64,000 nt of DNA from Corallococcus sp. AS-1-6 (GTDB lineage: Bacteria > Myxococcota > Myxococcia > Myxococcales > Myxococcaceae): NCBI RefSeq assembly GCF_020037015.1, contig NZ_JAIQDE010000022.1:1-64000 (forward strand). Reading direction: 5' to 3'. The notes beneath the pieces were generated by a model. That model saw only the letters and a program-made list of their open reading frames with translations. It was not told the origin of the DNA and ran no database searches. Shown one piece after another: positions 1 through 64,000 of this stretch. How positions within the stretch are numbered: position 1 is the first letter of the stretch; every line of letters starts with the position of its first letter. Made by a program: the position numbers and the translations under genes.

Positions 1-196
1 GCTCCTGTCCCCCTTGTCGCTTGGCAGCCGGCCAACTGGCCTCGCTATTCCGCGCAGACCTCCAGTCGGACAGGTTTGTGCGCGGCGCGGCTGGCAGGGC
101 GGGCGGGCAGGGGGGCCGTCGCCCTCCTGGCTCTGCCTGACGTCGACTCGTGCGTGCTGTCCTCACGGGCGCTGGCTCGAACGAGGTTTCCTCCTG

Positions 197-1834
197 GTGG
201 GACGCGGGGTCTGGGTGTGGTGCTGGGCGCTCGTGGCGCTGGCGCTCGCGGGGTGCGACCCGGGGGCGGAGCTGACGCCCTGTGCCGTGGATTGCGAGGG
301 CGCGGCCTGCGCGGCCTGTGTCACGTCCCTGCCCGAGGAGACCGTCCGGCCCGCGCTCGCGTGTGATCAGCTCCCCGCGCCGTCACGGTGCCTGGGGCCT
401 CGCGTGCTGGAGCGCTGCGTGGATGGGGCCGTGCACCGGGAGGACTGCGCGGAGGACACCACCTGCGTCGAATCGCCCGAGGTCGCCTGTGTCGCGGGCT
501 CGGCGTGTGTCGACGGCGTCTCGCGGTGCACGGAGTCCAGGACCTTGCATGTGTGCACGAACGGCCGGTGGGCCGCGCGGGCCTGTGACGTGCCTTGCGA
601 AGCCGCGCCCGGCCGGGGCTTCTGCGGCAGGCCCGGAGCCACGTTGAGCGGCACGGTGCGCTACGCGCGCCGCTTCCCGGACGCGGAGTTCCGCGCGTGG
701 ACGACGGACGTGGAGCCGGTGCCTGCTCGCGGGTTCCTCATCGTGTCGTTCCAGGGCACGAAGGTGCTCGACTCGCAGGTAACGGATGACGCCGGCCGCT
801 TCACGCTGAAGGTGTCGGCCTCCCCGGGCGAGGACGACCGCGTCGTCGTGTACGCGGCCGGCCGGGGGCGGGACGGCGCGGTGGCCTACGCGGTGGCGGA
901 CCCCGGGCTGCCGGGCGCGCAGTCGGTGAAGACGGTGCCGGGGGACGCGGCCCGCATCTGGAGCTGGTCGCGCACGACGCGCGAGCTGTCGGAGCACCCT
1001 TCGTTCACCCTCGCCGAGTCCGAGGGCTCCGGCGCGGCGGCGGTGTTCGACGTGCTGGGCACGGCCTGGCGCCGGATGCGCGAGCGCTACGGCGGGCGCG
1101 ACGGCCTGCCCGTGGTGGCGTGGCTCGGCTTCGGGACGACCTGGTCCTGCGGGGCGTGCTTCGCGCCGTGGCCGGTGACGGCGGCGGGCCGGAGCTGGGA
1201 CGCGCAGGTGTGGCTGCCGGGGGACTCGGATGCGGCGTGGTGGTCGGACGCGATGGTGATGCACGAGCTGGGGCACTGGGTGATGGCCAGCCGGGGCACC
1301 AGCCCGGAGGAGGGTGGGCCGCACTACGTGGGCGTGCCCACCTTCCCGGGACAGGCGTGGAGCGAGGGCTGGGCCACGTGGTTCAGCACGGACGCGCGCC
1401 GCAGTCCCCGCTACTTCGACCGGCAGGGCGGGACGCTGTTCTGGGTGGACCTGTCCGCGCGAGCCTCGTCCGTGAGCCCCTGGGCCCGGCCCCGCGCGGA
1501 AGCCGGGCTGCTCCAGCCCGTGGACGAGAACGAGGTGGCCGCCATCCTCTACCGCGCGGCCACCGGGACACCGTCCAGCCAGCCCCTCTACGACGCGCTC
1601 GCCGCGCCCGCGATGAACCGTTCGCCCTGGGCGCGCGGCTACACGCGCCACACCTGGACGCGGGATGCGCAGGGCGCGCTCACGGCCGTGGTGGATACGG
1701 GCAGGCCCTCACCGTGCCTCGCGGACTTCCTGGACGCGCTGATGTGCCAGGGCTTCCCGAACACGCTGGTGGACGCGGCCACCGACCCCGCGACGGCCTT
1801 CCCGTATCCCAGCCACGAGCCCCTGTGCCCATGA
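197..1834 (+). CDS. lipoprotein with zinc-metalloprotease-like (HExxH) domain
   Basis: Predicted lipoprotein of 545 residues with a possible peptidase domain. GTG at 197 is chosen because it gives a short basic start, a hydrophobic run and a lipobox (LALAGC, Cys20); the frame stays open further upstream but that part is Arg/Pro-rich and unlike a signal. Residues 20-150 are Cys-rich and probably disulfide-bonded. A beta-rich section containing a carboxypeptidase-regulatory-like stretch (GTVRYARRFPD, then VTDDAGRF) follows. The second half carries HELGH at 356-360 and a downstream EGW at about 390, a spacing compatible with a gluzincin zinc site (two His plus Glu). No exact family is recognised, so substrate is unknown. 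It lies upstream of, and probably separate from, the next gene. Confidence 0.75.
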   Translation: MGRGVWVWCWALVALALAGCDPGAELTPCAVDCEGAACAACVTSLPEETVRPALACDQLPAPSRCLGPRVLERCVDGAVHREDCAEDTTCVESPEVACVAGSACVDGVSRCTESRTLHVCTNGRWAARACDVPCEAAPGRGFCGRPGATLSGTVRYARRFPDAEFRAWTTDVEPVPARGFLIVSFQGTKVLDSQVTDDAGRFTLKVSASPGEDDRVVVYAAGRGRDGAVAYAVADPGLPGAQSVKTVPGDAARIWSWSRTTRELSEHPSFTLAESEGSGAAAVFDVLGTAWRRMRERYGGRDGLPVVAWLGFGTTWSCGACFAPWPVTAAGRSWDAQVWLPGDSDAAWWSDAMVMHELGHWVMASRGTSPEEGGPHYVGVPTFPGQAWSEGWATWFSTDARRSPRYFDRQGGTLFWVDLSARASSVSPWARPRAEAGLLQPVDENEVAAILYRAATGTPSSQPLYDALAAPAMNRSPWARGYTRHTWTRDAQGALTAVVDTGRPSPCLADFLDALMCQGFPNTLVDAATDPATAFPYPSHEPLCP

Positions 1835-1914
1835 CGCTCCCGCGAAGCCGGAGGTCGTCGCAGGCCCAAGCCCCAGAAGCGCCCGCGAATCGCAGGTCGC
1901 GGTGACCCGTGCCC

Positions 1915-2733
1915 ATGAAACTCCCAGGTTCAATGCAGCGACGCCGGCGGTTCCTCCCGCGCCCCTTGATGCGCAAGCGCGTGGCGGGGGCCGTGCTGGC
2001 ACTGGCGCTCGTTGGCGCACTTTCGGCGGGCATGGCCTCCGGTGTGGACCGGGTGCGGCGCAAGAAGCCGCCAAGGCCTTCCGAACCCCCTCCTCGGGCA
2101 CAGAAGAAGCCCATCCACGCGTCCTCACCGACGCTCCTCGCATCCGCGCGGTCGGTGGCGCTCCCCGCGTACGGAATGGATGCGGGGGACGTGAAGCCGC
2201 GCGAGCGTCAGGGCGCGCGGCCTGTCGTCCCGGTGAAGACGCACGCCACGGATGCGGTGACACCCGTGCTCACGCGAGGCCCGGTGGACGGCGCCACGGC
2301 CACGGACAGCCCCGCGCCACCTCCCACGGTGCTCCCCGCCACGGCGCGCATCCCCGCGCCCCTGCAGGTCTCCTGGCGGGTGGTGGACGTCAGCGCGGAC
2401 ACGGTGCGGCTCATCGCGCGGCTGGACCGGAGCCCGGGCTTCACCGCGCCCGTGGAGGTCTCCCTGCGCGTGCCGCCGCGAACGGTCCTCCGGGAGGGCC
2501 CCACGTCGCCCATCATCCTGGACGGCGACACCCGGGAAGTGCCCTGGACCCTGGGACTGCCCGAGGGCTCCCGCCCCGACGACGACCTCGTGCTGCTGGC
2601 GAGCGCCGGAGGTGAGTCCTTCGGCGTCCACGCGGAGGCGCGCTACCCCTTCGGACGGACGCTCCCGGAGTCACCGCGCCCCACGCCCACGGGGCCTCCG
2701 CTGCCGGACGCCCTCATGCGCTCGCGCGAATAG
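1915..2733 (+). CDS. exported or membrane-anchored protein of unknown function
   Basis: Protein of 272 residues. The start is taken as ATG 1915; GTG 1909 and ATG 1933 are in the same frame and cannot be excluded. A basic N-terminus (RRRR, then MRKR) is followed by one hydrophobic segment (about residues 25-42), giving a signal peptide or single anchor. The middle is a Pro/Arg/Ala-rich, probably disordered linker to about residue 145. The last 120 residues look like a compact beta-rich domain (SWRVVDVSADTVRLIARL and onwards). No family recognised. The stop lies only 8 bases from the end of the convergent gene at 2742, with no clear hairpin between them. Confidence 0.6.
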   Translation: MKLPGSMQRRRRFLPRPLMRKRVAGAVLALALVGALSAGMASGVDRVRRKKPPRPSEPPPRAQKKPIHASSPTLLASARSVALPAYGMDAGDVKPRERQGARPVVPVKTHATDAVTPVLTRGPVDGATATDSPAPPPTVLPATARIPAPLQVSWRVVDVSADTVRLIARLDRSPGFTAPVEVSLRVPPRTVLREGPTSPIILDGDTREVPWTLGLPEGSRPDDDLVLLASAGGESFGVHAEARYPFGRTLPESPRPTPTGPPLPDALMRSRE

Positions 2734-2741
2734 CCCCGGAC

Positions 2742-3455
2742 TCAATCCAGGTTGAAGTACACCTCGTCCATGGCGCCGTGGAACTGGTCGTTGTTGTTCC
2801 CCGCGCTCTTGGCCCCGATGCCGACGGACTGGCCCGTGGGGTTGATGTCGTAGGTGCTGGCGAGCAGCGCGCTGCCCCGGGCCACGTTGTCGATGAGGAT
2901 GGTCAACGTGGTGCTGGTGCGCTGACACGTCACCTTGTGCCAGACGCCATCCGCGATGCCCACGGACGACTTGACGATGACCGCGTCCGCGCCGCCGGTG
3001 GTGCGCACCACGCAGCTCGGCTTGCCCGTCACCGCGTCGTCCAACTGCAGCTTCCACTGGGGCGTGGAGGAGAGCCCCTTCTGCACCAGGTTGGAGCCGT
3101 GGTCCGTGCTCAGCTCCGCGAGCGTCACCCGCACGCGCGCCCCGAAGGAGAACAGCGCCGTGCCCGGGTTGAGCGACACGGAGTCCGCCGCGCTGATGAA
3201 CGCCTTCGCGCACGTCGTCCCGACACAGACGGCGGGGAAGCGCACGCCCTGGCCCTCGTAGCCCGCGGCCTCCACCGTCACGGTGCCGCCGTTGGACGCC
3301 TGCACGGTGCCCGTGTGGCCCTTGCCGCTGTCGTCCACCACGGTGGTCACCGGGTCGGACACCGACTCGAACTTGTAACGCAGCTTCTGGCTCACCGCGC
3401 CCGCCGTCAGCGGGCCCAGCAGCAATACCGCGGCGAATCCCATCCGCACCTTCAT
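2742..3455 (-). CDS. secreted LamG / concanavalin A-like protein
   Basis: Secreted protein of 237 residues made of a signal peptide plus one LamG-like beta-sandwich. ATG at 3455 is preceded by GGGGAGGT at good spacing and starts a classic signal peptide (KVRMGFAAVLLLGPLTAGA). The mature part shows typical LamG features: YKFES near the start, DDSGKGHTGTV, a W-x-L-x-L strand (WKLQL), the WHKVTCQR segment and the terminal GAMDEVYFNLD strand. Such modules bind glycans or other surface ligands; no catalytic module is present. Ligand unknown. It is read in the same direction as the large operon ending at 3544, 88 bases upstream, but has its own ribosome site and a GC hairpin in between. Confidence 0.8.
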   Translation of the reverse strand: MKVRMGFAAVLLLGPLTAGAVSQKLRYKFESVSDPVTTVVDDSGKGHTGTVQASNGGTVTVEAAGYEGQGVRFPAVCVGTTCAKAFISAADSVSLNPGTALFSFGARVRVTLAELSTDHGSNLVQKGLSSTPQWKLQLDDAVTGKPSCVVRTTGGADAVIVKSSVGIADGVWHKVTCQRTSTTLTILIDNVARGSALLASTYDINPTGQSVGIGAKSAGNNNDQFHGAMDEVYFNLD

Positions 3456-3464
3456 GACGTACCT

Positions 3465-3535
3465 CCCCAGGGACTGCGTGAGCGTGCCACTCCAGCACGG
3501 ACTCAACCCCTGGGGCAGCGGGAAGGCTTCCCCGC
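3465..3535 (-). terminator. inverted repeats after the large minus-strand operon
   Basis: Between the stop at 3544 and the start at 3455 there is a small GC hairpin (GCGGG 3518-3522 with CCCGC 3531-3535). There is also an outer inverted repeat (CCCCAGGG 3465-3472 with CCCTGGGG 3508-3515). No T-run follows on the minus strand, so termination is only inferred; attenuation before the LamG gene is an alternative. Confidence 0.3.
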
Positions 3536-3543
3536 CGCGCACG

Positions 3544-5445
3544 TCACGGCACGTCGACGGCCAGCTTCTGCAGCGCGGACTTCGCGTCCGCATGGTCTGG
3601 CTGCAACTTCACCGCGGCTTCGTACTCCTTCTTCGCCTCGGGCTTGCGGTTGGTGGCCTCCAGGAGCTGCGCGAGCGCGAAGTGCGGCTCGCCGGCGCTC
3701 GCGTCCACCTGCGACGCGCCCCGGAACGCCTTCTCCGCCTCCGGCAGCTTGCCCTGCCGGTACAGCGTGTGCCCCAGGTACAGCAGGCCCAGCGAGTTGC
3801 GCGGCTCCACCGCCAGCACGTCGCTCAGCACCTGGAGCGCCTTGGTGTCGTCACCGCCGCGCAGGTACAGGAAGCCCAGCTCCGCGCGGGCCTCCAACTG
3901 CGCGGGGTCCTTCGCCACCACCGCCTCCAGCTCCGGCACCGCCAGGTCCGGCCGGCCGCGCCGCGAGTGCAGGATGCCCAGCCGCGCCAGCGCCGCCGTG
4001 TCCGCCTCTTCGCCCGCCGCGGGCGTGAGCAGCTTCTCCGCCGCCGCGTAGTCGCCCATCGCGAGCAGCAGGTCCGCCAGGCCCAGCTTCGCCGCGCGGT
4101 GCTTCGGGTCCTCCTGGAGCACGGCCTCGTAGAGGGGCCGCGCCTGGGCGCCCACGTGCTTCTTCGCGTACGCCTCCGCCAGCATCAGCCGGTTCTCCAC
4201 CGTGGGCTGGAGCTTCACGCAGGCCGAGTACTGCGCGATGGCGCCGTCCAGGTCACCCTTGGCCTTGAGCGCGTCGCCGTAGCCCGCGCGCACGCCGGGC
4301 TCGTCCGGGAAGGTCTCCACCGCCGTCTTCAGCGTGGCCAGCGCGTCGTCCACCTTGCCCAGCTCCAGATATGCGCGCGCCAGGCCCTGGTAGGCCTCCG
4401 TCGTCTTCTTGCCGTCGTCGGCGCTCTTCTCGATGGCCTTCTGGAACGCGGACACCGCCTGCGTCTTCTTGCCCTGCGCCAGGTACAACTGGCCCAACTG
4501 CGTGTACGGGCCGCTCGCGCGGCGGGGCTCCAAGAGCAGCGCCTTCTCGAAGGACTTCGTCGCCCGGGCGTTCTCCCCCAACTGGAAGCACGCGAGCCCC
4601 AGGTTGAAGTGCGCCTCCGCGTACTTCGGATCCAACGTGATGGCCTTCTGGAACGCCTCCGCCGCCTTGCGCGCGTTGCCCTGGCCGTCCAGCACCACGC
4701 CCAGGTTGTTCTGCGCGCGCGCGTGCTTGGGGTCCGCCTTCAGCGCCGCCTGGTACTCCGCGAACGCGCCCGTGACGTCGTTCTCCCGCATCAGCACGAC
4801 GCCCAGGTTGTAGTGCGCCTCCGCGTCGCTGTCCTTCTGACGGATGGCCTCGCGCAGCGTCTCCTTCGCCTCCGCGGCCAGCCCCTTCTCCGCCAGCGCC
4901 TTGCCCAGGTTCACCCGCGCCACCTGGAGCCCGCCGTCCAGCTTCAGCGCCTCGCGGTACGCCTCGATGGCGTCGTCCGTGCGGTTCGCGCGCTGGAGCA
5001 CCTCGCCCAGGTTGAAGCGCAGCTCCGCGTCCCTGGGCGACAGCTCCGTCGCCACGGAGTACTGGGTGATGGCCTCGTCCGTGTCGTCCTGGATGCGCGC
5101 CAGCAGGCCGCGCTCCGAGCGCAGCGTGGCCTCCTCCGGGAAGGCCGCCAGCGCCGCGTCCAGCACCGCCTTGGCCTTGGGCACGTCCCCGGACAGCCGC
5201 AGCGCCCGCGCCAGCGCGACCTTCGCGGGGACGCCGTCCGGCGTGAGCCCCACCAGCTTCGTCAGCGGCGCCACCGCGCGGCGCGGCTGGTTCTGCGACA
5301 GGAAGGCCGTGCCCAGCTTGTAGAGCGCGTCCGGGTCGTCCGGGAGCTTGTCCGCGCGCGCGGCGGGCTTCTCCGGCGGAGGTGCCTCCGGAGCGGGAGC
5401 CTGGGCCGTCAACAACTGGAGGAGAAGGACTCCGGCTTTCGTCAT
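3544..5445 (-). CDS. exported tetratricopeptide-repeat (TPR) protein
   Basis: Protein of 633 residues built almost entirely of TPR units. ATG 5445 overlaps the upstream stop in a TGATG arrangement, which fixes the start and implies translational coupling. A weak signal sequence (TKAGVLLLQLLTAQA) and a Pro/Ala linker precede about 15 TPRs with the usual A-x-x-N-L-G pattern (for example AEAHYNLGVV, ARAQNNLGVVLD, AEAHFNLGLA). TPR solenoids scaffold protein complexes. As last gene of an operon encoding an outer-membrane barrel, lipoproteins and an FHA/TonB-like protein, it is probably a periplasmic scaffold of a Glt/Nfs-like trans-envelope machine (inference). Confidence 0.88.
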   Translation of the reverse strand: MTKAGVLLLQLLTAQAPAPEAPPPEKPAARADKLPDDPDALYKLGTAFLSQNQPRRAVAPLTKLVGLTPDGVPAKVALARALRLSGDVPKAKAVLDAALAAFPEEATLRSERGLLARIQDDTDEAITQYSVATELSPRDAELRFNLGEVLQRANRTDDAIEAYREALKLDGGLQVARVNLGKALAEKGLAAEAKETLREAIRQKDSDAEAHYNLGVVLMRENDVTGAFAEYQAALKADPKHARAQNNLGVVLDGQGNARKAAEAFQKAITLDPKYAEAHFNLGLACFQLGENARATKSFEKALLLEPRRASGPYTQLGQLYLAQGKKTQAVSAFQKAIEKSADDGKKTTEAYQGLARAYLELGKVDDALATLKTAVETFPDEPGVRAGYGDALKAKGDLDGAIAQYSACVKLQPTVENRLMLAEAYAKKHVGAQARPLYEAVLQEDPKHRAAKLGLADLLLAMGDYAAAEKLLTPAAGEEADTAALARLGILHSRRGRPDLAVPELEAVVAKDPAQLEARAELGFLYLRGGDDTKALQVLSDVLAVEPRNSLGLLYLGHTLYRQGKLPEAEKAFRGASQVDASAGEPHFALAQLLEATNRKPEAKKEYEAAVKLQPDHADAKSALQKLAVDVP

Positions 5446-6083
5446 CACAGGTTCTCCACGTACGGGCTGGCGCGCGCGTCGAAGGTCTTCTTGGCCAGGG
5501 CGGCCTTCTTCGCCTCCCACGCCTCCTTCGCCGCCTGCGCTTCCTTCGTGTCCCCCCCGAGGTTCGCGCGCTCTTCCTTCACGGCGGCCTCGCACTCGGA
5601 CACCTGCTCCTCGAAATCCTTCGGCTCCAGGCGCTCACTGCCCTGGACCTTCGCCTTGCGCGCCGCCGTCAGCCGCGCCAGCTCGAAGCGGGCGAACGCG
5701 CAGCGCAGCGACAGTTGCTCCACCTCGCGCAGCCCCACGTTGAGGCGCTGGTGCGCGCGCAGGTACTCCACGCGGGCCTCGGACTCCGCGATGGCCAACT
5801 GCGCCACCTCGCGGGACGCCGCGTCCTGCGCGCGGTCCTCCTCGTCCTCGGCGGCCTCCTGGCGGGACTTCGCGCGGCGGATGTTGTCGCGCGCGCGGTT
5901 GATTTCGTTGTCCGCCTCGTCCACCCGGTCGATGGCCAGCGCCAGGTCGTTCTCCGCCTCCAGGAGCTCGATGCGCGTCTCGTACGGCAGCTTCTTCACC
6001 AGCGCGTCCGGCACGCGCATGCCGTAGCTCGGGCCGCAGGCGGCGGTCAGGAGGGACAGGCTGAGGAGCAGGTGGCGCTTCAT
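5445..6083 (-). CDS. coiled-coil lipoprotein of Glt/Nfs-like operon
   Basis: Lipoprotein of 212 residues with lipobox LTAAC (Cys16) directly after a short signal. Nearly all of the rest is charged, heptad-rich helix (residues about 35-190; stretches such as AEDEEDRAQDAASREVAQ), so a long coiled coil or periplasmic rod is expected. ATG 6083 overlaps the stop of the upstream gene by four bases (ATGA). The stop overlaps the next start by one base. No enzymatic motif. It may link outer-membrane and periplasmic parts of the complex, but no named family is recognised. Confidence 0.8.
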   Translation of the reverse strand: MKRHLLLSLSLLTAACGPSYGMRVPDALVKKLPYETRIELLEAENDLALAIDRVDEADNEINRARDNIRRAKSRQEAAEDEEDRAQDAASREVAQLAIAESEARVEYLRAHQRLNVGLREVEQLSLRCAFARFELARLTAARKAKVQGSERLEPKDFEEQVSECEAAVKEERANLGGDTKEAQAAKEAWEAKKAALAKKTFDARASPYVENL

Positions 6084-6583
6084 GGAGCGATGGCCTCGAA
6101 ACGGCTGAAGAGGGTCCGGCCGGAGTAGACGTCGGTGCCGTTGGTGAACGTGACGTTGAACTCGCCCGACACCCGGTCCCCGGTGTTTTTCGGAAGGGAC
6201 TTCACGAAGAGGTTGCCGCGCACGAGCGGCGGGAAGGGACGCACCGGCTCATCCAGCACGCTGCGGTCCACGCTGCCCCGCTGCGAGCCGTCCTCCAGCG
6301 CCTCCGCCAGGTCGATGTCCAGCGAGCCCGCGTACTCGTTGTCCGGCAGCATGTCCGCCACCCGCGCGCTCACCTTCAACACCACGTCCTGCCCGCTGCC
6401 CTGCGTGCTGACGAAGCTCACCGCCAGCGTGCCCTCCGCCAGGGCCGCCTCCGTGCGCTGGTAGCGCAGGTCGATGAGCTCCGACACGCTGCCCTCCACC
6501 CGGCCGCCCTCCTCACCACACGCGGTGGCGACGAGCGCGAACAGCACCGGGGCGATGCGGCGGAGGGGCGCGCTCACTTGCAT
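6080..6583 (-). CDS. small lipoprotein with GSVSEL motif, Glt/Nfs-like operon
   Basis: Lipoprotein of 167 residues. Start ATG 6583 lies inside the end of the upstream gene (10-base overlap), and the stop overlaps the next ATG by four. Lipobox VATAC (Cys22) is followed by GEEGGRVEGSVSELIDLRY and an all-beta domain. A second protein in this window (35085-35636) has the same layout: lipobox, short acidic spacer, then SGSVSEL and a beta domain of similar length. The two are probably distant paralogues. Function unknown; the operon suggests an outer-membrane-attached accessory of the envelope complex. Confidence 0.78.
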   Translation of the reverse strand: MQVSAPLRRIAPVLFALVATACGEEGGRVEGSVSELIDLRYQRTEAALAEGTLAVSFVSTQGSGQDVVLKVSARVADMLPDNEYAGSLDIDLAEALEDGSQRGSVDRSVLDEPVRPFPPLVRGNLFVKSLPKNTGDRVSGEFNVTFTNGTDVYSGRTLFSRFEAIAP

Positions 6584-9500
6584 GCCTTCCACCCCGCGTC
6601 CACGTCCGGGCCGTTGAGCGTGCCCATGTCCTTGAGCACGGCCAGCTCGCGGCGCGCGCCGTCCGTGTCGCCGAAGCGGCAGCGCAGCGCGGCCAGGTTG
6701 AGGCGGGCCTTGTCGTAGGTGGGGTCCGCCTCCAGCGCCTTGGCGTACGCCGCGCGGGCGCCCATGGCATCCCCCAGGTTGAGCATGGCCCAGCCCAGCG
6801 CCGCGTGCGCGGACGCGCGCGTGTCCTGCAATTCCGTCACGCGCCCGAACGTCAGTTGCGCCATGCCGTACTGGTGCGCGTCCAGGTAGCCCATGCCCAG
6901 GGCCTCCAGCGCCTCCGCGGTGAGCACCTTCTCCGCCTTCTTGCGCAGGTCCTCCAGCGCCGCGGGCTGCGTGGGCGCGGCCGGCTGCGGCACCGGCAGC
7001 GCGGCCACGTCCGTGCGGTTGCGGCAACCCACCACCGCCGCGTTGAAGACCTCCAGCGACTCCGCGCGGGACAGGCAGGCCTTGAAGGCTTCGTCCGAGC
7101 GGGCCTTGAGCGGCCCCACCTGCTGCTTCACCGCGTCCTGGAACTGCTTCGTCTCCGCGGCGGACAGCCCGCCGGGCACCGGCGTCTGGTCCACCACGTC
7201 CGCGATGTGGCCGTACGCCAGGGCAATCTTCCACAGCGACGCCACCGCCCACTCCGGATACCCGAGCGACGCGGCCTGCGTGTACACGCCCTCCATGGCC
7301 TGGAGCGCGGCGACCTTCTCCTCCACCTTGTCCGCCGGCAGGTCCTTGTAGCCGCGGTAGAGGATCTCACCCAGGTACCAGAGCCCCTTGGCCGCTTCCT
7401 CCGTCTGGCCGTTGGGGCCCTGCACCGCGGCGGTGAGTGTGGAGATGAGCGCGTCCGGCGGAGCGGTGGGCGCGGTGGTGGCCTGCACCTCCGCGAGCAC
7501 CGCCGCGGCGGCCACGTTGTTCTTGTCCAGCTTGAGCGCGGTCTCCGCCGCCGTCTTCGCGCGCGCGTAGTCCTTCTGCTTCAGGCGCGTCTCGGCGAGC
7601 AGCGCCAGCACCTCGCCCTTGCGCGCGCCCGCGGCCTCCGCCGCCGTCTCCAGGTTGCGGGACGCTTCCTTGTACTCACCCAGCGCGATGCGCAGGCGGG
7701 CGCCGGCCATCCAGCCGTCCACCGACGCCAGGTCGCCCGTCAGCTTCTGGCCCACCTGCTCGAACCAGCCGGCCGCCTCGTTGAAGGCCGCGGCCTCCGC
7801 CGCGTGCCGGCCCAGCGTCAGGAGCACGTCCGACAGGTACTGGCTCTTGGGGTAGGACTGCGCCAGCTTCGCGCCCAGCTCGCGCTCGCGCGGCAGGTCG
7901 CGCTTCTCGCGCGCGGCGGTGAACGCGCCGTAGAGCGCCTTCTCGCCGATGTCGCTGTTCTTGTTCTCGTCCGCGACCTTCATCAGGCCTTCGATGACGT
8001 CGCCCGTCTCCTGCGCGCTCTGCAGGGCCAGCTCGTCCAGGGCCTCGGCCTTGCTTTGCGTGAGGATCTTCTGCACCTCACCCCGGAAGCCGGACGGCAG
8101 CGCGGACGCGAGGAACTTGCGGCCCGTCTCGTCCAGCTTCTTGAAGTCGTTCACCTGCCGCAGGCTGTCCAGGGCCAGGTTGCCCGCCACCGGCGCGTCC
8201 TTGTACTGCGGGTGCGCCAGCGCGAACGCGGTGAACAGCTCCGCCGCCTTCGGGTACTCGCCGTCCTCGTAGTAGGCGCGCGCGATGTTGAACTTCACGT
8301 CCAGCACATGCGGGCTCTGCGGGAAGCGCGACACGTAGGAGGCGCCCAGCAGCTTCAGCGCCTGCCGCGCGTCCGCCACCTCGAAGGCGTTGCGCTTCTG
8401 CGCCTCCTCCGGCTTGAGCGTGGAGAAGTGGGCCAGGAGCGCGCCGTACATGGCGGTGTCCACGGCCTTGCCGTCCTTCGCCTTGTCCTCGTAGCGGGCC
8501 AGCTCCTCGAACTGGCGCGCGGCCTCCGGGAACTCCTTGGCGGCGAAGAGCGCGTCCGCGCGGTTCTTCATGATGGGCCGCACGTACTGCTCCGGCCGGA
8601 ACAGCCCCAGGTACTCGCGGTAGGCGTCCGCGGCCTTCAGGTACAGCTCGCGCGAGTCCGCCTTCTGCGCGGCCAGGTGCACCTGCGTGGACAGGTCGCG
8701 CGCCATCTCCTCCGTCTCCGCGAGCTGCTTCTTGCGGTCGGACTCCGACATCTCCGGGTCCGTCTTGCTCTGCACCGCGGCGCGCACCAGGAAGCGGATG
8801 TCCTCCGGCTCCGGGCTCACCTTGCCCTTGGCGGCCTTGAGCGAGTCGTACAGCTTCTGGGCCCGCTCCAGGTCCATCTCCGGGTCGGGCTGCACTTCCA
8901 TCAGCTTGCGCAGCGTGGGGATGGCCCACTCGTACTGCTGCTTGATGAAGTAGCGGTTGCCCAGCTTGTCCAGCGCGAGCGCGTACGTGGCGCGGCTGTC
9001 GCTGAGCTTCTCGAAGTAGTTGAGCGCGCCCTTGGGGGGCTTGGCCTCCGTGTAGCTGTAGACCAGGTCCAGCAGGGCCTCGCGCTTGACGTTGAGCGCC
9101 TTCTTCACGTCCACGCCGGGCAGGGGCGCGCTGGCGGCCGCCGCCTCGAAGAACGTGACGGCCTCCGCGTGCTTGGCCTGGTTCACGCGAATCCAACCCA
9201 TCTTGTAGCGGGCCAGGTCGTGCACCGGCGACGGCGGCAGCTCCAGGATGGCCTGGTAGTGCTTCTCCGCTTCGACGAGGTCCGCCTTGTCGAAGAAGTG
9301 GTCGCCGAGAATCTGTTCGGCCTCCAGGCGCAGCGGGCTGTTGGGGTACTTGCGCGTCAGGTCCCCCAGCGTCTTGAGCATCTCGTCGAACTGGCCCAGC
9401 TCGCGCTGCTCGTGCGCCAGGTAGAACGTCACCTGGTCCCCGTCCTTGAAGTCCGGGTACTCGCGCAGCAGGCGGTAGTACATCTGCACCGCCTTCTGCT

Positions 9501-9843
9501 TCATCAGGCGCGTCTCCGGGGAGACGATGGCACCCGTGGCGCCCTCCGGCCGGGACTCCGCCTGGAGGTAGTACACGTAGCGGCTCTTCTCCACGTAGAG
9601 CTCCGCCAGCCGGAACTGCAGGTCCGGCAGGTACGGGGCGTTGCGGCTCTTGGAGATGAGCTTCTCCGTCTCTCCGATGGCGCGGTCCACCTTGAAGATG
9701 TCGCGCTTGAGCTTGGCGATGAGCTCCTCGCGCTCCTTCGCCTTGGACACGATGGGGTTGGTGTTGGGCCCTACGCGGCCAGGGCCGGGGGCCGCGGCCG
9801 CGAGCAGCGCGGCGGTGATGAGGCCGGTGAACGGGCCGGTCAT
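6574..9843 (-). CDS. large exported TPR protein of Glt/Nfs-like operon
   Basis: Protein of 1089 residues. ATG 9843 overlaps the upstream stop (ATGA); the frame stays open further upstream, but that part is only Arg/Pro-rich antisense-like sequence. A short signal (GPFTGLITAALLAAAAPGP) precedes many degenerate TPR/helical repeats (LQFRLAELYVEKSRYVYYLQ, ARYKMGWIRVNQ, DVKFNIARAYYEDGEY). Canonical TPRs lie near the end (AHAALGWAMLNLGDAMGARAAY). Size and content resemble the long periplasmic TPR components of the Myxococcus Glt and Nfs systems. It probably acts as a periplasmic scaffold between the inner-membrane FHA/TonB-like protein and the outer-membrane barrel; this is inferred from the operon. 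Confidence 0.87.
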   Translation of the reverse strand: MTGPFTGLITAALLAAAAPGPGRVGPNTNPIVSKAKEREELIAKLKRDIFKVDRAIGETEKLISKSRNAPYLPDLQFRLAELYVEKSRYVYYLQAESRPEGATGAIVSPETRLMKQKAVQMYYRLLREYPDFKDGDQVTFYLAHEQRELGQFDEMLKTLGDLTRKYPNSPLRLEAEQILGDHFFDKADLVEAEKHYQAILELPPSPVHDLARYKMGWIRVNQAKHAEAVTFFEAAAASAPLPGVDVKKALNVKREALLDLVYSYTEAKPPKGALNYFEKLSDSRATYALALDKLGNRYFIKQQYEWAIPTLRKLMEVQPDPEMDLERAQKLYDSLKAAKGKVSPEPEDIRFLVRAAVQSKTDPEMSESDRKKQLAETEEMARDLSTQVHLAAQKADSRELYLKAADAYREYLGLFRPEQYVRPIMKNRADALFAAKEFPEAARQFEELARYEDKAKDGKAVDTAMYGALLAHFSTLKPEEAQKRNAFEVADARQALKLLGASYVSRFPQSPHVLDVKFNIARAYYEDGEYPKAAELFTAFALAHPQYKDAPVAGNLALDSLRQVNDFKKLDETGRKFLASALPSGFRGEVQKILTQSKAEALDELALQSAQETGDVIEGLMKVADENKNSDIGEKALYGAFTAAREKRDLPRERELGAKLAQSYPKSQYLSDVLLTLGRHAAEAAAFNEAAGWFEQVGQKLTGDLASVDGWMAGARLRIALGEYKEASRNLETAAEAAGARKGEVLALLAETRLKQKDYARAKTAAETALKLDKNNVAAAAVLAEVQATTAPTAPPDALISTLTAAVQGPNGQTEEAAKGLWYLGEILYRGYKDLPADKVEEKVAALQAMEGVYTQAASLGYPEWAVASLWKIALAYGHIADVVDQTPVPGGLSAAETKQFQDAVKQQVGPLKARSDEAFKACLSRAESLEVFNAAVVGCRNRTDVAALPVPQPAAPTQPAALEDLRKKAEKVLTAEALEALGMGYLDAHQYGMAQLTFGRVTELQDTRASAHAALGWAMLNLGDAMGARAAYAKALEADPTYDKARLNLAALRCRFGDTDGARRELAVLKDMGTLNGPDVDAGWKACK

Positions 9844-11453
9844 GGGGTTTCCTCGATGCAACGGCTCTCGATGCGGACCCGGTAGGACTTGAGCTCGTCG
9901 TTCCAGTATTCGTTGTCGAACTTGAAGGCGACCTGCGCGGGCGACAGCAGCTCTTCCTCCTGCGCCGCCACCACCTGCGCGCCCTTCTTCACGCGCTCGT
10001 ACAGCTTGAGGCCGACCTCGTACTCCATGAGGCGCACCTGCTCCGCGGCGCGCAGCAGCGTGTCCGCCTCCTGGCGCACGGCGTCCTGCAGCCGCGCGTC
10101 GTACACGCGCACGGCCTCCGCGTGGGACAAATCGTAGACGCGCGTCAGGTGCCCGAAGAGCCGGTCGCCGAAGCTGCCGGCGTAGCGGCCCAGGCGCTCG
10201 CCCTCCAGGTCCAGCAGGGCCACGAACTTCGCGGCGCGCTGGGTGCCGCCGTGCGCGTTGGCGGCGCGGCGCAGGCGCACGTCCTGGCTCAGGTCCTCGC
10301 GGTTGCGCACGGACTCCAGCGAGTCCGCGTACCGGCGCGTCAGCTCCTTCGCCGCGCGCTTGGCGGGCAGGTAGTGGCACAGGTCGCGGAAGATGAGCGC
10401 GCGCAAGAGGTACTTGTCCGGCATGAACTCATCGCGGAAGGACGGCGCGTCCAGCGTGGTGAGGATGCCCAGCGCCGCGCGCAGGTCGCCCAGCTTGTAG
10501 CGGGTCCACGCCTCCTCCAGGTAGAGGCTGGCGCGGCCGGGGTCCAGCTCCGGCAGCTTCACCTTGCTGTACGCGTCCAGCGCGCCGGTGAAGTCCTTCT
10601 TCTCGTAGCGCAGGCGGGCCACCGCGAGCGCCGCCTCGTTGCGCGCCTCGCGGGTGAGCTTCTCGTCCTGGGACAGGCCGAGGAAGTCCTTCACCATCTC
10701 CTCCGGCGGATCCTTCACCTGCTTGAGCCGGGTGACGAGCAGCGCGAACTTCGCGCGGCTCGCCTCCGCGCTGGTCTCCGGCAGCTTGGAGAAGTGCGTG
10801 TTGGCCCAGCGCTCGTTGCCCACGCGCAGGTCCACCAGGCCCTGCTGGTAGTGCGCGTAGGCGCCCGTCTCGTCCGGGAGGAAGCCCAGGTCGAGCGCGC
10901 CGAAGACCTGCTCGTCGATCATCACCTCGTCGTGCGGCCGGTCCGTCAGCCCCTTGAGCGCGTCCAGCGCGCGCGGCAGCACGTTGGGGTTGGAGCGCTC
11001 GCGCGCGATGCGCGCCAGGTACGTGGCGCCCGCGTGCGTGAGGCCCAGGTCGATGAGGCTCCGCGCGAGGAAGTACTGGCCCCACGCGTAGTTGTCATCC
11101 GTGCGGGGCGTGGCCTGGAGCCACGCGTACAGCGGGCCCGCGGCGTCGCGCGGCTTGCCGTCGAAGTAGGCCTTGAGCGCGTTGTCGAAGGTCTCCGGCG
11201 GCACCTTCTGCGGCGGGGGCGGAGGCGCCTCCGCGACGGCGGCCCTGGCGGGGGCGGGCGTGCCGGCGGCGGTGCCCGCGTCCGTGGGGCCGGGGGTGCC
11301 CGCGTCCGTGGGGGCGCCCGCGGCCTTCGCGGCGGCGGCCGGTGGGGGTGGCATGGGCAGCGTGCCCGCGTCCGGCGCCGCCCGGGCGACCGTCGGGGAC
11401 ACGAGGAGCGCGGCGCTGGCGAGCGCGGCGACGATGAGGGGGCGTGACGTCAT
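9840..11453 (-). CDS. exported helical-repeat protein of Glt/Nfs-like operon
   Basis: Protein of 537 residues with a good signal peptide (IVAALASAALLVSPTVARA). An Ala/Pro/Asp-Gly-rich linker (repeated TDAGT) runs to about residue 80, followed by an alpha-helical solenoid. Repeat-like pieces include YFLARSLIDLGLTHAGATYLA, NEAALAVARLRYEKKDF and LYLEEAWTRYKLGDLRAALG, which are TPR-like. The C-terminal 150 residues are charged helices ending in YWNDELKSYRVRIESRC. Both ends overlap neighbours by ATGA. Likely a periplasmic component that works with the 1089-residue TPR protein encoded just downstream; no enzymatic motif seen. Confidence 0.82.
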   Translation of the reverse strand: MTSRPLIVAALASAALLVSPTVARAAPDAGTLPMPPPPAAAAKAAGAPTDAGTPGPTDAGTAAGTPAPARAAVAEAPPPPPQKVPPETFDNALKAYFDGKPRDAAGPLYAWLQATPRTDDNYAWGQYFLARSLIDLGLTHAGATYLARIARERSNPNVLPRALDALKGLTDRPHDEVMIDEQVFGALDLGFLPDETGAYAHYQQGLVDLRVGNERWANTHFSKLPETSAEASRAKFALLVTRLKQVKDPPEEMVKDFLGLSQDEKLTREARNEAALAVARLRYEKKDFTGALDAYSKVKLPELDPGRASLYLEEAWTRYKLGDLRAALGILTTLDAPSFRDEFMPDKYLLRALIFRDLCHYLPAKRAAKELTRRYADSLESVRNREDLSQDVRLRRAANAHGGTQRAAKFVALLDLEGERLGRYAGSFGDRLFGHLTRVYDLSHAEAVRVYDARLQDAVRQEADTLLRAAEQVRLMEYEVGLKLYERVKKGAQVVAAQEEELLSPAQVAFKFDNEYWNDELKSYRVRIESRCIEETP

Positions 11454-12085
11454 TCCGTGGCGCCGAAGTTGAAGGCCGTCCCAATCTGCACGGTGGGCAC
11501 GTTGATGATGCGCGACGCGCCCGCGAAGACGGTGTTGTTGGTCACGTCCAGCCGGAAGGACACGTTCTGGCTGGAGAACAGGCGCACGCCCAGGCCCAGG
11601 TTGACGGCGGGGCGGAAGCCGTCGCTGCGGTCCACCTTCACCACCGTGCCGCCGGCCAGCAGGAAGACCTCGAAGTGCAGGACGTTGGCGTTGAGGAAGG
11701 ACGTCTTGCCGTACAGCGGGCTCCACATGAGGTCGCTGCCCACCATCCACTGCACCTGGTCCTCGAAGGCGGTGGCGGTGGGGGCCGCGTCGAAGTCGCG
11801 CTCCAACTGGCGGCGCAGGCTGGTCTGCACGTTGTAGCTGTACGTGCCGCGGCCCACCTGCCACGCGACGGTGTCGCTGAAGTGGTACGTGTATCCGACG
11901 GTGCCGATGAGCCCCTTGTAGAAGGCGTCCGCGGGCAGCACGCCCACGCCGAGCGAGAGCTCGTGGTGCATGCGGAAGAGACGGTCCTGCACCGCGGAGA
12001 CGGTGCCGGGGTTCTCGAGTTCCTCGGCCTGGGCGCGCGCGAGGCCGGGCACCAGGCACAGGAGGGAGAGCAGGAGGAATCGCAC
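11450..12085 (-). CDS. outer-membrane beta-barrel protein, Myxococcus OMP family
   Basis: Protein of 211 residues starting with GTG 12085 (AGGA about nine bases upstream) and a signal peptide (RFLLLSLLCLVPGLARAQA). The mature part shows the myxobacterial outer membrane beta-barrel family pattern. An N-terminal VQDRLFRMHHELSLGVGVLP is followed by alternating amphipathic strands with Gly/aromatic turns (TVGYTYHFSDTVAWQVG, NLGLGVRLF), ending in IGTAFNFGATE. About eight strands are expected. The same family occurs in the Glt and Nfs gene clusters. It is probably the outer-membrane part of the machine encoded by this operon. The stop overlaps the next ATG by four bases. Confidence 0.85.
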   Translation of the reverse strand: MRFLLLSLLCLVPGLARAQAEELENPGTVSAVQDRLFRMHHELSLGVGVLPADAFYKGLIGTVGYTYHFSDTVAWQVGRGTYSYNVQTSLRRQLERDFDAAPTATAFEDQVQWMVGSDLMWSPLYGKTSFLNANVLHFEVFLLAGGTVVKVDRSDGFRPAVNLGLGVRLFSSQNVSFRLDVTNNTVFAGASRIINVPTVQIGTAFNFGATE

Positions 12086-12144
12086 GGGGACTTTTTCCTG
12101 TCAGGAGGCGGGGAACGACGTGGGGTGGGGGAGGCGTCCCCGCG

Positions 12145-14787
12145 TCAGTAGCCGACCGAGTTGAAGAGGAACGGATACGTGATGATGACCTGGCCGCCCT
12201 TGGGGGCTGGGAACTGCCAGCCCTTCAGGCTGCTGAGGATGCACGCCTCGACGGAGGCGTTGCGGAGGGTGGAGGACTTCGTCTTGGCGGAGGCGACGCG
12301 GCCGTTGAGCCCGATGGCCCACTCCAGCACCACCTTGCCGGCGAGGCCGGGGTCCTTGAGCAGCGCGCGTTCGTAGCAGCCGTGCACCTCATTGAGGTGG
12401 CTGTTGATGACCTTGGCCACGGCTTCGCGGTCCACGGTGCCCTGCGTGGAGGAGATGCTGCGCGCGGTGGCGCGCGTGACGGTGCCGCCCACCGCGCCCT
12501 TGCCCACGCCGCCCGCGCCCAGCGCGCCAATGCCGCCGCCGCCCTTGCCGCGCAGCAGCTCCGCGCCCAGGGTGGCGCCGCCGCCCTTGCCGCCGCCGCC
12601 CAGGCCGAAGGTGCCCAGGCCCGCGTTGGCGATGGGCGCCTTTCCGATGAGGCCCGCGAGCTTGTAGTTGGTCTGCTTGGCGTTCTTGCTGCCCGGGCCG
12701 CTGCCCAGCTTGTCCACGGCGGCCAGCAGGTCGTTGGCGGCGGGGCCCGCGGCGGACAGCTTCGCGAGCGCCTTGAGGGCCTTGCTCTCCGGCGCGGCAG
12801 CCACGGCCTTGGGGACCTGCACTTCCTTCACGGGCTTGGGCGGCGCCTTCTCCGCGACGACGGGCTTGTCCTTCGCGGGCTCCTTCTTCTTGAGCGTCTC
12901 GAGCTTCTTCTTCGCCTCTTCCTTCTTCTTGGGCTCGGGGGCGATGAGGCGCAGCGCGACGGGCGGGAGGTTCTTCTGGGTGAAGTCCGCGGTCGCGGGG
13001 CCCTGGGGGCGGGTGGCGATGAACCAGCCCAGGCCGCCGCCGAAGATGGCGAGGAAGAAGAGGGTCAGCCAGGGCAGGCCCTTGAGCGGGTTGACGAAGA
13101 TGCGCTCGGGGGCGGGGGCCGCGTAGGCGACGAGCGACATCTTGCCCTGGGTGAGGCGGGCGGCGGCGCCGTCGCGCAGGGTGACGAAGCGGCGGCTGCC
13201 GTCGGACTCGAGCGCGGCGGTGGTGACGGGGGCGAAGCGGCCGTCCCCGTTCGCCTTCTCCACGTCGGTGCCGGGGGGCACGAAGAGGCGGTAGTTGCCG
13301 TTGACGGACTCGGCGAGGGTGAAGTCGTCACCTTCGGGGAGGGAGAAGCCCCACAGCGGCATGGGGGCCAGCTCGTCCACGGCGGCCTTCACGGGCTTCT
13401 TCGCGTCCGGGGTGAAGCGGCGCGCGTCGCGGCGCACGGCGCCCCAGTACAGCTCCAGGTAGAGCTGGGCCGCGCCCTTGCCCGGGCCGATCCTCGGCGC
13501 GTGCGTGGGGCGGCTGGCCGGGGCCGCGTCGAGGACGAGGGGGCCGGAGGTGGGCGCGGTGACGTCCGTGTCCACGTCCGCGAGCAGGTCGTCCGCGACG
13601 AGGAGGCTGGGCATGGCCTCCGAAGGAGGACGGCGCCGGGTGGAGGGGACGGTGCCCGCGGGAACGGCGGGAGCAGGAGCCGGCTTCGAGGCCGAGGGCT
13701 GCGCATGCGAGGCCTGTTGCCCGTGAGCCGCCTTCGCGGCCTGCTGCTGGGCATGGGCGGCCTGCTGCGCCAGTGCGGCCTGCTGGGCCTGCGGCTGCGC
13801 GTATGCGTTTTGCTGAGCCTGTTGCTGTGCGTATGCGGCCTGCGCCTGCTGCTGCGCGAGCGCGCCCTGCTGGGCCTGCTGCTGCGCGTGTGCGGCCTGC
13901 TGCTGGGCATAGGCGGCCTGCTGGGCCTGCTGCTGCGCATATGCGTTCTGCTGGGCCTGCTGCTGCGCGTATGCGGCCTGCTGAGCCTGTTGCTGTGCGA
14001 GCGCGGCTTGCTGAGCCTGTTGCTGTGCGAGCGCGGCTTGCTGAGCCTGTTGCTGTGCGAGCGCGGCTTGCTGGGCCTGCTGCTGTGCGAGTGCGGCCTG
14101 TTGAGCGTGCTGCTGCGCGAGCGCGGCTTGTTGCTGCGCGTGTGCGGCCTGCTGGGCCTGCGCGGTTCGCTGTGCCTGCTGCTGGGCGTAGGCGGCCTGC
14201 TGCGCCTGCTGTTGTGCCAGCGCGGCCTGCTGAGCCTGCTGCTGCGCGTAGGCGGCCTGCTGGGCCTGCTGTTGTGCCAGCGCGGCCTGTTGCGCGAGCG
14301 CGGCTTGCTGCGCGTGCGCGGCCTGCGCGCCGTGCTGGGGCGCGAAGCCATTCGCGGGCCCGAACGCGTGCGTCGCTCCGTTGCCACCATTCACGGGCGC
14401 GGCGGGCGGAGCCCCCGCACCTCCCAGGAGCGCGGCGACCTCTGGCGGCGGCTGCGGCTTGGTCTCGACGGGACGCTGGTTGAGGATCCGCGTCTTCAGG
14501 ACGAACGGCCCGCACAGCACCTCGTCCACGGAGCGGATCTCACAGGCGGTGACCTGGTGCCCGTTGACGAAGACGCCGCTGGTGCCTCCGCCCGCGTCCT
14601 GGATCGCGGTGCGGCCATTCTGGAAGTACAGCAGCGCATGGCGCGGCGACACGGCCGCGTCGTCCAAGCGCAGATCCGACGACGCATCGGAGCCGAGCGC
14701 GTACGTGCCGGGGACGAAGACCTCCGTCCCCACCAGGAGGCCGTCGCGGAGGATGACGACTTGCAGGACGCTGGGCTGGCCGCTCAA
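12145..14787 (-). CDS. FHA / Ala-Gln repeat / TM / AgmX-PglI-tail envelope protein (GltG-like)
   Basis: Protein of 880 residues, start TTG 14787 with GGGAG eight bases upstream. Order of parts: cytoplasmic FHA domain (about 10-110; LGSDASSDLRLDD, SPRHA, GTSGVFVNG), Ala/Gln repeat (about 150-365), a globular region, one transmembrane helix (about 570-590; PWLTLFFLAIFGGGLGWFI), a Lys/Glu/Pro stretch, a Gly-rich stretch, and a TonB-like C-terminal domain (about 778-880; TVDREAVAKVINSHL, GCYERAL, ASVEACILSSLKGW). This matches the AgmX/PglI C-terminal family and the layout of GltG/NfsG in Myxococcus, where such proteins carry force or signals from inner to outer membrane. The long Ala/Gln tract is the unusual part. 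Confidence 0.88.
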   Translation of the reverse strand: MSGQPSVLQVVILRDGLLVGTEVFVPGTYALGSDASSDLRLDDAAVSPRHALLYFQNGRTAIQDAGGGTSGVFVNGHQVTACEIRSVDEVLCGPFVLKTRILNQRPVETKPQPPPEVAALLGGAGAPPAAPVNGGNGATHAFGPANGFAPQHGAQAAHAQQAALAQQAALAQQQAQQAAYAQQQAQQAALAQQQAQQAAYAQQQAQRTAQAQQAAHAQQQAALAQQHAQQAALAQQQAQQAALAQQQAQQAALAQQQAQQAALAQQQAQQAAYAQQQAQQNAYAQQQAQQAAYAQQQAAHAQQQAQQGALAQQQAQAAYAQQQAQQNAYAQPQAQQAALAQQAAHAQQQAAKAAHGQQASHAQPSASKPAPAPAVPAGTVPSTRRRPPSEAMPSLLVADDLLADVDTDVTAPTSGPLVLDAAPASRPTHAPRIGPGKGAAQLYLELYWGAVRRDARRFTPDAKKPVKAAVDELAPMPLWGFSLPEGDDFTLAESVNGNYRLFVPPGTDVEKANGDGRFAPVTTAALESDGSRRFVTLRDGAAARLTQGKMSLVAYAAPAPERIFVNPLKGLPWLTLFFLAIFGGGLGWFIATRPQGPATADFTQKNLPPVALRLIAPEPKKKEEAKKKLETLKKKEPAKDKPVVAEKAPPKPVKEVQVPKAVAAAPESKALKALAKLSAAGPAANDLLAAVDKLGSGPGSKNAKQTNYKLAGLIGKAPIANAGLGTFGLGGGGKGGGATLGAELLRGKGGGGIGALGAGGVGKGAVGGTVTRATARSISSTQGTVDREAVAKVINSHLNEVHGCYERALLKDPGLAGKVVLEWAIGLNGRVASAKTKSSTLRNASVEACILSSLKGWQFPAPKGGQVIITYPFLFNSVGY
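13720..14330 (-). repeat. Ala-Gln tandem repeat tract in the FHA/TonB-like gene
   Basis: About 600 bases of imperfect repeats encode units such as AQQAALAQQQ and AQQAAYAQQQ, roughly 200 residues almost free of other amino acids. Adjacent copies (for example around 13980-14060) are nearly identical at DNA level, which suggests recent slippage or unequal crossing-over. The tract probably forms a long helix or flexible cytoplasmic tether between the FHA domain and the membrane. Confidence 0.9.
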
Positions 14788-14826
14788 CGGTGACGCTCCC
14801 TTCGAGGGGTGATGGGCGGTACGGCC

Positions 14827-15237
14827 CTACTGATCGTAGACGGTGGCGAGCGTCTCCGAGCGGAAGCTGTCGCGCTCGCGAAGCATCGACCGCGTCTTCA
14901 ATTCCTTGCGGTCATACAGATACACGGCGCCGGACTTGTTCGTCTGGCCCTGGATGAGGCGGTCGTCGAAGTCGATGCGCGACGGGCCGCGCTGCGGCGG
15001 CGCCGACGTCGCGGCGGCCGAGGCATCCCCCGTCACCGGATCCGTGACGGCCGTGCTCGACTTCGTCTCAATGCGAGGCGGCGCCTTGCTCGAGCCCTTC
15101 TTGGCCTTGGGTGCCTTCGCGGCCTTCGTCTTGGAGGCGCGTGCACGCCCCTGGGCCCAGGCATCGTTCGCGGGGGAGAGGGGACCGAAGCCGAGCACGC
15201 TGGCGACGGCACAGAAGAGAAGGAAACGTCGCATCAT
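14827..15237 (-). CDS. small basic exported protein heading the Glt/Nfs-like operon
   Basis: Protein of 136 residues. ATG 15237 (or the next codon, ATG 15234) gives a signal peptide (RRFLLFCAVASVLGFGPLS...AWAQG). It is followed by a Lys/Ala-rich basic segment and a C-terminal conserved-looking part (RIDFDDRLIQGQTNKSGAVY). No Shine-Dalgarno sequence is seen. A TTGACA-containing promoter places the predicted transcript start at the ATG itself, so this may be a leaderless message. It lies 39 bases upstream of the FHA gene on the same strand and is probably the first gene of the operon. No family recognised; a periplasmic accessory is likely. Confidence 0.72.
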   Translation of the reverse strand: MMRRFLLFCAVASVLGFGPLSPANDAWAQGRARASKTKAAKAPKAKKGSSKAPPRIETKSSTAVTDPVTGDASAAATSAPPQRGPSRIDFDDRLIQGQTNKSGAVYLYDRKELKTRSMLRERDSFRSETLATVYDQ

Positions 15238-15243
15238 CAACAG

Positions 15244-15272
15244 GTTAAGCGATGCGAGCCCCGACCTGTCAA
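15244..15272 (-). promoter_or_regulatory. candidate sigma-70 promoter of the envelope operon
   Basis: On the minus strand a perfect TTGACA (15272-15267) is followed after 17 bases by CTTAAC (15249-15244), which matches three of six bases of TATAAT. The expected transcription start, about seven bases further, coincides with ATG 15237. This would make the first gene leaderless. Confidence 0.5.
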
Positions 15273-15503
15273 CGCACACTCCAGCCCCATGGCGCGGGCC
15301 GTGGGGATCATGTGTGGGGGGCAGTCCACCTCACCTGGGGCGGACGCTCCACGACGCGTCCTGCTTCGTGCCGGGATGCTGGAAACGTCCCGTGGGACTC
15401 CCTCCGCGCGGCGCCTCCCGACCATGCGAGCAGACGTGGTGAGAAGTCATCGTGACACGGTGGGCGGATGGAGGATGCTCGCGCGCGGGAGGACTGCACA
15501 CGC

Positions 15504-17813
15504 GTGATACCTGTCACTCGCCATCGGGGATGGATCGCGGCGGCGCTCGGAGCCCTGGTGCTCCTGGGCCTGGGGCTCTTCGCGTTGAAGCCCCAGCGCG
15601 CTCCAGCGCCCACACCGCCCACCGCGCCCGCCGGGCCGCGCCCCATCCTCCAGGCGGTGGGGCCGAAGCTGACCAGCAACCAGACCTCGCAGCCGCTCTC
15701 CGTCTACGGAGAGAACCTGGTGCCGGGCCTGCGGCTGGTGCTCGGGGCGCCCCTGTCACGGGAGGTGCCGCTCACGGTGGTGGACGCGCGCCATGGCTAC
15801 GCGAGGCTCCCCCCCGACCTCAAGCTCCCCGAGGGCACCTTCCAGACGGACGTGCAGTTGTCGCTCGCCGCGACCGGCCCAAGGCCCACGGGCACCGCGC
15901 GGCTCACCCTGGTCAACGACGCGGCCTTCCCGGACTTGACGGCGACGGCGCTGTCCCCGGACGGGCGCACGCTCTTCGTCGCGTCGCCGCCCACGGACAC
16001 GGTGTTCGCGCTGGACGTGGCGTCCGGGCGCGTGGAGGCGATGGCGGTGGGAGACGGGCCGTCGGCGCTCGCGACCTGGAAGGACGCCAGCGGCCGTCCC
16101 TGGCTGGGCGTGGCCCATCGGTATGGCGCGGAGCTCTGGCTGTACGCGCTGGACGCGCCGGAGCGGAAGGCCCGCGTCGTCCCCGCGCCCCGGGGCGTGT
16201 GGGGCCTGGAGGTGGACGGAGCGAAGGGCGTGGCCTTCGTCGCCGAGCACCTGCGCGACACGGTGCACGCGCTCGCGCTGGAGGATGGCCGCGAGCAGTG
16301 GCGCGCGGCCGTGGATCCGAACCCGCGCGCGATGGCGCGGTGGAACGGGCTGCTCGCGGTGGGCAGCCTCCAGACGGGGCAGGTGGTGCTGCTGCGCCAG
16401 GATGACGGCCGGGAGCTGGCGCCGGTGGTTCCGAAGCCCGGCGTCCCCATCATCGGGGGCGCCACGGAGGACTTCTCCGCGCAGGTGATGGGCGGCAAGG
16501 CGCCGCGCGCCCTGGTCGCGAGCGACCGCCTGAAGCGCCTCTTCATGTCGAGCCTGGGGCCGAACGTGGGCCCCAACGCCCAGCGCATGGAGGTGAGCGC
16601 GAACAGCGGCGTCGCGGTGCTGGACCTGGACCGGCAGCAGGTGGTGCGGCACCGGGGCTTCGGCGCGGGCGTGACGGAGGGGCTGGCGCTGGATGACCGC
16701 GCCGGGCTGCTCTACGCGGCGGACGTGGGCCTGGGCCAGGTGCGGGTGCTGGACGCGAAGGCGCTGGTGAAGAGCGACGCGGCGGCGCGCGAGGCGGTGC
16801 TCCAGACGCTGCCGGTGCCCGCGCCGGAGGGCACGCCGTGGATCCGCCCGGCGGAGGACCTGGGGACGAAGGGCAGGGCGGGGCTGGAGCTGCACTCCGG
16901 GCCGCGCTCGCTGGCGCTGTCCCCGGACGGGCGCACGCTCTACGTGCTCAACCGCTTCACGGGCACGGTGGCGGTGGTGGACGTGAGCGAGGCGCGCGCG
17001 GGCAGGGCGCGCGTGGCGCGGCAGTGGCCGGTGGTGGACGTGCGCTCGCGAGAGCAGCGCCGGCTGGGCCAGGTGCTCTACTTCACCGACGTGGGGCGCA
17101 CGGGCATGAGCTGCGACGCGTGCCACATCGAAGGGCACACGGGCGGCGTCTTCTTTGAAAAGACGCGCCCCATGCGCATCTACCGGTCCACGACGGCCCT
17201 GGGTAGCCGGGACACGCCGCCCTACTTCACGCCCGCGAGCACGCGCAGCATCGCGGAGACGGCGGAGACGGTGGGGGGACGCAACCGCTACCACAACCCG
17301 GATCCGCTGCCGTCGGAGGTGGAGGCCCTGGCGCTCTACACCTCGCTCCTGCCCACACCGCCCAACCCCTACCGGGGAGAGGGCGGCGCGCCGCTGGAGA
17401 CCGTCACGTTGCCGGACGGAAGGACCGGCCACCCGGTGAAGGGGCTGGCGCTCTTCGAAGGGAAGGCCCGGTGTCTGGCCTGCCACCCCGCGCCCCTCTT
17501 CACGCTGGACCAGGACCCCGCGACGCGGGGCCAGTACCAGGACGTGGGCACGCCCATCGCGTTGCCGCTGCGCCTGGAGCAGCAGCAACTGGTGACAGGC
17601 GCGGCGCCGCCCTCGCTGGTGGGCACCTGGGACGTGTGGCCCCTGCTGACGAGTGCCACGGCGGGCTACGCGGTGCAGGAGGACCGGCTCGTGGTGGGCT
17701 CCCGCTTCCCGCTGCGCACGCTGCTGGAGACCCCAGGCCTGAACCACGGCGCCGCGCAGGAACTCAGCGCCGAAGAGCGGGACGACCTGCTCGCGTACCT
17801 GCTCACGCTGTGA
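15504..17813 (+). CDS. membrane-anchored beta-propeller / di-heme cytochrome c protein
   Basis: Protein of 769 residues if started at GTG 15504 (GGGAGG about eleven bases upstream); ATG 15468 is in frame and possible. One N-terminal hydrophobic segment (GWIAAALGALVLLGLGLFAL) anchors it with the rest outside. The middle holds YVTN/NHL-type propeller repeats (TALSPDGRTLFVASPPTDTV, SLALSPDGRTLYVLNRFTGT). The C-terminal third has two heme-binding CxxCH motifs, CDACH at about 537 and CLACH at about 657, as in di-heme cytochrome c peroxidase/MauG relatives. Expected to bind two c-type hemes in the periplasm. Substrate unknown. A same-design protein lies at 43123-45171. Confidence 0.8.
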   Translation: MIPVTRHRGWIAAALGALVLLGLGLFALKPQRAPAPTPPTAPAGPRPILQAVGPKLTSNQTSQPLSVYGENLVPGLRLVLGAPLSREVPLTVVDARHGYARLPPDLKLPEGTFQTDVQLSLAATGPRPTGTARLTLVNDAAFPDLTATALSPDGRTLFVASPPTDTVFALDVASGRVEAMAVGDGPSALATWKDASGRPWLGVAHRYGAELWLYALDAPERKARVVPAPRGVWGLEVDGAKGVAFVAEHLRDTVHALALEDGREQWRAAVDPNPRAMARWNGLLAVGSLQTGQVVLLRQDDGRELAPVVPKPGVPIIGGATEDFSAQVMGGKAPRALVASDRLKRLFMSSLGPNVGPNAQRMEVSANSGVAVLDLDRQQVVRHRGFGAGVTEGLALDDRAGLLYAADVGLGQVRVLDAKALVKSDAAAREAVLQTLPVPAPEGTPWIRPAEDLGTKGRAGLELHSGPRSLALSPDGRTLYVLNRFTGTVAVVDVSEARAGRARVARQWPVVDVRSREQRRLGQVLYFTDVGRTGMSCDACHIEGHTGGVFFEKTRPMRIYRSTTALGSRDTPPYFTPASTRSIAETAETVGGRNRYHNPDPLPSEVEALALYTSLLPTPPNPYRGEGGAPLETVTLPDGRTGHPVKGLALFEGKARCLACHPAPLFTLDQDPATRGQYQDVGTPIALPLRLEQQQLVTGAAPPSLVGTWDVWPLLTSATAGYAVQEDRLVVGSRFPLRTLLETPGLNHGAAQELSAEERDDLLAYLLTL

Positions 17814-17826
17814 GTACAGTCGGTGC

Positions 17827-18282
17827 ATGACGCGATGGCTGTCCCTGGCGGTCTTCATCAGCGCGGCAGCGCTGCATTGGGCGTGTGCCGCGGCTCAAGC
17901 TCCTGGCACGCCGATGCACTCGCCCTGTCGTGAGCTCCCGACCATCGAGGAGTGCCGAGCCGCCGCAAGGCGCATCACGGACGAATGCCTGCGGGAGTGC
18001 GTCAGCCTCCAGTGCGGTGGCGCGAAGATCAACTGTGGCGCGGATGTGAAGAAGGAGTGCGCGCTCCGGAAGGGCACCGGCGTCACCCCGCTGGGGTATG
18101 TGTGGAGGCCGCCGGATGCGGGCTGCCAGAACCCGGTCCACGAAGTGAACTGGTGCGAGGAGCCCTCCTCGCGCGAGTGCCGTGCCCAGGCGATGGTGCA
18201 TGAACTGGCCCATGCCTGCGGCTGGAAGCATCGGCAGGGCCTTGGGGTTCCTGGCGATGATGGAGATCTCCGGTGCGAATGA
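17827..18282 (+). CDS. small secreted Cys-rich protein with metzincin-type zinc motif
   Basis: Protein of 151 residues starting 13 bases after the preceding stop. A signal peptide (residues 1-24) is followed by a mature part with 12 cysteines, probably all paired. Residues 125-135 read HELAHACGWKH, an exact HExxHxxGxxH metzincin zinc-binding motif, placed only 16 residues from the C-terminus. There is no room for the usual Met-turn helix and C-terminal subdomain of a metzincin, so it may be a minimal protease, a zinc-binding toxin-like protein or a degenerate relative. No family recognised. Its stop overlaps the start of the next gene. Confidence 0.7.
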   Translation: MTRWLSLAVFISAAALHWACAAAQAPGTPMHSPCRELPTIEECRAAARRITDECLRECVSLQCGGAKINCGADVKKECALRKGTGVTPLGYVWRPPDAGCQNPVHEVNWCEEPSSRECRAQAMVHELAHACGWKHRQGLGVPGDDGDLRCE

Positions 18283-18845
18283 CCCGCTCGATGTTCCTGT
18301 CCCTCGGCCTCATGCTCCTGACCGCGTGTCAGGGGGGACTCTTTTCCAGTGCGCGGCCCGGTGCCGACACTCCACCCGCCACATGCCCCAAGCATGAAGC
18401 GGCGACCCCTCGGGTGGAGTTCCAGCACGCGGGCTTCGACGGACAGACCTTGTCGGGACGCCTGCTGCTGGGGACCTCGAGTGGAAGCCTGTGCCTGGAC
18501 CGGCGGCTCATCGAGAGCCACACGCTGACCGTGGAGCGGGTCCTGGACTGTGCCAGCGGGCAGCCCCTGCCGCTCCTCGACGTCGATGTCCGGACGCCAC
18601 CGCGCAGGGAAGAGGACCTCCTCCTCCTCAAGCCAGGCCAGTGGTACGGGCGGGATGTGTCCGTCCCGCTCTTCCCACAGTCCGCGACCGGGCAACCCGG
18701 ACCTGCCTGTGTCGACGTGGAGCTGTCCGTCCATGCGCTGGATGCCGCCAACCTCGCGAAGCCGAGGCTGCGCGTGACGCGCGCCCCGGCTCCCGAGTCA
18801 GAGGCTCCTCCCGCGGACGGCGCTCCCCGGGAGCCGTCACCCTAA
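18273..18845 (+). CDS. lipoprotein of unknown function
   Basis: Protein of 190 residues. GTG 18273 is chosen because GGAG lies seven bases upstream; ATG 18279, in an ATGA overlap with the previous stop, is the alternative. Lipobox LLTAC ends the signal. The remainder is a beta-rich domain with three cysteines that look paired (ATCPKHE, SLCLDRR, LDCASG), and an Ala/Pro/Glu tail. It is co-transcribed with the Cys-rich zinc-motif gene and could be its partner or immunity-like factor, which is pure inference. The stop codon overlaps the convergent stop on the other strand. Confidence 0.68.
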   Translation: MRMTRSMFLSLGLMLLTACQGGLFSSARPGADTPPATCPKHEAATPRVEFQHAGFDGQTLSGRLLLGTSSGSLCLDRRLIESHTLTVERVLDCASGQPLPLLDVDVRTPPRREEDLLLLKPGQWYGRDVSVPLFPQSATGQPGPACVDVELSVHALDAANLAKPRLRVTRAPAPESEAPPADGAPREPSP

Positions 18846-19804
18846 CGCGCGGGATTCGAGTGGAAGGGGAGCAGCACCTCGGCGCGGACCCGGGTGGCCA
18901 GCGCCTGGGAGAGCAGCGGCCAGCCGAACGCCGCGAACGTGAGCATGGCCATCATGCCGCTGAACATCCACAGCCCCATCATCACCGCGATGCCCAGGTG
19001 CATGCCCACCGTCATCGCCACCCAGAGCCCCCGCGTCCGCCGGGGCCAGACGAACAGGGCATAGCCCACCTCCACCACCAGCGTGCCCCACGAGGTGAGC
19101 TTCACCGCCCACGGCACCGACGCGAGCCACGCGAAGTCGAACTGGCCATACTGGGGCTGCATCAGCACCTTCCATATCGCCGTGCCTTCTCTCCAGAGCG
19201 GCCCCAGCAGCTTCTCGATGCCCGTGGCGAAGTAGATGATGCACAGGTGCACCTGCAACACGCGCAGCGCGAGCGTCGCCATGGCGGAAGGGGCGCCGGA
19301 GGCCCGCCCCACGCGCACGTCCCACGAGAAGGCTTCGCCCACCGGCATCACCGCGCAGTAGAACAGGCTGATGTGCGCGAAGGTCTCCACGCCGTAGACC
19401 AGGAATGGGCTGCTGTTGAGGATCACCGTATGGGACGTCCACGCCACCACCGCGGACAGCCGCGTGCGCAGGCCCAGCAGCAGCCCGACCAGCGAGACGC
19501 AGTAGATGAGCAGGACGCCTCGGACCACGGCCTCGGAGGAGAGCCCCAGCGGTGCCATCGCGGCCACCAGCGCGGCGAACCGGGGCACGAATTCGGTCGC
19601 CAGGGACTCGGAGATGCTCCAGGGGACCAGCCCCCGGTCATCCACCAGGAGTTGCAGGCTGTCCGACATGCTCCACGCCTGCACGAGCAGCAGCAGCGCG
19701 ACGCCGATGCGCAGGATGCCCAGCGGCCCGGGGGATGAGGGCTCGGCGATGAACGCGGCCAGGCGCTGGCCCGCGGTGGGACGCTGGCGCAGGGAGGCAC
19801 TCAT
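18842..19804 (-). CDS. HTTM-domain integral membrane protein
   Basis: Polytopic membrane protein of 320 residues with about eight hydrophobic helices. The pattern is that of HTTM proteins, relatives of vitamin K-dependent gamma-glutamyl carboxylase. Features are an opening L-G-I-L-R-I-G helix, S-x-x-S-D after helix 1, a luminal LNSSPFLVYGVETFAH segment, and QVHLCIIYFATGIEKLLGPLWREGTA. The enzymatic activity of bacterial HTTM proteins is mostly unknown. ATG 19804 overlaps the upstream stop (ATGA), so it is coupled to the gene at 19801-20346. Its stop overlaps the convergent stop at 18843-18845 tail to tail. Confidence 0.82.
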   Translation of the reverse strand: MSASLRQRPTAGQRLAAFIAEPSSPGPLGILRIGVALLLLVQAWSMSDSLQLLVDDRGLVPWSISESLATEFVPRFAALVAAMAPLGLSSEAVVRGVLLIYCVSLVGLLLGLRTRLSAVVAWTSHTVILNSSPFLVYGVETFAHISLFYCAVMPVGEAFSWDVRVGRASGAPSAMATLALRVLQVHLCIIYFATGIEKLLGPLWREGTAIWKVLMQPQYGQFDFAWLASVPWAVKLTSWGTLVVEVGYALFVWPRRTRGLWVAMTVGMHLGIAVMMGLWMFSGMMAMLTFAAFGWPLLSQALATRVRAEVLLPFHSNPAR

Positions 19805-20346
19805 GGCGCCACCGCCTGCGCGGCGAGGGAAGGGGCGGAGGCGAGCCGGTGCTCGAAGACCGCCTTGTAGGTCTCCGTCCACACGAGCGGCGCGCCGTCC
19901 CGGTGCGCCTCCATGGTGGGGACCTCGAGCAGCTCCATGCGCACGGTGACCGCGCGAGCCTCCGGGTGCTGTCCGAACATCGTCGCGGCCCAGGCGCGGG
20001 CCATCGCGTCCTGGCCATTGTTCAGGTCGAAGCGCAGCAGCATCGCGTAGACGCGCACGTTCAACGCGTCGTTGTCGAACTGGAAGTCGTCCTGCTCGTG
20101 CTCGCCGTCTGGATGCTCCACGTCGAACGACACACGCACCGCCGGGCTCACCCCCGGCGCGAAGAAGCTGAAGCGGCTGGCCGCGCCCGTCCAATGCGCG
20201 TATCCCCGGACCCAGGCATTCGTGCCGGTCGGGGCCTGGAAGAGCCGGATGTGCAGTGCACCGCAGGTCACCAGCATCAGATGCAGCACGGCAAGGCCGG
20301 TGACGAGCCCGTGCCAGGGTGTCAGGGAGGGTGAGGCAGGTCGCAT
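19801..20346 (-). CDS. HTTM-partner protein, DUF5819-like
   Basis: Protein of 181 residues starting at ATG 20346 with GGAG five bases upstream. One N-terminal hydrophobic helix (about 13-32; LVTGLAVLHLMLVTCGALHI) is followed by a soluble extracytoplasmic domain with ASRFSFFAPGVSP, reminiscent of the W-x-x-F-x-P segment of DUF5819 proteins. Such proteins commonly sit next to HTTM genes, as here, where stop and start overlap by four bases. It probably forms a two-protein membrane complex with the HTTM protein. Biochemical function unknown. Confidence 0.7.
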   Translation of the reverse strand: MRPASPSLTPWHGLVTGLAVLHLMLVTCGALHIRLFQAPTGTNAWVRGYAHWTGAASRFSFFAPGVSPAVRVSFDVEHPDGEHEQDDFQFDNDALNVRVYAMLLRFDLNNGQDAMARAWAATMFGQHPEARAVTVRMELLEVPTMEAHRDGAPLVWTETYKAVFEHRLASAPSLAAQAVAP

Positions 20347-20365
20347 GGGGGCTCCGGAAAAGAGG

Positions 20366-20394
20366 GACGCCGGAGGCGGGAGTCCTCCGGCGTC
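20366..20394 (-). terminator. rho-independent terminator after the Gly-Asn-Thr repeat gene
   Basis: A perfect 11-base stem (GACGCCGGAGG 20366-20376 with CCTCCGGCGTC 20384-20394) with a 7-base loop. Read on the minus strand it is followed by CCTCTTTTCC, a short T-run, so it should end transcription of the gene at 20459-20854 before the HTTM pair. Confidence 0.8.
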
Positions 20395-20458
20395 ACAGGG
20401 TGGCTTGGGCGCTGAGCGCTACGCGTTGGGGCGCGATGGGCCGGTCAGCGAGGACGCG

Positions 20459-20854
20459 TTACAGCAGCGTGCCGGTCGTGGAGCCCAGGAGGTCGCCGAG
20501 CACGGTGCCGAGGATGTCGCCGAGCACGGCGCCGGTCGTGGAGCCGGTCGTGGCGCCGGCGAGGTTGCCGGTGACGTTGCCCGTCGTGTTGCCCACCGTG
20601 TTGCCCGTCGTGTTGCCCGAGGTGTTGCCCGTCGTGTTGCCACCGGAGGTGCCCGAGGTGGAGCCCGAGGTGGAGCCCGAGGTGTTGCCGCAGTTCGGCC
20701 TGCTCCGCCCCGCGATGGACGTGCTCTTCGACACCAGGACCGCCTCCTCCAGCGGAACCGCCGGCCGCGGGTTGTTGGCCATCGCGCCCGTCGCACCCAG
20801 CGCCAGCACGAACATCGCCACGGTCCCGCCCAGCTTCACGTGCGTCTTCTTCAT
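20459..20854 (-). CDS. exported Gly-Asn-Thr/Ser repeat protein
   Basis: Protein of 131 residues with AAGGAG seven bases before ATG 20854. It has a clear signal peptide (KLGGTVAMFVLALGATGAMA, cleavage after about residue 26). After a short segment (RPAVPLEEAVLVSKS) and one cysteine, the rest is a low-complexity array of GNT, GST and GNTTGN units. It ends in a more hydrophobic GAVLGDILGTVLGDLLG stretch, which could be a membrane-interacting helix. No enzymatic fold is possible in the repeat; a secreted surface, matrix or coat peptide is likely. It has its own ribosome site and its own terminator, so it is a monocistronic unit. Confidence 0.75.
   Translation of the reverse strand: MKKTHVKLGGTVAMFVLALGATGAMANNPRPAVPLEEAVLVSKSTSIAGRSRPNCGNTSGSTSGSTSGTSGGNTTGNTSGNTTGNTVGNTTGNVTGNLAGATTGSTTGAVLGDILGTVLGDLLGSTTGTLL
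20561..20695 (-). repeat. short tandem repeat encoding Gly-Asn-Thr/Ser units
   Basis: Nine-base and fifteen-base units with the core GTGTTGCCCG (plus strand) and related GTGGAGCCCGAG are repeated across about 130 bases. They encode GNTTGN and GSTSG repeats. The array is in frame with the gene and may vary in copy number between strains. Confidence 0.85.
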
Positions 20855-21101
20855 GGTCTTGCTCCTTGGGGATTGAACTGCATGGGCAATGTCTTTCCCC
20901 TCCCCGAAATCGGAACCATCCCGGTAAGACCAGGATTCTGTTGGGAGCTGATTCCAGGCGGGATGTGGACATTCCAGCCGGATTGGCGGCGAGCATTTCT
21001 TGGCGGGGACGAAGGGATGGGCGCGGTGTCGGGGGCCTCACGCGGCGCCGCCCTCGGGTCGCTTGCGTTGGAAGGGGGGGCTGAGGTCTACAATCCAACG
21101 G

Positions 21102-22739
21102 ATGCGTTCCTCCCCCCGGGTCGCCTGGCTCCTGCTTCCCATGTTGTGGCTGTCGTGCACCGACGCAGGGCTCTATTCGATTGACGACCGCGCGGGCGGC
21201 ACGCGGGACCGCGCCAACTTCGAGGGAGACCTCTGCGTCCCCGAGGCCACCGGCGACGCGTTCCCCGTGAAGGTCATCTTCGCGCTGCAGGGCGGCACCG
21301 GCGTGGAGCCGGAGGTGGTGGGCTCCGCGGTGGACGGGCTCACCACGCTCACCTCGCGCTATACCGGCCCCCAGATGCGCTTCGGGCTCGTGGCCTTCCA
21401 CTCGGTGGCCACCGGCCTGCAGGGCAGCTTCACGGACGCCGCCAGCTTCCAGGCCGTGCTGCCCCGCTACGCCAGCTACCAGCAGGACGGCCCCATCAGC
21501 ATCCGCTCCGCGCTGCGGCTGTCCAAGAGCCTGATGTCCGGCGAGATGCAGGCCACCTGCAGGGGCGAGGTCGCGCGCTCGCGCTACGTGGTCGCGCCCG
21601 TCATCCGCAGCTCCGACGTGAGCTGTGACAACCCGGCCTTCAACATCGGCATCGACAGCCGCTGCACCGCGCTGTCCCAGGCCGCCGGCTGCAACGCGTC
21701 CCCGGAGGCCCAGGCCCAGTGCAACGCCTCCTGCAGCCAGTGCGAGCTGACCGCCGTGGTGGGCGAGCTCAAGGGCCTGGTGGAGCAACTGGGCGCGGGC
21801 GCCGTCAGCGTCCAGCCCATCTACGTCCGCGACGCCACGCCGGACCCCGTCACCCGGTTGCAGGTGGCCGCCATCGCCAACGCGGGCGGCAGCGCGCCCG
21901 TGGAGACGGACTTCGTGGGCCTGCCCAACGCGCTCCGGCTGCTGGACTACAGCGCGCTCGACAACGCGCTCAAGCTGAAGCGCTTCCTCGCCTTCAACCG
22001 CAACGTGCAGGTGAGAAACGGCCAGATGCTCACCGACAGCGACGGTGACGGCGTGGCGGACGACGACGAGCGCGCCCTGGGCCTGGACCCCGCCGTCCCC
22101 GACACCGACCAGGACGGTCTCATGGACGGCGTGGAGCTGCGCATGGGCCTGGACCCGCTCGCCGTGGACATCATCAACGGCTGCAGCGTGGTGCAGGACA
22201 CGGACGGCGACCGGCTCAACGACTGCGAGGAGCGCGTGCTCGGCAGCGACCCCTGCGTGGGCGACACCGACGGCGACGGCCTGCCGGACCTGGTGGAGGC
22301 CCTGTCCCAGACGAACCCGCTCATCGCCGAGGACCTGCTCGACACCGACCGCGACGGCATCTCCAACGTGGCGGAGGTGGAGGCCCACGGCGACCCGCTC
22401 AGCGCCGACCTCGACTTCCACCGCGAGCGCGGCTACGGCTACTCCATCGTCCCGCTGCCCCCCACCGCCACCAGCGACCGCGCCTGCTACCGCACCCGCG
22501 TGGAGAACGTCTCGCTGGTGCCCACCGTGGAGCGCCCCCACCCGCTGATTCCCGGCGAGGTCATCCCCGCCGGCACCAACGAGGTCTACCTCTACCTCCA
22601 GGTGGGCCGGGACAATGATCCGCGCGGCGCCGGCGTGGGTTCGCTCTTCATCCAGGAAATCCAATACGACCCCGACACGGGCCGCACCCCCGCCGGCATG
22701 GTCCCGCTCGTCTCCGACGACTTCATTGTGGGCACCTGA
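21102..22739 (+). CDS. lipoprotein with degenerate vWA domain and thrombospondin-3 repeats
   Basis: Lipoprotein of 545 residues; ATG 21102 is chosen for its signal and lipobox (LWLSC, Cys19). The N-terminal half aligns with the vWA domains of the two related genes at 24269 and 26251. Its metal site is lost, however: where those have D-x-S-x-S it reads QGGTG (residues 63-67). Around residues 310-450 lie thrombospondin type 3 calcium-binding repeats (DSDGDGVADDDE, DTDQDGLMDG, DTDGDGLPD). The last 90 residues form a domain shared with the two paralogues (SDRACYRTRVENVSLVP, TNEVYLYLQV). It is likely exposed on the outer membrane, with a structural or adhesive rather than metal-dependent role. Confidence 0.8.
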   Translation: MRSSPRVAWLLLPMLWLSCTDAGLYSIDDRAGGTRDRANFEGDLCVPEATGDAFPVKVIFALQGGTGVEPEVVGSAVDGLTTLTSRYTGPQMRFGLVAFHSVATGLQGSFTDAASFQAVLPRYASYQQDGPISIRSALRLSKSLMSGEMQATCRGEVARSRYVVAPVIRSSDVSCDNPAFNIGIDSRCTALSQAAGCNASPEAQAQCNASCSQCELTAVVGELKGLVEQLGAGAVSVQPIYVRDATPDPVTRLQVAAIANAGGSAPVETDFVGLPNALRLLDYSALDNALKLKRFLAFNRNVQVRNGQMLTDSDGDGVADDDERALGLDPAVPDTDQDGLMDGVELRMGLDPLAVDIINGCSVVQDTDGDRLNDCEERVLGSDPCVGDTDGDGLPDLVEALSQTNPLIAEDLLDTDRDGISNVAEVEAHGDPLSADLDFHRERGYGYSIVPLPPTATSDRACYRTRVENVSLVPTVERPHPLIPGEVIPAGTNEVYLYLQVGRDNDPRGAGVGSLFIQEIQYDPDTGRTPAGMVPLVSDDFIVGT

Positions 22740-22753
22740 GACGGCCCGCTGAC

Positions 22754-22790
22754 GTGGGGTGTTCCCCACAGTCTCAATGGGGTGTCCCCC
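22754..22790 (+). repeat. tandem small hairpins downstream of the degenerate-vWA gene
   Basis: Two successive similar inverted repeats: GTGGGG-TGTT-CCCCAC at 22754-22769 and TGGGG-TGTC-CCCC from 22778. They share the core GGGGTGTyCCCC. They may end transcription before the MYXO-CTERM gene or reduce read-through into it; no T-run follows. Confidence 0.45.
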
Positions 22791-22909
22791 CCACACCCAT
22801 CCTGTAGCAGTCGCTTCCGCACGCATAACCCCTTGAAGTTCCTGACCCTGAAACTCCTACAGACGCGGGATCGCCTCTTGCTAGGGCGGGGGTTGTGAAA
22901 GGAGTCACC

Positions 22910-24232
22910 ATGACGATTGGTCGCATTGCCCCCATGTTGGCGCTCGGAGCCTTCCTGGTGCTGAGCCCCCGCACCGTGCAGGCCCAGGAGCAGAACCCGG
23001 ACAACCCGGAGTGCCTCGGAGATGAGTGCGGTCGCCCCAAGGAGGAGGGCGGCGGCTGCGGTTGTGGCTGCGGCTGTTCCGTCTGGGTGGCGTACACGGA
23101 CGACGGCAAGACGCTGTCGTACACGGACGACGCGGACGGCGACGGCAAGGCGGACGACAAGGACAACTGCCCCTTCACGTCGAACCGCGACCAGACGGAC
23201 GGTGACGGCGACCTCGCTGGCGACGCCTGCGACAACTGCGCGGCCGTCTCCAACGCCACGCAGTTGGACACCGACGGTGACGGCATCGGTGACGCGTGCG
23301 ACCCGGACGACGACAACGACGGCAAGCCGGACGGCGAGGACAACTGCCCCTCCATCCCGAACGCCACCCAGGCGGACAACGACGGGGACGGCATTGGCGA
23401 CGTCTGTGACGACGACGACGACAACGACGGGCGCAAGGACGGCGAGGACAACTGCCCGCTCATCGCCAATGAGAACCAGCAGCTCCCGGCGGACGTGAGC
23501 GCGTGCCGCGTGGACGCGGACGGCGACAACGTCTCCGACAACCTGGACAACTGCCCCGGCCTGTCCAACCCGGACCAGAAGGACACCAACGCCAACGGCA
23601 TCGGCGACGCGTGCGACCCGGACATCGACGGTGACTCGGTGCTCAACACCGCGGACAACTGCCCGGCGGTGGCCAACCGCGACCAGGCGGATGACGACGG
23701 CGACGGCCTGGGCGACGCGTGCGACACGCGCTACTGCGTGGTGCTCAACAAGGACAACCCCAACGACTGCCTCGACCCGAAGTCGCCCTTCAGCGTGGGC
23801 ACCGGCGGCGTCATCAGCGTGGAGAAGACGGGCATGGCCGTGCGCCCGCCCCTGTTCGCCAACCGCAACGGCGCGGCCATCGAGTACACGTGGACGGTGG
23901 TGAAGCGTCCCTCCGGCTCCACCGCGGTGGTGGAGAACCCCAAGGGCGCCGTCACCTACAGCCGCCACTGGGAATACCAGTACGTGGACGGCAGCGTGCC
24001 CAACTTCCAGCCGGACAAGGAAGGCGAGTACGAACTGCAGGTGTCCACGCGCCTGGCCTTCGCGGACCGCGTGTTCCCCGACCAGCGCGCCTCCGTGTCC
24101 AGCCTCTTCGTGAAGGTGGGCAAGGACGACAACTCCGGTGGCGGCTGCACCTCGCTGCCCGCGGGCGGGAGCGTCGCGGCCCTGGGCGCTGGCGTGCTCG
24201 GCCTGCTGCTGCGCCGCCGCAAGAAGGCGTAA
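22910..24232 (+). CDS. mtsC: thrombospondin-3 repeat protein with MYXO-CTERM sorting tail
   Basis: Protein of 440 residues with AAAGGAG five bases before ATG 22910 and a signal peptide (APMLALGAFLVLSPRTVQAQ). A Gly-Cys cluster (GGGCGCGCGCS, about residues 45-55) precedes a long run of thrombospondin type 3 repeats (DGDGKADDKDNCP, DTDGDGIGDACDPDDDNDGKPDGEDNCP). These should bind many calcium ions and form disulfides. A beta domain follows, and the C-terminus has GGGC, a hydrophobic helix (AALGAGVLGLLL) and RRRKKA, a MYXO-CTERM signal processed by myxosortase for surface anchoring. From memory, NCBI uses the name MtsC (cell-cell cohesion MYXO-CTERM protein) for such a gene, so the symbol is tentative. 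Confidence 0.8.
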   Translation: MTIGRIAPMLALGAFLVLSPRTVQAQEQNPDNPECLGDECGRPKEEGGGCGCGCGCSVWVAYTDDGKTLSYTDDADGDGKADDKDNCPFTSNRDQTDGDGDLAGDACDNCAAVSNATQLDTDGDGIGDACDPDDDNDGKPDGEDNCPSIPNATQADNDGDGIGDVCDDDDDNDGRKDGEDNCPLIANENQQLPADVSACRVDADGDNVSDNLDNCPGLSNPDQKDTNANGIGDACDPDIDGDSVLNTADNCPAVANRDQADDDGDGLGDACDTRYCVVLNKDNPNDCLDPKSPFSVGTGGVISVEKTGMAVRPPLFANRNGAAIEYTWTVVKRPSGSTAVVENPKGAVTYSRHWEYQYVDGSVPNFQPDKEGEYELQVSTRLAFADRVFPDQRASVSSLFVKVGKDDNSGGGCTSLPAGGSVAALGAGVLGLLLRRRKKA

Positions 24233-24268
24233 AGAGAGATGTCCCCCATGCCAGGAGGTCCGCATCGC

Positions 24269-26254
24269 ATGCGCCGTCAGCTCGTCGTTCCGCTTCTTGC
24301 GACCGGCCTCCTGGCCCTGGGTGTGCTGTCCTGTTCAGACACGCTCCTGGAGCCGCGCGCCCAGGAGCAGTCCCAGTTGGATGACCGGCTGACGCTCACC
24401 GGCCGGGTGTGCACGCGCCCGGCGAACCCCACCGGCTTCCCGGTGAAGGTGGTGCTCGTCGTGGACGAGTCCGGCAGCATGTGCGTGTCGGATCCGCCGG
24501 GCTCTCAGGAGGGCAGCGGCTTCTGCGAGCGCGCGGAGGTGCAGGCCATCATCCCGCCGGGCGTGACGGAGCCCGCGCGCGTGCGCGCGCTGAAGAACCT
24601 GGTGAACGGCTTCCGGCGCATCAACGACGCGCGCCAGGGCAACATCAGCATCGCCATCGCCCCGTTCGAAACGAACGTGAAGAACACCTGGCCGCCGGCC
24701 TCCACGGGGGACCGCTTCGCGCCGCCGGGCAACATCAACGGCTACATCGAGGGCCTGCAGTCGCAGTTGGGCAAGGGCACGGACTACCAGGGCGCGCTCA
24801 GCTACGCGTACAGCCTCATCGCCAGCGACATCGAAGCGGTGTCCCAGGCCACGCCGGAGCTCCTTCCGCGCACGCGCTACGTCGTGGTGTTCCTCACGGA
24901 CGGCACGCCGTACCCGCGCTGCTCCGCCAACGACGACCTGTCCGTCTACGCGGGGCCGGACACGCCGGACCTCACCTGGCGCGACTCCATCTCCAGCTTC
25001 TGCAACGCCACCAGCACCACGGACGCCATCACCGGCTTCGAGGTGGGCACGGACCGCAACCAGAACTACCAGCTCTTCAGCTACGTGCGCCGGCTGATGG
25101 AGCTCAAGACGCAGTACAACGTGGGCGACGTGCGCATGCACACGGTGCTGCTCTTCAACGAGGAGGCCGTGCGCGCCTGCGGCCCCATCTGCCAGGACAT
25201 CTACGGCACCTACCCGGGCGTCCCGGAGGCGCAGTACCCGGCGGCGGCGAAGAAGATCGCCTCGTACCTGCTCAAGCGCTTCGCGGAGATGGGCAACGGC
25301 GTGTACCAGGAGTTCAGCGACACGGCCGAAATCGGCGAGCTGGGCCTGGGCGCGCTGGACTACTCCTCCTTCGCGTCGCCCAACGTGATGAAGACGCTGC
25401 TGGTGGAGCCCCTGAGCTCCGCGCCGGGGGATGACGGCCGCGTGCTGGACAGCGACGGCGACGGCGTCCCGGACTCGCTGGACAACAGCTTCACGCTCAA
25501 GACGAACCCCTTCACCATCGACAGTGACGGGGACTGCCTGAGCGACGGCTTCGAGTACCGGCGCCAGGACCAGGGCTTCAAGCCGGGCAACGACCTGGAC
25601 GCGCGCGGCTGCAACCCGCAGTCCCCGCTGACGCCCGGCTGCATCTGCCGGGACACGGACGGTGACGGGCTGTCGCAGTTCGCCGAGGCCTACCTCAAGA
25701 CGCGCCAGGGCATCGTGGACAGCGACGGCGACGGCGCGCCGGACGGGCTGGAGGCGAAGTACGGCCTCAACCCGCTCCAGTCGAGCGTGGCCGGCCTGGA
25801 CACGGACGGCGACGGCGTGCCGGACGACGAGGAGCTGAAGGCCGGCAGCGACCCCACCCGGCGCGACCGGCCCTTCCACGACAAGTACGGCATCCAGTAC
25901 GAGGTGACGAAGGTCCCGGGCGGCACCGACACGGACGGCGTCTGCTACGACTTCACCGTGTCCAACCTCCAGTTGGTGACGCCGCCGGACCGCTCCGGCG
26001 TGAAGCAGGGCTACAACCTGTTCAAGGTGTGGTTCGCGGAGGCGCCGGAGAGCGGCGTGGCCACGGACTACGGCGTCTGGCGCACCGCGTGCGCGTGGGC
26101 GCAGTACGCGCCGCCCAGCGTGCGCGTGCCGCTGGGGCCGGACCTGGCCATGGATGACGGTGACTTCCGCCGGCCGGATCAACTGGTGGACCCCTGGAGA
26201 GCCCAGGGCAATTGCGTCGGCGTGTCGCCTTCGCAGGGAGGCGCGTCGCCGTGA
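24269..26254 (+). CDS. mtsD: vWA / thrombospondin-3 surface lipoprotein with intact MIDAS
   Basis: Lipoprotein of 661 residues. ATG 24269 has AGGAGGT nine bases upstream, which decides it over upstream in-frame ATGs at 24239 and 24248. The lipobox Cys is residue 22. The vWA domain starts at about residue 57 with FPVKVVLVVDESGSM; D66, S68 and S70 form the MIDAS metal site, with LTDGTP as the later acidic loop. Thrombospondin-3 repeats (DSDGDGVPDSLDN, DTDGDGLSQ, DTDGDGVPDDEE) and a terminal domain with GVCYDFTVSNLQLV follow. vWA lipoproteins such as CglB act as myxobacterial adhesins. The symbol is from memory of NCBI naming (cell-cell cohesion protein MtsD) and is tentative. Confidence 0.83.
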   Translation: MRRQLVVPLLATGLLALGVLSCSDTLLEPRAQEQSQLDDRLTLTGRVCTRPANPTGFPVKVVLVVDESGSMCVSDPPGSQEGSGFCERAEVQAIIPPGVTEPARVRALKNLVNGFRRINDARQGNISIAIAPFETNVKNTWPPASTGDRFAPPGNINGYIEGLQSQLGKGTDYQGALSYAYSLIASDIEAVSQATPELLPRTRYVVVFLTDGTPYPRCSANDDLSVYAGPDTPDLTWRDSISSFCNATSTTDAITGFEVGTDRNQNYQLFSYVRRLMELKTQYNVGDVRMHTVLLFNEEAVRACGPICQDIYGTYPGVPEAQYPAAAKKIASYLLKRFAEMGNGVYQEFSDTAEIGELGLGALDYSSFASPNVMKTLLVEPLSSAPGDDGRVLDSDGDGVPDSLDNSFTLKTNPFTIDSDGDCLSDGFEYRRQDQGFKPGNDLDARGCNPQSPLTPGCICRDTDGDGLSQFAEAYLKTRQGIVDSDGDGAPDGLEAKYGLNPLQSSVAGLDTDGDGVPDDEELKAGSDPTRRDRPFHDKYGIQYEVTKVPGGTDTDGVCYDFTVSNLQLVTPPDRSGVKQGYNLFKVWFAEAPESGVATDYGVWRTACAWAQYAPPSVRVPLGPDLAMDDGDFRRPDQLVDPWRAQGNCVGVSPSQGGASP

Positions 26255-28041
26255 GCCGCGCGGGACGTTGGTTGGCCCTCACCCTGGTGGGGTTCGCCGT
26301 GGTGGTGGCCTGTACGGATTCGTACCTCTACGACCCGCGCCGCGACACGGAGGTGCCCGCGGACCGGGCCGTGGCGCTGGACGGGCGCTTCTGCACGCTG
26401 GGCGCCAACGAGGTCATCCGGCCCATCAAGATCATCGTCGCCATGGACGCCAGCCAGTCCATGCGCGTGAGCGACCCGGACGGCACGCGCGCCACGGCGC
26501 TGGTGGACCTGATTGAAAACCTGCCGCAGGACGACGAGGTCTCCATCGCGGTGATGCTCTTCGCGGGCAGCACCACGGCGTTCCTCACGCAGGACCCCGG
26601 GCCTCCGGCGGAGGACGGCTTCGTGCAGGTGTCCCAGTTGGACGCCACCGCGAAGGCCATCCTCACGGAGAAGCTGCTCACCTTCCGCAACACGGACACG
26701 TCGCCGAACCGGGACTCGACGGACTTCGTCAAGCCGCTGTCGGACATCTACTCGCTCATCAACACGGACATCGCGCGGGCGCGGCAGCAGCCCAGCGGGA
26801 GCGACGCGCTGGCGCAGGCGCGCTACTCGGTCATCTTCCTGTCGGACGGCAAGCCCACCAACAACCAGGATGACGAGCTCATCCGCGGCGACGCGGTGGT
26901 GCGCATCCGCCAGTTGCGCGACCTGGTGGAGGACGTGCGCTTCAACACCGTGCACGTCTTCAACCCCACGCAGCCGGTGCCGTCCGTGTGCGACCTGGTG
27001 GCGGAGGACGGCGGCTTCGGGGACGGCGGCTGCCCGCTGCTCATCATCAACCAGAACGCGGACCGCCTGGAGAAGATGGCCACGCTGGGCGGCGGCAACT
27101 TCCGCGACTTCCGCAACAACGAGCCCATCAACTTCCTCAACTTCCAGTTCGGCCAGGTGCGCCGCGCCTTCATCGTGAAGGACTTCGTGGCCTCCAACTT
27201 CTCCGCGCCCCCGGGCAGCCCGCTGGATGAGGCGGACACGGACGGAGACGGCCTCACCGACGCGCGCGAGTACGAGCTGGGCACGAACCCCAACCTGCGC
27301 GACACGGACGGCGACGGCTTCAGCGACGGCGTGGAGGTGTACTTCCGCGACCGCGGCGTGCAGTTCGACCCCACCCAGGAAGTGCAGCCGGACGGCGGCG
27401 GCCTGGACAAGGGCTGCCCGCCCGCGCTGCGCGGCGTGGACACGGACTGCGACGGCCTCCTGGACTGCGACGAGCAGTTCATCGGCACCAACGCCACCCT
27501 CCAGGACAGCGACGGCGACGGCGTGCCGGACGGCATGGAGTGGCGGGGCGGCACGCAGGGCTCCAGCAACGACATGGACGAGGACCCGGACACGGACGGG
27601 CTCACCAACCGCAGCGAGGCGCGCATGCACATGCGCCCCCTGCAGGTGGACACCGCGAACCTGGCCTCGGACGCGTACCGCTACAGCCTGGAGGCGGACG
27701 GCCCGGTGGATGACCAGGGCCGCCAGTGCTACCGCTTCCGCGTGGACAACGTGCTGCTGGCGCCCACCATCGCCATGGTCGCCGACGGCGGCGTGGACGG
27801 GGGCGTGGACGCCGGCACCGTGCAGCGCGGCGCGGGCTACAACGACATCTACCTCTCCGTGTCCATGCTGCCCGCGGACGACCCCACCGCGCGCACGCTG
27901 GTGCGCACCTTCCGCGTGGACTCCGTGCGCTACCCGGTGGGCGGCATCAAGTCGCCTCCGGATGGCGTCATCCGCGTGAACCCCGAGGACTTCGTGGACG
28001 GCTGCCCCGGCGTCGTCCCGACCCTCTCGCCCGTCCCCTGA
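26251..28041 (+). CDS. vWA / thrombospondin-3 surface lipoprotein with intact MIDAS (second copy)
   Basis: Lipoprotein of 596 residues. GTG 26251 overlaps the previous stop (GTGA) and has GGGAGG ten bases upstream. Lipobox VVVAC, Cys21, is followed by TDSYLYD, matching the CTDAGLY and CSDTLLE starts of its two paralogues. The vWA domain carries IKIIVAMDASQSM with D66, S68, S70, exactly the same numbering as in the gene before it, and FLSDGKPT. Thrombospondin-3 repeats follow (DTDGDGLTDARE, DTDGDGFSDGVE, DSDGDGVPDGME), then the shared terminal domain (RQCYRFRVDNVLLAP). It is probably a surface adhesin working with its neighbours. By position it would be the fourth member of the recalled Mts set. 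Confidence 0.82.
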   Translation: MSRAGRWLALTLVGFAVVVACTDSYLYDPRRDTEVPADRAVALDGRFCTLGANEVIRPIKIIVAMDASQSMRVSDPDGTRATALVDLIENLPQDDEVSIAVMLFAGSTTAFLTQDPGPPAEDGFVQVSQLDATAKAILTEKLLTFRNTDTSPNRDSTDFVKPLSDIYSLINTDIARARQQPSGSDALAQARYSVIFLSDGKPTNNQDDELIRGDAVVRIRQLRDLVEDVRFNTVHVFNPTQPVPSVCDLVAEDGGFGDGGCPLLIINQNADRLEKMATLGGGNFRDFRNNEPINFLNFQFGQVRRAFIVKDFVASNFSAPPGSPLDEADTDGDGLTDAREYELGTNPNLRDTDGDGFSDGVEVYFRDRGVQFDPTQEVQPDGGGLDKGCPPALRGVDTDCDGLLDCDEQFIGTNATLQDSDGDGVPDGMEWRGGTQGSSNDMDEDPDTDGLTNRSEARMHMRPLQVDTANLASDAYRYSLEADGPVDDQGRQCYRFRVDNVLLAPTIAMVADGGVDGGVDAGTVQRGAGYNDIYLSVSMLPADDPTARTLVRTFRVDSVRYPVGGIKSPPDGVIRVNPEDFVDGCPGVVPTLSPVP

Positions 28042-28057
28042 TTCTCCCGAGCCCCCC

Positions 28058-30358
28058 ATGCGCCTTCGCACCCGACTGCTCCCGCTCGCGCTCCTGTTCC
28101 TGGCCGCCTGTTCCTCCGGCGGGGATGACACGCCGGACGCCGGCACGGGCGTGGTGGAGGACCTCTGCAACAGCCGCGACGAGGCGCTGACGAACGCGGA
28201 CTGCGAGCTGAAGCCCGGCGTGCCGCTGGAGCGCTTCCTGGCGCTCACGGGCGACGTGAAGGCCGGTGACGAGGACTGGTACAGCGTCCGCATCCCCGCC
28301 ACCGCCAACGCGCGCACGCTGGTGCACGTCACCGGCACGTACCTGGCGTCCAGCACGCCGGTGAACCTGTCCGTGACGGTGCAGGAGAAGGACAAGAGCA
28401 CCGCGCTGGTGGCGAAGTCGGACCAGCACGGCTCGGGCGCCCCGAAGCCGGTGGACATCATCCTGCCGTACGCCACGCCGGACACGCAGCTCCTCATCGT
28501 GGTGCGCGACGCGCCGACGAACCCCGCGCGCCCCAACTTCGATGCGCGCAACCCCTACCGGCTCACGGTGGAGCTGCTGGAGAACCCGGACGCGAACGAG
28601 CCCAACGACGTCACGCCCACGCCCATCGCGCTCGCGGCGCAGGGGGCCGTGCAGGTGGGCACCGCGCAGGGCTACCTGGCCACGGACAACGACGTGGACC
28701 GCTTCAGCTTCCCGCTGACGGCGGGGAAGATCGCCTACGTGCGCATCACCGCGCCGGACCAGGGCTTCCCGCCCAACTACCGCCTGTCCTACGAACTCGT
28801 GCGCCCCAACGGCACCGACAAGGAGTCGGAGGGCAACGTGCTGCCCAAGGTGCACCCGGGCGTGCTGGCCACCGCGCGCAAGGTGAAGCTGGCGGGCACC
28901 TGGGGGCTGGTGGTGAAGGGCTACCGGGGCAACAACGAGCCCGTGCCCTCGGGCGACCTGCGCCAGCCCTACGAGGTGGAGGTGCGCGTGGTGGATGAGG
29001 TGGACCCGCGCGACCAGTCCGGGGACAACGACGCCTACGCCCGCGCCTTCACCCGCAGCCTGGTGGGTTCGCCCGGGACGTCCACGACCTTCGAGGGCCG
29101 GCTGGGCTACGTGGGCGACCGCGACTGGTTCGCGCTGAGCCTGCCCGCGTACGCGAAGCCCAGCGTGCTGCGCTACCGGCTGGTGGAGGTGCCCACCCCC
29201 ACGCGCTTCGACCCGCTGCCCCTGCCGCTGGGCCAACTGGCGGACCGGCAGGTGCTGGTGTTCACCACGGTGAGCACGGCGGTCACCGCGGAGCAGCGCG
29301 CCACCTGCACCAGCGACGCCACCGTGTGCCCTCGCGACGCGCGCGAGCACCCCGACGCGCCCTCGCTGGTGCAGGCCTACTGCAACAACGCGGAGGCCGT
29401 GCTGTGCATCCAGTCGCTGCGCGAGGAGAGCGACCCGGCGCGCTTCCCCGGCCTGAGCAACTTCCAGGGCGCGCTGCCGGTGCCCGCGCACGCCGCGTCG
29501 TTGACGTACCACTTCGTGGTGCAGGACGACGGCAACAACTGGGCGGATGACCGCGACTACCGGCTGGAGGTGTCCTGGGAGGCGGAGGACGCGGAGGAGG
29601 AGAACGCCTACAGCGGGGGCGTGGAGCAGGCGCGCTCCAAGACGCTCGGCGGCGTGGGCGCGGGCAGCCTGCCCGTGGGCAACGCCACCTTCGAGGCGAA
29701 GGGCCAGTTGACGCATGGCCACGGCCGGCTGCGGGGCAACGACCGCGCCACGGGCCTGGGCGTGCGCGGCCCCACGGACTACGACGCGGTGCCCTCCGAC
29801 ACGGACACCTTCCAGTACCAGCTCCCCGCGCTGAGCGCGCCCGAGGACGCGGCGTGGCTGGTGCAGTGGGACGTGGACAACCTGCCGGATGGCGGCACGC
29901 CGCACGGGCTGGCGCTGGATGTGACCTTCTGCGACGGCACCGCCACGGACGGCGGCGCCGCCACGTGCACGCCGGTGACGACCACCAGCATGGGCGGCGC
30001 GCTGACGCTGGCCTACAGCCCCACGGTGATGCGCGCGTGGCACACCTCCGCGAGCGCGCCGCTCAGCAGCTACCAGGCGCTGTACCAGTTGGAGAAGACG
30101 GCCACCACGACGCGCGTCACGGTGGCGCCCTACGCGTGCGCCTGCCTGGAGCGGCGCTTCATCCGGGGCGGCACGCTCAAGGTGGCGGTGAGCGCCACCG
30201 AGCGCACGGACTACACGCCCGTGGGCTACACGCTGCGGACCGGCTACGGCGACTACCCGCGCGGCTACACGGCGGCGGATGGTGGCGCGCCCACGTCGTG
30301 CCCGGCGCCCACGCAGGACGGCGGCACGTGGGTGGGTGGTTGCCAGTTCACCCGCTAG
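28058..30358 (+). CDS. mtsF: large surface lipoprotein with PPC-like domains
   Basis: Lipoprotein of 766 residues beginning 16 bases after the preceding stop, with lipobox LAAC. It contains at least three beta-sandwich units of the bacterial pre-peptidase C-terminal (PPC) type, recognised by D-x-D-W/R-x-x-x-x-x-P strands: GDEDWYSVRIP, NDVDRFSFPLTAGKIAYVRI and GDRDWFALSLP. A Cys-containing insertion and a fourth beta domain lie towards the C-terminus. No protease domain is present, so these modules probably serve binding. It is the last gene of the vWA/thrombospondin-3 operon. The symbol is recalled from NCBI naming (cell-cell cohesion protein MtsF) and is tentative. Confidence 0.78.
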   Translation: MRLRTRLLPLALLFLAACSSGGDDTPDAGTGVVEDLCNSRDEALTNADCELKPGVPLERFLALTGDVKAGDEDWYSVRIPATANARTLVHVTGTYLASSTPVNLSVTVQEKDKSTALVAKSDQHGSGAPKPVDIILPYATPDTQLLIVVRDAPTNPARPNFDARNPYRLTVELLENPDANEPNDVTPTPIALAAQGAVQVGTAQGYLATDNDVDRFSFPLTAGKIAYVRITAPDQGFPPNYRLSYELVRPNGTDKESEGNVLPKVHPGVLATARKVKLAGTWGLVVKGYRGNNEPVPSGDLRQPYEVEVRVVDEVDPRDQSGDNDAYARAFTRSLVGSPGTSTTFEGRLGYVGDRDWFALSLPAYAKPSVLRYRLVEVPTPTRFDPLPLPLGQLADRQVLVFTTVSTAVTAEQRATCTSDATVCPRDAREHPDAPSLVQAYCNNAEAVLCIQSLREESDPARFPGLSNFQGALPVPAHAASLTYHFVVQDDGNNWADDRDYRLEVSWEAEDAEEENAYSGGVEQARSKTLGGVGAGSLPVGNATFEAKGQLTHGHGRLRGNDRATGLGVRGPTDYDAVPSDTDTFQYQLPALSAPEDAAWLVQWDVDNLPDGGTPHGLALDVTFCDGTATDGGAATCTPVTTTSMGGALTLAYSPTVMRAWHTSASAPLSSYQALYQLEKTATTTRVTVAPYACACLERRFIRGGTLKVAVSATERTDYTPVGYTLRTGYGDYPRGYTAADGGAPTSCPAPTQDGGTWVGGCQFTR

Positions 30359-30370
30359 CGGGCCCGGGCG

Positions 30371-30398
30371 GGCGGCGGGGCTTCACGCCTCCGCCGCC
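30371..30398. terminator. hairpin between convergent genes
   Basis: GGCGGCGG (30371-30378) pairs with CCGCCGCC (30391-30398); the stem can extend by GGC/GCC with a one-base bulge around the loop CTTCAC. It lies between stops at 30358 (plus) and 30418 (minus) and could end both transcripts. There is no T-run. Confidence 0.45.
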
Positions 30399-30417
30399 TC
30401 CGGGGGCACCGCCGGGA

Positions 30418-30852
30418 CTACGGCGCGATGCCCTTGCCCTTGAGCGCCAGCTCGCGCGTCTCGCCGTTGGCGGCGTTGGACTTGAGGGTGAGCGTGCCGG
30501 TGAACTCCTTCGCGGCGTTGGGCTTGAAGGCCACCTCGATGAAGGCGCGCTCGTAGGTCTCCAGCTTCAGGGGCCCGTTCTCCGGCCAGGTCTCCGGCTT
30601 CTTCATGGTGAAGACGCTGGGGCCGGAGATGGAGGCCTCGTTGAGCTCCAGCGTCTGGAGGCCGCGGTTCTCGATGTAGAGCGTGTTGAAGGTCGTGGCT
30701 CCCACGTAGGTCCCAGCGGAGAACTCCGTGTCGAAGCTCAGCTCCGTCCGGTCGATGAGCAACTGCGGCGTGTTCGGCAGCTCCTCGGCCTCGTCTCCGC
30801 AGCCCGCCAGGGCGATGATGGTGAGGGGCAGCCACAGGTTGCGCAGGCGCAT
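30418..30852 (-). CDS. small lipoprotein with Ig-like (choice-of-anchor-D/ASH-type) domain
   Basis: Lipoprotein of 144 residues. ATG 30852 is chosen over ATG 30858 because GAGGAG then lies nine bases upstream. Lipobox ALAGC, Cys18. The mature protein is one Ig-like beta-sandwich with the pattern of ASH / choice-of-anchor D domains: LSFDTEFSAG, TLYIENRGLQTLEL, VAFKPNAAKEFTGTLTLKSN and LKGKGIAP. Such domains mediate protein-protein contact. Its start lies only 31 bases from the start of the divergent lipoprotein gene at 30884. Confidence 0.77.
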   Translation of the reverse strand: MRLRNLWLPLTIIALAGCGDEAEELPNTPQLLIDRTELSFDTEFSAGTYVGATTFNTLYIENRGLQTLELNEASISGPSVFTMKKPETWPENGPLKLETYERAFIEVAFKPNAAKEFTGTLTLKSNAANGETRELALKGKGIAP

Positions 30853-30883
30853 GGACATCCACTCCTCGGTGAGGTTTGAAAGA

Positions 30884-31381
30884 ATGTCTGGTGTTGTAAC
30901 ACGGAATGTCTCGCGACTGGCGGGCGCGGTGATGGGATTGATGCTCGTCGCATGCGGCGGCTCGCGGGAGGACTTCATCGGCGCGCGCGTGCTGGACGTG
31001 TGCAAGGCGTCCTGGCCCGTGTGCAGCGAGTACGCGGGCTGCATCCTCGGGCCGGAGAGCTACTCCGAGGGCCGCTTCCCCGGGCGCGGGCAGGTGCTGG
31101 TGCGCGTGCCGGAGGCCTCCACCATCAAGGTGAGCTTCTACCTGGAGGAGGTGACGGCGGCCGGGGAGGAGACGGCCATCACCGTGCACGAGGAGGGCTG
31201 CCGCGCACGGCAGCGCAAGGCGTCCACGGGCCGCGCGGCGTTGGACCAGATGGAGAAGTTCGGCGTCTTCACCCAGCAGGCGGACGTCACCGGGGTGGGG
31301 GACCACCTGGTGGAGTTCGACTCCGACATGCAGGCGCGCTACGTGGTGAAGGTGGACGTGACGCCGCTGCGCCTCCAGTAG
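30884..31381 (+). CDS. small lipoprotein of unknown function
   Basis: Lipoprotein of 165 residues; ATG 30884 gives a signal with lipobox MLVAC (Cys24) and a weak GAGG upstream. The mature domain has four cysteines (LDVCKASWPVCSEYAGC and EEGC), then a beta-rich section ending DMQARYVVKVDVTPLRL. No family recognised. The divergent gene at 30418-30852 starts 31 bases away, so promoters of the two must overlap each other's 5' coding ends. It lies between the adhesion cluster and the oxidoreductase pair and belongs clearly to neither. Confidence 0.7.
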   Translation: MSGVVTRNVSRLAGAVMGLMLVACGGSREDFIGARVLDVCKASWPVCSEYAGCILGPESYSEGRFPGRGQVLVRVPEASTIKVSFYLEEVTAAGEETAITVHEEGCRARQRKASTGRAALDQMEKFGVFTQQADVTGVGDHLVEFDSDMQARYVVKVDVTPLRLQ

Positions 31382-31391
31382 CGCGCGGCCG

Positions 31392-33044
31392 TCAGCCCTT
31401 GAGCGTGCGCACCAGGTGGTCCGCCACGCGGAAGCTGTTGGCGGCGATGGTGAGCGTGGAGGGCACGCTGCCGCCGGTGGGCATGAAGCTGCCGTCCACG
31501 ACGTAGAGGTTGGGCACCTCGTGCGCGCGGCAGTGCTTGTCCAGCACGGAGGCCGCCGGGTCGTCACCGAAGCGGCAGGTGCCGTGCTGGAGGATGGTCG
31601 TCTCGCCCTGCGTGCCCACGCGCTCCACGCTGTCCGGGTCCAGGCGCATCAGCACCTCTTCGCCGCGCTCCACCAGGAAGCGCGTGGCGGCGAAGTCCGC
31701 GGGGTGCCGGTCCAGGGTGATGGCGGCCACGGGGATGCCGTACTTGTCCTTCACCTCGGGCTCCACCGTGACGGAGGTGCCGGGCGTGGGGAGGAACTCC
31801 GCGTAGACCTCGAACTCGAGGATGCGCGAGTCGCGGTACGCGCGCATGCGGTCCTTCAGCTCCTTGCCGAACACGCCCGCCTTGCCGGTGCCCGCCAGGC
31901 CCACCGCCGCGTAGATGGGGTTGGGGTGCGCCCACATGAAGCCCAGCGTGCCGCCCTTGCGGAAGCCGTGGCGCCCGTCCGGCATCAGGTAGAAGTCCTG
32001 GAGGCTGCGGTTGACGAAGGGCGCCGGGTCCGTGAGCCAGGGCCGCGCGGCCTTCTGCCTGGACACGCGGAAGTGCGCCCGCGCGCCGCCGAAGGAGCTG
32101 AAGAGGAGGTTCTTCCCCACCAGCCCGCTGCCGTTGGCGAGCCCGTTGGGGAAGCGGCTGGAGGTGGAGTTGAGCAGGAGGCGCGCGCTCTCCACGGCGG
32201 TGGCGGAGGCGATGATGACCTTCGCGGGCTGCTCCCGCGCGACGCCGTCCTTGTCCAGGTACACCACGCTCTTCGCGCGGCCCTGCCGGTCCACTTCGAT
32301 GGAGCGCGCCATGCTGCCCGGGCGCACCTCCACGTTGCCGGTGGCGATGGCGTTGGGGATGAGGCTCGCGAGCGTGCTGCTCTTGGCGCCCGTCTCGCAG
32401 CCGTAGCTGCCGCACAGCGCGCAGTACGCGCACGGAGAGCGGCCCTTGTAGGCCTTGCTGATGATGCCGCGCGCGGTGGGCAGGGCGTGCCAGCCCATGG
32501 CCGCGCACACCTTGTCGATTTCGGACGCCACCGGGTGCACGTCCAGGGGCGGCAGCGGGTAGGGGCCGCTGCGGGGCTCGGCGAAGGGGTGGGGGACGGC
32601 CTGGCCGGACACGCCCAGCTCCGCTTCCGCCTTGTCGTAGAAGGGGGCCAGCTCCTCGTAGGAGATGGGCCAGTCCGCCACGGTGGTGCCGGGCACGGCG
32701 CCCAGCGTGGAGCGCAGGCGGAAGTCCACCGGCTTGAGGCGGTAGAAGAAGCCGCTCATGTGCACGGTGCCGCCGCCCACGCAGTTGGCGGTCCACGCGG
32801 CGTTGCTGCGCTCGTAGCGGGCCCTGGCCCCCTGGCGCACCAGGTGCGGCTCCTCCCACGGCAGCGGCATGAAGAAGTTGCGGCGGCTGTTGAGGATCTC
32901 GTCGTGGACGAAGTCCCTGGGCTGGTAGTGGCGGCCCTTCTCCAGCACCACGACCTTGAAGCCCGCCCTGCCCAGCTCCAGCGCGAGCGGCGCTCCGCCC
33001 GCGCCGCTGCCCACGATGCACACGTCCACGGAAGGCAGGCTCAC
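31392..33044 (-). CDS. GMC-family FAD oxidoreductase with four-Cys motif
   Basis: FAD-dependent dehydrogenase of 550 residues. GTG 33044 overlaps the upstream stop (GTGA) and has GGAGGT eight bases before it. Residues 7-30 form the ADP-binding fold (VDVCIVGSGAGG, then VVLEKG near 35). GMC signatures include ANCVGGGTVHMSG and, at the C-terminus, QHGTCRFGDD and SFMPTGGSVPSTLTIAANS. Cysteines 205, 208, 211 and 216 (CAYCALCGSYGC) are spaced like an iron-sulfur ligand set, similar to the cluster in FAD glucose/fructose dehydrogenases; this is inferred. Its partner upstream resembles gluconate dehydrogenase subunit 3. It probably oxidises a sugar or alcohol and passes electrons to the membrane. Confidence 0.87.
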   Translation of the reverse strand: MSLPSVDVCIVGSGAGGAPLALELGRAGFKVVVLEKGRHYQPRDFVHDEILNSRRNFFMPLPWEEPHLVRQGARARYERSNAAWTANCVGGGTVHMSGFFYRLKPVDFRLRSTLGAVPGTTVADWPISYEELAPFYDKAEAELGVSGQAVPHPFAEPRSGPYPLPPLDVHPVASEIDKVCAAMGWHALPTARGIISKAYKGRSPCAYCALCGSYGCETGAKSSTLASLIPNAIATGNVEVRPGSMARSIEVDRQGRAKSVVYLDKDGVAREQPAKVIIASATAVESARLLLNSTSSRFPNGLANGSGLVGKNLLFSSFGGARAHFRVSRQKAARPWLTDPAPFVNRSLQDFYLMPDGRHGFRKGGTLGFMWAHPNPIYAAVGLAGTGKAGVFGKELKDRMRAYRDSRILEFEVYAEFLPTPGTSVTVEPEVKDKYGIPVAAITLDRHPADFAATRFLVERGEEVLMRLDPDSVERVGTQGETTILQHGTCRFGDDPAASVLDKHCRAHEVPNLYVVDGSFMPTGGSVPSTLTIAANSFRVADHLVRTLKG

Positions 33045-33694
33045 GGGTGGTGACCTCCGCACTCGCGCAGGCACTTCGGGCCGTCGTAGCCCTCCGGGGG
33101 GGCCATGGCGAGCGTGCCCACGGTGTCGAAGCCCATCAGGCGCCAGCCCACGCGGCCCTTGTTGCCGCCGTAGGACGGGTCGCCCAGGAAGCCCTCCAGG
33201 CTGAGCGTCATCAACAGCTCGAAGAAGTGGGCCTCGCCGCTGCCGGCGGGGCTGTCCTTGAAGAGGGCGAGCAGCTCGTCCTGCTGCTCGGGCGTGGCCT
33301 GGGCGAAGCCCTTCTGGAACATGCGCTGCGCGCGGCGCTCCAGCGCGGACAGGCCCTGGAGGAAGTCGCGGTGCATGGACTCCAGCCCCTGCGTCTCCAG
33401 GATGCGGTCGATGTAGAGCGCCACGTCCGCGTCCTGGGCGCCCGGGTCTTCATCGCGGGGGAGCAGCCGCTCCGTGGCCGCGGCGACGACGGCGTACTCG
33501 AAGGCGGAGAAGGTGCGCAGCGTCTGGCCGGCGGAGGTGGTGCCGGTGGGCTCCGGGGCCTTCTTCGCTTCCGCCTCCTTCGAACGTTTACACGCAGCGC
33601 CGCCCAGCAGCACCACGCCGCCGCCGAAGAAGGTGAGCCGCTGGATGAAGGTGCGCCGGGACAGCTTCGGGGGGAGCGAACGCGCGCGAGCCAT
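33041..33694 (-). CDS. gluconate 2-dehydrogenase subunit 3-like Tat protein
   Basis: Protein of 217 residues starting at ATG 33694 with a twin-arginine signal (LSRRTFIQRL followed by FFGGGVVLLGG). AAC at the end of the hydrophobic run may also make it a lipoprotein. The mature domain matches the gluconate 2-dehydrogenase subunit 3 family: FSAFEYAVVAAATERLLPRDEDPGAQDADVA, then helical segments and GDPSYGGNKGRVGWRLMGF. These small subunits accompany GMC dehydrogenases during folded export through Tat and in the active complex. The overlap with the dehydrogenase start confirms the pairing. No cytochrome c subunit lies next to them. Confidence 0.87.
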   Translation of the reverse strand: MARARSLPPKLSRRTFIQRLTFFGGGVVLLGGAACKRSKEAEAKKAPEPTGTTSAGQTLRTFSAFEYAVVAAATERLLPRDEDPGAQDADVALYIDRILETQGLESMHRDFLQGLSALERRAQRMFQKGFAQATPEQQDELLALFKDSPAGSGEAHFFELLMTLSLEGFLGDPSYGGNKGRVGWRLMGFDTVGTLAMAPPEGYDGPKCLRECGGHHP

Positions 33695-33768
33695 GACATG
33701 CGAGCCTAGCCCAGGTGCCCTAGGATGGCGCGCTCAACCAGGCCGACTGGACCAAGGAGAAGAACCGT

Positions 33769-35088
33769 ATGAAACGGCACGCGTGGCTACTGGGAGCGGC
33801 GCTCGCGCTGGGATGTGGCGGCGGCAAGCCCGCCAACCCGGACGCGGGGTCGAAGCCGCAGGACGACGGCGGAAAGACGGACACGCCCTTCGTGCGGCTG
33901 ACGGTGGACACCGGCGCGAGCGAGCAGACGGCCATCTCCAACATCGCGATGGCGGTGGGCCCGGAGGACCGCATCGGCATCGCGTACTACGTGAAGGTGA
34001 ACGACAAGGACTTCGAGCTGCGCTACCGCGAGGTGCGGGACGGCCAGGTGCAGGCGCAGGCGGAGACCATCGCCACCGTGCAGCGCGTGTACGGCGTGTC
34101 GCTGGCGTTCAGCCCGTCCGGCCAGCCCGCGGTGAGCTACCTGGGCGGCGGAAGCGATGACTCCATCTTCTGGTTCCAGAGCGACCTGGCGGTGTCCTAC
34201 CGCAACGCGAACGGCACCTGGACCGAGCACATCGCCGTCACCCAGGGTGACGAGGCCGTGGCGGGCAACCCGGTGAGCGACACGGGCTACCTGGTGGGGC
34301 TCAACCCCTCCATCGTCTTCAGCGGCAGCCAGGCCCTGGTCGTGTACCGCGACGGACACAACGGGCAGTTCCCGCAGCAGGACTGGGCGGGCAGCGACGT
34401 GGAGCTGGCCAGCGGCGGGCCCACGGCGTGGCAGCACCGGGTGGTTGCGTCGGGCGGCGACCAGAAGAACGCGTACGGCGGGCACCTGCAGATGCTGATG
34501 GCGGGTGAGCAGCCCGCGCTGGTGTTCGACCAGGCCTTCGGGGCTGCGGACGCGCCGGGGCAGAACGTGTTCTTCCAGCGCCGCAACCCGGACGGCACCA
34601 CGTGGACGCCGCCGGTGCAGGTGCAGGCGGTGGGTAACACGATGCTGGGCGCGTCGATGGCGTACGACCCGGCGGTGGGCTTCGGCATCGCGGCGGTGGA
34701 CCGCTCCAACAGCCGGCTCACGCTCATCACCTGCGCGGGCACCACGGGCACGAAGTGCACGGCGGCGGGGGACTGGACGACGCCGGACCCCGTGTACCAG
34801 ACGGGTTCCGGCGGCTGGTACCCGTCGCTGGCGTTCGACCCGAAGACGCACGACCCGTCCATCGCGTTCCACATCTGCTCGCTGGAGTCCGGGCGCAACG
34901 AGGGCAGTTGCTCGCCGTCCGACGACGCGCTCGTCATCGCCACGCGCGTGGAGGACCAGTGGCGCGAGGTGACGGTGGACACGGCGGGCGGCTGGTCGCC
35001 CAAGCTGGCGTTCCTGTCCTCCGGTCAGAGGGTGGTGCTCTACCGCGCGGGCGGCACGCAGGCCCTGACGCTGGCGGTGGAGCGGTGA
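33769..35088 (+). CDS. beta-propeller-like lipoprotein of unknown function
   Basis: Lipoprotein of 439 residues with AAGGAG upstream of ATG 33769. Lipobox ALGC (Cys16) is followed by a Gly/Asp/Lys linker (PDAGSKPQDDGGK). The rest is about six beta blades resembling sialidase/BNR-type propellers, with recurring strands such as GVSLAFSPSGQPAVSYL, LNPSIVFSGSQALVVYRDG, LGASMAYDPAVGFGIAAV and WYPSLAFDPKTHDPSIAF. No catalytic Asp-box set is evident, so a binding role is more likely. The stop overlaps the start of the next lipoprotein (GTGA), so the two are co-translated. Confidence 0.75.
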   Translation: MKRHAWLLGAALALGCGGGKPANPDAGSKPQDDGGKTDTPFVRLTVDTGASEQTAISNIAMAVGPEDRIGIAYYVKVNDKDFELRYREVRDGQVQAQAETIATVQRVYGVSLAFSPSGQPAVSYLGGGSDDSIFWFQSDLAVSYRNANGTWTEHIAVTQGDEAVAGNPVSDTGYLVGLNPSIVFSGSQALVVYRDGHNGQFPQQDWAGSDVELASGGPTAWQHRVVASGGDQKNAYGGHLQMLMAGEQPALVFDQAFGAADAPGQNVFFQRRNPDGTTWTPPVQVQAVGNTMLGASMAYDPAVGFGIAAVDRSNSRLTLITCAGTTGTKCTAAGDWTTPDPVYQTGSGGWYPSLAFDPKTHDPSIAFHICSLESGRNEGSCSPSDDALVIATRVEDQWREVTVDTAGGWSPKLAFLSSGQRVVLYRAGGTQALTLAVER

Positions 35089-35636
35089 GCCTCGCGGGAC
35101 GCGCCGTGGCGGCGCTGGGGCTCGCGGCCGTGCTCAGCGGCGCGGGCGCCGTCGCGTGCCGGGGAGACAACGAGCTGTCCGGCAGCGTGTCGGAATTGTT
35201 CCCCGTCACCGACGTGTCGCGGGTGGAGATCCGCCGCAACCCGGAGGCGCTCCAGGTGAGCTACTTCCGCAACAACGGCCTGGACGTGGACCTGGTCGCG
35301 CGGCTCACCGTGGACACGGAAGGCGTGGACCTGAAGCCGGGCACGAAGGTGCAGCTCGGCGGTACCACGCCCTCCGGCCGCGACCGCGCGTCGGTGGTGC
35401 ACGTGGCCGCCGGTGAACCGGCGCGCGTCTTCACCCAGGTGGAGCGCGGCGACCTGGTGCTGGATGAAGGCGGCAACGTGGGCGAGCCCACGCGCGGGGA
35501 CTTCTCCCTGTCGTTCAAGAAGGGCGACGGCTACGGCGCGGGGCGCAGCATGGAGGGGACGTTCAACTCCCTGGCGCTCGACGCGGGCTTCGGCCCGGAC
35601 CTGGGCGACGTGGTGGTCGACGAGCCCGCGCCCTGA
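35085..35636 (+). CDS. lipoprotein, GSVSEL family, paralogue of the one at 6080
   Basis: Lipoprotein of 183 residues; GTG 35085 overlaps the upstream stop. Lipobox AVAC, Cys25, is followed by RGDNELSGSVSELFPV. This matches the start of the mature lipoprotein at 6080-6583 (GEEGGRVEGSVSELIDL) in position and spacing, and both continue as an all-beta domain with V-x-V-S-Y/F strands and a final F-N-S/V strand. It is co-transcribed with the propeller lipoprotein at 33769. Function unknown; a partnership of propeller and GSVSEL protein at the outer membrane is possible. Confidence 0.73.
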   Translation: MSLAGRAVAALGLAAVLSGAGAVACRGDNELSGSVSELFPVTDVSRVEIRRNPEALQVSYFRNNGLDVDLVARLTVDTEGVDLKPGTKVQLGGTTPSGRDRASVVHVAAGEPARVFTQVERGDLVLDEGGNVGEPTRGDFSLSFKKGDGYGAGRSMEGTFNSLALDAGFGPDLGDVVVDEPAP

Positions 35637-35644
35637 GTCACCCC

Positions 35645-35675
35645 GGGGCTTCCGGTGGTTCGCGCCGGAAGCCCC
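35645..35675. terminator. bidirectional terminator hairpin
   Basis: A perfect 11-base stem, GGGGCTTCCGG (35645-35655) with CCGGAAGCCCC (35665-35675), with a 9-base loop. It lies between the convergent stops at 35636 and 35686. No long T-run on either side, but position and stability argue for termination. Confidence 0.7.
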
Positions 35676-35685
35676 AAGCTGTCTG

Positions 35686-36333
35686 CTACGGCGTGCAGGT
35701 GTCGAGCGTGGCCATGCCCTGGGACAACTGCCCCTGGTGCGTGGCGAACCGCGCGAGCGCCGGAGCGCCACCGTCCATGAAGAGCTGGCGCGCGGCGTCC
35801 ACCGCGTCCCGCGCGTGCACCGTCACGGTGGAGCCGCCCGCGTCCGTCACCTTCACCGCGCCGTCCGCCTGGCCCTGCGCGCGGATGAGCAGGGCGCCCG
35901 CCTCGTCGCGCGCGACCATGCCGTCCTCCAGCGGCTCGAAGTAGCGCACCAGCGGCTCCTGGCCTTCACGCTGGAGCTCCAGGCGCATGACGCCGGACTC
36001 CACGTCGCGGGACATCTTCAGCGTGTCGGTGGGGCTGAGCTTCACGATGCGCGTGTTGGAGTCTTCGCCCTCCACGCTGCTCACCGGGTTGCCGCCGGTC
36101 CAGAACTCGATGCTGTTGACGACGAGCGCGTCCACCAGCGTGCCAATCTCATAGACGGGCACCACGATGAACACGAGGAACACCAGCCACTGGACGAACT
36201 TGTTGCCGGAGATGCCCTTGTTGAACTGCCAGATTTTCTGGGTGAGCTTGAACGAGCCGAAGCAGCCCGTCGCGTTCATCATCAGGACACCCGCGCACAG
36301 CACGCCGAGCCAGCGGGACGGACGCATCTTCAT
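35686..36333 (-). CDS. DUF3332 family membrane lipoprotein
   Basis: Protein of 215 residues with AGGAGG six bases before ATG 36333; the frame is open far upstream but that part is only shadow sequence of the regulator gene. It has lipobox-like NATGC (Cys24), then the hallmark segment of DUF3332: FGSFKLTQKIWQFNKGISG, KFVQWLVFLVFIVVPVYEIG and NSIEFWTGGNPV. The second hydrophobic stretch is one transmembrane helix. The C-terminal half is a soluble beta domain. The family is widespread in Gram-negative bacteria without assigned function. The sigma-54 activator gene ends 56 bases upstream on the same strand. Confidence 0.85.
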   Translation of the reverse strand: MKMRPSRWLGVLCAGVLMMNATGCFGSFKLTQKIWQFNKGISGNKFVQWLVFLVFIVVPVYEIGTLVDALVVNSIEFWTGGNPVSSVEGEDSNTRIVKLSPTDTLKMSRDVESGVMRLELQREGQEPLVRYFEPLEDGMVARDEAGALLIRAQGQADGAVKVTDAGGSTVTVHARDAVDAARQLFMDGGAPALARFATHQGQLSQGMATLDTCTP

Positions 36334-36389
36334 GAAGCCCTCCTGGGGGATGGGGACCGCGGAAGCGGCCGCCACCATGCCACGAAGGG

Positions 36390-37754
<1,365 letters not shown>

Positions 37755-37936
37755 GAGCGGCCGGGGAGTCTAGACGGCTTCGGGCCCGCGCGGGCTGTCT
37801 GTCGGCGCAAGCCGTGCCCGGCAGGTGGGTAGCCGGGCACGGCGCGTCAAAAGCGTGTGCGCCAGTTTGTTTTCTCGCGGTGCGAGAGATGGGGCCGTCT
37901 TCATCACCGGCGTGTGGAGTTGCAGGCCCAAGGACA

Positions 37937-37971
37937 ACGGCCGCCCTCCCCATGAAGGGGAGGACGGCCGT
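37937..37971 (-). terminator. long GC hairpin after the TDAG-repeat lipoprotein gene
   Basis: ACGGCCG-C-CCTCCCC pairs with GGGGAGG-A-CGGCCGT around the loop ATGAA (37937-37971), with one mismatch in a 15-base stem. It lies 27 bases beyond the stop at 37998 on the minus strand. No T-run follows, so it could also be a transcript-stabilising stem. Confidence 0.6.
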
Positions 37972-37997
37972 GTCGGGACTTCGGCGTGGCGGGTGCG

Positions 37998-39710
37998 TCA
38001 GTCGCCTTCGTAGATGCCGATGAGGCCCGGGGTGACGACGCCCGTCTTCGCGTTCTTGGTGCCCTCGAAGGAGACGAGGACGCGGCGCTTGCCGGCGGAG
38101 CGGTCGAACTGGATGTCGGACACGCTGCTGACGGAGGTGACCACGTTGCCGAAGACGTCACCGCTGTACTTCACCGTGCCGCCGCCCTTGAGGCGGGTGA
38201 TGCCGCCCCACCAGTTGGCGCCCACCCAGAGGCTGCCGTCCCAGGGGTCCGTCGCCACGGCGGACGTGGGCGCCATCGCGGGCGTGCCGCCCTTCGCGGG
38301 CGTGTAGTTGACCAGGTCCTGCATCACCTTGGTCTCCACGGTCCCGTTGGCGCTCAGCCGCGCGAGGCCGTAGTAGAAGGAGCCGACCCATACGCCGCCG
38401 TTGGACGCCGGAGCCATGCCGGAGACGTTGTCGTCCACGCGCTGCGCGGCGGTGGGGTAGTTCGGCACGGCGTCAGGCCAGATGTCGAAGCGGTTCCAGT
38501 CGTAGCCCGAGTCCTCCGTCTCACTCTGGGCCGTCCAGTAATCATCCCCATTGGTGCCGTAGCGGAAGCGCGTGGAGCGGATCTGCCCGCCGAAGAAGAC
38601 GTCGTGGTTCTCCGTGATGGAGATGCCGTAGTAGCGGTCTGAGAGCAGCTCGCCCGCGGAGCCGGAGATGGCGGGGTGCACGTGCTCGTAGAGGCCCGCG
38701 CACTCGAACTCCCACTTGAAGCCCTCCGTGTTCCAGGGACGCGGGTCCCAGCAGTATGCCGGGACGATGCCGTTGAACTTCGCGTCGCCCATGGCGAAGC
38801 CGTGGTTGCCGCCGAACCAGACGACCTCCTTCGCCGGGTCGTAGGCAATGCGGTAGATGGTGCAGACCTTCTCGCGCCCGCGCAGCTCGGCCTTCACCTT
38901 CTTGGGGCCGGTGTGGATGTCGTAGTGCACGACGTCGATGGAGCCGTCGGCCTTGAGGGTCACCTTGTCCGCGTCGCCGCTCTTGTAGACGCTGGCGTCA
39001 GGCTCGCGGTGGGCATTCTCCGCCTGGTCCCACTCGTCCTCGCAGGTGGGCATGCCCGGCTGGGGCGGCTTGCCGGCGTAGCCGACGAACACCGTGCCAT
39101 CCGGGCCGCCTGCCACGGAGATGACCTTGAGGTACGGCATCCCCGCCGGAGGGCCGCCCACGCCGTCGCGCATGCGCCCGTAGGGGCGCAGGCCGTCGGA
39201 CATCGTGAAGCGCTGAATCGTGTTGGAGCCCTTCTTGATGAGGAACAGGCCTTCCTCGCCGCCCGCGACCCAGACGTTGCCACCCTGGTCGGCGGTGATG
39301 CCGTACACGTAGCGCGGCGCTCCCTGCTCCTGGTTGTAGAACGTCCAGCCCGGGGCCGACGGGCGGGGATAGGTCTGGACCTTCTCTGGAACCCCCGCGT
39401 CGGTGCCCGTCCCCGCATCCGTGCCGGTGCCCGCGTCGGTGCCGGTTCCTGCGTCCGTCCCCGTGCCCGCGTCCGTGCCCGCATCCGTCCCGGTGCCCGC
39501 GTCGGGGACCTGGGTCCCCGCGTCCGTCCCGGTGCCCGCGTCCACCTCGCCCGTGCCCGCGTCCGGCAGCCGCGGGTCCTCGTCCACGGGCGTCACCGGG
39601 ACCACCGGGTCATCCACCTTGCGCGTGTCGTTGTCGTCCCCGCCGCAGCCCGTCCACCCCAGCGCTCCCGCCAGGAGGAGCGCTCCCGTCCACCGCCACC
39701 CGTGCCTCAT
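37998..39710 (-). CDS. lipoprotein with Thr-Asp-Ala-Gly repeat linker and beta-propeller
   Basis: Lipoprotein of 570 residues, ATG 39710, lipobox LGWTGC (Cys22). Residues about 45-110 are a linker of repeated DAGTGT units. The rest is a beta-propeller resembling two-component-regulator (ligand-binding) propellers: GITADQGGNVWVAGGEEGLF, ISVAGGPDGTVFVGYAG, GMAPASNGGVWVGSFYYGLARL and AVATDPWDGSLWVGANWWGGITRL. A Cys-containing insertion lies near residues 225 and 290-350. No signalling output domain is present, so it may be a surface sensor or binding protein. A hairpin follows the stop. Confidence 0.8.
   Translation of the reverse strand: MRHGWRWTGALLLAGALGWTGCGGDDNDTRKVDDPVVPVTPVDEDPRLPDAGTGEVDAGTGTDAGTQVPDAGTGTDAGTDAGTGTDAGTGTDAGTGTDAGTGTDAGVPEKVQTYPRPSAPGWTFYNQEQGAPRYVYGITADQGGNVWVAGGEEGLFLIKKGSNTIQRFTMSDGLRPYGRMRDGVGGPPAGMPYLKVISVAGGPDGTVFVGYAGKPPQPGMPTCEDEWDQAENAHREPDASVYKSGDADKVTLKADGSIDVVHYDIHTGPKKVKAELRGREKVCTIYRIAYDPAKEVVWFGGNHGFAMGDAKFNGIVPAYCWDPRPWNTEGFKWEFECAGLYEHVHPAISGSAGELLSDRYYGISITENHDVFFGGQIRSTRFRYGTNGDDYWTAQSETEDSGYDWNRFDIWPDAVPNYPTAAQRVDDNVSGMAPASNGGVWVGSFYYGLARLSANGTVETKVMQDLVNYTPAKGGTPAMAPTSAVATDPWDGSLWVGANWWGGITRLKGGGTVKYSGDVFGNVVTSVSSVSDIQFDRSAGKRRVLVSFEGTKNAKTGVVTPGLIGIYEGD
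39391..39565 (-). repeat. tandem repeat encoding Asp-Ala-Gly-Thr units
   Basis: About 175 bases of 12- and 18-base units (core GTGCCCGCGTCCGT on the plus strand) encode DAGTGT repeats immediately after the lipidated N-terminus. The copies are near identical and probably vary in number between strains. The role is that of a flexible tether away from the membrane. Confidence 0.85.
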
Positions 39711-39927
39711 ATGCCGCCCACCTCACACCAGGCCGGGAGAGGGTCCCCCGGCACGAAGCCATTGTTCGCCGCCATCAAGGCAAGGAGGGTGCCAGCCCTC
39801 GGGGGCCGCTCACCGTCGGGCCGTCGTCGGTGGGCGTCGGTTGAGCGACACCGGGTGGGCAACCCTTTACCCATTGTGTGAACGCCGGAGTCCCGGAGCG
39901 CCCCGCAACCGTGCTAGGGCCTGGGCA

Positions 39928-40626
39928 ATGGCTGGGAACGACGCACGCGGCCGCACCCCGCTGTCCCTCGTGGGACAGGAGCCGGACCTCGTCTTCTACA
40001 CACGGCAGGCTACCGAGCACGGCGGGCCCGTGCTCGTGCTGGGCGCCGCCAACGGCCGGGTGCCCTGGTCGCTCGCGGGCCATGGCTTCTCCACCGTCGG
40101 CGTGGACCCCTCCGAGGCGATGATCCGCTCCGCCGAGGAGCGCCGCGCCTCCGAGTCCCCGGACGTCTCCGCGCGCACGCGCCTCATCGCAGCGGACCCC
40201 CGCGCGCTGCGGCTGCCGGAGCAGTTCCCCCTGGTGCTCGCCCCGCAGCACGCGCTGGGCCTGATGTCCGGCCGCGACGACCTGGAGGCCTTCCTCGCCA
40301 CCGTGCGCCACCACCTGTCCCCCGGCGGCACCTTCATCTACGACGTGCTCAACGCCCCGCGCGAACCCGTGCTGCCGCGCGATGACGACGAGCCCGGCGC
40401 CGCCGTGGAGCCCCGCCGCCCCCTCTTCGCCCTGCACCTGCGCGAGCGGCGTCCCGCCGGCGGCCAGAGCCCCATCCGCCGCCTCAAGCTGAAGCACTTC
40501 CTGCCGGAGGAGCTGGAGAACGCGCTCACCGCCAGCGGCCTCACCCTGCGCGAGCGCTACGGCCGCTTCGACGGCAAGCCCTTCGACCTGGAGGACCTGC
40601 GCCAGATTGGCGTCGCCGGGGCGTGA
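39928..40626 (+). CDS. class I SAM-dependent methyltransferase
   Basis: Cytoplasmic protein of 232 residues starting at ATG 39928. Motif I is VLVLGAANGRVPWSLAG (about 33-49) and motif II is VGVDPSEAMIRSAEE, where the Asp binds the SAM ribose. The acidic loop is LIAADPRALRLP and motif III-like LSPGGTFIYDVLN lies near residue 130. The glycine pattern G-A-A-N-G-R departs slightly from the usual G-x-G-x-G. Substrate unknown. It lies divergent from the TDAG-repeat lipoprotein and convergent to the two-component pair, so context gives no pathway. Confidence 0.85.
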   Translation: MAGNDARGRTPLSLVGQEPDLVFYTRQATEHGGPVLVLGAANGRVPWSLAGHGFSTVGVDPSEAMIRSAEERRASESPDVSARTRLIAADPRALRLPEQFPLVLAPQHALGLMSGRDDLEAFLATVRHHLSPGGTFIYDVLNAPREPVLPRDDDEPGAAVEPRRPLFALHLRERRPAGGQSPIRRLKLKHFLPEELENALTASGLTLRERYGRFDGKPFDLEDLRQIGVAGA

Positions 40627-40636
40627 GCGGCGCGCT

Positions 40637-41350
40637 TCAGCGCTCGAAGCGGTAGCCCAGGCCGCGCACGGTGAGGAAGTGCCGGGGCGCCTCCGGGTCG
40701 GCCTCGAACTTCAGCCGGAGCTGGCGCATGAAGTTGTCCACCGTGCGCGCGCTGCCCTCGTAGTGGTAGCCCCACGCGCCGGACAGGAGCTCCTCGCGCG
40801 TGAAGGTGCGGCCCGGGTGGGCGAGGAAGTGCGCCAGCAGCTTGAACTCCTGCGCCGTCAGCTCCACCGGCTGCCCGTCGCGCGCCACCGTGCGCTGCGA
40901 CAGGTCCACCTTCACGTCCCCGAACGTCACCGGCGGCGGCGTGGTGCCCGTGGCCCCGAACCGGCGGCGCAGCACCGCCTTGATGCGCGCGAGCAGCTCC
41001 TGGAGCCCGAAGGGCTTCACCACGTAGTCGTCCGCGCCCAGGTTGAGGCCCAATATCTTGTCCGACTCCTGGCCCCGCGCGGACAGCACCACCACGGGCG
41101 TGTCCCGGCCGCGCTGGCGCAGCTCGCGAATCACCTCGTAGCCGTTCATCTCCGGCAGCATCAGGTCCAGCACCAGCAGGTCCGGCGCCTCGTCCAGCGC
41201 CTTGGCCAGGCCCGTGCGGCCGTCCTGGGCCTGGAGCACCTCGTAGCCCTCGAAGCGCAGGTTCATGGACACGCCGGTGAGGATGGACAGGTCGTCCTCC
41301 ACCACCAGGATGCGCTGGGGCTTGTCGTCGTGAGGGACGGAGGTGCTCAT
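40637..41350 (-). CDS. OmpR/PhoB-type response regulator
   Basis: DNA-binding response regulator of 237 residues. ATG 41350 overlaps the stop of the sensor kinase gene (ATGA). The receiver domain has the acidic pair ED-D (19-20), phospho-acceptor D62 in LLVLDLMLPEMNG, a Ser/Ala switch (VVLSARG) and Lys in YVVKPF. The C-terminal winged helix (about 140-237) shows LTAQEFKLLAHFLAHPGR and the recognition helix region SARTVDNFMRQLRLKFE, ending in VRGLGYRFE. It receives phosphate from the kinase encoded immediately upstream. Regulon unknown. Confidence 0.95.
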   Translation of the reverse strand: MSTSVPHDDKPQRILVVEDDLSILTGVSMNLRFEGYEVLQAQDGRTGLAKALDEAPDLLVLDLMLPEMNGYEVIRELRQRGRDTPVVVLSARGQESDKILGLNLGADDYVVKPFGLQELLARIKAVLRRRFGATGTTPPPVTFGDVKVDLSQRTVARDGQPVELTAQEFKLLAHFLAHPGRTFTREELLSGAWGYHYEGSARTVDNFMRQLRLKFEADPEAPRHFLTVRGLGYRFER

Positions 41351-42879
41351 GCGCGGCCCACCGGGAGCTGGATGGTGAAGCAACTGCCCTGGCCGGGCTC
41401 GCTCTCCACGGTGATGCGGCCGCCGTGCGCGTCCACGATGCGCTTGCTGATGGCGAGCCCCAGGCCGCTGCCCTCCGTCTTGCGCGTGAGCAGGTTGTCC
41501 ACCCGGTAGAAGCGCTCGAAGATGCGCTTGCGGTCCTTCCTGGCGATTCCCACCCCGTTGTCCTCCACCGACAGGTTCACGTGTCCGCCGTCTCTCTGTG
41601 CCCGGAGGGCGATTTTGCGGTGGGTGGGCCCACTGTACTTGTAGGCATTCTGCAACAGGTTGAGCAGCGCGCCCGCCACCGCGACCCGGTCCACCTCCAC
41701 GTGGGGCAGCCCTTCCTCCACCTTCACGGTGAACTCCATGCCGTCGCCGTGCCGCTGCGTGCGGAAGGCCGCCACCGCCGCGTCCACCACGTTCGCCACC
41801 GGCAGCGACTCGCGCTGGTACACCTTGCGGCCGCTCTCGATGCGCGCCCAGTCCAGCACCCGCTCGATGAGGTCCGACAGGCGCTCGGTCTCCTTCGTGA
41901 GCAGGTCCAGCACCTCCTGCTGCTGCGCCGGGTCCTTCAGCCGGCCCAGGGCCAGCGTCTCGATGAACATCCGGATGGACGTGAGCGGCGTGCGCAGCTC
42001 ATGGCTCACCAGCGACACGAAGTCCGTCTTCATCCGGGACAGGCGCGCCTCGCGGTAGAGCACGCGGGCGGTGTAGCCCACGCCGAAGGTGAGCGTCAGG
42101 TAGAACAGGCCCAGCAGCACGCCGTACACGGCGCGGTTGCGCGTGGACGCGCTCGCCACCGGGTCCTCGCCCATGGGCAGCACCACCAGGCGGAAGTCCT
42201 GCAACGGCGCGGACAGCACCCGCTCCGCGAGCACCGGCGGCCCCAGCGCGTTCTGCCGCGCCTGGGCCACCTCCGACATCAGCCGGTTGACGAGCCCGCC
42301 CTCGCTGGACGTGTCGCGCGGCACGGGCAGGAGCGTGAAGCGCACGGGCTCCGACGTGGCCCGCCCCTGCGCCTTTTCCGACAGGAGCGCGTCCAGCGCC
42401 ACGCCTGACAGCCGCACGCCCCGCACGGTGGCGCCCTGGCGCTCGGCGGCCACCATCACCGCGCGGCCTCCCGTGGCGAGCGAGAAGACGGTGGGCACGG
42501 TGGGCAGCGAGGCGGCCTCCGGCACCAGCGCCGCCAGGGACTCCGCCAACTGCGGGTCCTTCGTGCGGACGAGCCCGTTCTCCACGAGGAAGGAGCCGTC
42601 CGGGTCGGACAGCTCCTGGTCATCCGGCAGCAGGAACGCCAGCCGCTCGTTGTCCACGCGCTCCAGGCGTCCGCTGCTGAGCGCGCGGGGCACCTCCGCG
42701 GACAGGTCCGCCAGCGTCCCCCGCCACGCGGCCTCCAGGCGTTTCTCCACCGCGGCGCGCTCGTTGATGATGGCCACGACGCCGAAGCCGGACAGGCCGG
42801 CTGACGGCAGCACGACCAGCAGGATGAGCAGCGCGAACGTGCGCCGGAAGCTGAGGATGACGGGCGCGGGACGAGACAC
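41347..42879 (-). CDS. membrane sensor histidine kinase
   Basis: Kinase of 510 residues, GTG 42879. Two transmembrane helices (about 13-38 and 250-272) enclose a periplasmic sensor domain of about 210 residues. The H-box SHELRTPLTSIRMF places phospho-acceptor His at 293; then come the N box (NLLQNAYKYS), G1 (VEDNGVGIARKD), F box (IFERFYRVD) and G2 (GSGLGLAISKRIVDAHGG). This is a standard HisKA/HATPase kinase with no HAMP clearly visible between TM2 and the H-box. It forms an operon with the response regulator, translationally coupled. The signal sensed is unknown. Confidence 0.94.
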   Translation of the reverse strand: MSRPAPVILSFRRTFALLILLVVLPSAGLSGFGVVAIINERAAVEKRLEAAWRGTLADLSAEVPRALSSGRLERVDNERLAFLLPDDQELSDPDGSFLVENGLVRTKDPQLAESLAALVPEAASLPTVPTVFSLATGGRAVMVAAERQGATVRGVRLSGVALDALLSEKAQGRATSEPVRFTLLPVPRDTSSEGGLVNRLMSEVAQARQNALGPPVLAERVLSAPLQDFRLVVLPMGEDPVASASTRNRAVYGVLLGLFYLTLTFGVGYTARVLYREARLSRMKTDFVSLVSHELRTPLTSIRMFIETLALGRLKDPAQQQEVLDLLTKETERLSDLIERVLDWARIESGRKVYQRESLPVANVVDAAVAAFRTQRHGDGMEFTVKVEEGLPHVEVDRVAVAGALLNLLQNAYKYSGPTHRKIALRAQRDGGHVNLSVEDNGVGIARKDRKRIFERFYRVDNLLTRKTEGSGLGLAISKRIVDAHGGRITVESEPGQGSCFTIQLPVGRA

Positions 42880-43122
42880 GACCCCCCGTGTCTACACGCG
42901 ACGGAGGTCTGGCGCTCGCGGCTTTTGGGGGAGGGGGGAGTCTTCCCGACATTGTCGGGAGGCACACGGCGGGTGGGGAAGGCGTCGACTTCGGAGGGCG
43001 GCTGGGCGAGCATGCGGGCTTCGGGACGGCGTGTGAGCAGGGCCGGCACGCTTCCGGACAGGCCGTGGGGCTCGCGCGCAGGGTGGGGCCGGAGGAGCGC
43101 GCGGAGGCCTTCGCGGGAGGGG

Positions 43123-45171
43123 ATGGCATTTCCGATGCGACGGCAGGGATGGGCCGCGCTGTGCGCGGTGACGACGCTGGTGCTGTCGGGTTGCAAGGAG
43201 CGCGAGGTGGCGGGCACCTGGAGCAACGCCTCCGGGTCCGTGGCGCTCAGCCGGGATGACTCGCTGCTCTACGTGGTGGACGCGGACAACGGCATCCTCG
43301 CCGTGGTGGACACGGCCCGCCGGGAGAAGGTGTCCGAGGTGCGGGTGGGCCCGCGCCCGGAGCGCGTGACAGTGGGCCCGGACGACACCGTGTACGTGAC
43401 GAACCGGGGCGGCCGCAGCGTGTCCGTCATCCGCAAGGGTGACGCGGTGGAGGCCGCGCGCGTCCCGGTGGGCGTGGAGCCCACGGGGATGGCGCTGTCG
43501 CCGGATGGCAGCACGCTGTACGTGGTGAACAGCGCCATGCGTGAGTCCGCCGCGAGGGGCAGCCTCACCGCCATCGACACGGGCACGCTCACGGCGCGCT
43601 GGGAGCTGCCGCTGGGCGAGGAGCCGCGCGGCATCGCGCTGCTGGAGGACGGCAGAAAGGCGGCGGTGTCGCTGTTCCGCCAGGGCGACGTGATGACGGT
43701 GGACCTGTCGGACGCGAACCGGCCCCAGGTGATGCGCGGCGGCACGGACCTGCTCGCGAAGGCCAACCGGATGCTGCCCTCCAGGACGGGCGGGTCCTCC
43801 TCGGCGGGTGATGCGCCGCTGCCCGTGGAGACGGGCCCGCGCTCCTTCCGGTCGCGCGGCATGGTGGACCTGTTGAGCGCTCCGGACGGCCGGCGCCTCT
43901 TCGCGCCGGTGCTGTGGTCGCGCGAGGACCCCCTGGGCGGACCCGTGGACGGCCGCGGACCCAATCCCGGGGACTCCATGTACGGCGGCGGGACGCCCTG
44001 CGGCGCGGCGGCCGGTGGCGGCGTGGTGGCCGCGGGCCTCATCACCTTCGACGCGGAGGACGACGCGCCCCGGCCGGTGGTGGACGACCTGGACGAGTGC
44101 AAGCCGCCGCCGGAGGAGAAGCCGGACTACCCCACGTCGCTCATCGCGAGCCCGTCGTTCAAGGAGCCCCTGCAGGGGCCGGCGGCGGCGGTGGTGGACC
44201 CCACGGGCGCGTGGCTGTTCCTGGTGAACCAGGACTCGAACAACGTGGCCGTCCTGCCCTCGTGGCGCCGCTCCGGTTCGGACCTGGTGAGTGAGGGGAG
44301 CCCGGTGCGGCAGTTGGTGTCCGTGGGCGCGGGCCCCAACGGCATCGCGCTCACGCGGGACGGGCGCAAGGCCTACGTCTACAACGCGTTCGACCACACG
44401 GTCAGCACGCTGGGGGCCAGCGGGGACGCGTTGGGGGACATCCGCGAGGAGGGCGAGCGCCTGGTCATCGCGGGCGACACGCTGTCGCCGATGGCGGCGG
44501 CGGGCCGGCGGTTGTTCTTCAGCGCGGTGGATGCGCGGATGACCAGCCCGGCCGTGGCGGTGTCCTGCGCGTCGTGCCACCTGGAGGGCCGCGAGGACGG
44601 CCACGTGTGGGGCTTCCCGGACGGGCCGCGCCAGACGCCCAGCCTGGCGGGGCGCATGACCACGGCGACGGCGCCCTTCCACTGGAGCGGCGAGTTCTCC
44701 GCGCTGGGGGACTTCATGAGCGCCACGGTGAAGGACCGCATGGGCGGCCAGGAGCTGGACGAGGACACGGTGGCGAAGCTGGGGGCGTTCATCGACGCCA
44801 TCCCCGCGCCGGACAACGCGTTCCGGGGCGAGCCGCTGACGGCGTCCCAGGCGCGCGGGGCCGCCCTCTTCACTCAGGCGAAGTGCGACACGTGCCACAC
44901 GGGCGCGGCGCTCACGGACAACCGCAACGTGGACGTGGGCACGTTCGTGCTCTCGGGCGTGCTTCAGGACGCGGCGGCGGTCATCAAGACGGGGCTCAAC
45001 ACGCCGTCGTTGCTGGGCGTGGGCCGCACCGCGCCGTACCTGCATGATGGCAGCGCGCCCACGCTCAAGGCCCGCCTGATGAACGGCCGGGAGACGAACC
45101 AGCACGGCATGACCGCGCAGTTGTCCGACGCGGACATGGACGACCTGGTGGCGTACCTGGAGACGCTGTAG
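43123..45171 (+). CDS. beta-propeller / di-heme cytochrome c lipoprotein
   Basis: Lipoprotein of 682 residues from ATG 43123; ATG 43135 is also possible. Lipobox VLSGC. YVTN-type propeller repeats (VALSRDDSLLYVVDADNGIL, MALSPDGSTLYVVNSA, GIALTRDGRKAYVYNAFDH) occupy residues 30-460. Two heme sites follow: CASCH near 482 and CDTCH near 588, with GRTAPYLHDGSAPTLKAR typical of cytochrome c peroxidase/MauG-like C-terminal domains. The design matches the protein at 15504-17813, except that this one is lipid-anchored. It should be a periplasmic or outer-membrane redox protein; substrate unknown. The divergent kinase gene starts 243 bases away. Confidence 0.82.
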   Translation: MAFPMRRQGWAALCAVTTLVLSGCKEREVAGTWSNASGSVALSRDDSLLYVVDADNGILAVVDTARREKVSEVRVGPRPERVTVGPDDTVYVTNRGGRSVSVIRKGDAVEAARVPVGVEPTGMALSPDGSTLYVVNSAMRESAARGSLTAIDTGTLTARWELPLGEEPRGIALLEDGRKAAVSLFRQGDVMTVDLSDANRPQVMRGGTDLLAKANRMLPSRTGGSSSAGDAPLPVETGPRSFRSRGMVDLLSAPDGRRLFAPVLWSREDPLGGPVDGRGPNPGDSMYGGGTPCGAAAGGGVVAAGLITFDAEDDAPRPVVDDLDECKPPPEEKPDYPTSLIASPSFKEPLQGPAAAVVDPTGAWLFLVNQDSNNVAVLPSWRRSGSDLVSEGSPVRQLVSVGAGPNGIALTRDGRKAYVYNAFDHTVSTLGASGDALGDIREEGERLVIAGDTLSPMAAAGRRLFFSAVDARMTSPAVAVSCASCHLEGREDGHVWGFPDGPRQTPSLAGRMTTATAPFHWSGEFSALGDFMSATVKDRMGGQELDEDTVAKLGAFIDAIPAPDNAFRGEPLTASQARGAALFTQAKCDTCHTGAALTDNRNVDVGTFVLSGVLQDAAAVIKTGLNTPSLLGVGRTAPYLHDGSAPTLKARLMNGRETNQHGMTAQLSDADMDDLVAYLETL

Positions 45172-45192
45172 CAGGGAAAGCGCGAACCGCAT

Positions 45193-45227
45193 CGGCGCGA
45201 TCATCTCACCTGGAGATGGTCGCGCCG
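45193..45227. terminator. bidirectional terminator hairpin
   Basis: CGGCGCGATCATCTC (45193-45207) pairs with GAGATGGTCGCGCCG (45213-45227), a 15-base stem with a single T-G wobble and a 5-base loop. It lies between convergent stops at 45171 and 45241. Confidence 0.72.
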
Positions 45228-45240
45228 TGCGAAGGGTCTG

Positions 45241-47397
45241 CTACTGGTCGAGCACGGAGATCCGGTCGACCTTCACGTATGACGTGTCATACCACTTGAT
45301 CCGCGTCTCGATTTCATGGCGCAGTCGGCCGTCCAGCGAGAATTCCAGTGAGAAGTCTTGATAGGCGAATGGCTGGGTGAAGGCCGAGCGGGCGATGAGC
45401 TTGGATGCGATGATGGTATCTGTCGTCCTGTCGTACACTTCAATGTTGGCGATGTTTCCGCCGGTTGTCGTGACGTCGATCATCATTCGAAACACCGCGA
45501 GTTTGTTTCCGTCACCCCAATAATTGGCATAGGGGCCGTAGATCAGATAGCCCGCGCTGTCGAAGGCGGTGTTGGCGGACCAGCCATCGCCGTCCAGTCG
45601 GCCCATGCCCTTTGATAGGCCGCTACCCTCTGCCTCGTAAATGAAAGGTGGGGTGGGGCCGGAGGGGAAACTGATTCGACGGACCGCTTCGATGGAGCGG
45701 GTGCCTCCTGAGATGGGGACTGAAATACCCCGGTGGAGGACTCCGCCGCCAATCTCCATGCCACCATGAACGGCACAGGCACAGAAGCCCGTGTCGGCAT
45801 TATCGGAGGGTCCCAGGTGTTGCATCTTGAGCGAGTCTCCCAACGAGTCCCGGCCTCGAGCACTCCACGAGAGCGCCGTTCCCACCCAGCCCCAAACTTC
45901 GTCTTGGCTGGGCGAGGCAGGAGGCCTCCGCGCGGTCCAGATGTCAGCAGGGAAGATGTATGGCGCGACGGCGGTGGTCATGATCAAAGTATTGTCAGGG
46001 CGAACGGCATGGAACAGGTTGGCTTTGGTCGGTTGTGTCGCGGGAAATTTCGATAGAACAATGCCGCCGACGACGGACCAGATCTCCTCACCAAAGTCGG
46101 GGTTCCCCGCAGGATTATCGAATTGGTAGGTCCGGTCGAAATAGGGCTGGTCGCCATGAAGAACGTAGCCGAGCCTCAGATAGACGGGACGACGCTCGCC
46201 GTCCGCGAAGAGGAGATCCTGGTGACAATGGTCTCCTTCTTGAATTCCATCGCGCGCAGCGTCCGACTCCTTGGTGATGGGGGCTTGGTAGACAATTCGA
46301 AGGGAACGCCCGGTCTGTTCGCGCACGAGCGGAGGCAGCTTCCGGGCCCAGGCCGTACGATTTCGATTGCAGGCGGTCCAGTGCGGAACGTCCGGATCCG
46401 TGATGGGGGCTGCCTCATTGATGCTGTACCAATTGCAGATCCGGCGGGCGCAAGCACTTCCTGTGCAACTCTCATCTTCATCGCATTGTCCGTTGCCGTT
46501 GGGGTCTTCGCCAAGTTCTGGGATTTCATGAGGCAGTTCGTAGTGCTCAGCGCCGCTGTAGCCAGTCATCCAGGTCCCATTTCCATCTTCCGCGACACCC
46601 AGGAAGTTGATGGGCCGGTGAGTCAAGGGGGTCTCATGGAAAAAGCCTAGGGCATTGCCAGTGGCGCCATTCAGAAGCCAGAGGCCATTCATCTTGCCGT
46701 AGAATCCGGTCTGGTCAATCCATGCCATGTAATGTTTGCCGACGAAGATAATGTCGTTGGCGTTCGGTCCGTCCCGCCGGATCTGGGATAGAACAGGATC
46801 GTAGGTTCCGAATCCCAGGCCTCCGAGCGCACGTGTGACCAGCGTCTGAACATGCGCGTTTGTGCTGTCGGTGAGGTTTTCGATGGGAGCCTGACCCGCC
46901 GTGAAGTCATCAATGTATACCGTGACCTTGTCGATATTCATAAAAGCCCTATCGAGCCAGCGAACCCGGGTCTCCACCCGCTGGTTTGAGCAGGTCGTGA
47001 GATCGAACCAGAGCGCGAAATCCTGATACTGGAATGGGTGGGCGAAATCTCCTCTCAGGATGTCATGGGTCGCCAGGACCTTGTCCGTGTCGTAGCAGTA
47101 GATGTCAATGGTGGCGACGGTTAGGTTGTTGTATGTGGTGTCGTCGACCATGAGCCGGAAGACAGCCTTTCCTGCGCCCGAGCCCCAATTCGTTGCATAG
47201 GGTCCGTAGGTGAGATGGCCCGTGCTCTGGCTTGCCACGTTGGCGGCCCATCCGGATGCGTCAGCGTAGCCAATACCGTGGTTGAGATCTGTCTCCGCTT
47301 CGTAGGTGAAGGTTCTGTCGAAGGTCTCCGCTGTGGCCGGAAGCGGTGTGAGATGAATGAGGATGGCAAGGAGCAGAAAAGGCTTGAGTCTTGTCAT
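45241..47397 (-). CDS. large secreted protein with duplicated terminal CBM-like modules
   Basis: Secreted protein of 718 residues; ATG 47397 starts the signal peptide (FLLLAILIHLTPLPATA), though no good ribosome site is seen. Two similar modules flank the protein: residues about 30-170 (FTYEAETDLNHGIGYADASGWAAN, LTYGPYATNWG) and 585-718 (FIYEAEGSGLSKGMGRLDGDGWSAN, LIYGPYANYWG). Both open with YEAE, as carbohydrate-binding modules of the CBM6/35 type do. The core (170-580) has an acidic loop (EDPNGNGQCDEDESC), several cysteines and Trp-rich strands, but no recognised catalytic motif. The gene is lower in GC and uses more AT-ending codons than its neighbours, suggesting acquisition. Confidence 0.72.
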   Translation of the reverse strand: MTRLKPFLLLAILIHLTPLPATAETFDRTFTYEAETDLNHGIGYADASGWAANVASQSTGHLTYGPYATNWGSGAGKAVFRLMVDDTTYNNLTVATIDIYCYDTDKVLATHDILRGDFAHPFQYQDFALWFDLTTCSNQRVETRVRWLDRAFMNIDKVTVYIDDFTAGQAPIENLTDSTNAHVQTLVTRALGGLGFGTYDPVLSQIRRDGPNANDIIFVGKHYMAWIDQTGFYGKMNGLWLLNGATGNALGFFHETPLTHRPINFLGVAEDGNGTWMTGYSGAEHYELPHEIPELGEDPNGNGQCDEDESCTGSACARRICNWYSINEAAPITDPDVPHWTACNRNRTAWARKLPPLVREQTGRSLRIVYQAPITKESDAARDGIQEGDHCHQDLLFADGERRPVYLRLGYVLHGDQPYFDRTYQFDNPAGNPDFGEEIWSVVGGIVLSKFPATQPTKANLFHAVRPDNTLIMTTAVAPYIFPADIWTARRPPASPSQDEVWGWVGTALSWSARGRDSLGDSLKMQHLGPSDNADTGFCACAVHGGMEIGGGVLHRGISVPISGGTRSIEAVRRISFPSGPTPPFIYEAEGSGLSKGMGRLDGDGWSANTAFDSAGYLIYGPYANYWGDGNKLAVFRMMIDVTTTGGNIANIEVYDRTTDTIIASKLIARSAFTQPFAYQDFSLEFSLDGRLRHEIETRIKWYDTSYVKVDRISVLDQ

Positions 47398-47571
47398 GGT
47401 GTCGTCGCGAAAGCGCATGTGGATGCGTGGAAGACAGGGGCGAGGAGGGCTCAGAGGAGAAGCCATCCCGTCGTGAAGGGGCCGGGAGAACGCAGGCGCC
47501 CGTGATGGTTGCTTGCTGACGACTATTGCTGGAGACGCGAGACGGCGGTGTTCAAGGAACAGGGTGCTTGC

Positions 47572-48717
47572 ATGAGCAATGCCGTCGGTACATCGTGGCC
47601 GCCGCTTATGAGTTCCCCCTCACAGGTCGCGGGGTCGTCCCATTCCAGGATTGCGTACGCGTCCTGGGGGCTCGTGGTGCTGACCCTGGTCCACCACTTC
47701 GGACTCTGGGCGTGGACGGCGTGGCGCCGGGACATTCCTCCGCTCCTGGTGTTGGATCGCTGGGACTCGCACCACTACAGCACGCTAGTGTTGGAGGGGT
47801 ACTCATGGCCCCTCTGGGCGTTCCTTCCGCTGTACCCGGGGCTGGTCTGGCTGGTGTGGCAGGGACTGGAGGGCACGCTGCCGCCCCAGGTCGTCGGCGC
47901 GGCCCTGTCCACGGTCTGCCTGCTGGGCTTCGTCGCGTGGAACACCCACCAGGCGCGGCAGGGGCCAGTGCGCGAAGGGATGACGGCCCGGACGCCTTGG
48001 GGGTGGTTCGTCTTCCTCTACGGTCCCGCCAGCTTCACGCTTCACTCGCACCACACGGAGGGCCTCTTTCTGCTCCTGTCGTTCGGGGCCCTTGCGTGTG
48101 CTTCGCGTAGGCAGTTCCTGCCCTCCGTCGTACTGGTTTCACTCTGCATCTTCACCCGGAACCAGGGCTGCTTCGTGGCGATCGCCGCCGCGCTCCTGGC
48201 TGCCCTGCGCGAGCCAACGTGGCGCGAGCGCTTCGTGCGGTTTTGCCTCATGGGGTGTCTAGCGCTGGTGGCGTTCGGGGGGTTGCTCGCCTTCGAGTGG
48301 AGCCGCTCCGGTGACCCCTTCATGTTCTTGAAGGCCCAGCGGGAGTGGAACCACGTGGATTCTCTCTGGGGCGTCATCCGGGGGCTGTGGTTCGGCAATC
48401 CCTGGCACAAAGGATTCAGCGGCTGGCTGGTGCTGCGGAATGTCTTCGGGGCGGCGTGGCTGATATTCGGGGTGATGTTGTGGCGCCGAGACCGGGCCCT
48501 GGGGCTTTATGTGCTGCTGTCGCTGCTGGTGATGCTGCCTCAAGGCGACCTGGGAAATGCCTTCCGCTTTGGCGCGGTGCTCTTCCCCGTCATGTTCGTC
48601 GCGGGCGATTGGCTGGCCACGCGTCCCAAGGCGTTGCGCTGGACGGTGGCGCTCCTGCTTGTGTGGCTCAACCACAAGGTCACCCATGCCTATGCCATCG
48701 CGAAGTGGCCCTACTGA
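47572..48717 (+). CDS. polytopic membrane protein, PIG-V-like glycosyltransferase
   Basis: Membrane protein of 381 residues with about nine transmembrane helices. The first loop has LDRWDSHHYSTLVLEGY followed by FLPLYPGLVW. This is the RWDxxHY...GY...PLYP signature of PIG-V/GPI-mannosyltransferase-like GT-C enzymes, where the Asp is catalytic and sugar comes from a lipid-linked donor. ATG 47572 is chosen from the ACMSNAV context; 47509 and 47605 are alternatives. GC is lower than in surrounding core genes, as in the divergent gene at 45241. It may glycosylate a surface lipid or protein; substrate unknown. Confidence 0.75.
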   Translation: MSNAVGTSWPPLMSSPSQVAGSSHSRIAYASWGLVVLTLVHHFGLWAWTAWRRDIPPLLVLDRWDSHHYSTLVLEGYSWPLWAFLPLYPGLVWLVWQGLEGTLPPQVVGAALSTVCLLGFVAWNTHQARQGPVREGMTARTPWGWFVFLYGPASFTLHSHHTEGLFLLLSFGALACASRRQFLPSVVLVSLCIFTRNQGCFVAIAAALLAALREPTWRERFVRFCLMGCLALVAFGGLLAFEWSRSGDPFMFLKAQREWNHVDSLWGVIRGLWFGNPWHKGFSGWLVLRNVFGAAWLIFGVMLWRRDRALGLYVLLSLLVMLPQGDLGNAFRFGAVLFPVMFVAGDWLATRPKALRWTVALLLVWLNHKVTHAYAIAKWPY

Positions 48718-48731
48718 GCAGGGCCGCTCAG

Positions 48732-49511
48732 CTACTGCTGGGGGGCGGCTGTCGAGGGCGCCGCAGGCTTCTGCGCAGCCGGTGCGGGCACCACGGGCTT
48801 CGGTCCGGCAGGGCGCGGGGCGGGGACGGGCGGCGGTGTCCGGGTGTCCGATGGCGCGGAGAGCAGCGCCGGTGACCCCGCGCGCGGCGCGGTGAGGCTG
48901 CCCATCGGCTCCAACGGCTCAGCCGGGAGGAGGCTGTCCCCCGCGTCCGCAGGAAGCTCCGTGCCCGCGTCCGCCGTGGCCTCCCCCACGCCGTGATTCG
49001 ACGTCACCGCGAGCCGGGCCACGTCCATCGCCCGGTCGGGATCATCCCCCAGCCAGGTCACGACCACGACGCACGGCGTGTCGTCATCCCACGTCACCAC
49101 CTGCGTCATGCCCTGCACGGGGTTGCGGCGCGCGGCGGCCCGGCCCAGCGCCGGAATCTCCTCACCGCCCGCGTTCAACGTGGGCGCGAGCAGCGCGCGA
49201 ACATCCGCGGTCGCGTACTGCGGCTGGCAGTCATACGCCACCGACACGGACACATCCGCCAGCGCCGCCGAACGCAGCGAGCACACGGGCCCGCACGTGG
49301 GACACGCGCGCTCCTCCTTCATCGTGAAGCCGTTCAACGTCAGGTCGCGCAGGTCCGCCGGCAGCAGCTCCTCGCACGAGGGCAGGGTCAGCGTGGAGGG
49401 CCGCCCCGGCGGTCCGATGGCTCCCGCGTCCGACGCGCCCGTGCCCGCACCGGGCCTGCTGCACGCGCCCAGGGCGAGCGCCATCAGCAGTGCACCCCGT
49501 CCGACCCTCAT
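48732..49511 (-). CDS. lipoprotein with Pro/Ala-rich tail, unknown function
   Basis: Lipoprotein of 259 residues; ATG 49511 has GAGGAG ten bases upstream and lipobox LALGAC. The globular part (about 45-180) carries paired cysteines (LPSCEEL, ERACPTCGPVCSL, AYDCQPQ, DTPCVVVV) and a mixed alpha/beta pattern. The last 80 residues are Pro/Ala/Asp-rich and probably disordered, ending in repeated PAAP units. No family recognised. It is divergent from the outer-membrane protein at 49697, with 185 bases between. Confidence 0.7.
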   Translation of the reverse strand: MRVGRGALLMALALGACSRPGAGTGASDAGAIGPPGRPSTLTLPSCEELLPADLRDLTLNGFTMKEERACPTCGPVCSLRSAALADVSVSVAYDCQPQYATADVRALLAPTLNAGGEEIPALGRAAARRNPVQGMTQVVTWDDDTPCVVVVTWLGDDPDRAMDVARLAVTSNHGVGEATADAGTELPADAGDSLLPAEPLEPMGSLTAPRAGSPALLSAPSDTRTPPPVPAPRPAGPKPVVPAPAAQKPAAPSTAAPQQ

Positions 49512-49696
49512 CCCGTTGGCTCTCCTCACCGACGCCATGCGCGCGGGCGCGGATGGTAGACCGTGCCCGGCCCCCGTCATCAGCATTGTGGCGCGGCTGC
49601 CGCTTTCCTGACGCGACCGGATGGCGGGGGAGAGGTCGGGCAGGCCGGCCTCGTTCACGGCCGGAGCGTGGGCTAGGCTGCCTGCCTTCTTCCACC

Positions 49697-50644
49697 ATGC
49701 GCCTCCCCGGTCTCCTCAGCCTGTCGCTCCTGGCCCTGGCGCCCGCCCCCTCCGCCCGCGCCCAGACGCCCAGTCCGCCTCCCCGGAGCGCGACCCCTGA
49801 CGAGTCCTGGAGCGAACCCGGCCAGCCCGCTCCCGAAGCGCCGCGCCCCCAGGCGGCCCCCGCCGGGGAAGAGCCCTCGCGCGTCCAGCCGCCACCCGAA
49901 GCGGAAGGGTGGGAGTCCTTCCCCGGCGCCTCCGCCCCCACGCCCGCGCCGCCTCCGCCGCCCCGGGCCCCGCCGCCGCTGCCCGCCGAGCCGCCTCCCG
50001 CGAGCCCCGTGAAGCCTCCCCGTCCGCCCCTGGCCCCCAACCGCTACGGGCTCTACGGCGGCCGGTCATTGGGCTCCGGACACGCGGGCGTGGGCATGTC
50101 GCTGGGCTTCCCCTTCGTGTCCGCGCGCGGCGTGTACGGCGTGCTGGAGCACCTGGACCTGGGGCTGGGCGTGGACACCGTCTACGGCCTGATGACCGAA
50201 GTGCGCGCCAGCGCCCGCCTCACCGTCCTGGACAGCGACAACGTCAGCCTCGCCGTCGTGGTGGACGGCGGCCGCGCGTTCTTCGCGCGGCCTCCCGACA
50301 CCGAGGACAAGGGCGCGCGCTACCTGAGCGGCCGGCGCGACTGGAACGTGGCCCCGGGGCTGGTGACGTCCTTCCAGGGCGACAGCCCGCGCGCGTGGCG
50401 GCCGTTCCTGGACGTCCGCGCCCTGATGGCCTTCGACATGGACCCCATCCAGAGGGATCCGCTGTCCGGCATGCCGCCCGCCTGGAAGCTGGATGCGGCC
50501 GTCCTCGTCCGGCTGGGCGCGGAGTTTCCCGTCGGAGAGAAGACGTCCTACGCTGTCTCGCTCGGTGGCGACTTCCGCAGCCGCTCCACGGACGCGGAGT
50601 TCATGCCCACGCTGTCCGTGGGCGTGGTGTCCACGCTGTTCTGA
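49697..50644 (+). CDS. outer-membrane protein with Pro-rich N-terminal linker
   Basis: Protein of 315 residues starting at ATG 49697 with a signal peptide (LLSLSLLALAPAPSARAQ). Residues 25-115 are almost entirely Pro/Ala/Glu and probably span the periplasm or peptidoglycan. The C-terminal 200 residues have alternating strands typical of a beta-barrel (SLGSGHAGVGMSLGFPFVSARG, HLDLGLGVDTVYG, ARLTVLDSDNVSLAVVVDGG). They end in LSVGVVSTLF, a C-terminal Phe as in outer-membrane porins. It is 29 bases upstream of gpsA on the same strand. Function unknown. Confidence 0.74.
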   Translation: MRLPGLLSLSLLALAPAPSARAQTPSPPPRSATPDESWSEPGQPAPEAPRPQAAPAGEEPSRVQPPPEAEGWESFPGASAPTPAPPPPPRAPPPLPAEPPPASPVKPPRPPLAPNRYGLYGGRSLGSGHAGVGMSLGFPFVSARGVYGVLEHLDLGLGVDTVYGLMTEVRASARLTVLDSDNVSLAVVVDGGRAFFARPPDTEDKGARYLSGRRDWNVAPGLVTSFQGDSPRAWRPFLDVRALMAFDMDPIQRDPLSGMPPAWKLDAAVLVRLGAEFPVGEKTSYAVSLGGDFRSRSTDAEFMPTLSVGVVSTLF

Positions 50645-50673
50645 AATCCCCCCTCTCGACCCGAGGTCATCTC

Positions 50674-51681
50674 ATGCGCGGCAGTGTCATTGGTGCAGGT
50701 TCGTTCGGAACGGCGCTCGCCAACGTGCTCGCGGTGAATTGCGACGAAGTCCGCCTGTGGGGCCGTGAACCCTCCACCGTGGAGGCCATCAACACCCGCC
50801 ACGAGAACGACACCTACCTGAAGGGCATCCCCCTCTCCGAGCGCGTGCGCGCCACCACGGACCTGGAGGAGGCGCTGGCCGGCTCGGAGATGGTGGTGCT
50901 CGCCACGCCCAGCCACGCCACGCGCGAGGTGCTCGCGCGCGCCAAGGCCTTCCTCCCGAAGAGCGTGCCCCTCGTCACGGTGTCCAAGGGCATCGAGAAC
51001 GGCACGCTGCTCACCATGACGGAGCTGCTGGAGGACTGCCTGCCGGAGGAGTTCCACCCGTACGTCGCGGTGCTCTCCGGCCCCAGCTTCGCCAAGGAGC
51101 TGGCCCGGCGCATGCCCACGGTGGTGACCATCGCGTCGCACTGGGACAAGGTGGCCCAGCGCTGTCAGAAGGCGCTCCAGACGGACACCTTCCGCTCGTA
51201 CACGTCCACGGACGTGGTGGGCGTGCAGTACGGCGGCGCGCTGAAGAACGTCATCGCCATCGCCGCGGGCATGGCGGACGGCCTGGGCATGGGCCACAAC
51301 GCGCGCGCGGCCATCATCACGCGCGGCCTGGCGGAGATCACGCGCCTGGCGGTGAGGAAGGGCGCCAACCCGCTGACGCTCTCCGGCCTGTCCGGCATGG
51401 GCGACCTGGTGCTCACCTGCACGGGCGAGCTCAGCCGCAACCGCCACGTGGGCATGGAGCTGGGCAAGGGCCGCAAGCTGCCGGACATCCTCGCGGAGAT
51501 GAAGGAGGTCGCCGAGGGCGTCAAGACGGCCAAGAGCGCGCGCGACCTGTCCCTCAAGACGGGCGTGGAGCTGCCCATCTGCGAGCAGGTCTACCTCATC
51601 GCCTACGAGGGCAAGAACGCCAAGATGGCGGTGGTGGACCTGATGACGCGCCAGCCGAAGTCGGAGCTGTCCGGCGTCTGA
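50674..51681 (+). CDS. gpsA: glycerol-3-phosphate dehydrogenase [NAD(P)+]
   Basis: Cytosolic enzyme of 335 residues that reduces dihydroxyacetone phosphate to sn-glycerol 3-phosphate, the backbone of phospholipids. ATG 50674 begins directly with the nucleotide fold (GSVIGAGSFGTALANVLA). Other family signatures: ATPSHATREVL, VSKGIENGTLLTM, LSGPSFAKELARRMPT with the catalytic region GGALKNVIAIAAGMADGLG, the catalytic Lys being in ALKN, and SGMGDLVLTCTGELSRNRH. The length is normal. It may be co-transcribed with the outer-membrane protein upstream. Confidence 0.97.
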   Translation: MRGSVIGAGSFGTALANVLAVNCDEVRLWGREPSTVEAINTRHENDTYLKGIPLSERVRATTDLEEALAGSEMVVLATPSHATREVLARAKAFLPKSVPLVTVSKGIENGTLLTMTELLEDCLPEEFHPYVAVLSGPSFAKELARRMPTVVTIASHWDKVAQRCQKALQTDTFRSYTSTDVVGVQYGGALKNVIAIAAGMADGLGMGHNARAAIITRGLAEITRLAVRKGANPLTLSGLSGMGDLVLTCTGELSRNRHVGMELGKGRKLPDILAEMKEVAEGVKTAKSARDLSLKTGVELPICEQVYLIAYEGKNAKMAVVDLMTRQPKSELSGV

Positions 51682-51696
51682 GGACGCCGCGCAGGC

Positions 51697-52158
51697 CTAG
51701 TAGCGGCGCGGCTTGGCTTCCGGGCCCGCGCCGCGCACGCGCCACACGGTGAGCCGCTCGGAGTTGGTGTGGCTCAGGACGAGCCCCTCCGTCTGCATCT
51801 CCTCCAGCAGGCGGTGCGTCTTGAGCCGGTCCAGCCCGATGGTGCGGCCCAGCATGTCGCCGGGCATGCCGCTGATGTTGCTGCGCAGCTCGTTGATGAT
51901 GGCGCGCTTGAACTCGTTCTTCTGCAGGCCGTCCATGTCCTGCGTTCTCCACGCGGACAGGATGCCCCAGCCGATGAGCAGCAGCGTCACCACGGCGATG
52001 ACCGGGTAGACGATGTGGCTGTTCTTCTCGAGCAGCTCGATGTAGCCGGTGGTGATGGACGAGACGGGCCGGTCGTAGTCCGGCCCGGAGTCCTGTCCGG
52101 GCAGACCTTCGATTTGGGCCGTCAACAGCGGGATGAGCAGTTTCAGCGCGGGAGCCAA
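51697..52158 (-). CDS. membrane-anchored protein with winged-helix-like C-terminus
   Basis: Protein of 153 residues; TTG 52158 is the only plausible start in this frame. One transmembrane helix (about 50-68; IVYPVIAVVTLLLIGWGILSA) is followed by a soluble helical domain. There, NEFKRAIINELRSNISGMPGDMLGRTIGLDRLKTHRLLEEMQTEGLV looks like a winged helix-turn-helix ending in SERLTVWRV. It could be a membrane-tethered regulator, though DNA binding is not proven by sequence. It lies 50 bases downstream of hflX on the same strand. Confidence 0.68.
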   Translation of the reverse strand: MAPALKLLIPLLTAQIEGLPGQDSGPDYDRPVSSITTGYIELLEKNSHIVYPVIAVVTLLLIGWGILSAWRTQDMDGLQKNEFKRAIINELRSNISGMPGDMLGRTIGLDRLKTHRLLEEMQTEGLVLSHTNSERLTVWRVRGAGPEAKPRRY

Positions 52159-52208
52159 GGCCCCCCGACTCTACGGGGAGGGCCCCCGCGCCGACAACCC
52201 GCCCGCCG

Positions 52209-53864
52209 TCAGACGACGCCGATGGACTCGGACGCACCCTCGGCGAACAGGGTGGTGTCCGCCTTGGCCAGGAGCGTCGCCAGGCCCTCGCGCTTCACCG
52301 CGCTGATGGCCACGCCGCCCTTGGAGCGCAGGAGCGTCTCCACCTCGTCCGCGGAGAGCTGGTCCGCCTTGTTCCACACCATCAGGCGCGGCTTCTCCAT
52401 CAGCCCCAGCGAGGCGAGGATCTTCTCCACCGCCTCCACCTGCTCGTCGCGCGCCGGGTCGCTCGCGTCCACCACGTGCAACAGGAGGCTTGCGTCGTAC
52501 AGCTCCTCCAGCGTGGCGCGGAAGGCCGCCACCAGGTCCTTGGGCAGGTCCCGGATGAAGCCCACCGTGTCGGTGATGATGACCTCGCGCTCCTGCGGGA
52601 AGCGCAGGCGGCGGCTCGTGGGGTCCAGCGTGGCGAACAGCTTGTCCTCCGCCAGCACCTCCGCGTTGGTGATGGCGTTGAGCAGCGTGGACTTGCCCGC
52701 GTTGGTGTAGCCCACGATGGAGATGACCGGCACCTCGCGCCGGTTGCGCTGCGCCCGGCGGACGCTGCGCTCGCGGCTGATGACGTCGATGCGGCGCTCC
52801 AGGTGGGTGATGCGCTCGCGCACGCGGCGGCGGTCGATTTCGAGCTTCGTCTCACCCGGACCGCGGCCGCCCACGCCACCGCCCATGAGGCGGCTGAGCG
52901 AGTCATCCCCCTGCACCAGCCGGGGCAGCCGGTACTTCAACTGCGCCAGCTCCACCTGCAGCTTGCCCTCGGCCGTCTGCGCGCGCTGCGCGAAGATGTC
53001 CAGGATGAGCTGCGTGCGGTCCAGGATCTTCAGGCTCGTCGCGTCCCCGATGTGGCGGCCCTGCGACGGGGTGAGGTCCTTGTCGAAGACGAGCAGGTCC
53101 ACCATGGACTGCATGGAGCGCAGGTTCAGGTCCTCCAGCTTGCCCCGGCCGATGAGGTAGCGCGGATCCGCCTCGCGCTTCATCTGGAGCACGCTGTCCA
53201 CCACCTCCACGCCCGCGGTGCGCGCCAGCTCCTTCAGCTCCGCCAGCGAGGACTCGGCCCGGGCGCGGTTGCCGTCCAGGCACACCGCCACCAGGATGGC
53301 GCGCTCCTTCCCGGACACCGTGCGCGCGGCCGCGGTGCGGTTGAACTCCTCCTCCAGCGCGTCCAGCGTGGACAGCAGGTCCGGCTGTTCGCCGTGCACG
53401 GAGGGCAGGGTGGACACGTGCCAGAAGTCACCCGAGCCGTTCTCCGGCACCAGGTAGGCCCAGTGCAGCACCCCGGGCAGGCCTTCGTGGCCCACGCCCA
53501 CGGCCGCCACGCAGTCCAGGCGCAGGAGCGCCAGGTCCGTGAGGTCGTCCTTCGTCAGGGGTTCGCTCTTCAGGTGCGTGTGCACCAGCCGCAGGCCACG
53601 CAGACGGCTCTGCCCCGCGCGCGCACGGCCGATGTCCGGCAGCTCCAGCTTGTGCGCGTTGCCCACCACGACGTGCTCGATGTCGCCCTTGCGATTGATG
53701 AGGACGCCCACCTGACGGTTGAGCTCGTGCGACAGCTCGGTGAGGTGGCGGGCAAGCTCCGCGGACACGATTTCGCGCGGATCCACGCGGCGGCGGAAGG
53801 TGTTGCGCAGCCGCTGCTGCTCGCTCGTCTTCAGGCCCAGGGTGTTGCCGTAGATTTCCTTCAA
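52209..53864 (-). CDS. hflX: GTPase HflX with N-terminal HxH-containing domain
   Basis: Ribosome-associated GTPase of 551 residues. TTG 53864 is preceded by AGGAG at good spacing and gives the start [11 protein letters not shown]; the upstream ATG 53906 lacks such support. The GTPase domain has G1 [10 protein letters not shown]3 [10 protein letters not shown] and G4 NKAD. Before it lie the HflX-specific glycine loop [20 protein letters not shown] and the helical arm. The N-terminal 150 residues are longer than in E. coli HflX and contain [25 protein letters not shown], reminiscent of a JAB/RadC metal motif. HflX splits stalled or stressed 70S ribosomes. Confidence 0.95.
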
Positions 53865-54033
53865 ACCGTTTCTCCTGGCGCGGACATCGAAGGGCCCGCG
53901 CCGCATTCAAGGCATTGGATGGACCGGGGCAGTCCGCGTTTCATGACAAGCGCCCCTGTTTTCCGCCCGCCGCGAAGCCTGGTGAACAACCGGCCGCGCG
54001 CGTCCTTTCCCGTTCCAGCCTACGCTGCCTTCC

Positions 54034-55158
54034 GTGACTGATTCCGCACGCAACGCCTTGCGCGGGGCCCGCCGCGTGGTGGTGAAGATTGGGACCAACG
54101 CGCTGACCAGCGCCACGGGCCGCTTCAACCGTGCCCACTTCGACGCGCTGGGGCAGGACCTGCTGTGGGCCGCCGGGGGCCGGGAGCTGGTGGTGGTGTC
54201 CAGCGGCGCCATCGCCCTGGGCATGGAGCGGCTGGGCCTCCCCGCGCGCCCTCGGGACATCCCCGGCAAGCAGGCGTGCGCGGCGGTGGGCCAGAGCCGC
54301 CTGATGCAGGCGTACGAAGAGGCCTTCGGCCACGCGGCCCGGACGGTGGCCCAGGTGCTGCTCACCCACGAGGACGTGCAGGAGCGCCGCCGCTACCTCA
54401 ACGTGAAGCACACGCTGGAGCGCCTGCTGGCGGCGGGCGTGGTGCCGGTCATCAACGAGAACGACACCGTCTCCGTGGACGAGCTGAAGTTCGGCGACAA
54501 CGACACGCTGGCGAGCCTGGTGGCCGGCGTGGTGGAGGCGGACGCGCTGGTCCTGCTGTCGGACGTGGAGGGGCTCTACACCGCCGACCCGCGCAAGGAC
54601 GCCGACGCCCGGCTGATGCCCGCCGTGCCGCGCGTCACCGCGGACGTGCTGGCCCTGGCCGGCGACGCCACCAGCGCGGTGGGCACGGGCGGCATGGCGT
54701 CCAAGGTGCGCGCCGCCGCCCGCGCCGCGGAGCTGGGCATCCCCTGCGTCATCACCTCCGGCGCGGTCCCCGGCCGCCTGCGCGGCGTGCTTCAAGGGGA
54801 GGCCGTGGGCACGCTCTTCGAGCCCGCCGGACGCCGCAGCGCGCGCACCGCGTGGATCGCCCACGCCCTGCGGCCCCGGGGCCGGCTGGTGGTGGACGCG
54901 GGCGCGAAGGAGGCCATCGTCACCGGCAAGCGCAGCCTGCTGCCCAGCGGCGTGACGGGCGTGGACGGGGACTTCGGCCGGGGAGACCCGGTGGACCTGA
55001 CGGACGCGGCCGGGACGGTGTTCGCCCGGGGCCTCTCCACCTACGACGCCAACGAGCTGAGGCGCATCGCCGGGCGGCGGAGCGCGGACATCGAGGCGGT
55101 GCTGGGCTACCGCTACCTGGATGAAGCGGTGCACCGCGACGACCTGGCGGTGCTGTAG
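54034..55158 (+). CDS. proB: glutamate 5-kinase with PUA domain
   Basis: Enzyme of 374 residues for the first step of proline synthesis, ATP plus glutamate to glutamyl 5-phosphate. GTG 54034 start. The amino-acid-kinase domain has VVVKIGTNALTS, VVVSSGAIALGMERLG, VINENDTVSVDELKFGDNDTLASLVA, LLSDVEGLYTADP and GTGGMASKVRAA. The C-terminal PUA domain (about 280-360) has GRLVVDAGAKEAIVTGKRSLLPSGV and GLSTYDANELRRIAGRRS. Length and motifs are normal. The usual partner proA is not next to it in this window. Confidence 0.96.
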   Translation: MTDSARNALRGARRVVVKIGTNALTSATGRFNRAHFDALGQDLLWAAGGRELVVVSSGAIALGMERLGLPARPRDIPGKQACAAVGQSRLMQAYEEAFGHAARTVAQVLLTHEDVQERRRYLNVKHTLERLLAAGVVPVINENDTVSVDELKFGDNDTLASLVAGVVEADALVLLSDVEGLYTADPRKDADARLMPAVPRVTADVLALAGDATSAVGTGGMASKVRAAARAAELGIPCVITSGAVPGRLRGVLQGEAVGTLFEPAGRRSARTAWIAHALRPRGRLVVDAGAKEAIVTGKRSLLPSGVTGVDGDFGRGDPVDLTDAAGTVFARGLSTYDANELRRIAGRRSADIEAVLGYRYLDEAVHRDDLAVL

Positions 55159-55180
55159 CCGCGGTTCGCGCAACGTGCGC

Positions 55181-55654
55181 CTAGATGGAGGAGGAGACGG
55201 ACTTCACCGTGCCGGTCTCCGGCTCCGTCAGCCGCATCAGCGCGCGGAACTCCGGGGAGTCCACCTTCATCAGGAGCAGCGACACCTCCAGCTCCCCCGG
55301 CACCCGGCCCAACTGGAGCTTGCGCTCCTGGCCGTGCAGCAGGGCGAGCTGCGAGTGGCCTTCCCCCTCCGGCAGGGACAGGTCCACCTGGAGCTGGAAG
55401 GAGTCGCCCTCGCCCTTGGGCGTGAGCACCAGCCGGTAGTCCGCCACCGTCGCGCCCGGACGGCGGCGCTCGGCGCGCAGGGTGCGGCCCGCCTCGCCCA
55501 GCAGCTTGGGCTGGGCGATCAGCCGGCCGTCGCGCCGGACCTCCAGCGCGAAGTAGAGCGGTTCGTTGCGGGCGTGCGCCGGGGTGGAGACGAAGGCCAG
55601 CAGCACCAGCGCCAGCCCGGGAAGCCACTTCTTCAGCAGGGAGGTGCGGTCCAT
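55181..55654 (-). CDS. secreted protein of unknown function
   Basis: Protein of 157 residues, ATG 55654, with GAGG seven bases upstream. A signal peptide (LPGLALVLLAFVSTPAHA) is followed by an all-beta domain (LYFALEVRRDGRLIAQPKLLGEAGR, DYRLVLTPKGEGDSFQLQVDLSL, GELEVSLLLMKVD). The pattern of an opening F-x-L-x-V strand and later processed-looking strands recalls periplasmic domains of secretin-associated or DUF-type proteins, but no firm family is assigned. It is convergent with proB, with a 22-base gap. Confidence 0.72.
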   Translation of the reverse strand: MDRTSLLKKWLPGLALVLLAFVSTPAHARNEPLYFALEVRRDGRLIAQPKLLGEAGRTLRAERRRPGATVADYRLVLTPKGEGDSFQLQVDLSLPEGEGHSQLALLHGQERKLQLGRVPGELEVSLLLMKVDSPEFRALMRLTEPETGTVKSVSSSI

Positions 55655-56013
55655 GGTCGAGCCCTCGTCAAAGCTTCGGTCCGCCGCGTCGGCCCCACGG
55701 CAGCCAGCAGGGCCTCCAGGAGGCCTGCTGTCGCTTCTCACCCAATTCGACAATGTCCAAGGAATAACCCAGACGCGCCCCGAGCGCGAGCCCCACGCCC
55801 GGGGTTGTCTGCTGGCTTGCGGACGAAACGAGGGGTACATGGAGATACCTGCTTGCCTGTTCAGTTTGGGGCGGCTATCCCCCCTTGGACGGAGCCAGCC
55901 CCCTCCACTGTTCCTTTTCTGTTCGTTTCCATCCCTGCCCCCTTCTCCCACCCCGGAAGTCCCCGGTCTCTTGATCTCCCGGGTCCTGTCCGCCATGGTC
56001 ACCGATCACCTGA
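55655..56013. other. intergenic region upstream of WYL regulators
   Basis: No credible gene. A weak sigma-70-like pair, TTGCCT (55853-55858) and TATCCC (55876-55881) with 17-base spacing, faces the WYL gene. Downstream of it the plus strand is pyrimidine-rich up to the start codon. No clear operator or hairpin was recognised. The long leader of about 130 bases is unusual for this window. Confidence 0.4.
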
Positions 56014-57039
56014 ATGGACCGCACGGAACGCATCCTTGATCTCGTGGCACTGCTGCTCGACGCGCGGGAACCCATCTCCTGGGCCGAGCTGCGTGAGCAC
56101 TTCCCCGCGGACTACGGCGGCTCGGACGACGCCGCCGAGCGCAAGTTCGAGCGCGACAAGGCGGAGCTCGTCGAGCTGGGCTTCCCGCTGAGCTACGTGC
56201 AGGGCGACGACGAGCGGCGCGACGGCTACATCGTCGACCGCAACGTCTACTACCTGCCGGAGGCGGACCTCACGAAGGAGGAGCTGGCCGTGCTCTACGC
56301 CGCCGGGTCCGCCGCGCTGGCGTCCGGCGCGTTCCCCGGCCGCGACGACCTGGCGCACGCGCTGCGGAAGATTGGCTTCTTCGCCGGCGAATCCCTGCCC
56401 ACCCCGCGCGTGCGCATGGAGCTGGGCACCGGCCAGCAGGGCCAGGAGAAGGAGGTCTCCGCCCGCCTGGAGCAGCTCTGGGATGCGTGCTCCGCCCACA
56501 AGTGGGTGCAGTTGACCTATGGCAGCCCCCGCAAGGACGGCGTCACCGAGCGGCGCGTGGACCCGTACGGCCTGGCGCTCCGGCGCGGCGTGTGGACGCT
56601 GGTGGGCTACTGCCACCTGCGCCAGGGCCTGCGCACCTTCCACGTCCACCGCATCCGGGAGCTGAAGGTGAACACCGCCCGGCCGCGCACGCCGGACTTC
56701 GAGGTGCCGGCGGACTTCTCGCTGGACGCCCACGTGGCCTACTTCCCCTGGCAGTACCGCTTCCATGAGCCGCTGGAGGTGACGCTCCAGCTCACCGGGC
56801 CGCAGGCCTCGCGCGCGGGGTCGCTGTTCCCGGGCGCGGCGCTGGAGCCGGTGTCCGAAGGCGTGGTGCGGGCCCGCTTCCCGGTGACGTTCCTGGACGG
56901 GCTGACGCGCTTCGTCCTGTCCCTGGGGCAGGACTGCCGCGTGGAGGGGCCTCCGGAGGCGCGCGAGCGCCTGGAGCGGATGGCCGCGAACATCCTGGCG
57001 AAGCACGCGCCGGTGGAAGGTCAGCGGGTGAGCGCATGA
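56014..57039 (+). CDS. WYL-domain transcriptional regulator, first of pair
   Basis: Protein of 341 residues. An N-terminal winged helix (RTERILDLVALLLDAREPISWAELREHF, then DDAAERKFERDKAELVELGF) matches the HTH_11-type domain of WYL/PafBC regulators. The WYL core (about 150-230) reads WVQLTYGSPRKDGVTERRVDPYGL and GVWTLVGYCHLRQGLRTFHVHRI, with WTL in place of the literal WYL. The C-terminal WCX extension follows. WYL proteins sense nucleic-acid or nucleotide ligands and often regulate DNA-damage or defence genes. The stop overlaps the start of the second WYL gene (ATGA), so the two likely form a heterodimer like PafB-PafC. Confidence 0.9.
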   Translation: MDRTERILDLVALLLDAREPISWAELREHFPADYGGSDDAAERKFERDKAELVELGFPLSYVQGDDERRDGYIVDRNVYYLPEADLTKEELAVLYAAGSAALASGAFPGRDDLAHALRKIGFFAGESLPTPRVRMELGTGQQGQEKEVSARLEQLWDACSAHKWVQLTYGSPRKDGVTERRVDPYGLALRRGVWTLVGYCHLRQGLRTFHVHRIRELKVNTARPRTPDFEVPADFSLDAHVAYFPWQYRFHEPLEVTLQLTGPQASRAGSLFPGAALEPVSEGVVRARFPVTFLDGLTRFVLSLGQDCRVEGPPEARERLERMAANILAKHAPVEGQRVSA

Positions 57040-57965
57040 GCAACGTCCACGAGCGGCTGCGCCGCCTGCTGTTCCTCGTTCCCTACGTCTCCAAGCACCC
57101 CGGCGTCACCGTGGAGGCCCTGGCGAAGGCCCTCAACATCAGCCGCGAGGACCTGCTGGAGGAGCTGGACCTGCTCACCTGCGTGGGCCGGCCGCCCTTC
57201 AACCCGGACGACTACATCGACATCTACGTGGACAACGACCGCGTCTACGTGGACCTGGATCAGCGCCTGTTCGCGCCGCCCCGGCTGACCGCGGGCGAGG
57301 CCGCGGCCCTGGCCGCCGCGGCGGAGCTGTTGCGCCCGGCCACCGGCGACGCGCTCCAGAGCGCCCTCACCAAGCTGGAGGGCATCATCCCGCCCGCCGC
57401 CCGCGAGCGCTTCCGGGACATGTACCGGAAGATCGACGCCTCCGCGGACGCGCCCCCGGCGCTGGGGCCCCTCACCCGGGCCATCCTGGAGCGCCTGGAG
57501 GTGACGTTCGGCTATGCCAGCCCCGGCCGCCCCACGGAGCCGCGCCGGGTGCGCCCCTACGAGCTGCTCAGCCACCGCGGCCAGTGGTACCTCCAGGGCT
57601 TCTGCCACACCCGCCAGGACGCGCGCCTGTTCCGGCTGGACCGCATGGAGGACCTGGCCGTCACCACCACCGCCTTCCAGCCCCCGCCGGACGCCCGCGC
57701 GGACGTGCCCAACCCGGCCCGCGGCGCCAGCGAGGCCTCCGTCCGGGTGCGCTTCACCCCCACGGCGGCACCCTACGTGAAGGAGCGCTTCGGCCAGGAC
57801 GCCCGCCCGCTCGCCGACGGAGGGGTGGAGGTGCGGGTGGCCGGAGACAGTGAGCGCTGGCTCACGCAGTGGGTGCTATCCTTCGGGGGAGAGGCGGAGG
57901 TGCTGGAGCCGGCGAGCGCGCGCGCCGCCGTTGCCCGAGCCGTACATGCCTCGATAGGCTCCTAG
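57036..57965 (+). CDS. WYL-domain transcriptional regulator, second of pair
   Basis: Protein of 309 residues, ATG 57036, overlapping the upstream stop by four bases. The N-terminal winged helix is RLRRLLFLVPYVSKHPGVTVEALAKALNISREDLLEELDLL, followed by a PafC-like beta segment. The WYL core has literal WYL: PYELLSHRGQWYLQGFCHTRQDARLFRLDRMEDL. The C-terminal WCX domain ends near residue 300. Together with the first protein it makes the PafB-PafC arrangement known from actinobacteria, where the pair activates DNA-damage genes. The function in myxobacteria is inferred only. Confidence 0.9.
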   Translation: MSNVHERLRRLLFLVPYVSKHPGVTVEALAKALNISREDLLEELDLLTCVGRPPFNPDDYIDIYVDNDRVYVDLDQRLFAPPRLTAGEAAALAAAAELLRPATGDALQSALTKLEGIIPPAARERFRDMYRKIDASADAPPALGPLTRAILERLEVTFGYASPGRPTEPRRVRPYELLSHRGQWYLQGFCHTRQDARLFRLDRMEDLAVTTTAFQPPPDARADVPNPARGASEASVRVRFTPTAAPYVKERFGQDARPLADGGVEVRVAGDSERWLTQWVLSFGGEAEVLEPASARAAVARAVHASIGS

Positions 57966-57971
57966 GACGAC

Positions 57972-59579
57972 ATGGCCTTCCAACTGACGATCTCCGAGGG
58001 AAAAGACGCCGGCAAGGAGTTCGTCTTCGACCAGGACTCCGTGCTCATCGGGCGCACCTCCGAGTGCGACGTGGTGCTGTACGACCCCGGCATCTCCCGC
58101 CGCCACTGCCGCATCTTCCAGGACGGGGATGGCTACGCGGTGGAGGACCAGAAGAGCGCCAACGGCACGCTCGTCAACGGCGCGGCGGTGCAGAAGCAGG
58201 CGCTGACGGACGGCGACACGCTCACGCTGGGCCCGGTGACGTTCCTCTTCGCGATCGCCGCGGAGGACGCGCCCACCGGCGAGGACGAGAAGCCCGCGGA
58301 GGACGGCGCCAACAGCACGCGCATCGTCTCCATCGACTCCGTGCGCAAGTCGCGCAACAAGAAGGGCGCCGCGCTCGTGCCGGAAGGCGCGGACGAGGAG
58401 GACCTGCAGGGCATCCGCGCGGAGTCCACGCGCATGAACATGCGCGCCATCCGCCGGCCCACCTCTTCCGCCCAGCGCGCGGTGCCCCAGGCTCCGCCCC
58501 CGGAGGAGGACGCTCCGGCGGCCATCGAAAAGCCCGCGTCCGCGCCGCCGCCCGCGCGCCGCACCGGCTCGCAGTCCTCCCGCGCGGTGGCCCGCACGCC
58601 CCGCGCCGGTGGCGCCAGCGGCGGCGGTGGCCTGTCCGCGGCCGAGCGCGCCCGCATCCGCCGTGAGACGCCGGGCCTGATGGCCAACCTGCGCCTGTTC
58701 TGGGCGGAGGCGAACTCCAAGGTCCGCGCGGGCGTGATGGCCGGCGGCGGCGTGGTGGTGCTGGGCCTCTTCGCCCTCATGTACTGGCTGGTGCTGGGCG
58801 GCGAGGACACGGTGCAGAAGGGCGAGGAGCCCGTGCGCCTGACCAACCAGCCCATCACGGACTCGTTCGGCCTGGGCGACGGCGTCACCTGGAACCGGCC
58901 GGACATGAAGGTCTTCGAGTGGGAGTTCGTCGCCGCGACGCGCGCGGTGGTCATCCTCCACTACCAGGCCCAGGGCATCTCCAAGGACGAGGTGGTGGTG
59001 AGCGTCAACGGCGTGGACGTGGGCAAGGTGCCCCCGGACACGATGGCCAGCCAGGAGCGCTCGCTGGAGCTGATGATCCCGCCCCAGCAGCTCCGCAAGG
59101 GCGAGCCCAACCGCATCATCTTCGACAACACCCGCAACCCGCCGGGCGAGGACACCTGGCGCGTGTGGAACGTCTGGGTGGAGCGCGCGCTGCTCCCCGA
59201 GGACCTCACCACGCAGCAGCTCCTGCAGAACGCCAACGACCTCTTCAAGAAGGGCCGCAAGAACTTCGACACGCCGGACATCGGGGCGCGCAACCGCTAC
59301 GAGGCCTGGAAGTCCTTCCGCGAGGCGTGGCTGATGCTGGAGGCCCACCCGGACCCGAAGCCGGACCTCTACTTCGAGGCCCAGGAGGCCATGCGGCGCG
59401 CCCAGATGGAGCTGGACCGCACCTGCTCCAAGCTGCTGCTGGAGGTGGAGGGCTACTACAACCAGGGCCACTACAAGCAGGCCGCCTCCACGCTGGACCA
59501 CATGCGCGAGTACTTCCCCGAGTACGACCAGCCGTGCGCCACGCGCGCGGAGAACAAGCGCATCGAGTTCGGCCTGTAG
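57972..59579 (+). CDS. FHA-domain single-pass membrane protein with TPR-like C-terminus
   Basis: Protein of 535 residues starting six bases after the WYL operon stop. A cytoplasmic FHA domain (about 20-95; VLIGRTSECDVVLYD, SRRHCRI, SANGTLVNG) is followed by a long disordered acidic/Pro-rich linker. One transmembrane helix (about 252-275; GVMAGGGVVVLGLFALMYWLV) leads to a periplasmic beta domain and a C-terminal helical region (NANDLFKKGRKNFDTPDIGARNRYEAW, EGYYNQGHYKQAASTLDHMREYFPEY) that looks TPR-like. It may relay Thr phosphorylation to an envelope complex. The same FHA-linker-TM logic occurs in the protein at 12145-14787, but the TonB-like tail is missing here. Confidence 0.84.
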   Translation: MAFQLTISEGKDAGKEFVFDQDSVLIGRTSECDVVLYDPGISRRHCRIFQDGDGYAVEDQKSANGTLVNGAAVQKQALTDGDTLTLGPVTFLFAIAAEDAPTGEDEKPAEDGANSTRIVSIDSVRKSRNKKGAALVPEGADEEDLQGIRAESTRMNMRAIRRPTSSAQRAVPQAPPPEEDAPAAIEKPASAPPPARRTGSQSSRAVARTPRAGGASGGGGLSAAERARIRRETPGLMANLRLFWAEANSKVRAGVMAGGGVVVLGLFALMYWLVLGGEDTVQKGEEPVRLTNQPITDSFGLGDGVTWNRPDMKVFEWEFVAATRAVVILHYQAQGISKDEVVVSVNGVDVGKVPPDTMASQERSLELMIPPQQLRKGEPNRIIFDNTRNPPGEDTWRVWNVWVERALLPEDLTTQQLLQNANDLFKKGRKNFDTPDIGARNRYEAWKSFREAWLMLEAHPDPKPDLYFEAQEAMRRAQMELDRTCSKLLLEVEGYYNQGHYKQAASTLDHMREYFPEYDQPCATRAENKRIEFGL

Positions 59580-59681
59580 CCGGGCTCCGTCGTCCAGTGG
59601 ACGGTGCAACCCCGCCAGGGAGGCGGGCGGGGCCCGTCCGGGTTGCCGGTCCCTCCCCCCGTTCCCACCCTGAGTGGGGTG

Positions 59682-60914
59682 ATGCGTGAGCTGGCGGGGG
59701 AGGACGGGCGGACGGAAGGGTTGGTGCCGGAGCACGGCCCGGTGTGGAGCGCCGGGGTGTCACGGCGCCTGCTCGCCCGCTACTACCTGCCGCAGCGCCA
59801 CACCACCCTCCAGGGCAACGCGTGCCGCCTGCTGCGTGACGGCGTGGAGGCCTACCCGGAGATGCTGGAGGCCATCCGCCGCGCCCACCGCTCCATCCGC
59901 CTGGAGACGTACATGTTCGTCACCGACGCGGTGGGCGAGCTGTTCGGCCAGGCGCTGGCGGAGGCCGCCGAGCGCGGCGTGCACGTGAAGGTGCTCTACG
60001 ACGCGGTGGGGTCCTGGACCAGCCGCAGGAGCTTCTTCGAAGGCCTGCGCGCGCGGGGCGTGGACGTGCGGGCCTTCAAGCCCTTCAGCCTCCAGCGCGG
60101 GCTGCGCCACCTGCTGCGCCGGGACCACCGGAAGATCCTCGTGGTGGACGGCACGGTGGCCTTCACGGGCGGGGTGAACATCGCGGCGCACTGGGCCCCG
60201 GAGGGGCAGGGCGTGGCCTGGCGCGACGACGTGCTGCGGATTGAGGGCCCCGCGGTGCACGAGCTGGAGCGGCGCTTCCTCGCCACGTGGCGGATGATGT
60301 TCCGCGACCGCCTGAGCCGGCTGCGCCGGCGCATGCGCGGCGGGGCGCAGACGCTGAAGGCCCTGCCCCGGCGGGGCGACGTGGGGCTGGCGGTGTTGTC
60401 CAGCCGCCGCAGCATCCACCGCGCGTACCTGCACGCCATCCAGCGCGCGCGGCGCAGCGTGCTCATCGCCGCGGGCTACTTCGTGCCGGACCGGCGCATG
60501 GTGGCCGCGCTCAAGGACGCGGCGAAGCGGGGCGTGGAGGTGAGCCTGCTGCTCAACGGGGGCAAGAGCGACCACCCGTTCCTCGAGCACGCGACGCGCG
60601 CCTTCTACGAGCCGCTGATGGACGCCGGCATCCGCATCTTCGAGTGGCGCCGGGGCGTGCTGCACGCGAAGACGGCCGTGGTGGACGGGGTGTGGGGCAC
60701 CATCGGGTCGTTCAACCTGGAGCGGCTGTCCCTGGCCTTCAACCACGAGGTGAACGCCGTCTTCGCGGACCCCCGGCTGGGGCGCGACCTGGAGGACTCG
60801 TTCCGCCTGGATTGCGGCAACTGCCGTGAAGTGGACCTGGCCGCCTTCCGCCGCCGCCCCCTCTGGCAGAAGGCCGTGGAGCGGGTGCTGTACCTCTTCC
60901 GCAAGGTGCTCTGA
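59682..60914 (+). CDS. phospholipase D-family cardiolipin synthase
   Basis: Enzyme of 410 residues. Two HKD motifs are complete: [19 protein letters not shown] (about residues 147-165) and [21 protein letters not shown] (about 327-347). Each supplies the catalytic His-Lys-Asp. The C-terminal half also shows [23 protein letters not shown], typical of bacterial cardiolipin synthases. No N-terminal transmembrane helices are present, so it resembles the soluble ClsB type. It probably condenses phosphatidylglycerol molecules to cardiolipin. ATG 59682 is chosen; GTG 59679 and the longer 59604 are possible. Confidence 0.9.
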
Positions 60915-60978
60915 GCGGGCCCGTAAGCCCGGGGGCCAAGACAACCGTCCACCGCCTTCAACGCGGTGCAGGAACCCT

Positions 60979-61007
60979 TTGCATGCCGGGGGGGACACGC
61001 CTAGAAG
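60979..61007 (+). promoter_or_regulatory. candidate sigma-70 promoter of acnA
   Basis: TTGCAT (60979-60984), 17 bases, then TAGAAG (61002-61007), which matches four of six bases of TATAAT. This predicts a leader of about 29 bases before ATG 61043 and argues against the longer in-frame start at 60983. Confidence 0.45.
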
Positions 61008-61042
61008 TTGCGTCATTCCGGCACGGAAGGACGGCAACGCAC

Positions 61043-63778
<2,736 letters not shown>

Positions 63779-63801
63779 GCGGCGCGTCACGCTGGTTTCG
63801 C

Positions 63802-63845
63802 GGCCCGGCCGCCCTCGCTGAGGGGCTGCCGGGCCGTCGTCTTTT
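63802..63845 (+). terminator. rho-independent terminator of acnA
   Basis: GGCCCGGC (from 63802) pairs with GCCGGGCC (to 63835), with inner pairing of GCCCTC and GAGGGGC around the loop GCT. CTTTT at 63841-63845 is reached shortly after the stem, giving a plus-strand terminator 24 bases beyond the acnA stop. Confidence 0.75.
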
Positions 63846-63853
63846 CCGGGGGG

Positions 63854-64000
63854 CTACTCCGCGCGCAGGCGCGTCCAGGCGGCCACGTAGCGCGACAGGC
63901 GCTCGGCGTCCCTGGGCGTGACGGCCTTCAGCCGGCGCACGTCCATGTTGTCCTCCAGGTCCGCCAGCTTCACGCGGCGGGCCAGGGGGTGGGGGCGCAG
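63854..64000 (-). CDS. C-terminal fragment of a probable HD-domain phosphohydrolase (partial)
   Basis: The last 48 codons of a minus-strand gene whose start lies beyond the window; stop TAG at 63856-63854. The visible peptide contains HPLARRVKLADLEDNMDVRRL and ends ERLSRYVAAWTRLRAE. The segment RxVKLADLxDNMD is typical of HD-domain hydrolases related to SpoT/MESH1-type (p)ppGpp hydrolases. The metal-binding HD motifs lie outside the window, so the family call is tentative. Confidence 0.6.
   Translation of the reverse strand: MRPHPLARRVKLADLEDNMDVRRLKAVTPRDAERLSRYVAAWTRLRAE

Follow-up and report, generated by a model that had tools for sequence, protein, structure and literature searches.

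The G5-type Glt/Nfs-family operon of Corallococcus is inherited with genes for Mts cell-cell cohesion proteins

The window analysed here (64,000 nucleotides, positions 1 to 64,000 of contig NZ_JAIQDE010000022.1 of Corallococcus sp. AS-1-6, assembly GCF_020037015.1) carries at 3544–15237 an operon resembling the gliding (Glt) and spore-coat (Nfs) machines of Myxococcus xanthus, and the question is which machine this is, what it serves and what drives it. Judged by its sequence, the operon is the orthologue of the M. xanthus G5 cluster (MXAN_1327), and thus a known paralogue and not a new one. What is new is that G5 and the Mts cell-cell cohesion proteins are nearly always inherited together, usually with their genes side by side, and that the G5 locus carries its own motor in eight distant genomes, a motor that is absent here. 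Table 1 lists the features of the locus.

Table 1. Genes of the operon (g1–g8), the mts locus and the conserved block in the window
Gene	Coordinates	Strand	Description
g1	14827..15237	-	GltF/CglF-like small exported basic protein, conserved C-terminal box
g2	12145..14787	-	GltG homologue: FHA, Q/A-rich linker, TM, AgmX/PglI (TonB-like) tail
g3	11450..12085	-	outer-membrane beta barrel, GltB/GltA type
g4	9840..11453	-	GltC homologue, exported helical-repeat protein
g5	6574..9843	-	GltD homologue, exported TPR protein (Pfam TPR), G5 clade
g6	6080..6583	-	lipoprotein without Glt/Nfs counterpart; paralogue at 35085-35636
g7	5445..6083	-	helical-hairpin lipoprotein without Glt/Nfs counterpart
g8	3544..5445	-	exported TPR protein (Pfam TPR), GltE/NfsE-like
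u1	15468..17813	+	beta-propeller protein, two CxxCH (haem c) motifs; divergent from operon, conserved block
mtsX	21000..22739	+	MtsD-like TSP3-repeat lipoprotein; name newly given
mtsC	22895..24232	+	cell-cell cohesion MYXO-CTERM protein MtsC; NF047638, 606 bits (cut-off 350)
mtsD	24239..26254	+	cell-cell cohesion protein MtsD, VWA-like and TSP3 lipoprotein; NF047639, 1303 bits (cut-off 800)
mtsY	26212..28041	+	MtsD-like TSP3 lipoprotein; name newly given
mtsZ	28058..30358	+	large lipoprotein after mtsY; name newly given
GMC oxidoreductase	31392..33074	-	Pfam GMC_oxred_C/N; in conserved block, distant genomes included
Gluconate_2-dh3 protein	33041..33694	-	dehydrogenase small-subunit protein, Pfam 103.8 bits; in block of distant genomes too
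block lipoprotein	33769..35088	+	conserved block
g6-like lipoprotein	35085..35636	+	g6 paralogue at far end of mts block

The original prediction described a minus-strand operon of eight genes, translationally coupled except around the first two. Every gene was found where it had been placed, and the coupling was exact, with intergenic gaps of +39 (g1-g2) and +59 (g2-g3) followed by overlaps only (-4, -4, -10, -4 and -1). Since the gene order is kept in 25 named myxobacterial loci (one of them titled Comamonas), as far as the fetched stretches reach, the operon is not a chance arrangement. In locus L008 g2 was missed by tblastn, its DNA being nonetheless there, and in locus L028, whose contig starts 934 bases before the g2 match, g1 is missing. 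The open reading frames are intact, and g5 is 84% identical to its M. xanthus counterpart and 98–99% identical to those of near relatives. Together with the kept order, this speaks against G5 being a redundant or decaying copy without function, a reading we consider very improbable, even though a polar MXAN_1327 mutation did not impair motility 'at any appreciable level' (PMC3169522).

By homology, the operon encodes counterparts of GltC, GltD, GltE, GltF and GltG and a GltA/B-type barrel. The match of g1 to the NCBIfam CglF model is weak (27.8 bits, cut-off 90, residues 77–133), and its C-terminal box recurs in distant homologues. A GltG-type protein with a TM segment and a TonB-like tail, the mark of Agl-type motor-driven machines, is present as g2 (Pfam FHA, 39.5 bits, cut-off 20.7; AgmX/PglI tail, myxo_SS_tail, 115.7 bits, cut-off 40), which scores 177.8 bits against NCBIfam GltG (cut-off 650) and is matched by the GltJ model in its tail only. 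GltG and GltJ are reported to carry a TonB-like tail, and GltF a TonB-box (PMC9389320). The barrel g3 matches the myxobacterial outer-membrane barrel model TIGR04565 (127 bits, cut-off 60), and GltH was rejected as its identity by hhalign (GltH 5.4% vs GltB 99.3%, with GltA at 98.7%). Scores against NCBIfam GltC and GltE were 82.9 bits for g4 (cut-off 450) and 106.8 bits for g8 (cut-off 225); hhalign paired g8 with GltE and NfsE at 98.9%, a score that TPR repeats alone can yield. The lipoproteins g6 and g7 (predicted lipoboxes TACG and TAACG; signal peptides and lipoboxes were judged by eye from the N-termini) found no counterpart in the hhalign comparison with Glt/Nfs proteins and did not match the one M. 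xanthus GltK used. Their predicted structures reach a pLDDT of 86.3 and 86.5, respectively; a PDB structure search with g6 gave nothing better than E 0.16, and g7 gave weak helical matches (helical hairpin, BAR-domain etc., Z ≤11) of a kind common for helical models.

All scores against the NCBIfam equivalog models of GltC, GltE, GltG and GltF/CglF lie far below the cut-offs, and the true GltG and GltC of the genome score 1083 and 1061 bits. In the GltD tree, the 13 G5 sequences form one clade (support 100/100) apart from Glt, Nfs and G4, the Nfs identity of tree row C6 being set by elimination and by single-cluster layout; the GltD of the operon thus falls outside the Nfs clade. On these scores and this tree, both Glt and Nfs were rejected as the identity of the operon. 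Four GltD and four GltC homologues are found here (g4 being one of the latter), as in M. xanthus AM003. Because one of the four GltD paralogues adjoins mglBA (mglA/B are MXAN_1925/1926) and is therefore G4 (MXAN_1922), G5 is left over for the operon; g5 shares its clade with the fourth M. xanthus paralogue, the one not adjacent to mglBA, and is by elimination the orthologue of MXAN_1327. In the single-contig genus-mate G051, G5, G4, M2 and AglR lie at 1.57, 2.33, 3.54 and 8.16 Mb, positions proportional, by our own arithmetic, to the tags 1327, 1922, 3003 and 6862. The G5 cluster (gltD homologue MXAN_1327) was named by Luciano et al. 2011, and the text sections of that paper record G4, G5 and M2 as paralogues of the gliding machine with function unknown (PMC3169522). 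MXAN_1327 is also listed among the genes raised in prey co-culture, labelled there Tad-like pilus (PMC10196010).

The predicted paralogous trans-envelope machine of Glt/Nfs type is thus supported, by homology and by a GltD branch separate from both systems, although it is not an unrecorded one. The prediction went too far in assigning it the Glt component set: GltH, GltI, GltJ and GltK were not found among the eight proteins (GltI judged by size only), the barrel is of GltA/B type, and two lipoproteins lack a counterpart. Nor is every protein a direct orthologue of Glt or Nfs, as GltD sits in its own clade. The task had been called unknown and no motor genes had been seen nearby; the latter stands for ExbB-type motors, none being on the contig, while the gene surroundings do suggest a task, that of the mts cohesion locus.

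The mts genes lie in the same window (21000–30358), divergent from the operon. The locus (MtsC, MtsD) is that of Zhang et al. 2007 as cited in PMC11980579, a paper that credits MtsC (spelt MstC there), by citation, with a part in cohesion, S-motility and development. Besides its own model, mtsD matches CglD (39.8 bits), TSP3_bac and, just short of the cut-off of 27, Pfam VWA_2 (25.9 bits). Below the MtsD cut-off of 800 are mtsX (87.5 bits; CglD 30.6; Pfam TSP3_bac) and mtsY (154 bits; CglD 40.4); for all three of these Mts-family proteins the CglD score stays far under the cut-off of that model. mtsZ is conserved in M. xanthus and in G120, G070, G190 and G098, and u1 was also found in G006, G095, G190 and G003. 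The paralogue of g6 in the mts block (27% identity; 12 invariant columns over 14 sequences) counts for the reading preferred below.

Across 193 sampled genomes (an even sample of Myxococcota, kinship ignored), G5 and MtsD were both present in 110 and both absent in 79, with G5 only in 1 and MtsD only in 3. Presence was scored by hand, using E-value cuts chosen after the gaps had been seen (G5 1e-60, MtsD 1e-10, M2 1e-50, G4 1e-100 and AglR 1e-79); G169 was scored MtsD-positive from a weak match (1.8e-18), and MtsD matches in distant genomes are often partial and may include other TSP3/VWA proteins. Among the exceptions, G020 and G027 (75% complete) have MtsD without G5, which is unexplained, and G189 (86% complete) has G5 without MtsD. 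G067 was rejected as a real exception, as its mts contig ends with g1 and the start of g2, an assembly gap. Where positive genomes came in only one or two contigs, G5 and mts lie within 30 kb of each other in 14 of 16. Outside the family, mts-family genes were found within the fetched stretches of 12 out of 27 G5 loci (27 of 31 G5-positive genomes, leaving out G042, G043, G144 and G193). In one set of eleven G5 loci, 9 had been picked since MtsD was on the same contig; most mts HMMs were built on 2 to 3 sequences (that of mtsX on 13), and a 15-bit mtsD match in G018 was not counted.

By co-inheritance and linkage with mtsC and mtsD, G5 belongs with the Mts system, which suggests that it works with those adhesins. 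We found no G5-mts link in the open-licence literature, as judged by titles and abstract starts. G5 might instead transport a surface polysaccharide, as Nfs does, the mts link merely reflecting shared ecology: Nfs and Glt have been proposed to carry sugar polymers (PMC3858216), and the GMC dehydrogenase and Gluconate_2-dh3 protein of the block could act on sugars. This we regard as improbable, given that among 143 genomes of the order G5 agrees with MtsD in 141, vs 112 for G4, 113 for M2 and 93 for AglR, that G5 and mts are physically linked across classes, and that within genus g17 two genomes have both and four have neither.

As to the motor, the contig of the window (163,646 bases) contains no MotA/ExbB-family match, all seven of the genome (E ≤ 0.001) being on other contigs, so the cognate ExbB/ExbD motor that would mark an Agl-type machine is not encoded with the operon. 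An ExbB-ExbD-ExbD motor was found at 8 of the 27 G5 loci outside the family, within the fetched stretches; the remaining 19, some of them on short contigs, showed none, and neither did the locus here or three other family loci. The G5-linked motors form their own ExbB clade apart from AglRQS (96/98 in the tree without ExbB C20; with this ExbB of the genome added, 90/99, and 83/73 for AglR), and none of the genome's seven ExbB-family genes belongs to it. Since no motor of this kind was found in the genome, the operon would either borrow a motor or be a passive platform.

The borrowed motor could be M2, used jointly with G4 in the way that Glt and Nfs share AglRQS; this special case of our preferred reading is possible but rather doubtful. 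In the rooted ExbB tree the G5-linked motors join the G4/M2 clade and not AglR (93/86), and five of them are mostly closer to M2 than to AglR (ExbB 4/5, first ExbD 5/5, second ExbD 5/5). M2 is present in all 80 G5-positive family genomes but G191 (79% complete); AglR, however, is lacking only in G161 (85% complete), so that presence cannot tell the two motors apart, and G4-positive genomes without G5 keep M2 (G162, G166, G170, G174, G178 and, by a weak match, G180), so M2 is not for G5 alone. We rejected M2 as simply the G5 motor: it tracks G4 (104/1/4/34 over 143 genomes), and at ten distant loci, chosen for having G4 and M2 matches on one contig, an M2-type motor sits inside the G4 operon. 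Tree and distribution suggest, as a new assignment, that the orphan motor M2 (MXAN_3003-5) is the motor of the mgl-linked G4.

Alternatively, G5 may export or anchor the Mts adhesins as a passive platform, which had a motor in some ancestors and is motorless in Myxococcaceae. The missing motor clade and the tracking of G4 by M2 are in keeping with this, as are the absence of association between G5 and M2 outside the family (3/3/19/23) and the M2 deletion, described in the published text without a motility or sporulation phenotype. We nevertheless think a passive role unlikely: FHA domain, TM segment and TonB-like tail are all retained in g2, contact with AglR is made by GltG in the Glt machine, and Nfs, likewise without a linked motor, uses AglRQS.

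The reading we prefer, at a probability of roughly one half, is that G5 is the trans-envelope part of a Glt/Nfs-family surface machine serving the adjacent Mts cohesion proteins. A proton-driven ExbB/ExbD motor would drive g2 in the inner membrane, and the TonB-like tail of g2 would in turn engage the g1 box and the periplasmic repeat proteins g4, g5 and g8; these, with the barrel g3 and the lipoproteins g6 and g7, would hold, expose or move MtsC, MtsD and their paralogues. The Mts surface proteins, with TSP3 and VWA-like regions, would be integrin-like and resemble the gliding adhesin CglD; through the machine, cells would grip neighbours rather than the ground. In this genome the machine could run on a borrowed motor, M2 or AglRQS, just as Nfs does on AglRQS, or be a passive platform. 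Recruitment and retention of CglB by Glt has been reported (PMC13104615). Against the preferred reading, a G5 essential for Mts should give an S-motility defect when lost, and the MXAN_1327 mutant showed none. The want of a linked motor here and at most distant loci, and the genomes with only one of G5 and MtsD, speak against it too. The stronger version is put forward tentatively, at less than even odds: G5-Mts would be a third Agl-type machine, proton-driven, that pulls or moves VWA/TSP3 adhesins for active cohesion, once with its own motor and now with a borrowed one (M2 or AglRQS) in Myxococcaceae. The data suggest a partner for both G5 and M2, namely the Mts cohesion proteins for G5 and the mgl-linked G4 for M2; should this hold, the three tasks of gliding, spore coat and cell cohesion would fall to a single machine family, and myxobacterial cohesion would become a candidate for active, motor-driven adhesion.

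Among known systems, AglRQS-Glt shares with G5 the core and the barrel type, and the neighbouring surface proteins of G5 are weakly like its CglD; G5 differs in its GltD clade, its two extra lipoproteins and the Glt proteins missing from it. Nfs has the same core in one operon with its motor off that contig here, as in G5, but G5 has one A/B-type barrel instead of two, no NfsH-type barrel and a separate GltD clade. G4 with M2 has a core of the same family and the motor clade nearest to the G5-linked motors, but another GltD clade and another neighbourhood, and its M2-type motor can lie inside its operon. The mts locus encodes surface proteins beside G5 and not a trans-envelope machine. The gltD/E/G/C and aglR/Q/S core complex of Gammaproteobacteria and Geobacter, as described in the text sections of PMC3169522, is set apart by that description, in which no mts, GltF or A/B barrel appears, and it has core and motor together like the eight distant G5 loci. 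For the G5 of M. xanthus, neither mts nor a motor linked to G5 nor the two lipoproteins come up in the text sections of the same paper; in M. xanthus AM003 we found the same eight genes in the same order.

The genome of the window (9.5 Mb) carries an operon of eight minus-strand genes where the original prediction had placed it, and all eight genes were found. Their products (g1 to g8, in order of transcription) were assigned using curated models and profile comparison, as listed in the table below. The prediction had also named the component set of the Glt (gliding) and Nfs (spore-coat) machines of M. xanthus; the parts are correct, but the set comprises a core (C, D, E, F, G and A/B) and two new lipoproteins, and it lacks H, I, J and K. 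The two lipoproteins, g6 and g7, matched none of the Glt and Nfs proteins compared. GltH was ruled out as the identity of the barrel g3, since hhalign gave 5.4 for GltH versus 99.3 for GltB and 98.7 for GltA. Matches of the operon to the Glt equivalog models fall far short of the cut-offs; by contrast, the genuine GltG and GltC, encoded elsewhere in the genome, reach 1083 and 1061 bits, respectively.

Features of the operon and its surroundings (window positions, unless another contig is named)
Feature	Position	Strand	Product or content	Basis
LamG gene	2742-3455	-	secreted LamG-domain protein	
Operon	3544-15237	-	g1 to g8	
g1		-	small basic protein, GltF/CglF-like	curated models, profile comparison
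g2		-	GltG homologue: FHA domain, TM segment, AgmX/PglI tail	curated models, profile comparison
g3		-	outer-membrane barrel, GltB/GltA type	curated models, profile comparison
g4		-	GltC homologue	curated models, profile comparison
g5		-	GltD homologue	curated models, profile comparison
g6		-	lipoprotein	curated models, profile comparison
g7	5445-6083	-	lipoprotein	curated models, profile comparison
g8		-	TPR protein, GltE/NfsE kind	curated models, profile comparison
Propeller gene	15468-17813		beta-propeller protein, two haem-c motifs	
SdpB/HTTM gene	18842-20194	-	SdpB/HTTM-family membrane protein	
mts locus	21000-30358		mtsC, mtsD, two further MtsD-like genes	
Dehydrogenase genes	31392-33694		GMC dehydrogenase, Gluconate_2-dh3 subunit	
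g6-like gene	35085-35636		lipoprotein, g6 paralogue (27% identity)	
M2 (L079)	C22:84055-84414		orphan motor, MXAN_3003-5 type	

Many distant operons of this kind have two tandem g3-type barrels (e.g. L097+L098 and L135+L136), as GltA and GltB in Glt; there is one in the window genome, and two were seen in G190 of the same family. The predicted structure of g7 is a long helical hairpin lipoprotein, and the nearest structures are BAR-type bundles (Z of about 11, inside the background for helical models). The LamG-domain gene, about 90 bases downstream of g8 on the same strand, is found in 7/8 Corallococcus loci (one partial) and 0/17 other loci.

The window genome and M. xanthus AM003 each contain four GltD homologues, and likewise four GltC homologues. 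The copies of the window genome are Glt (contigs C2 and C81, above cut-off), a single-cluster Nfs-type copy (C6), a copy adjoining mglB and mglA (C16), and that of the window (C14). The GltD genes of M. xanthus are given as MXAN_4870 (Glt), 3374 (Nfs, G3), 1922 (G4) and 1327 (G5) in Luciano et al. 2011 (PMC3169522), which reports that polar mutations in MXAN 3374, 1922 and 1327 left motility unaffected, and gives the function of G4, G5 and the motor M2 as unknown. Since mglA/mglB are MXAN_1925/1926 (PMC3441718), the copy next to mgl must be G4; by elimination, the operon of the window is the Corallococcus copy of the published paralogue G5. In G051, a single-contig genome from the genus of AM003, G5, G4, M2 and AglR lie at 1.57, 2.33, 3.54 and 8.16 Mb, proportional to the tag numbers. 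In a maximum-likelihood tree of 19 GltD proteins, g5, the M. xanthus G5 copy and eleven more homologues form one clade (supports 100/100), separate from Glt, Nfs and G4. Among named loci, those of Corallococcus interemptor and C. exercitus (g5 identity 99% and 98%) and some others are the closest; the operon is also found in AM003 (84%), and gene order is conserved across 25 named loci, within reach of the fetched stretches. We note that L023, titled 'Comamonas sp. KCTC 72670', has a Myxococcus-like G5 operon (85%), and its title looks wrong. MXAN_1327 is listed among the genes raised during co-culture with prey in PMC10196010, where it is labelled Tad-like pilus; for this gltD gene the label looks mistaken.

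The mts locus, which holds cell-cell cohesion genes, is divergent from the operon. Its mtsC (606 bits, cut-off 350) and mtsD (1303 bits, cut-off 800) are both above the NCBIfam cell-cell cohesion cut-offs, and CglD, a model of a gliding adhesin, gives weak matches to MtsD and the two MtsD-like proteins (30.6 to 40.4 bits; cut-off 400). Synteny with M. xanthus AM003 holds across the block that runs from the operon through the g6-like lipoprotein gene, and this g6 paralogue directly ties the operon half to the mts half. Other genes of the block include the GMC and Gluconate_2-dh3 genes, which recur in G006, G021, G095, G039, G014 and G003, and the propeller gene, which recurs in G006, G095 and G003; together they may encode a dehydrogenase that acts on sugars or polymers and is linked to cohesion. 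The SdpB/HTTM-family gene between the operon and mts was not detected in the block of M. xanthus.

Among 193 sampled Myxococcota genomes, 110 have both G5 GltD and MtsD, 79 have neither, one has G5 only (G189, 86% complete) and three have MtsD only (G067, G020 and G027), counts that, like those of linkage, ignore relatedness. The contig of G067 stops within g2, so G5 there was lost to an assembly break. Across 143 genomes of the order, G5 agrees with MtsD in 141, as compared to 112, 113 and 93 for the controls G4, M2 and AglR. The pattern is also seen within genera (both/neither: 2/4 in g17, 1/1 in g30 and 2/1 in g80). Of 16 positive genomes of one or two contigs, 14 have G5 and MtsD less than 30 kb apart, and the other two have them 70 and 119 kb apart.

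Outside the family, G5 loci were read in 27 of 31 G5-positive genomes; mts-family genes were seen in the fetched stretch of 12 of them. Eight (G006, G014, G021, G032, G036, G040, G059 and G095) have an ExbB-ExbD-ExbD motor in the fetched stretch, adjoining the operon in seven, whereas in G095 it lies at the block's far end; no motor was seen in the fetched stretch of the other 19, some of which are on short contigs. Clusters that combine core and motor had already been described in Gammaproteobacteria and Geobacter (PMC3169522). When 34 ExbB proteins were placed in a tree, the G5-linked motors grouped in one clade (96/98; 90/99 with one row added) and AglR in another (87/68; 83/73). None of the seven ExbB-family genes of the window genome falls in the G5-linked clade. 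Some G5 machines thus have a third kind of motor, which is absent from the window genome, where G5 may borrow a motor.

The orphan M2 of Myxococcaceae nests inside the G4-linked motors (97/97; 100/98 with one row added), the motor lies inside the G4 operon in all ten distant G4 loci read (L115-L122, L133 and L134, chosen for G4 and M2 matches on the same contig), and the presence or absence of M2 matches that of G4 in 138 of the order's 143 genomes. By this evidence, M2 is the displaced motor of G4. M2 deletion is reported to leave both motility and sporulation unchanged (PMC3169522; PMC3858216), and MXAN_3003 is reported as negative against both NfsG and GltG in bacterial two-hybrid tests of a 2013 study. 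Searches of open-licence papers turned up neither the G5-mts link nor the third motor clade, nor a pairing of M2 with G4, and all three appear to be new; the supplementary figures of Luciano et al. 2011 may already contain some of the gene order.

G5 is constantly partnered by TSP3-repeat surface proteins, of which MtsD also has a VWA-like domain (Pfam, just under cut-off). Most simply, G5 would serve to hold, expose or move the Mts proteins, presumably by contact, and inner-membrane force or energy would then act through G5 and Mts on cell-cell contacts. What speaks most strongly against this reading is that the MXAN_1327 mutant moves normally, because MtsC is cited as involved in S-motility, along with cohesion and development (PMC11980579, citing Zhang et al. 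2007); G5 may be dispensable for the motility assay, or may act on only part of Mts function. For Glt, AglR is reported to contact GltG (PMC3858216), TonB-like tails are described for GltG/J and a stretch resembling a TonB box for GltF (PMC9389320), and the VWA adhesin CglB is recruited and retained at the surface by Glt (PMC13104615). The same chain as in Glt is kept in the G5 operon, running through g2, g1, g4, g5, g8 and g3.
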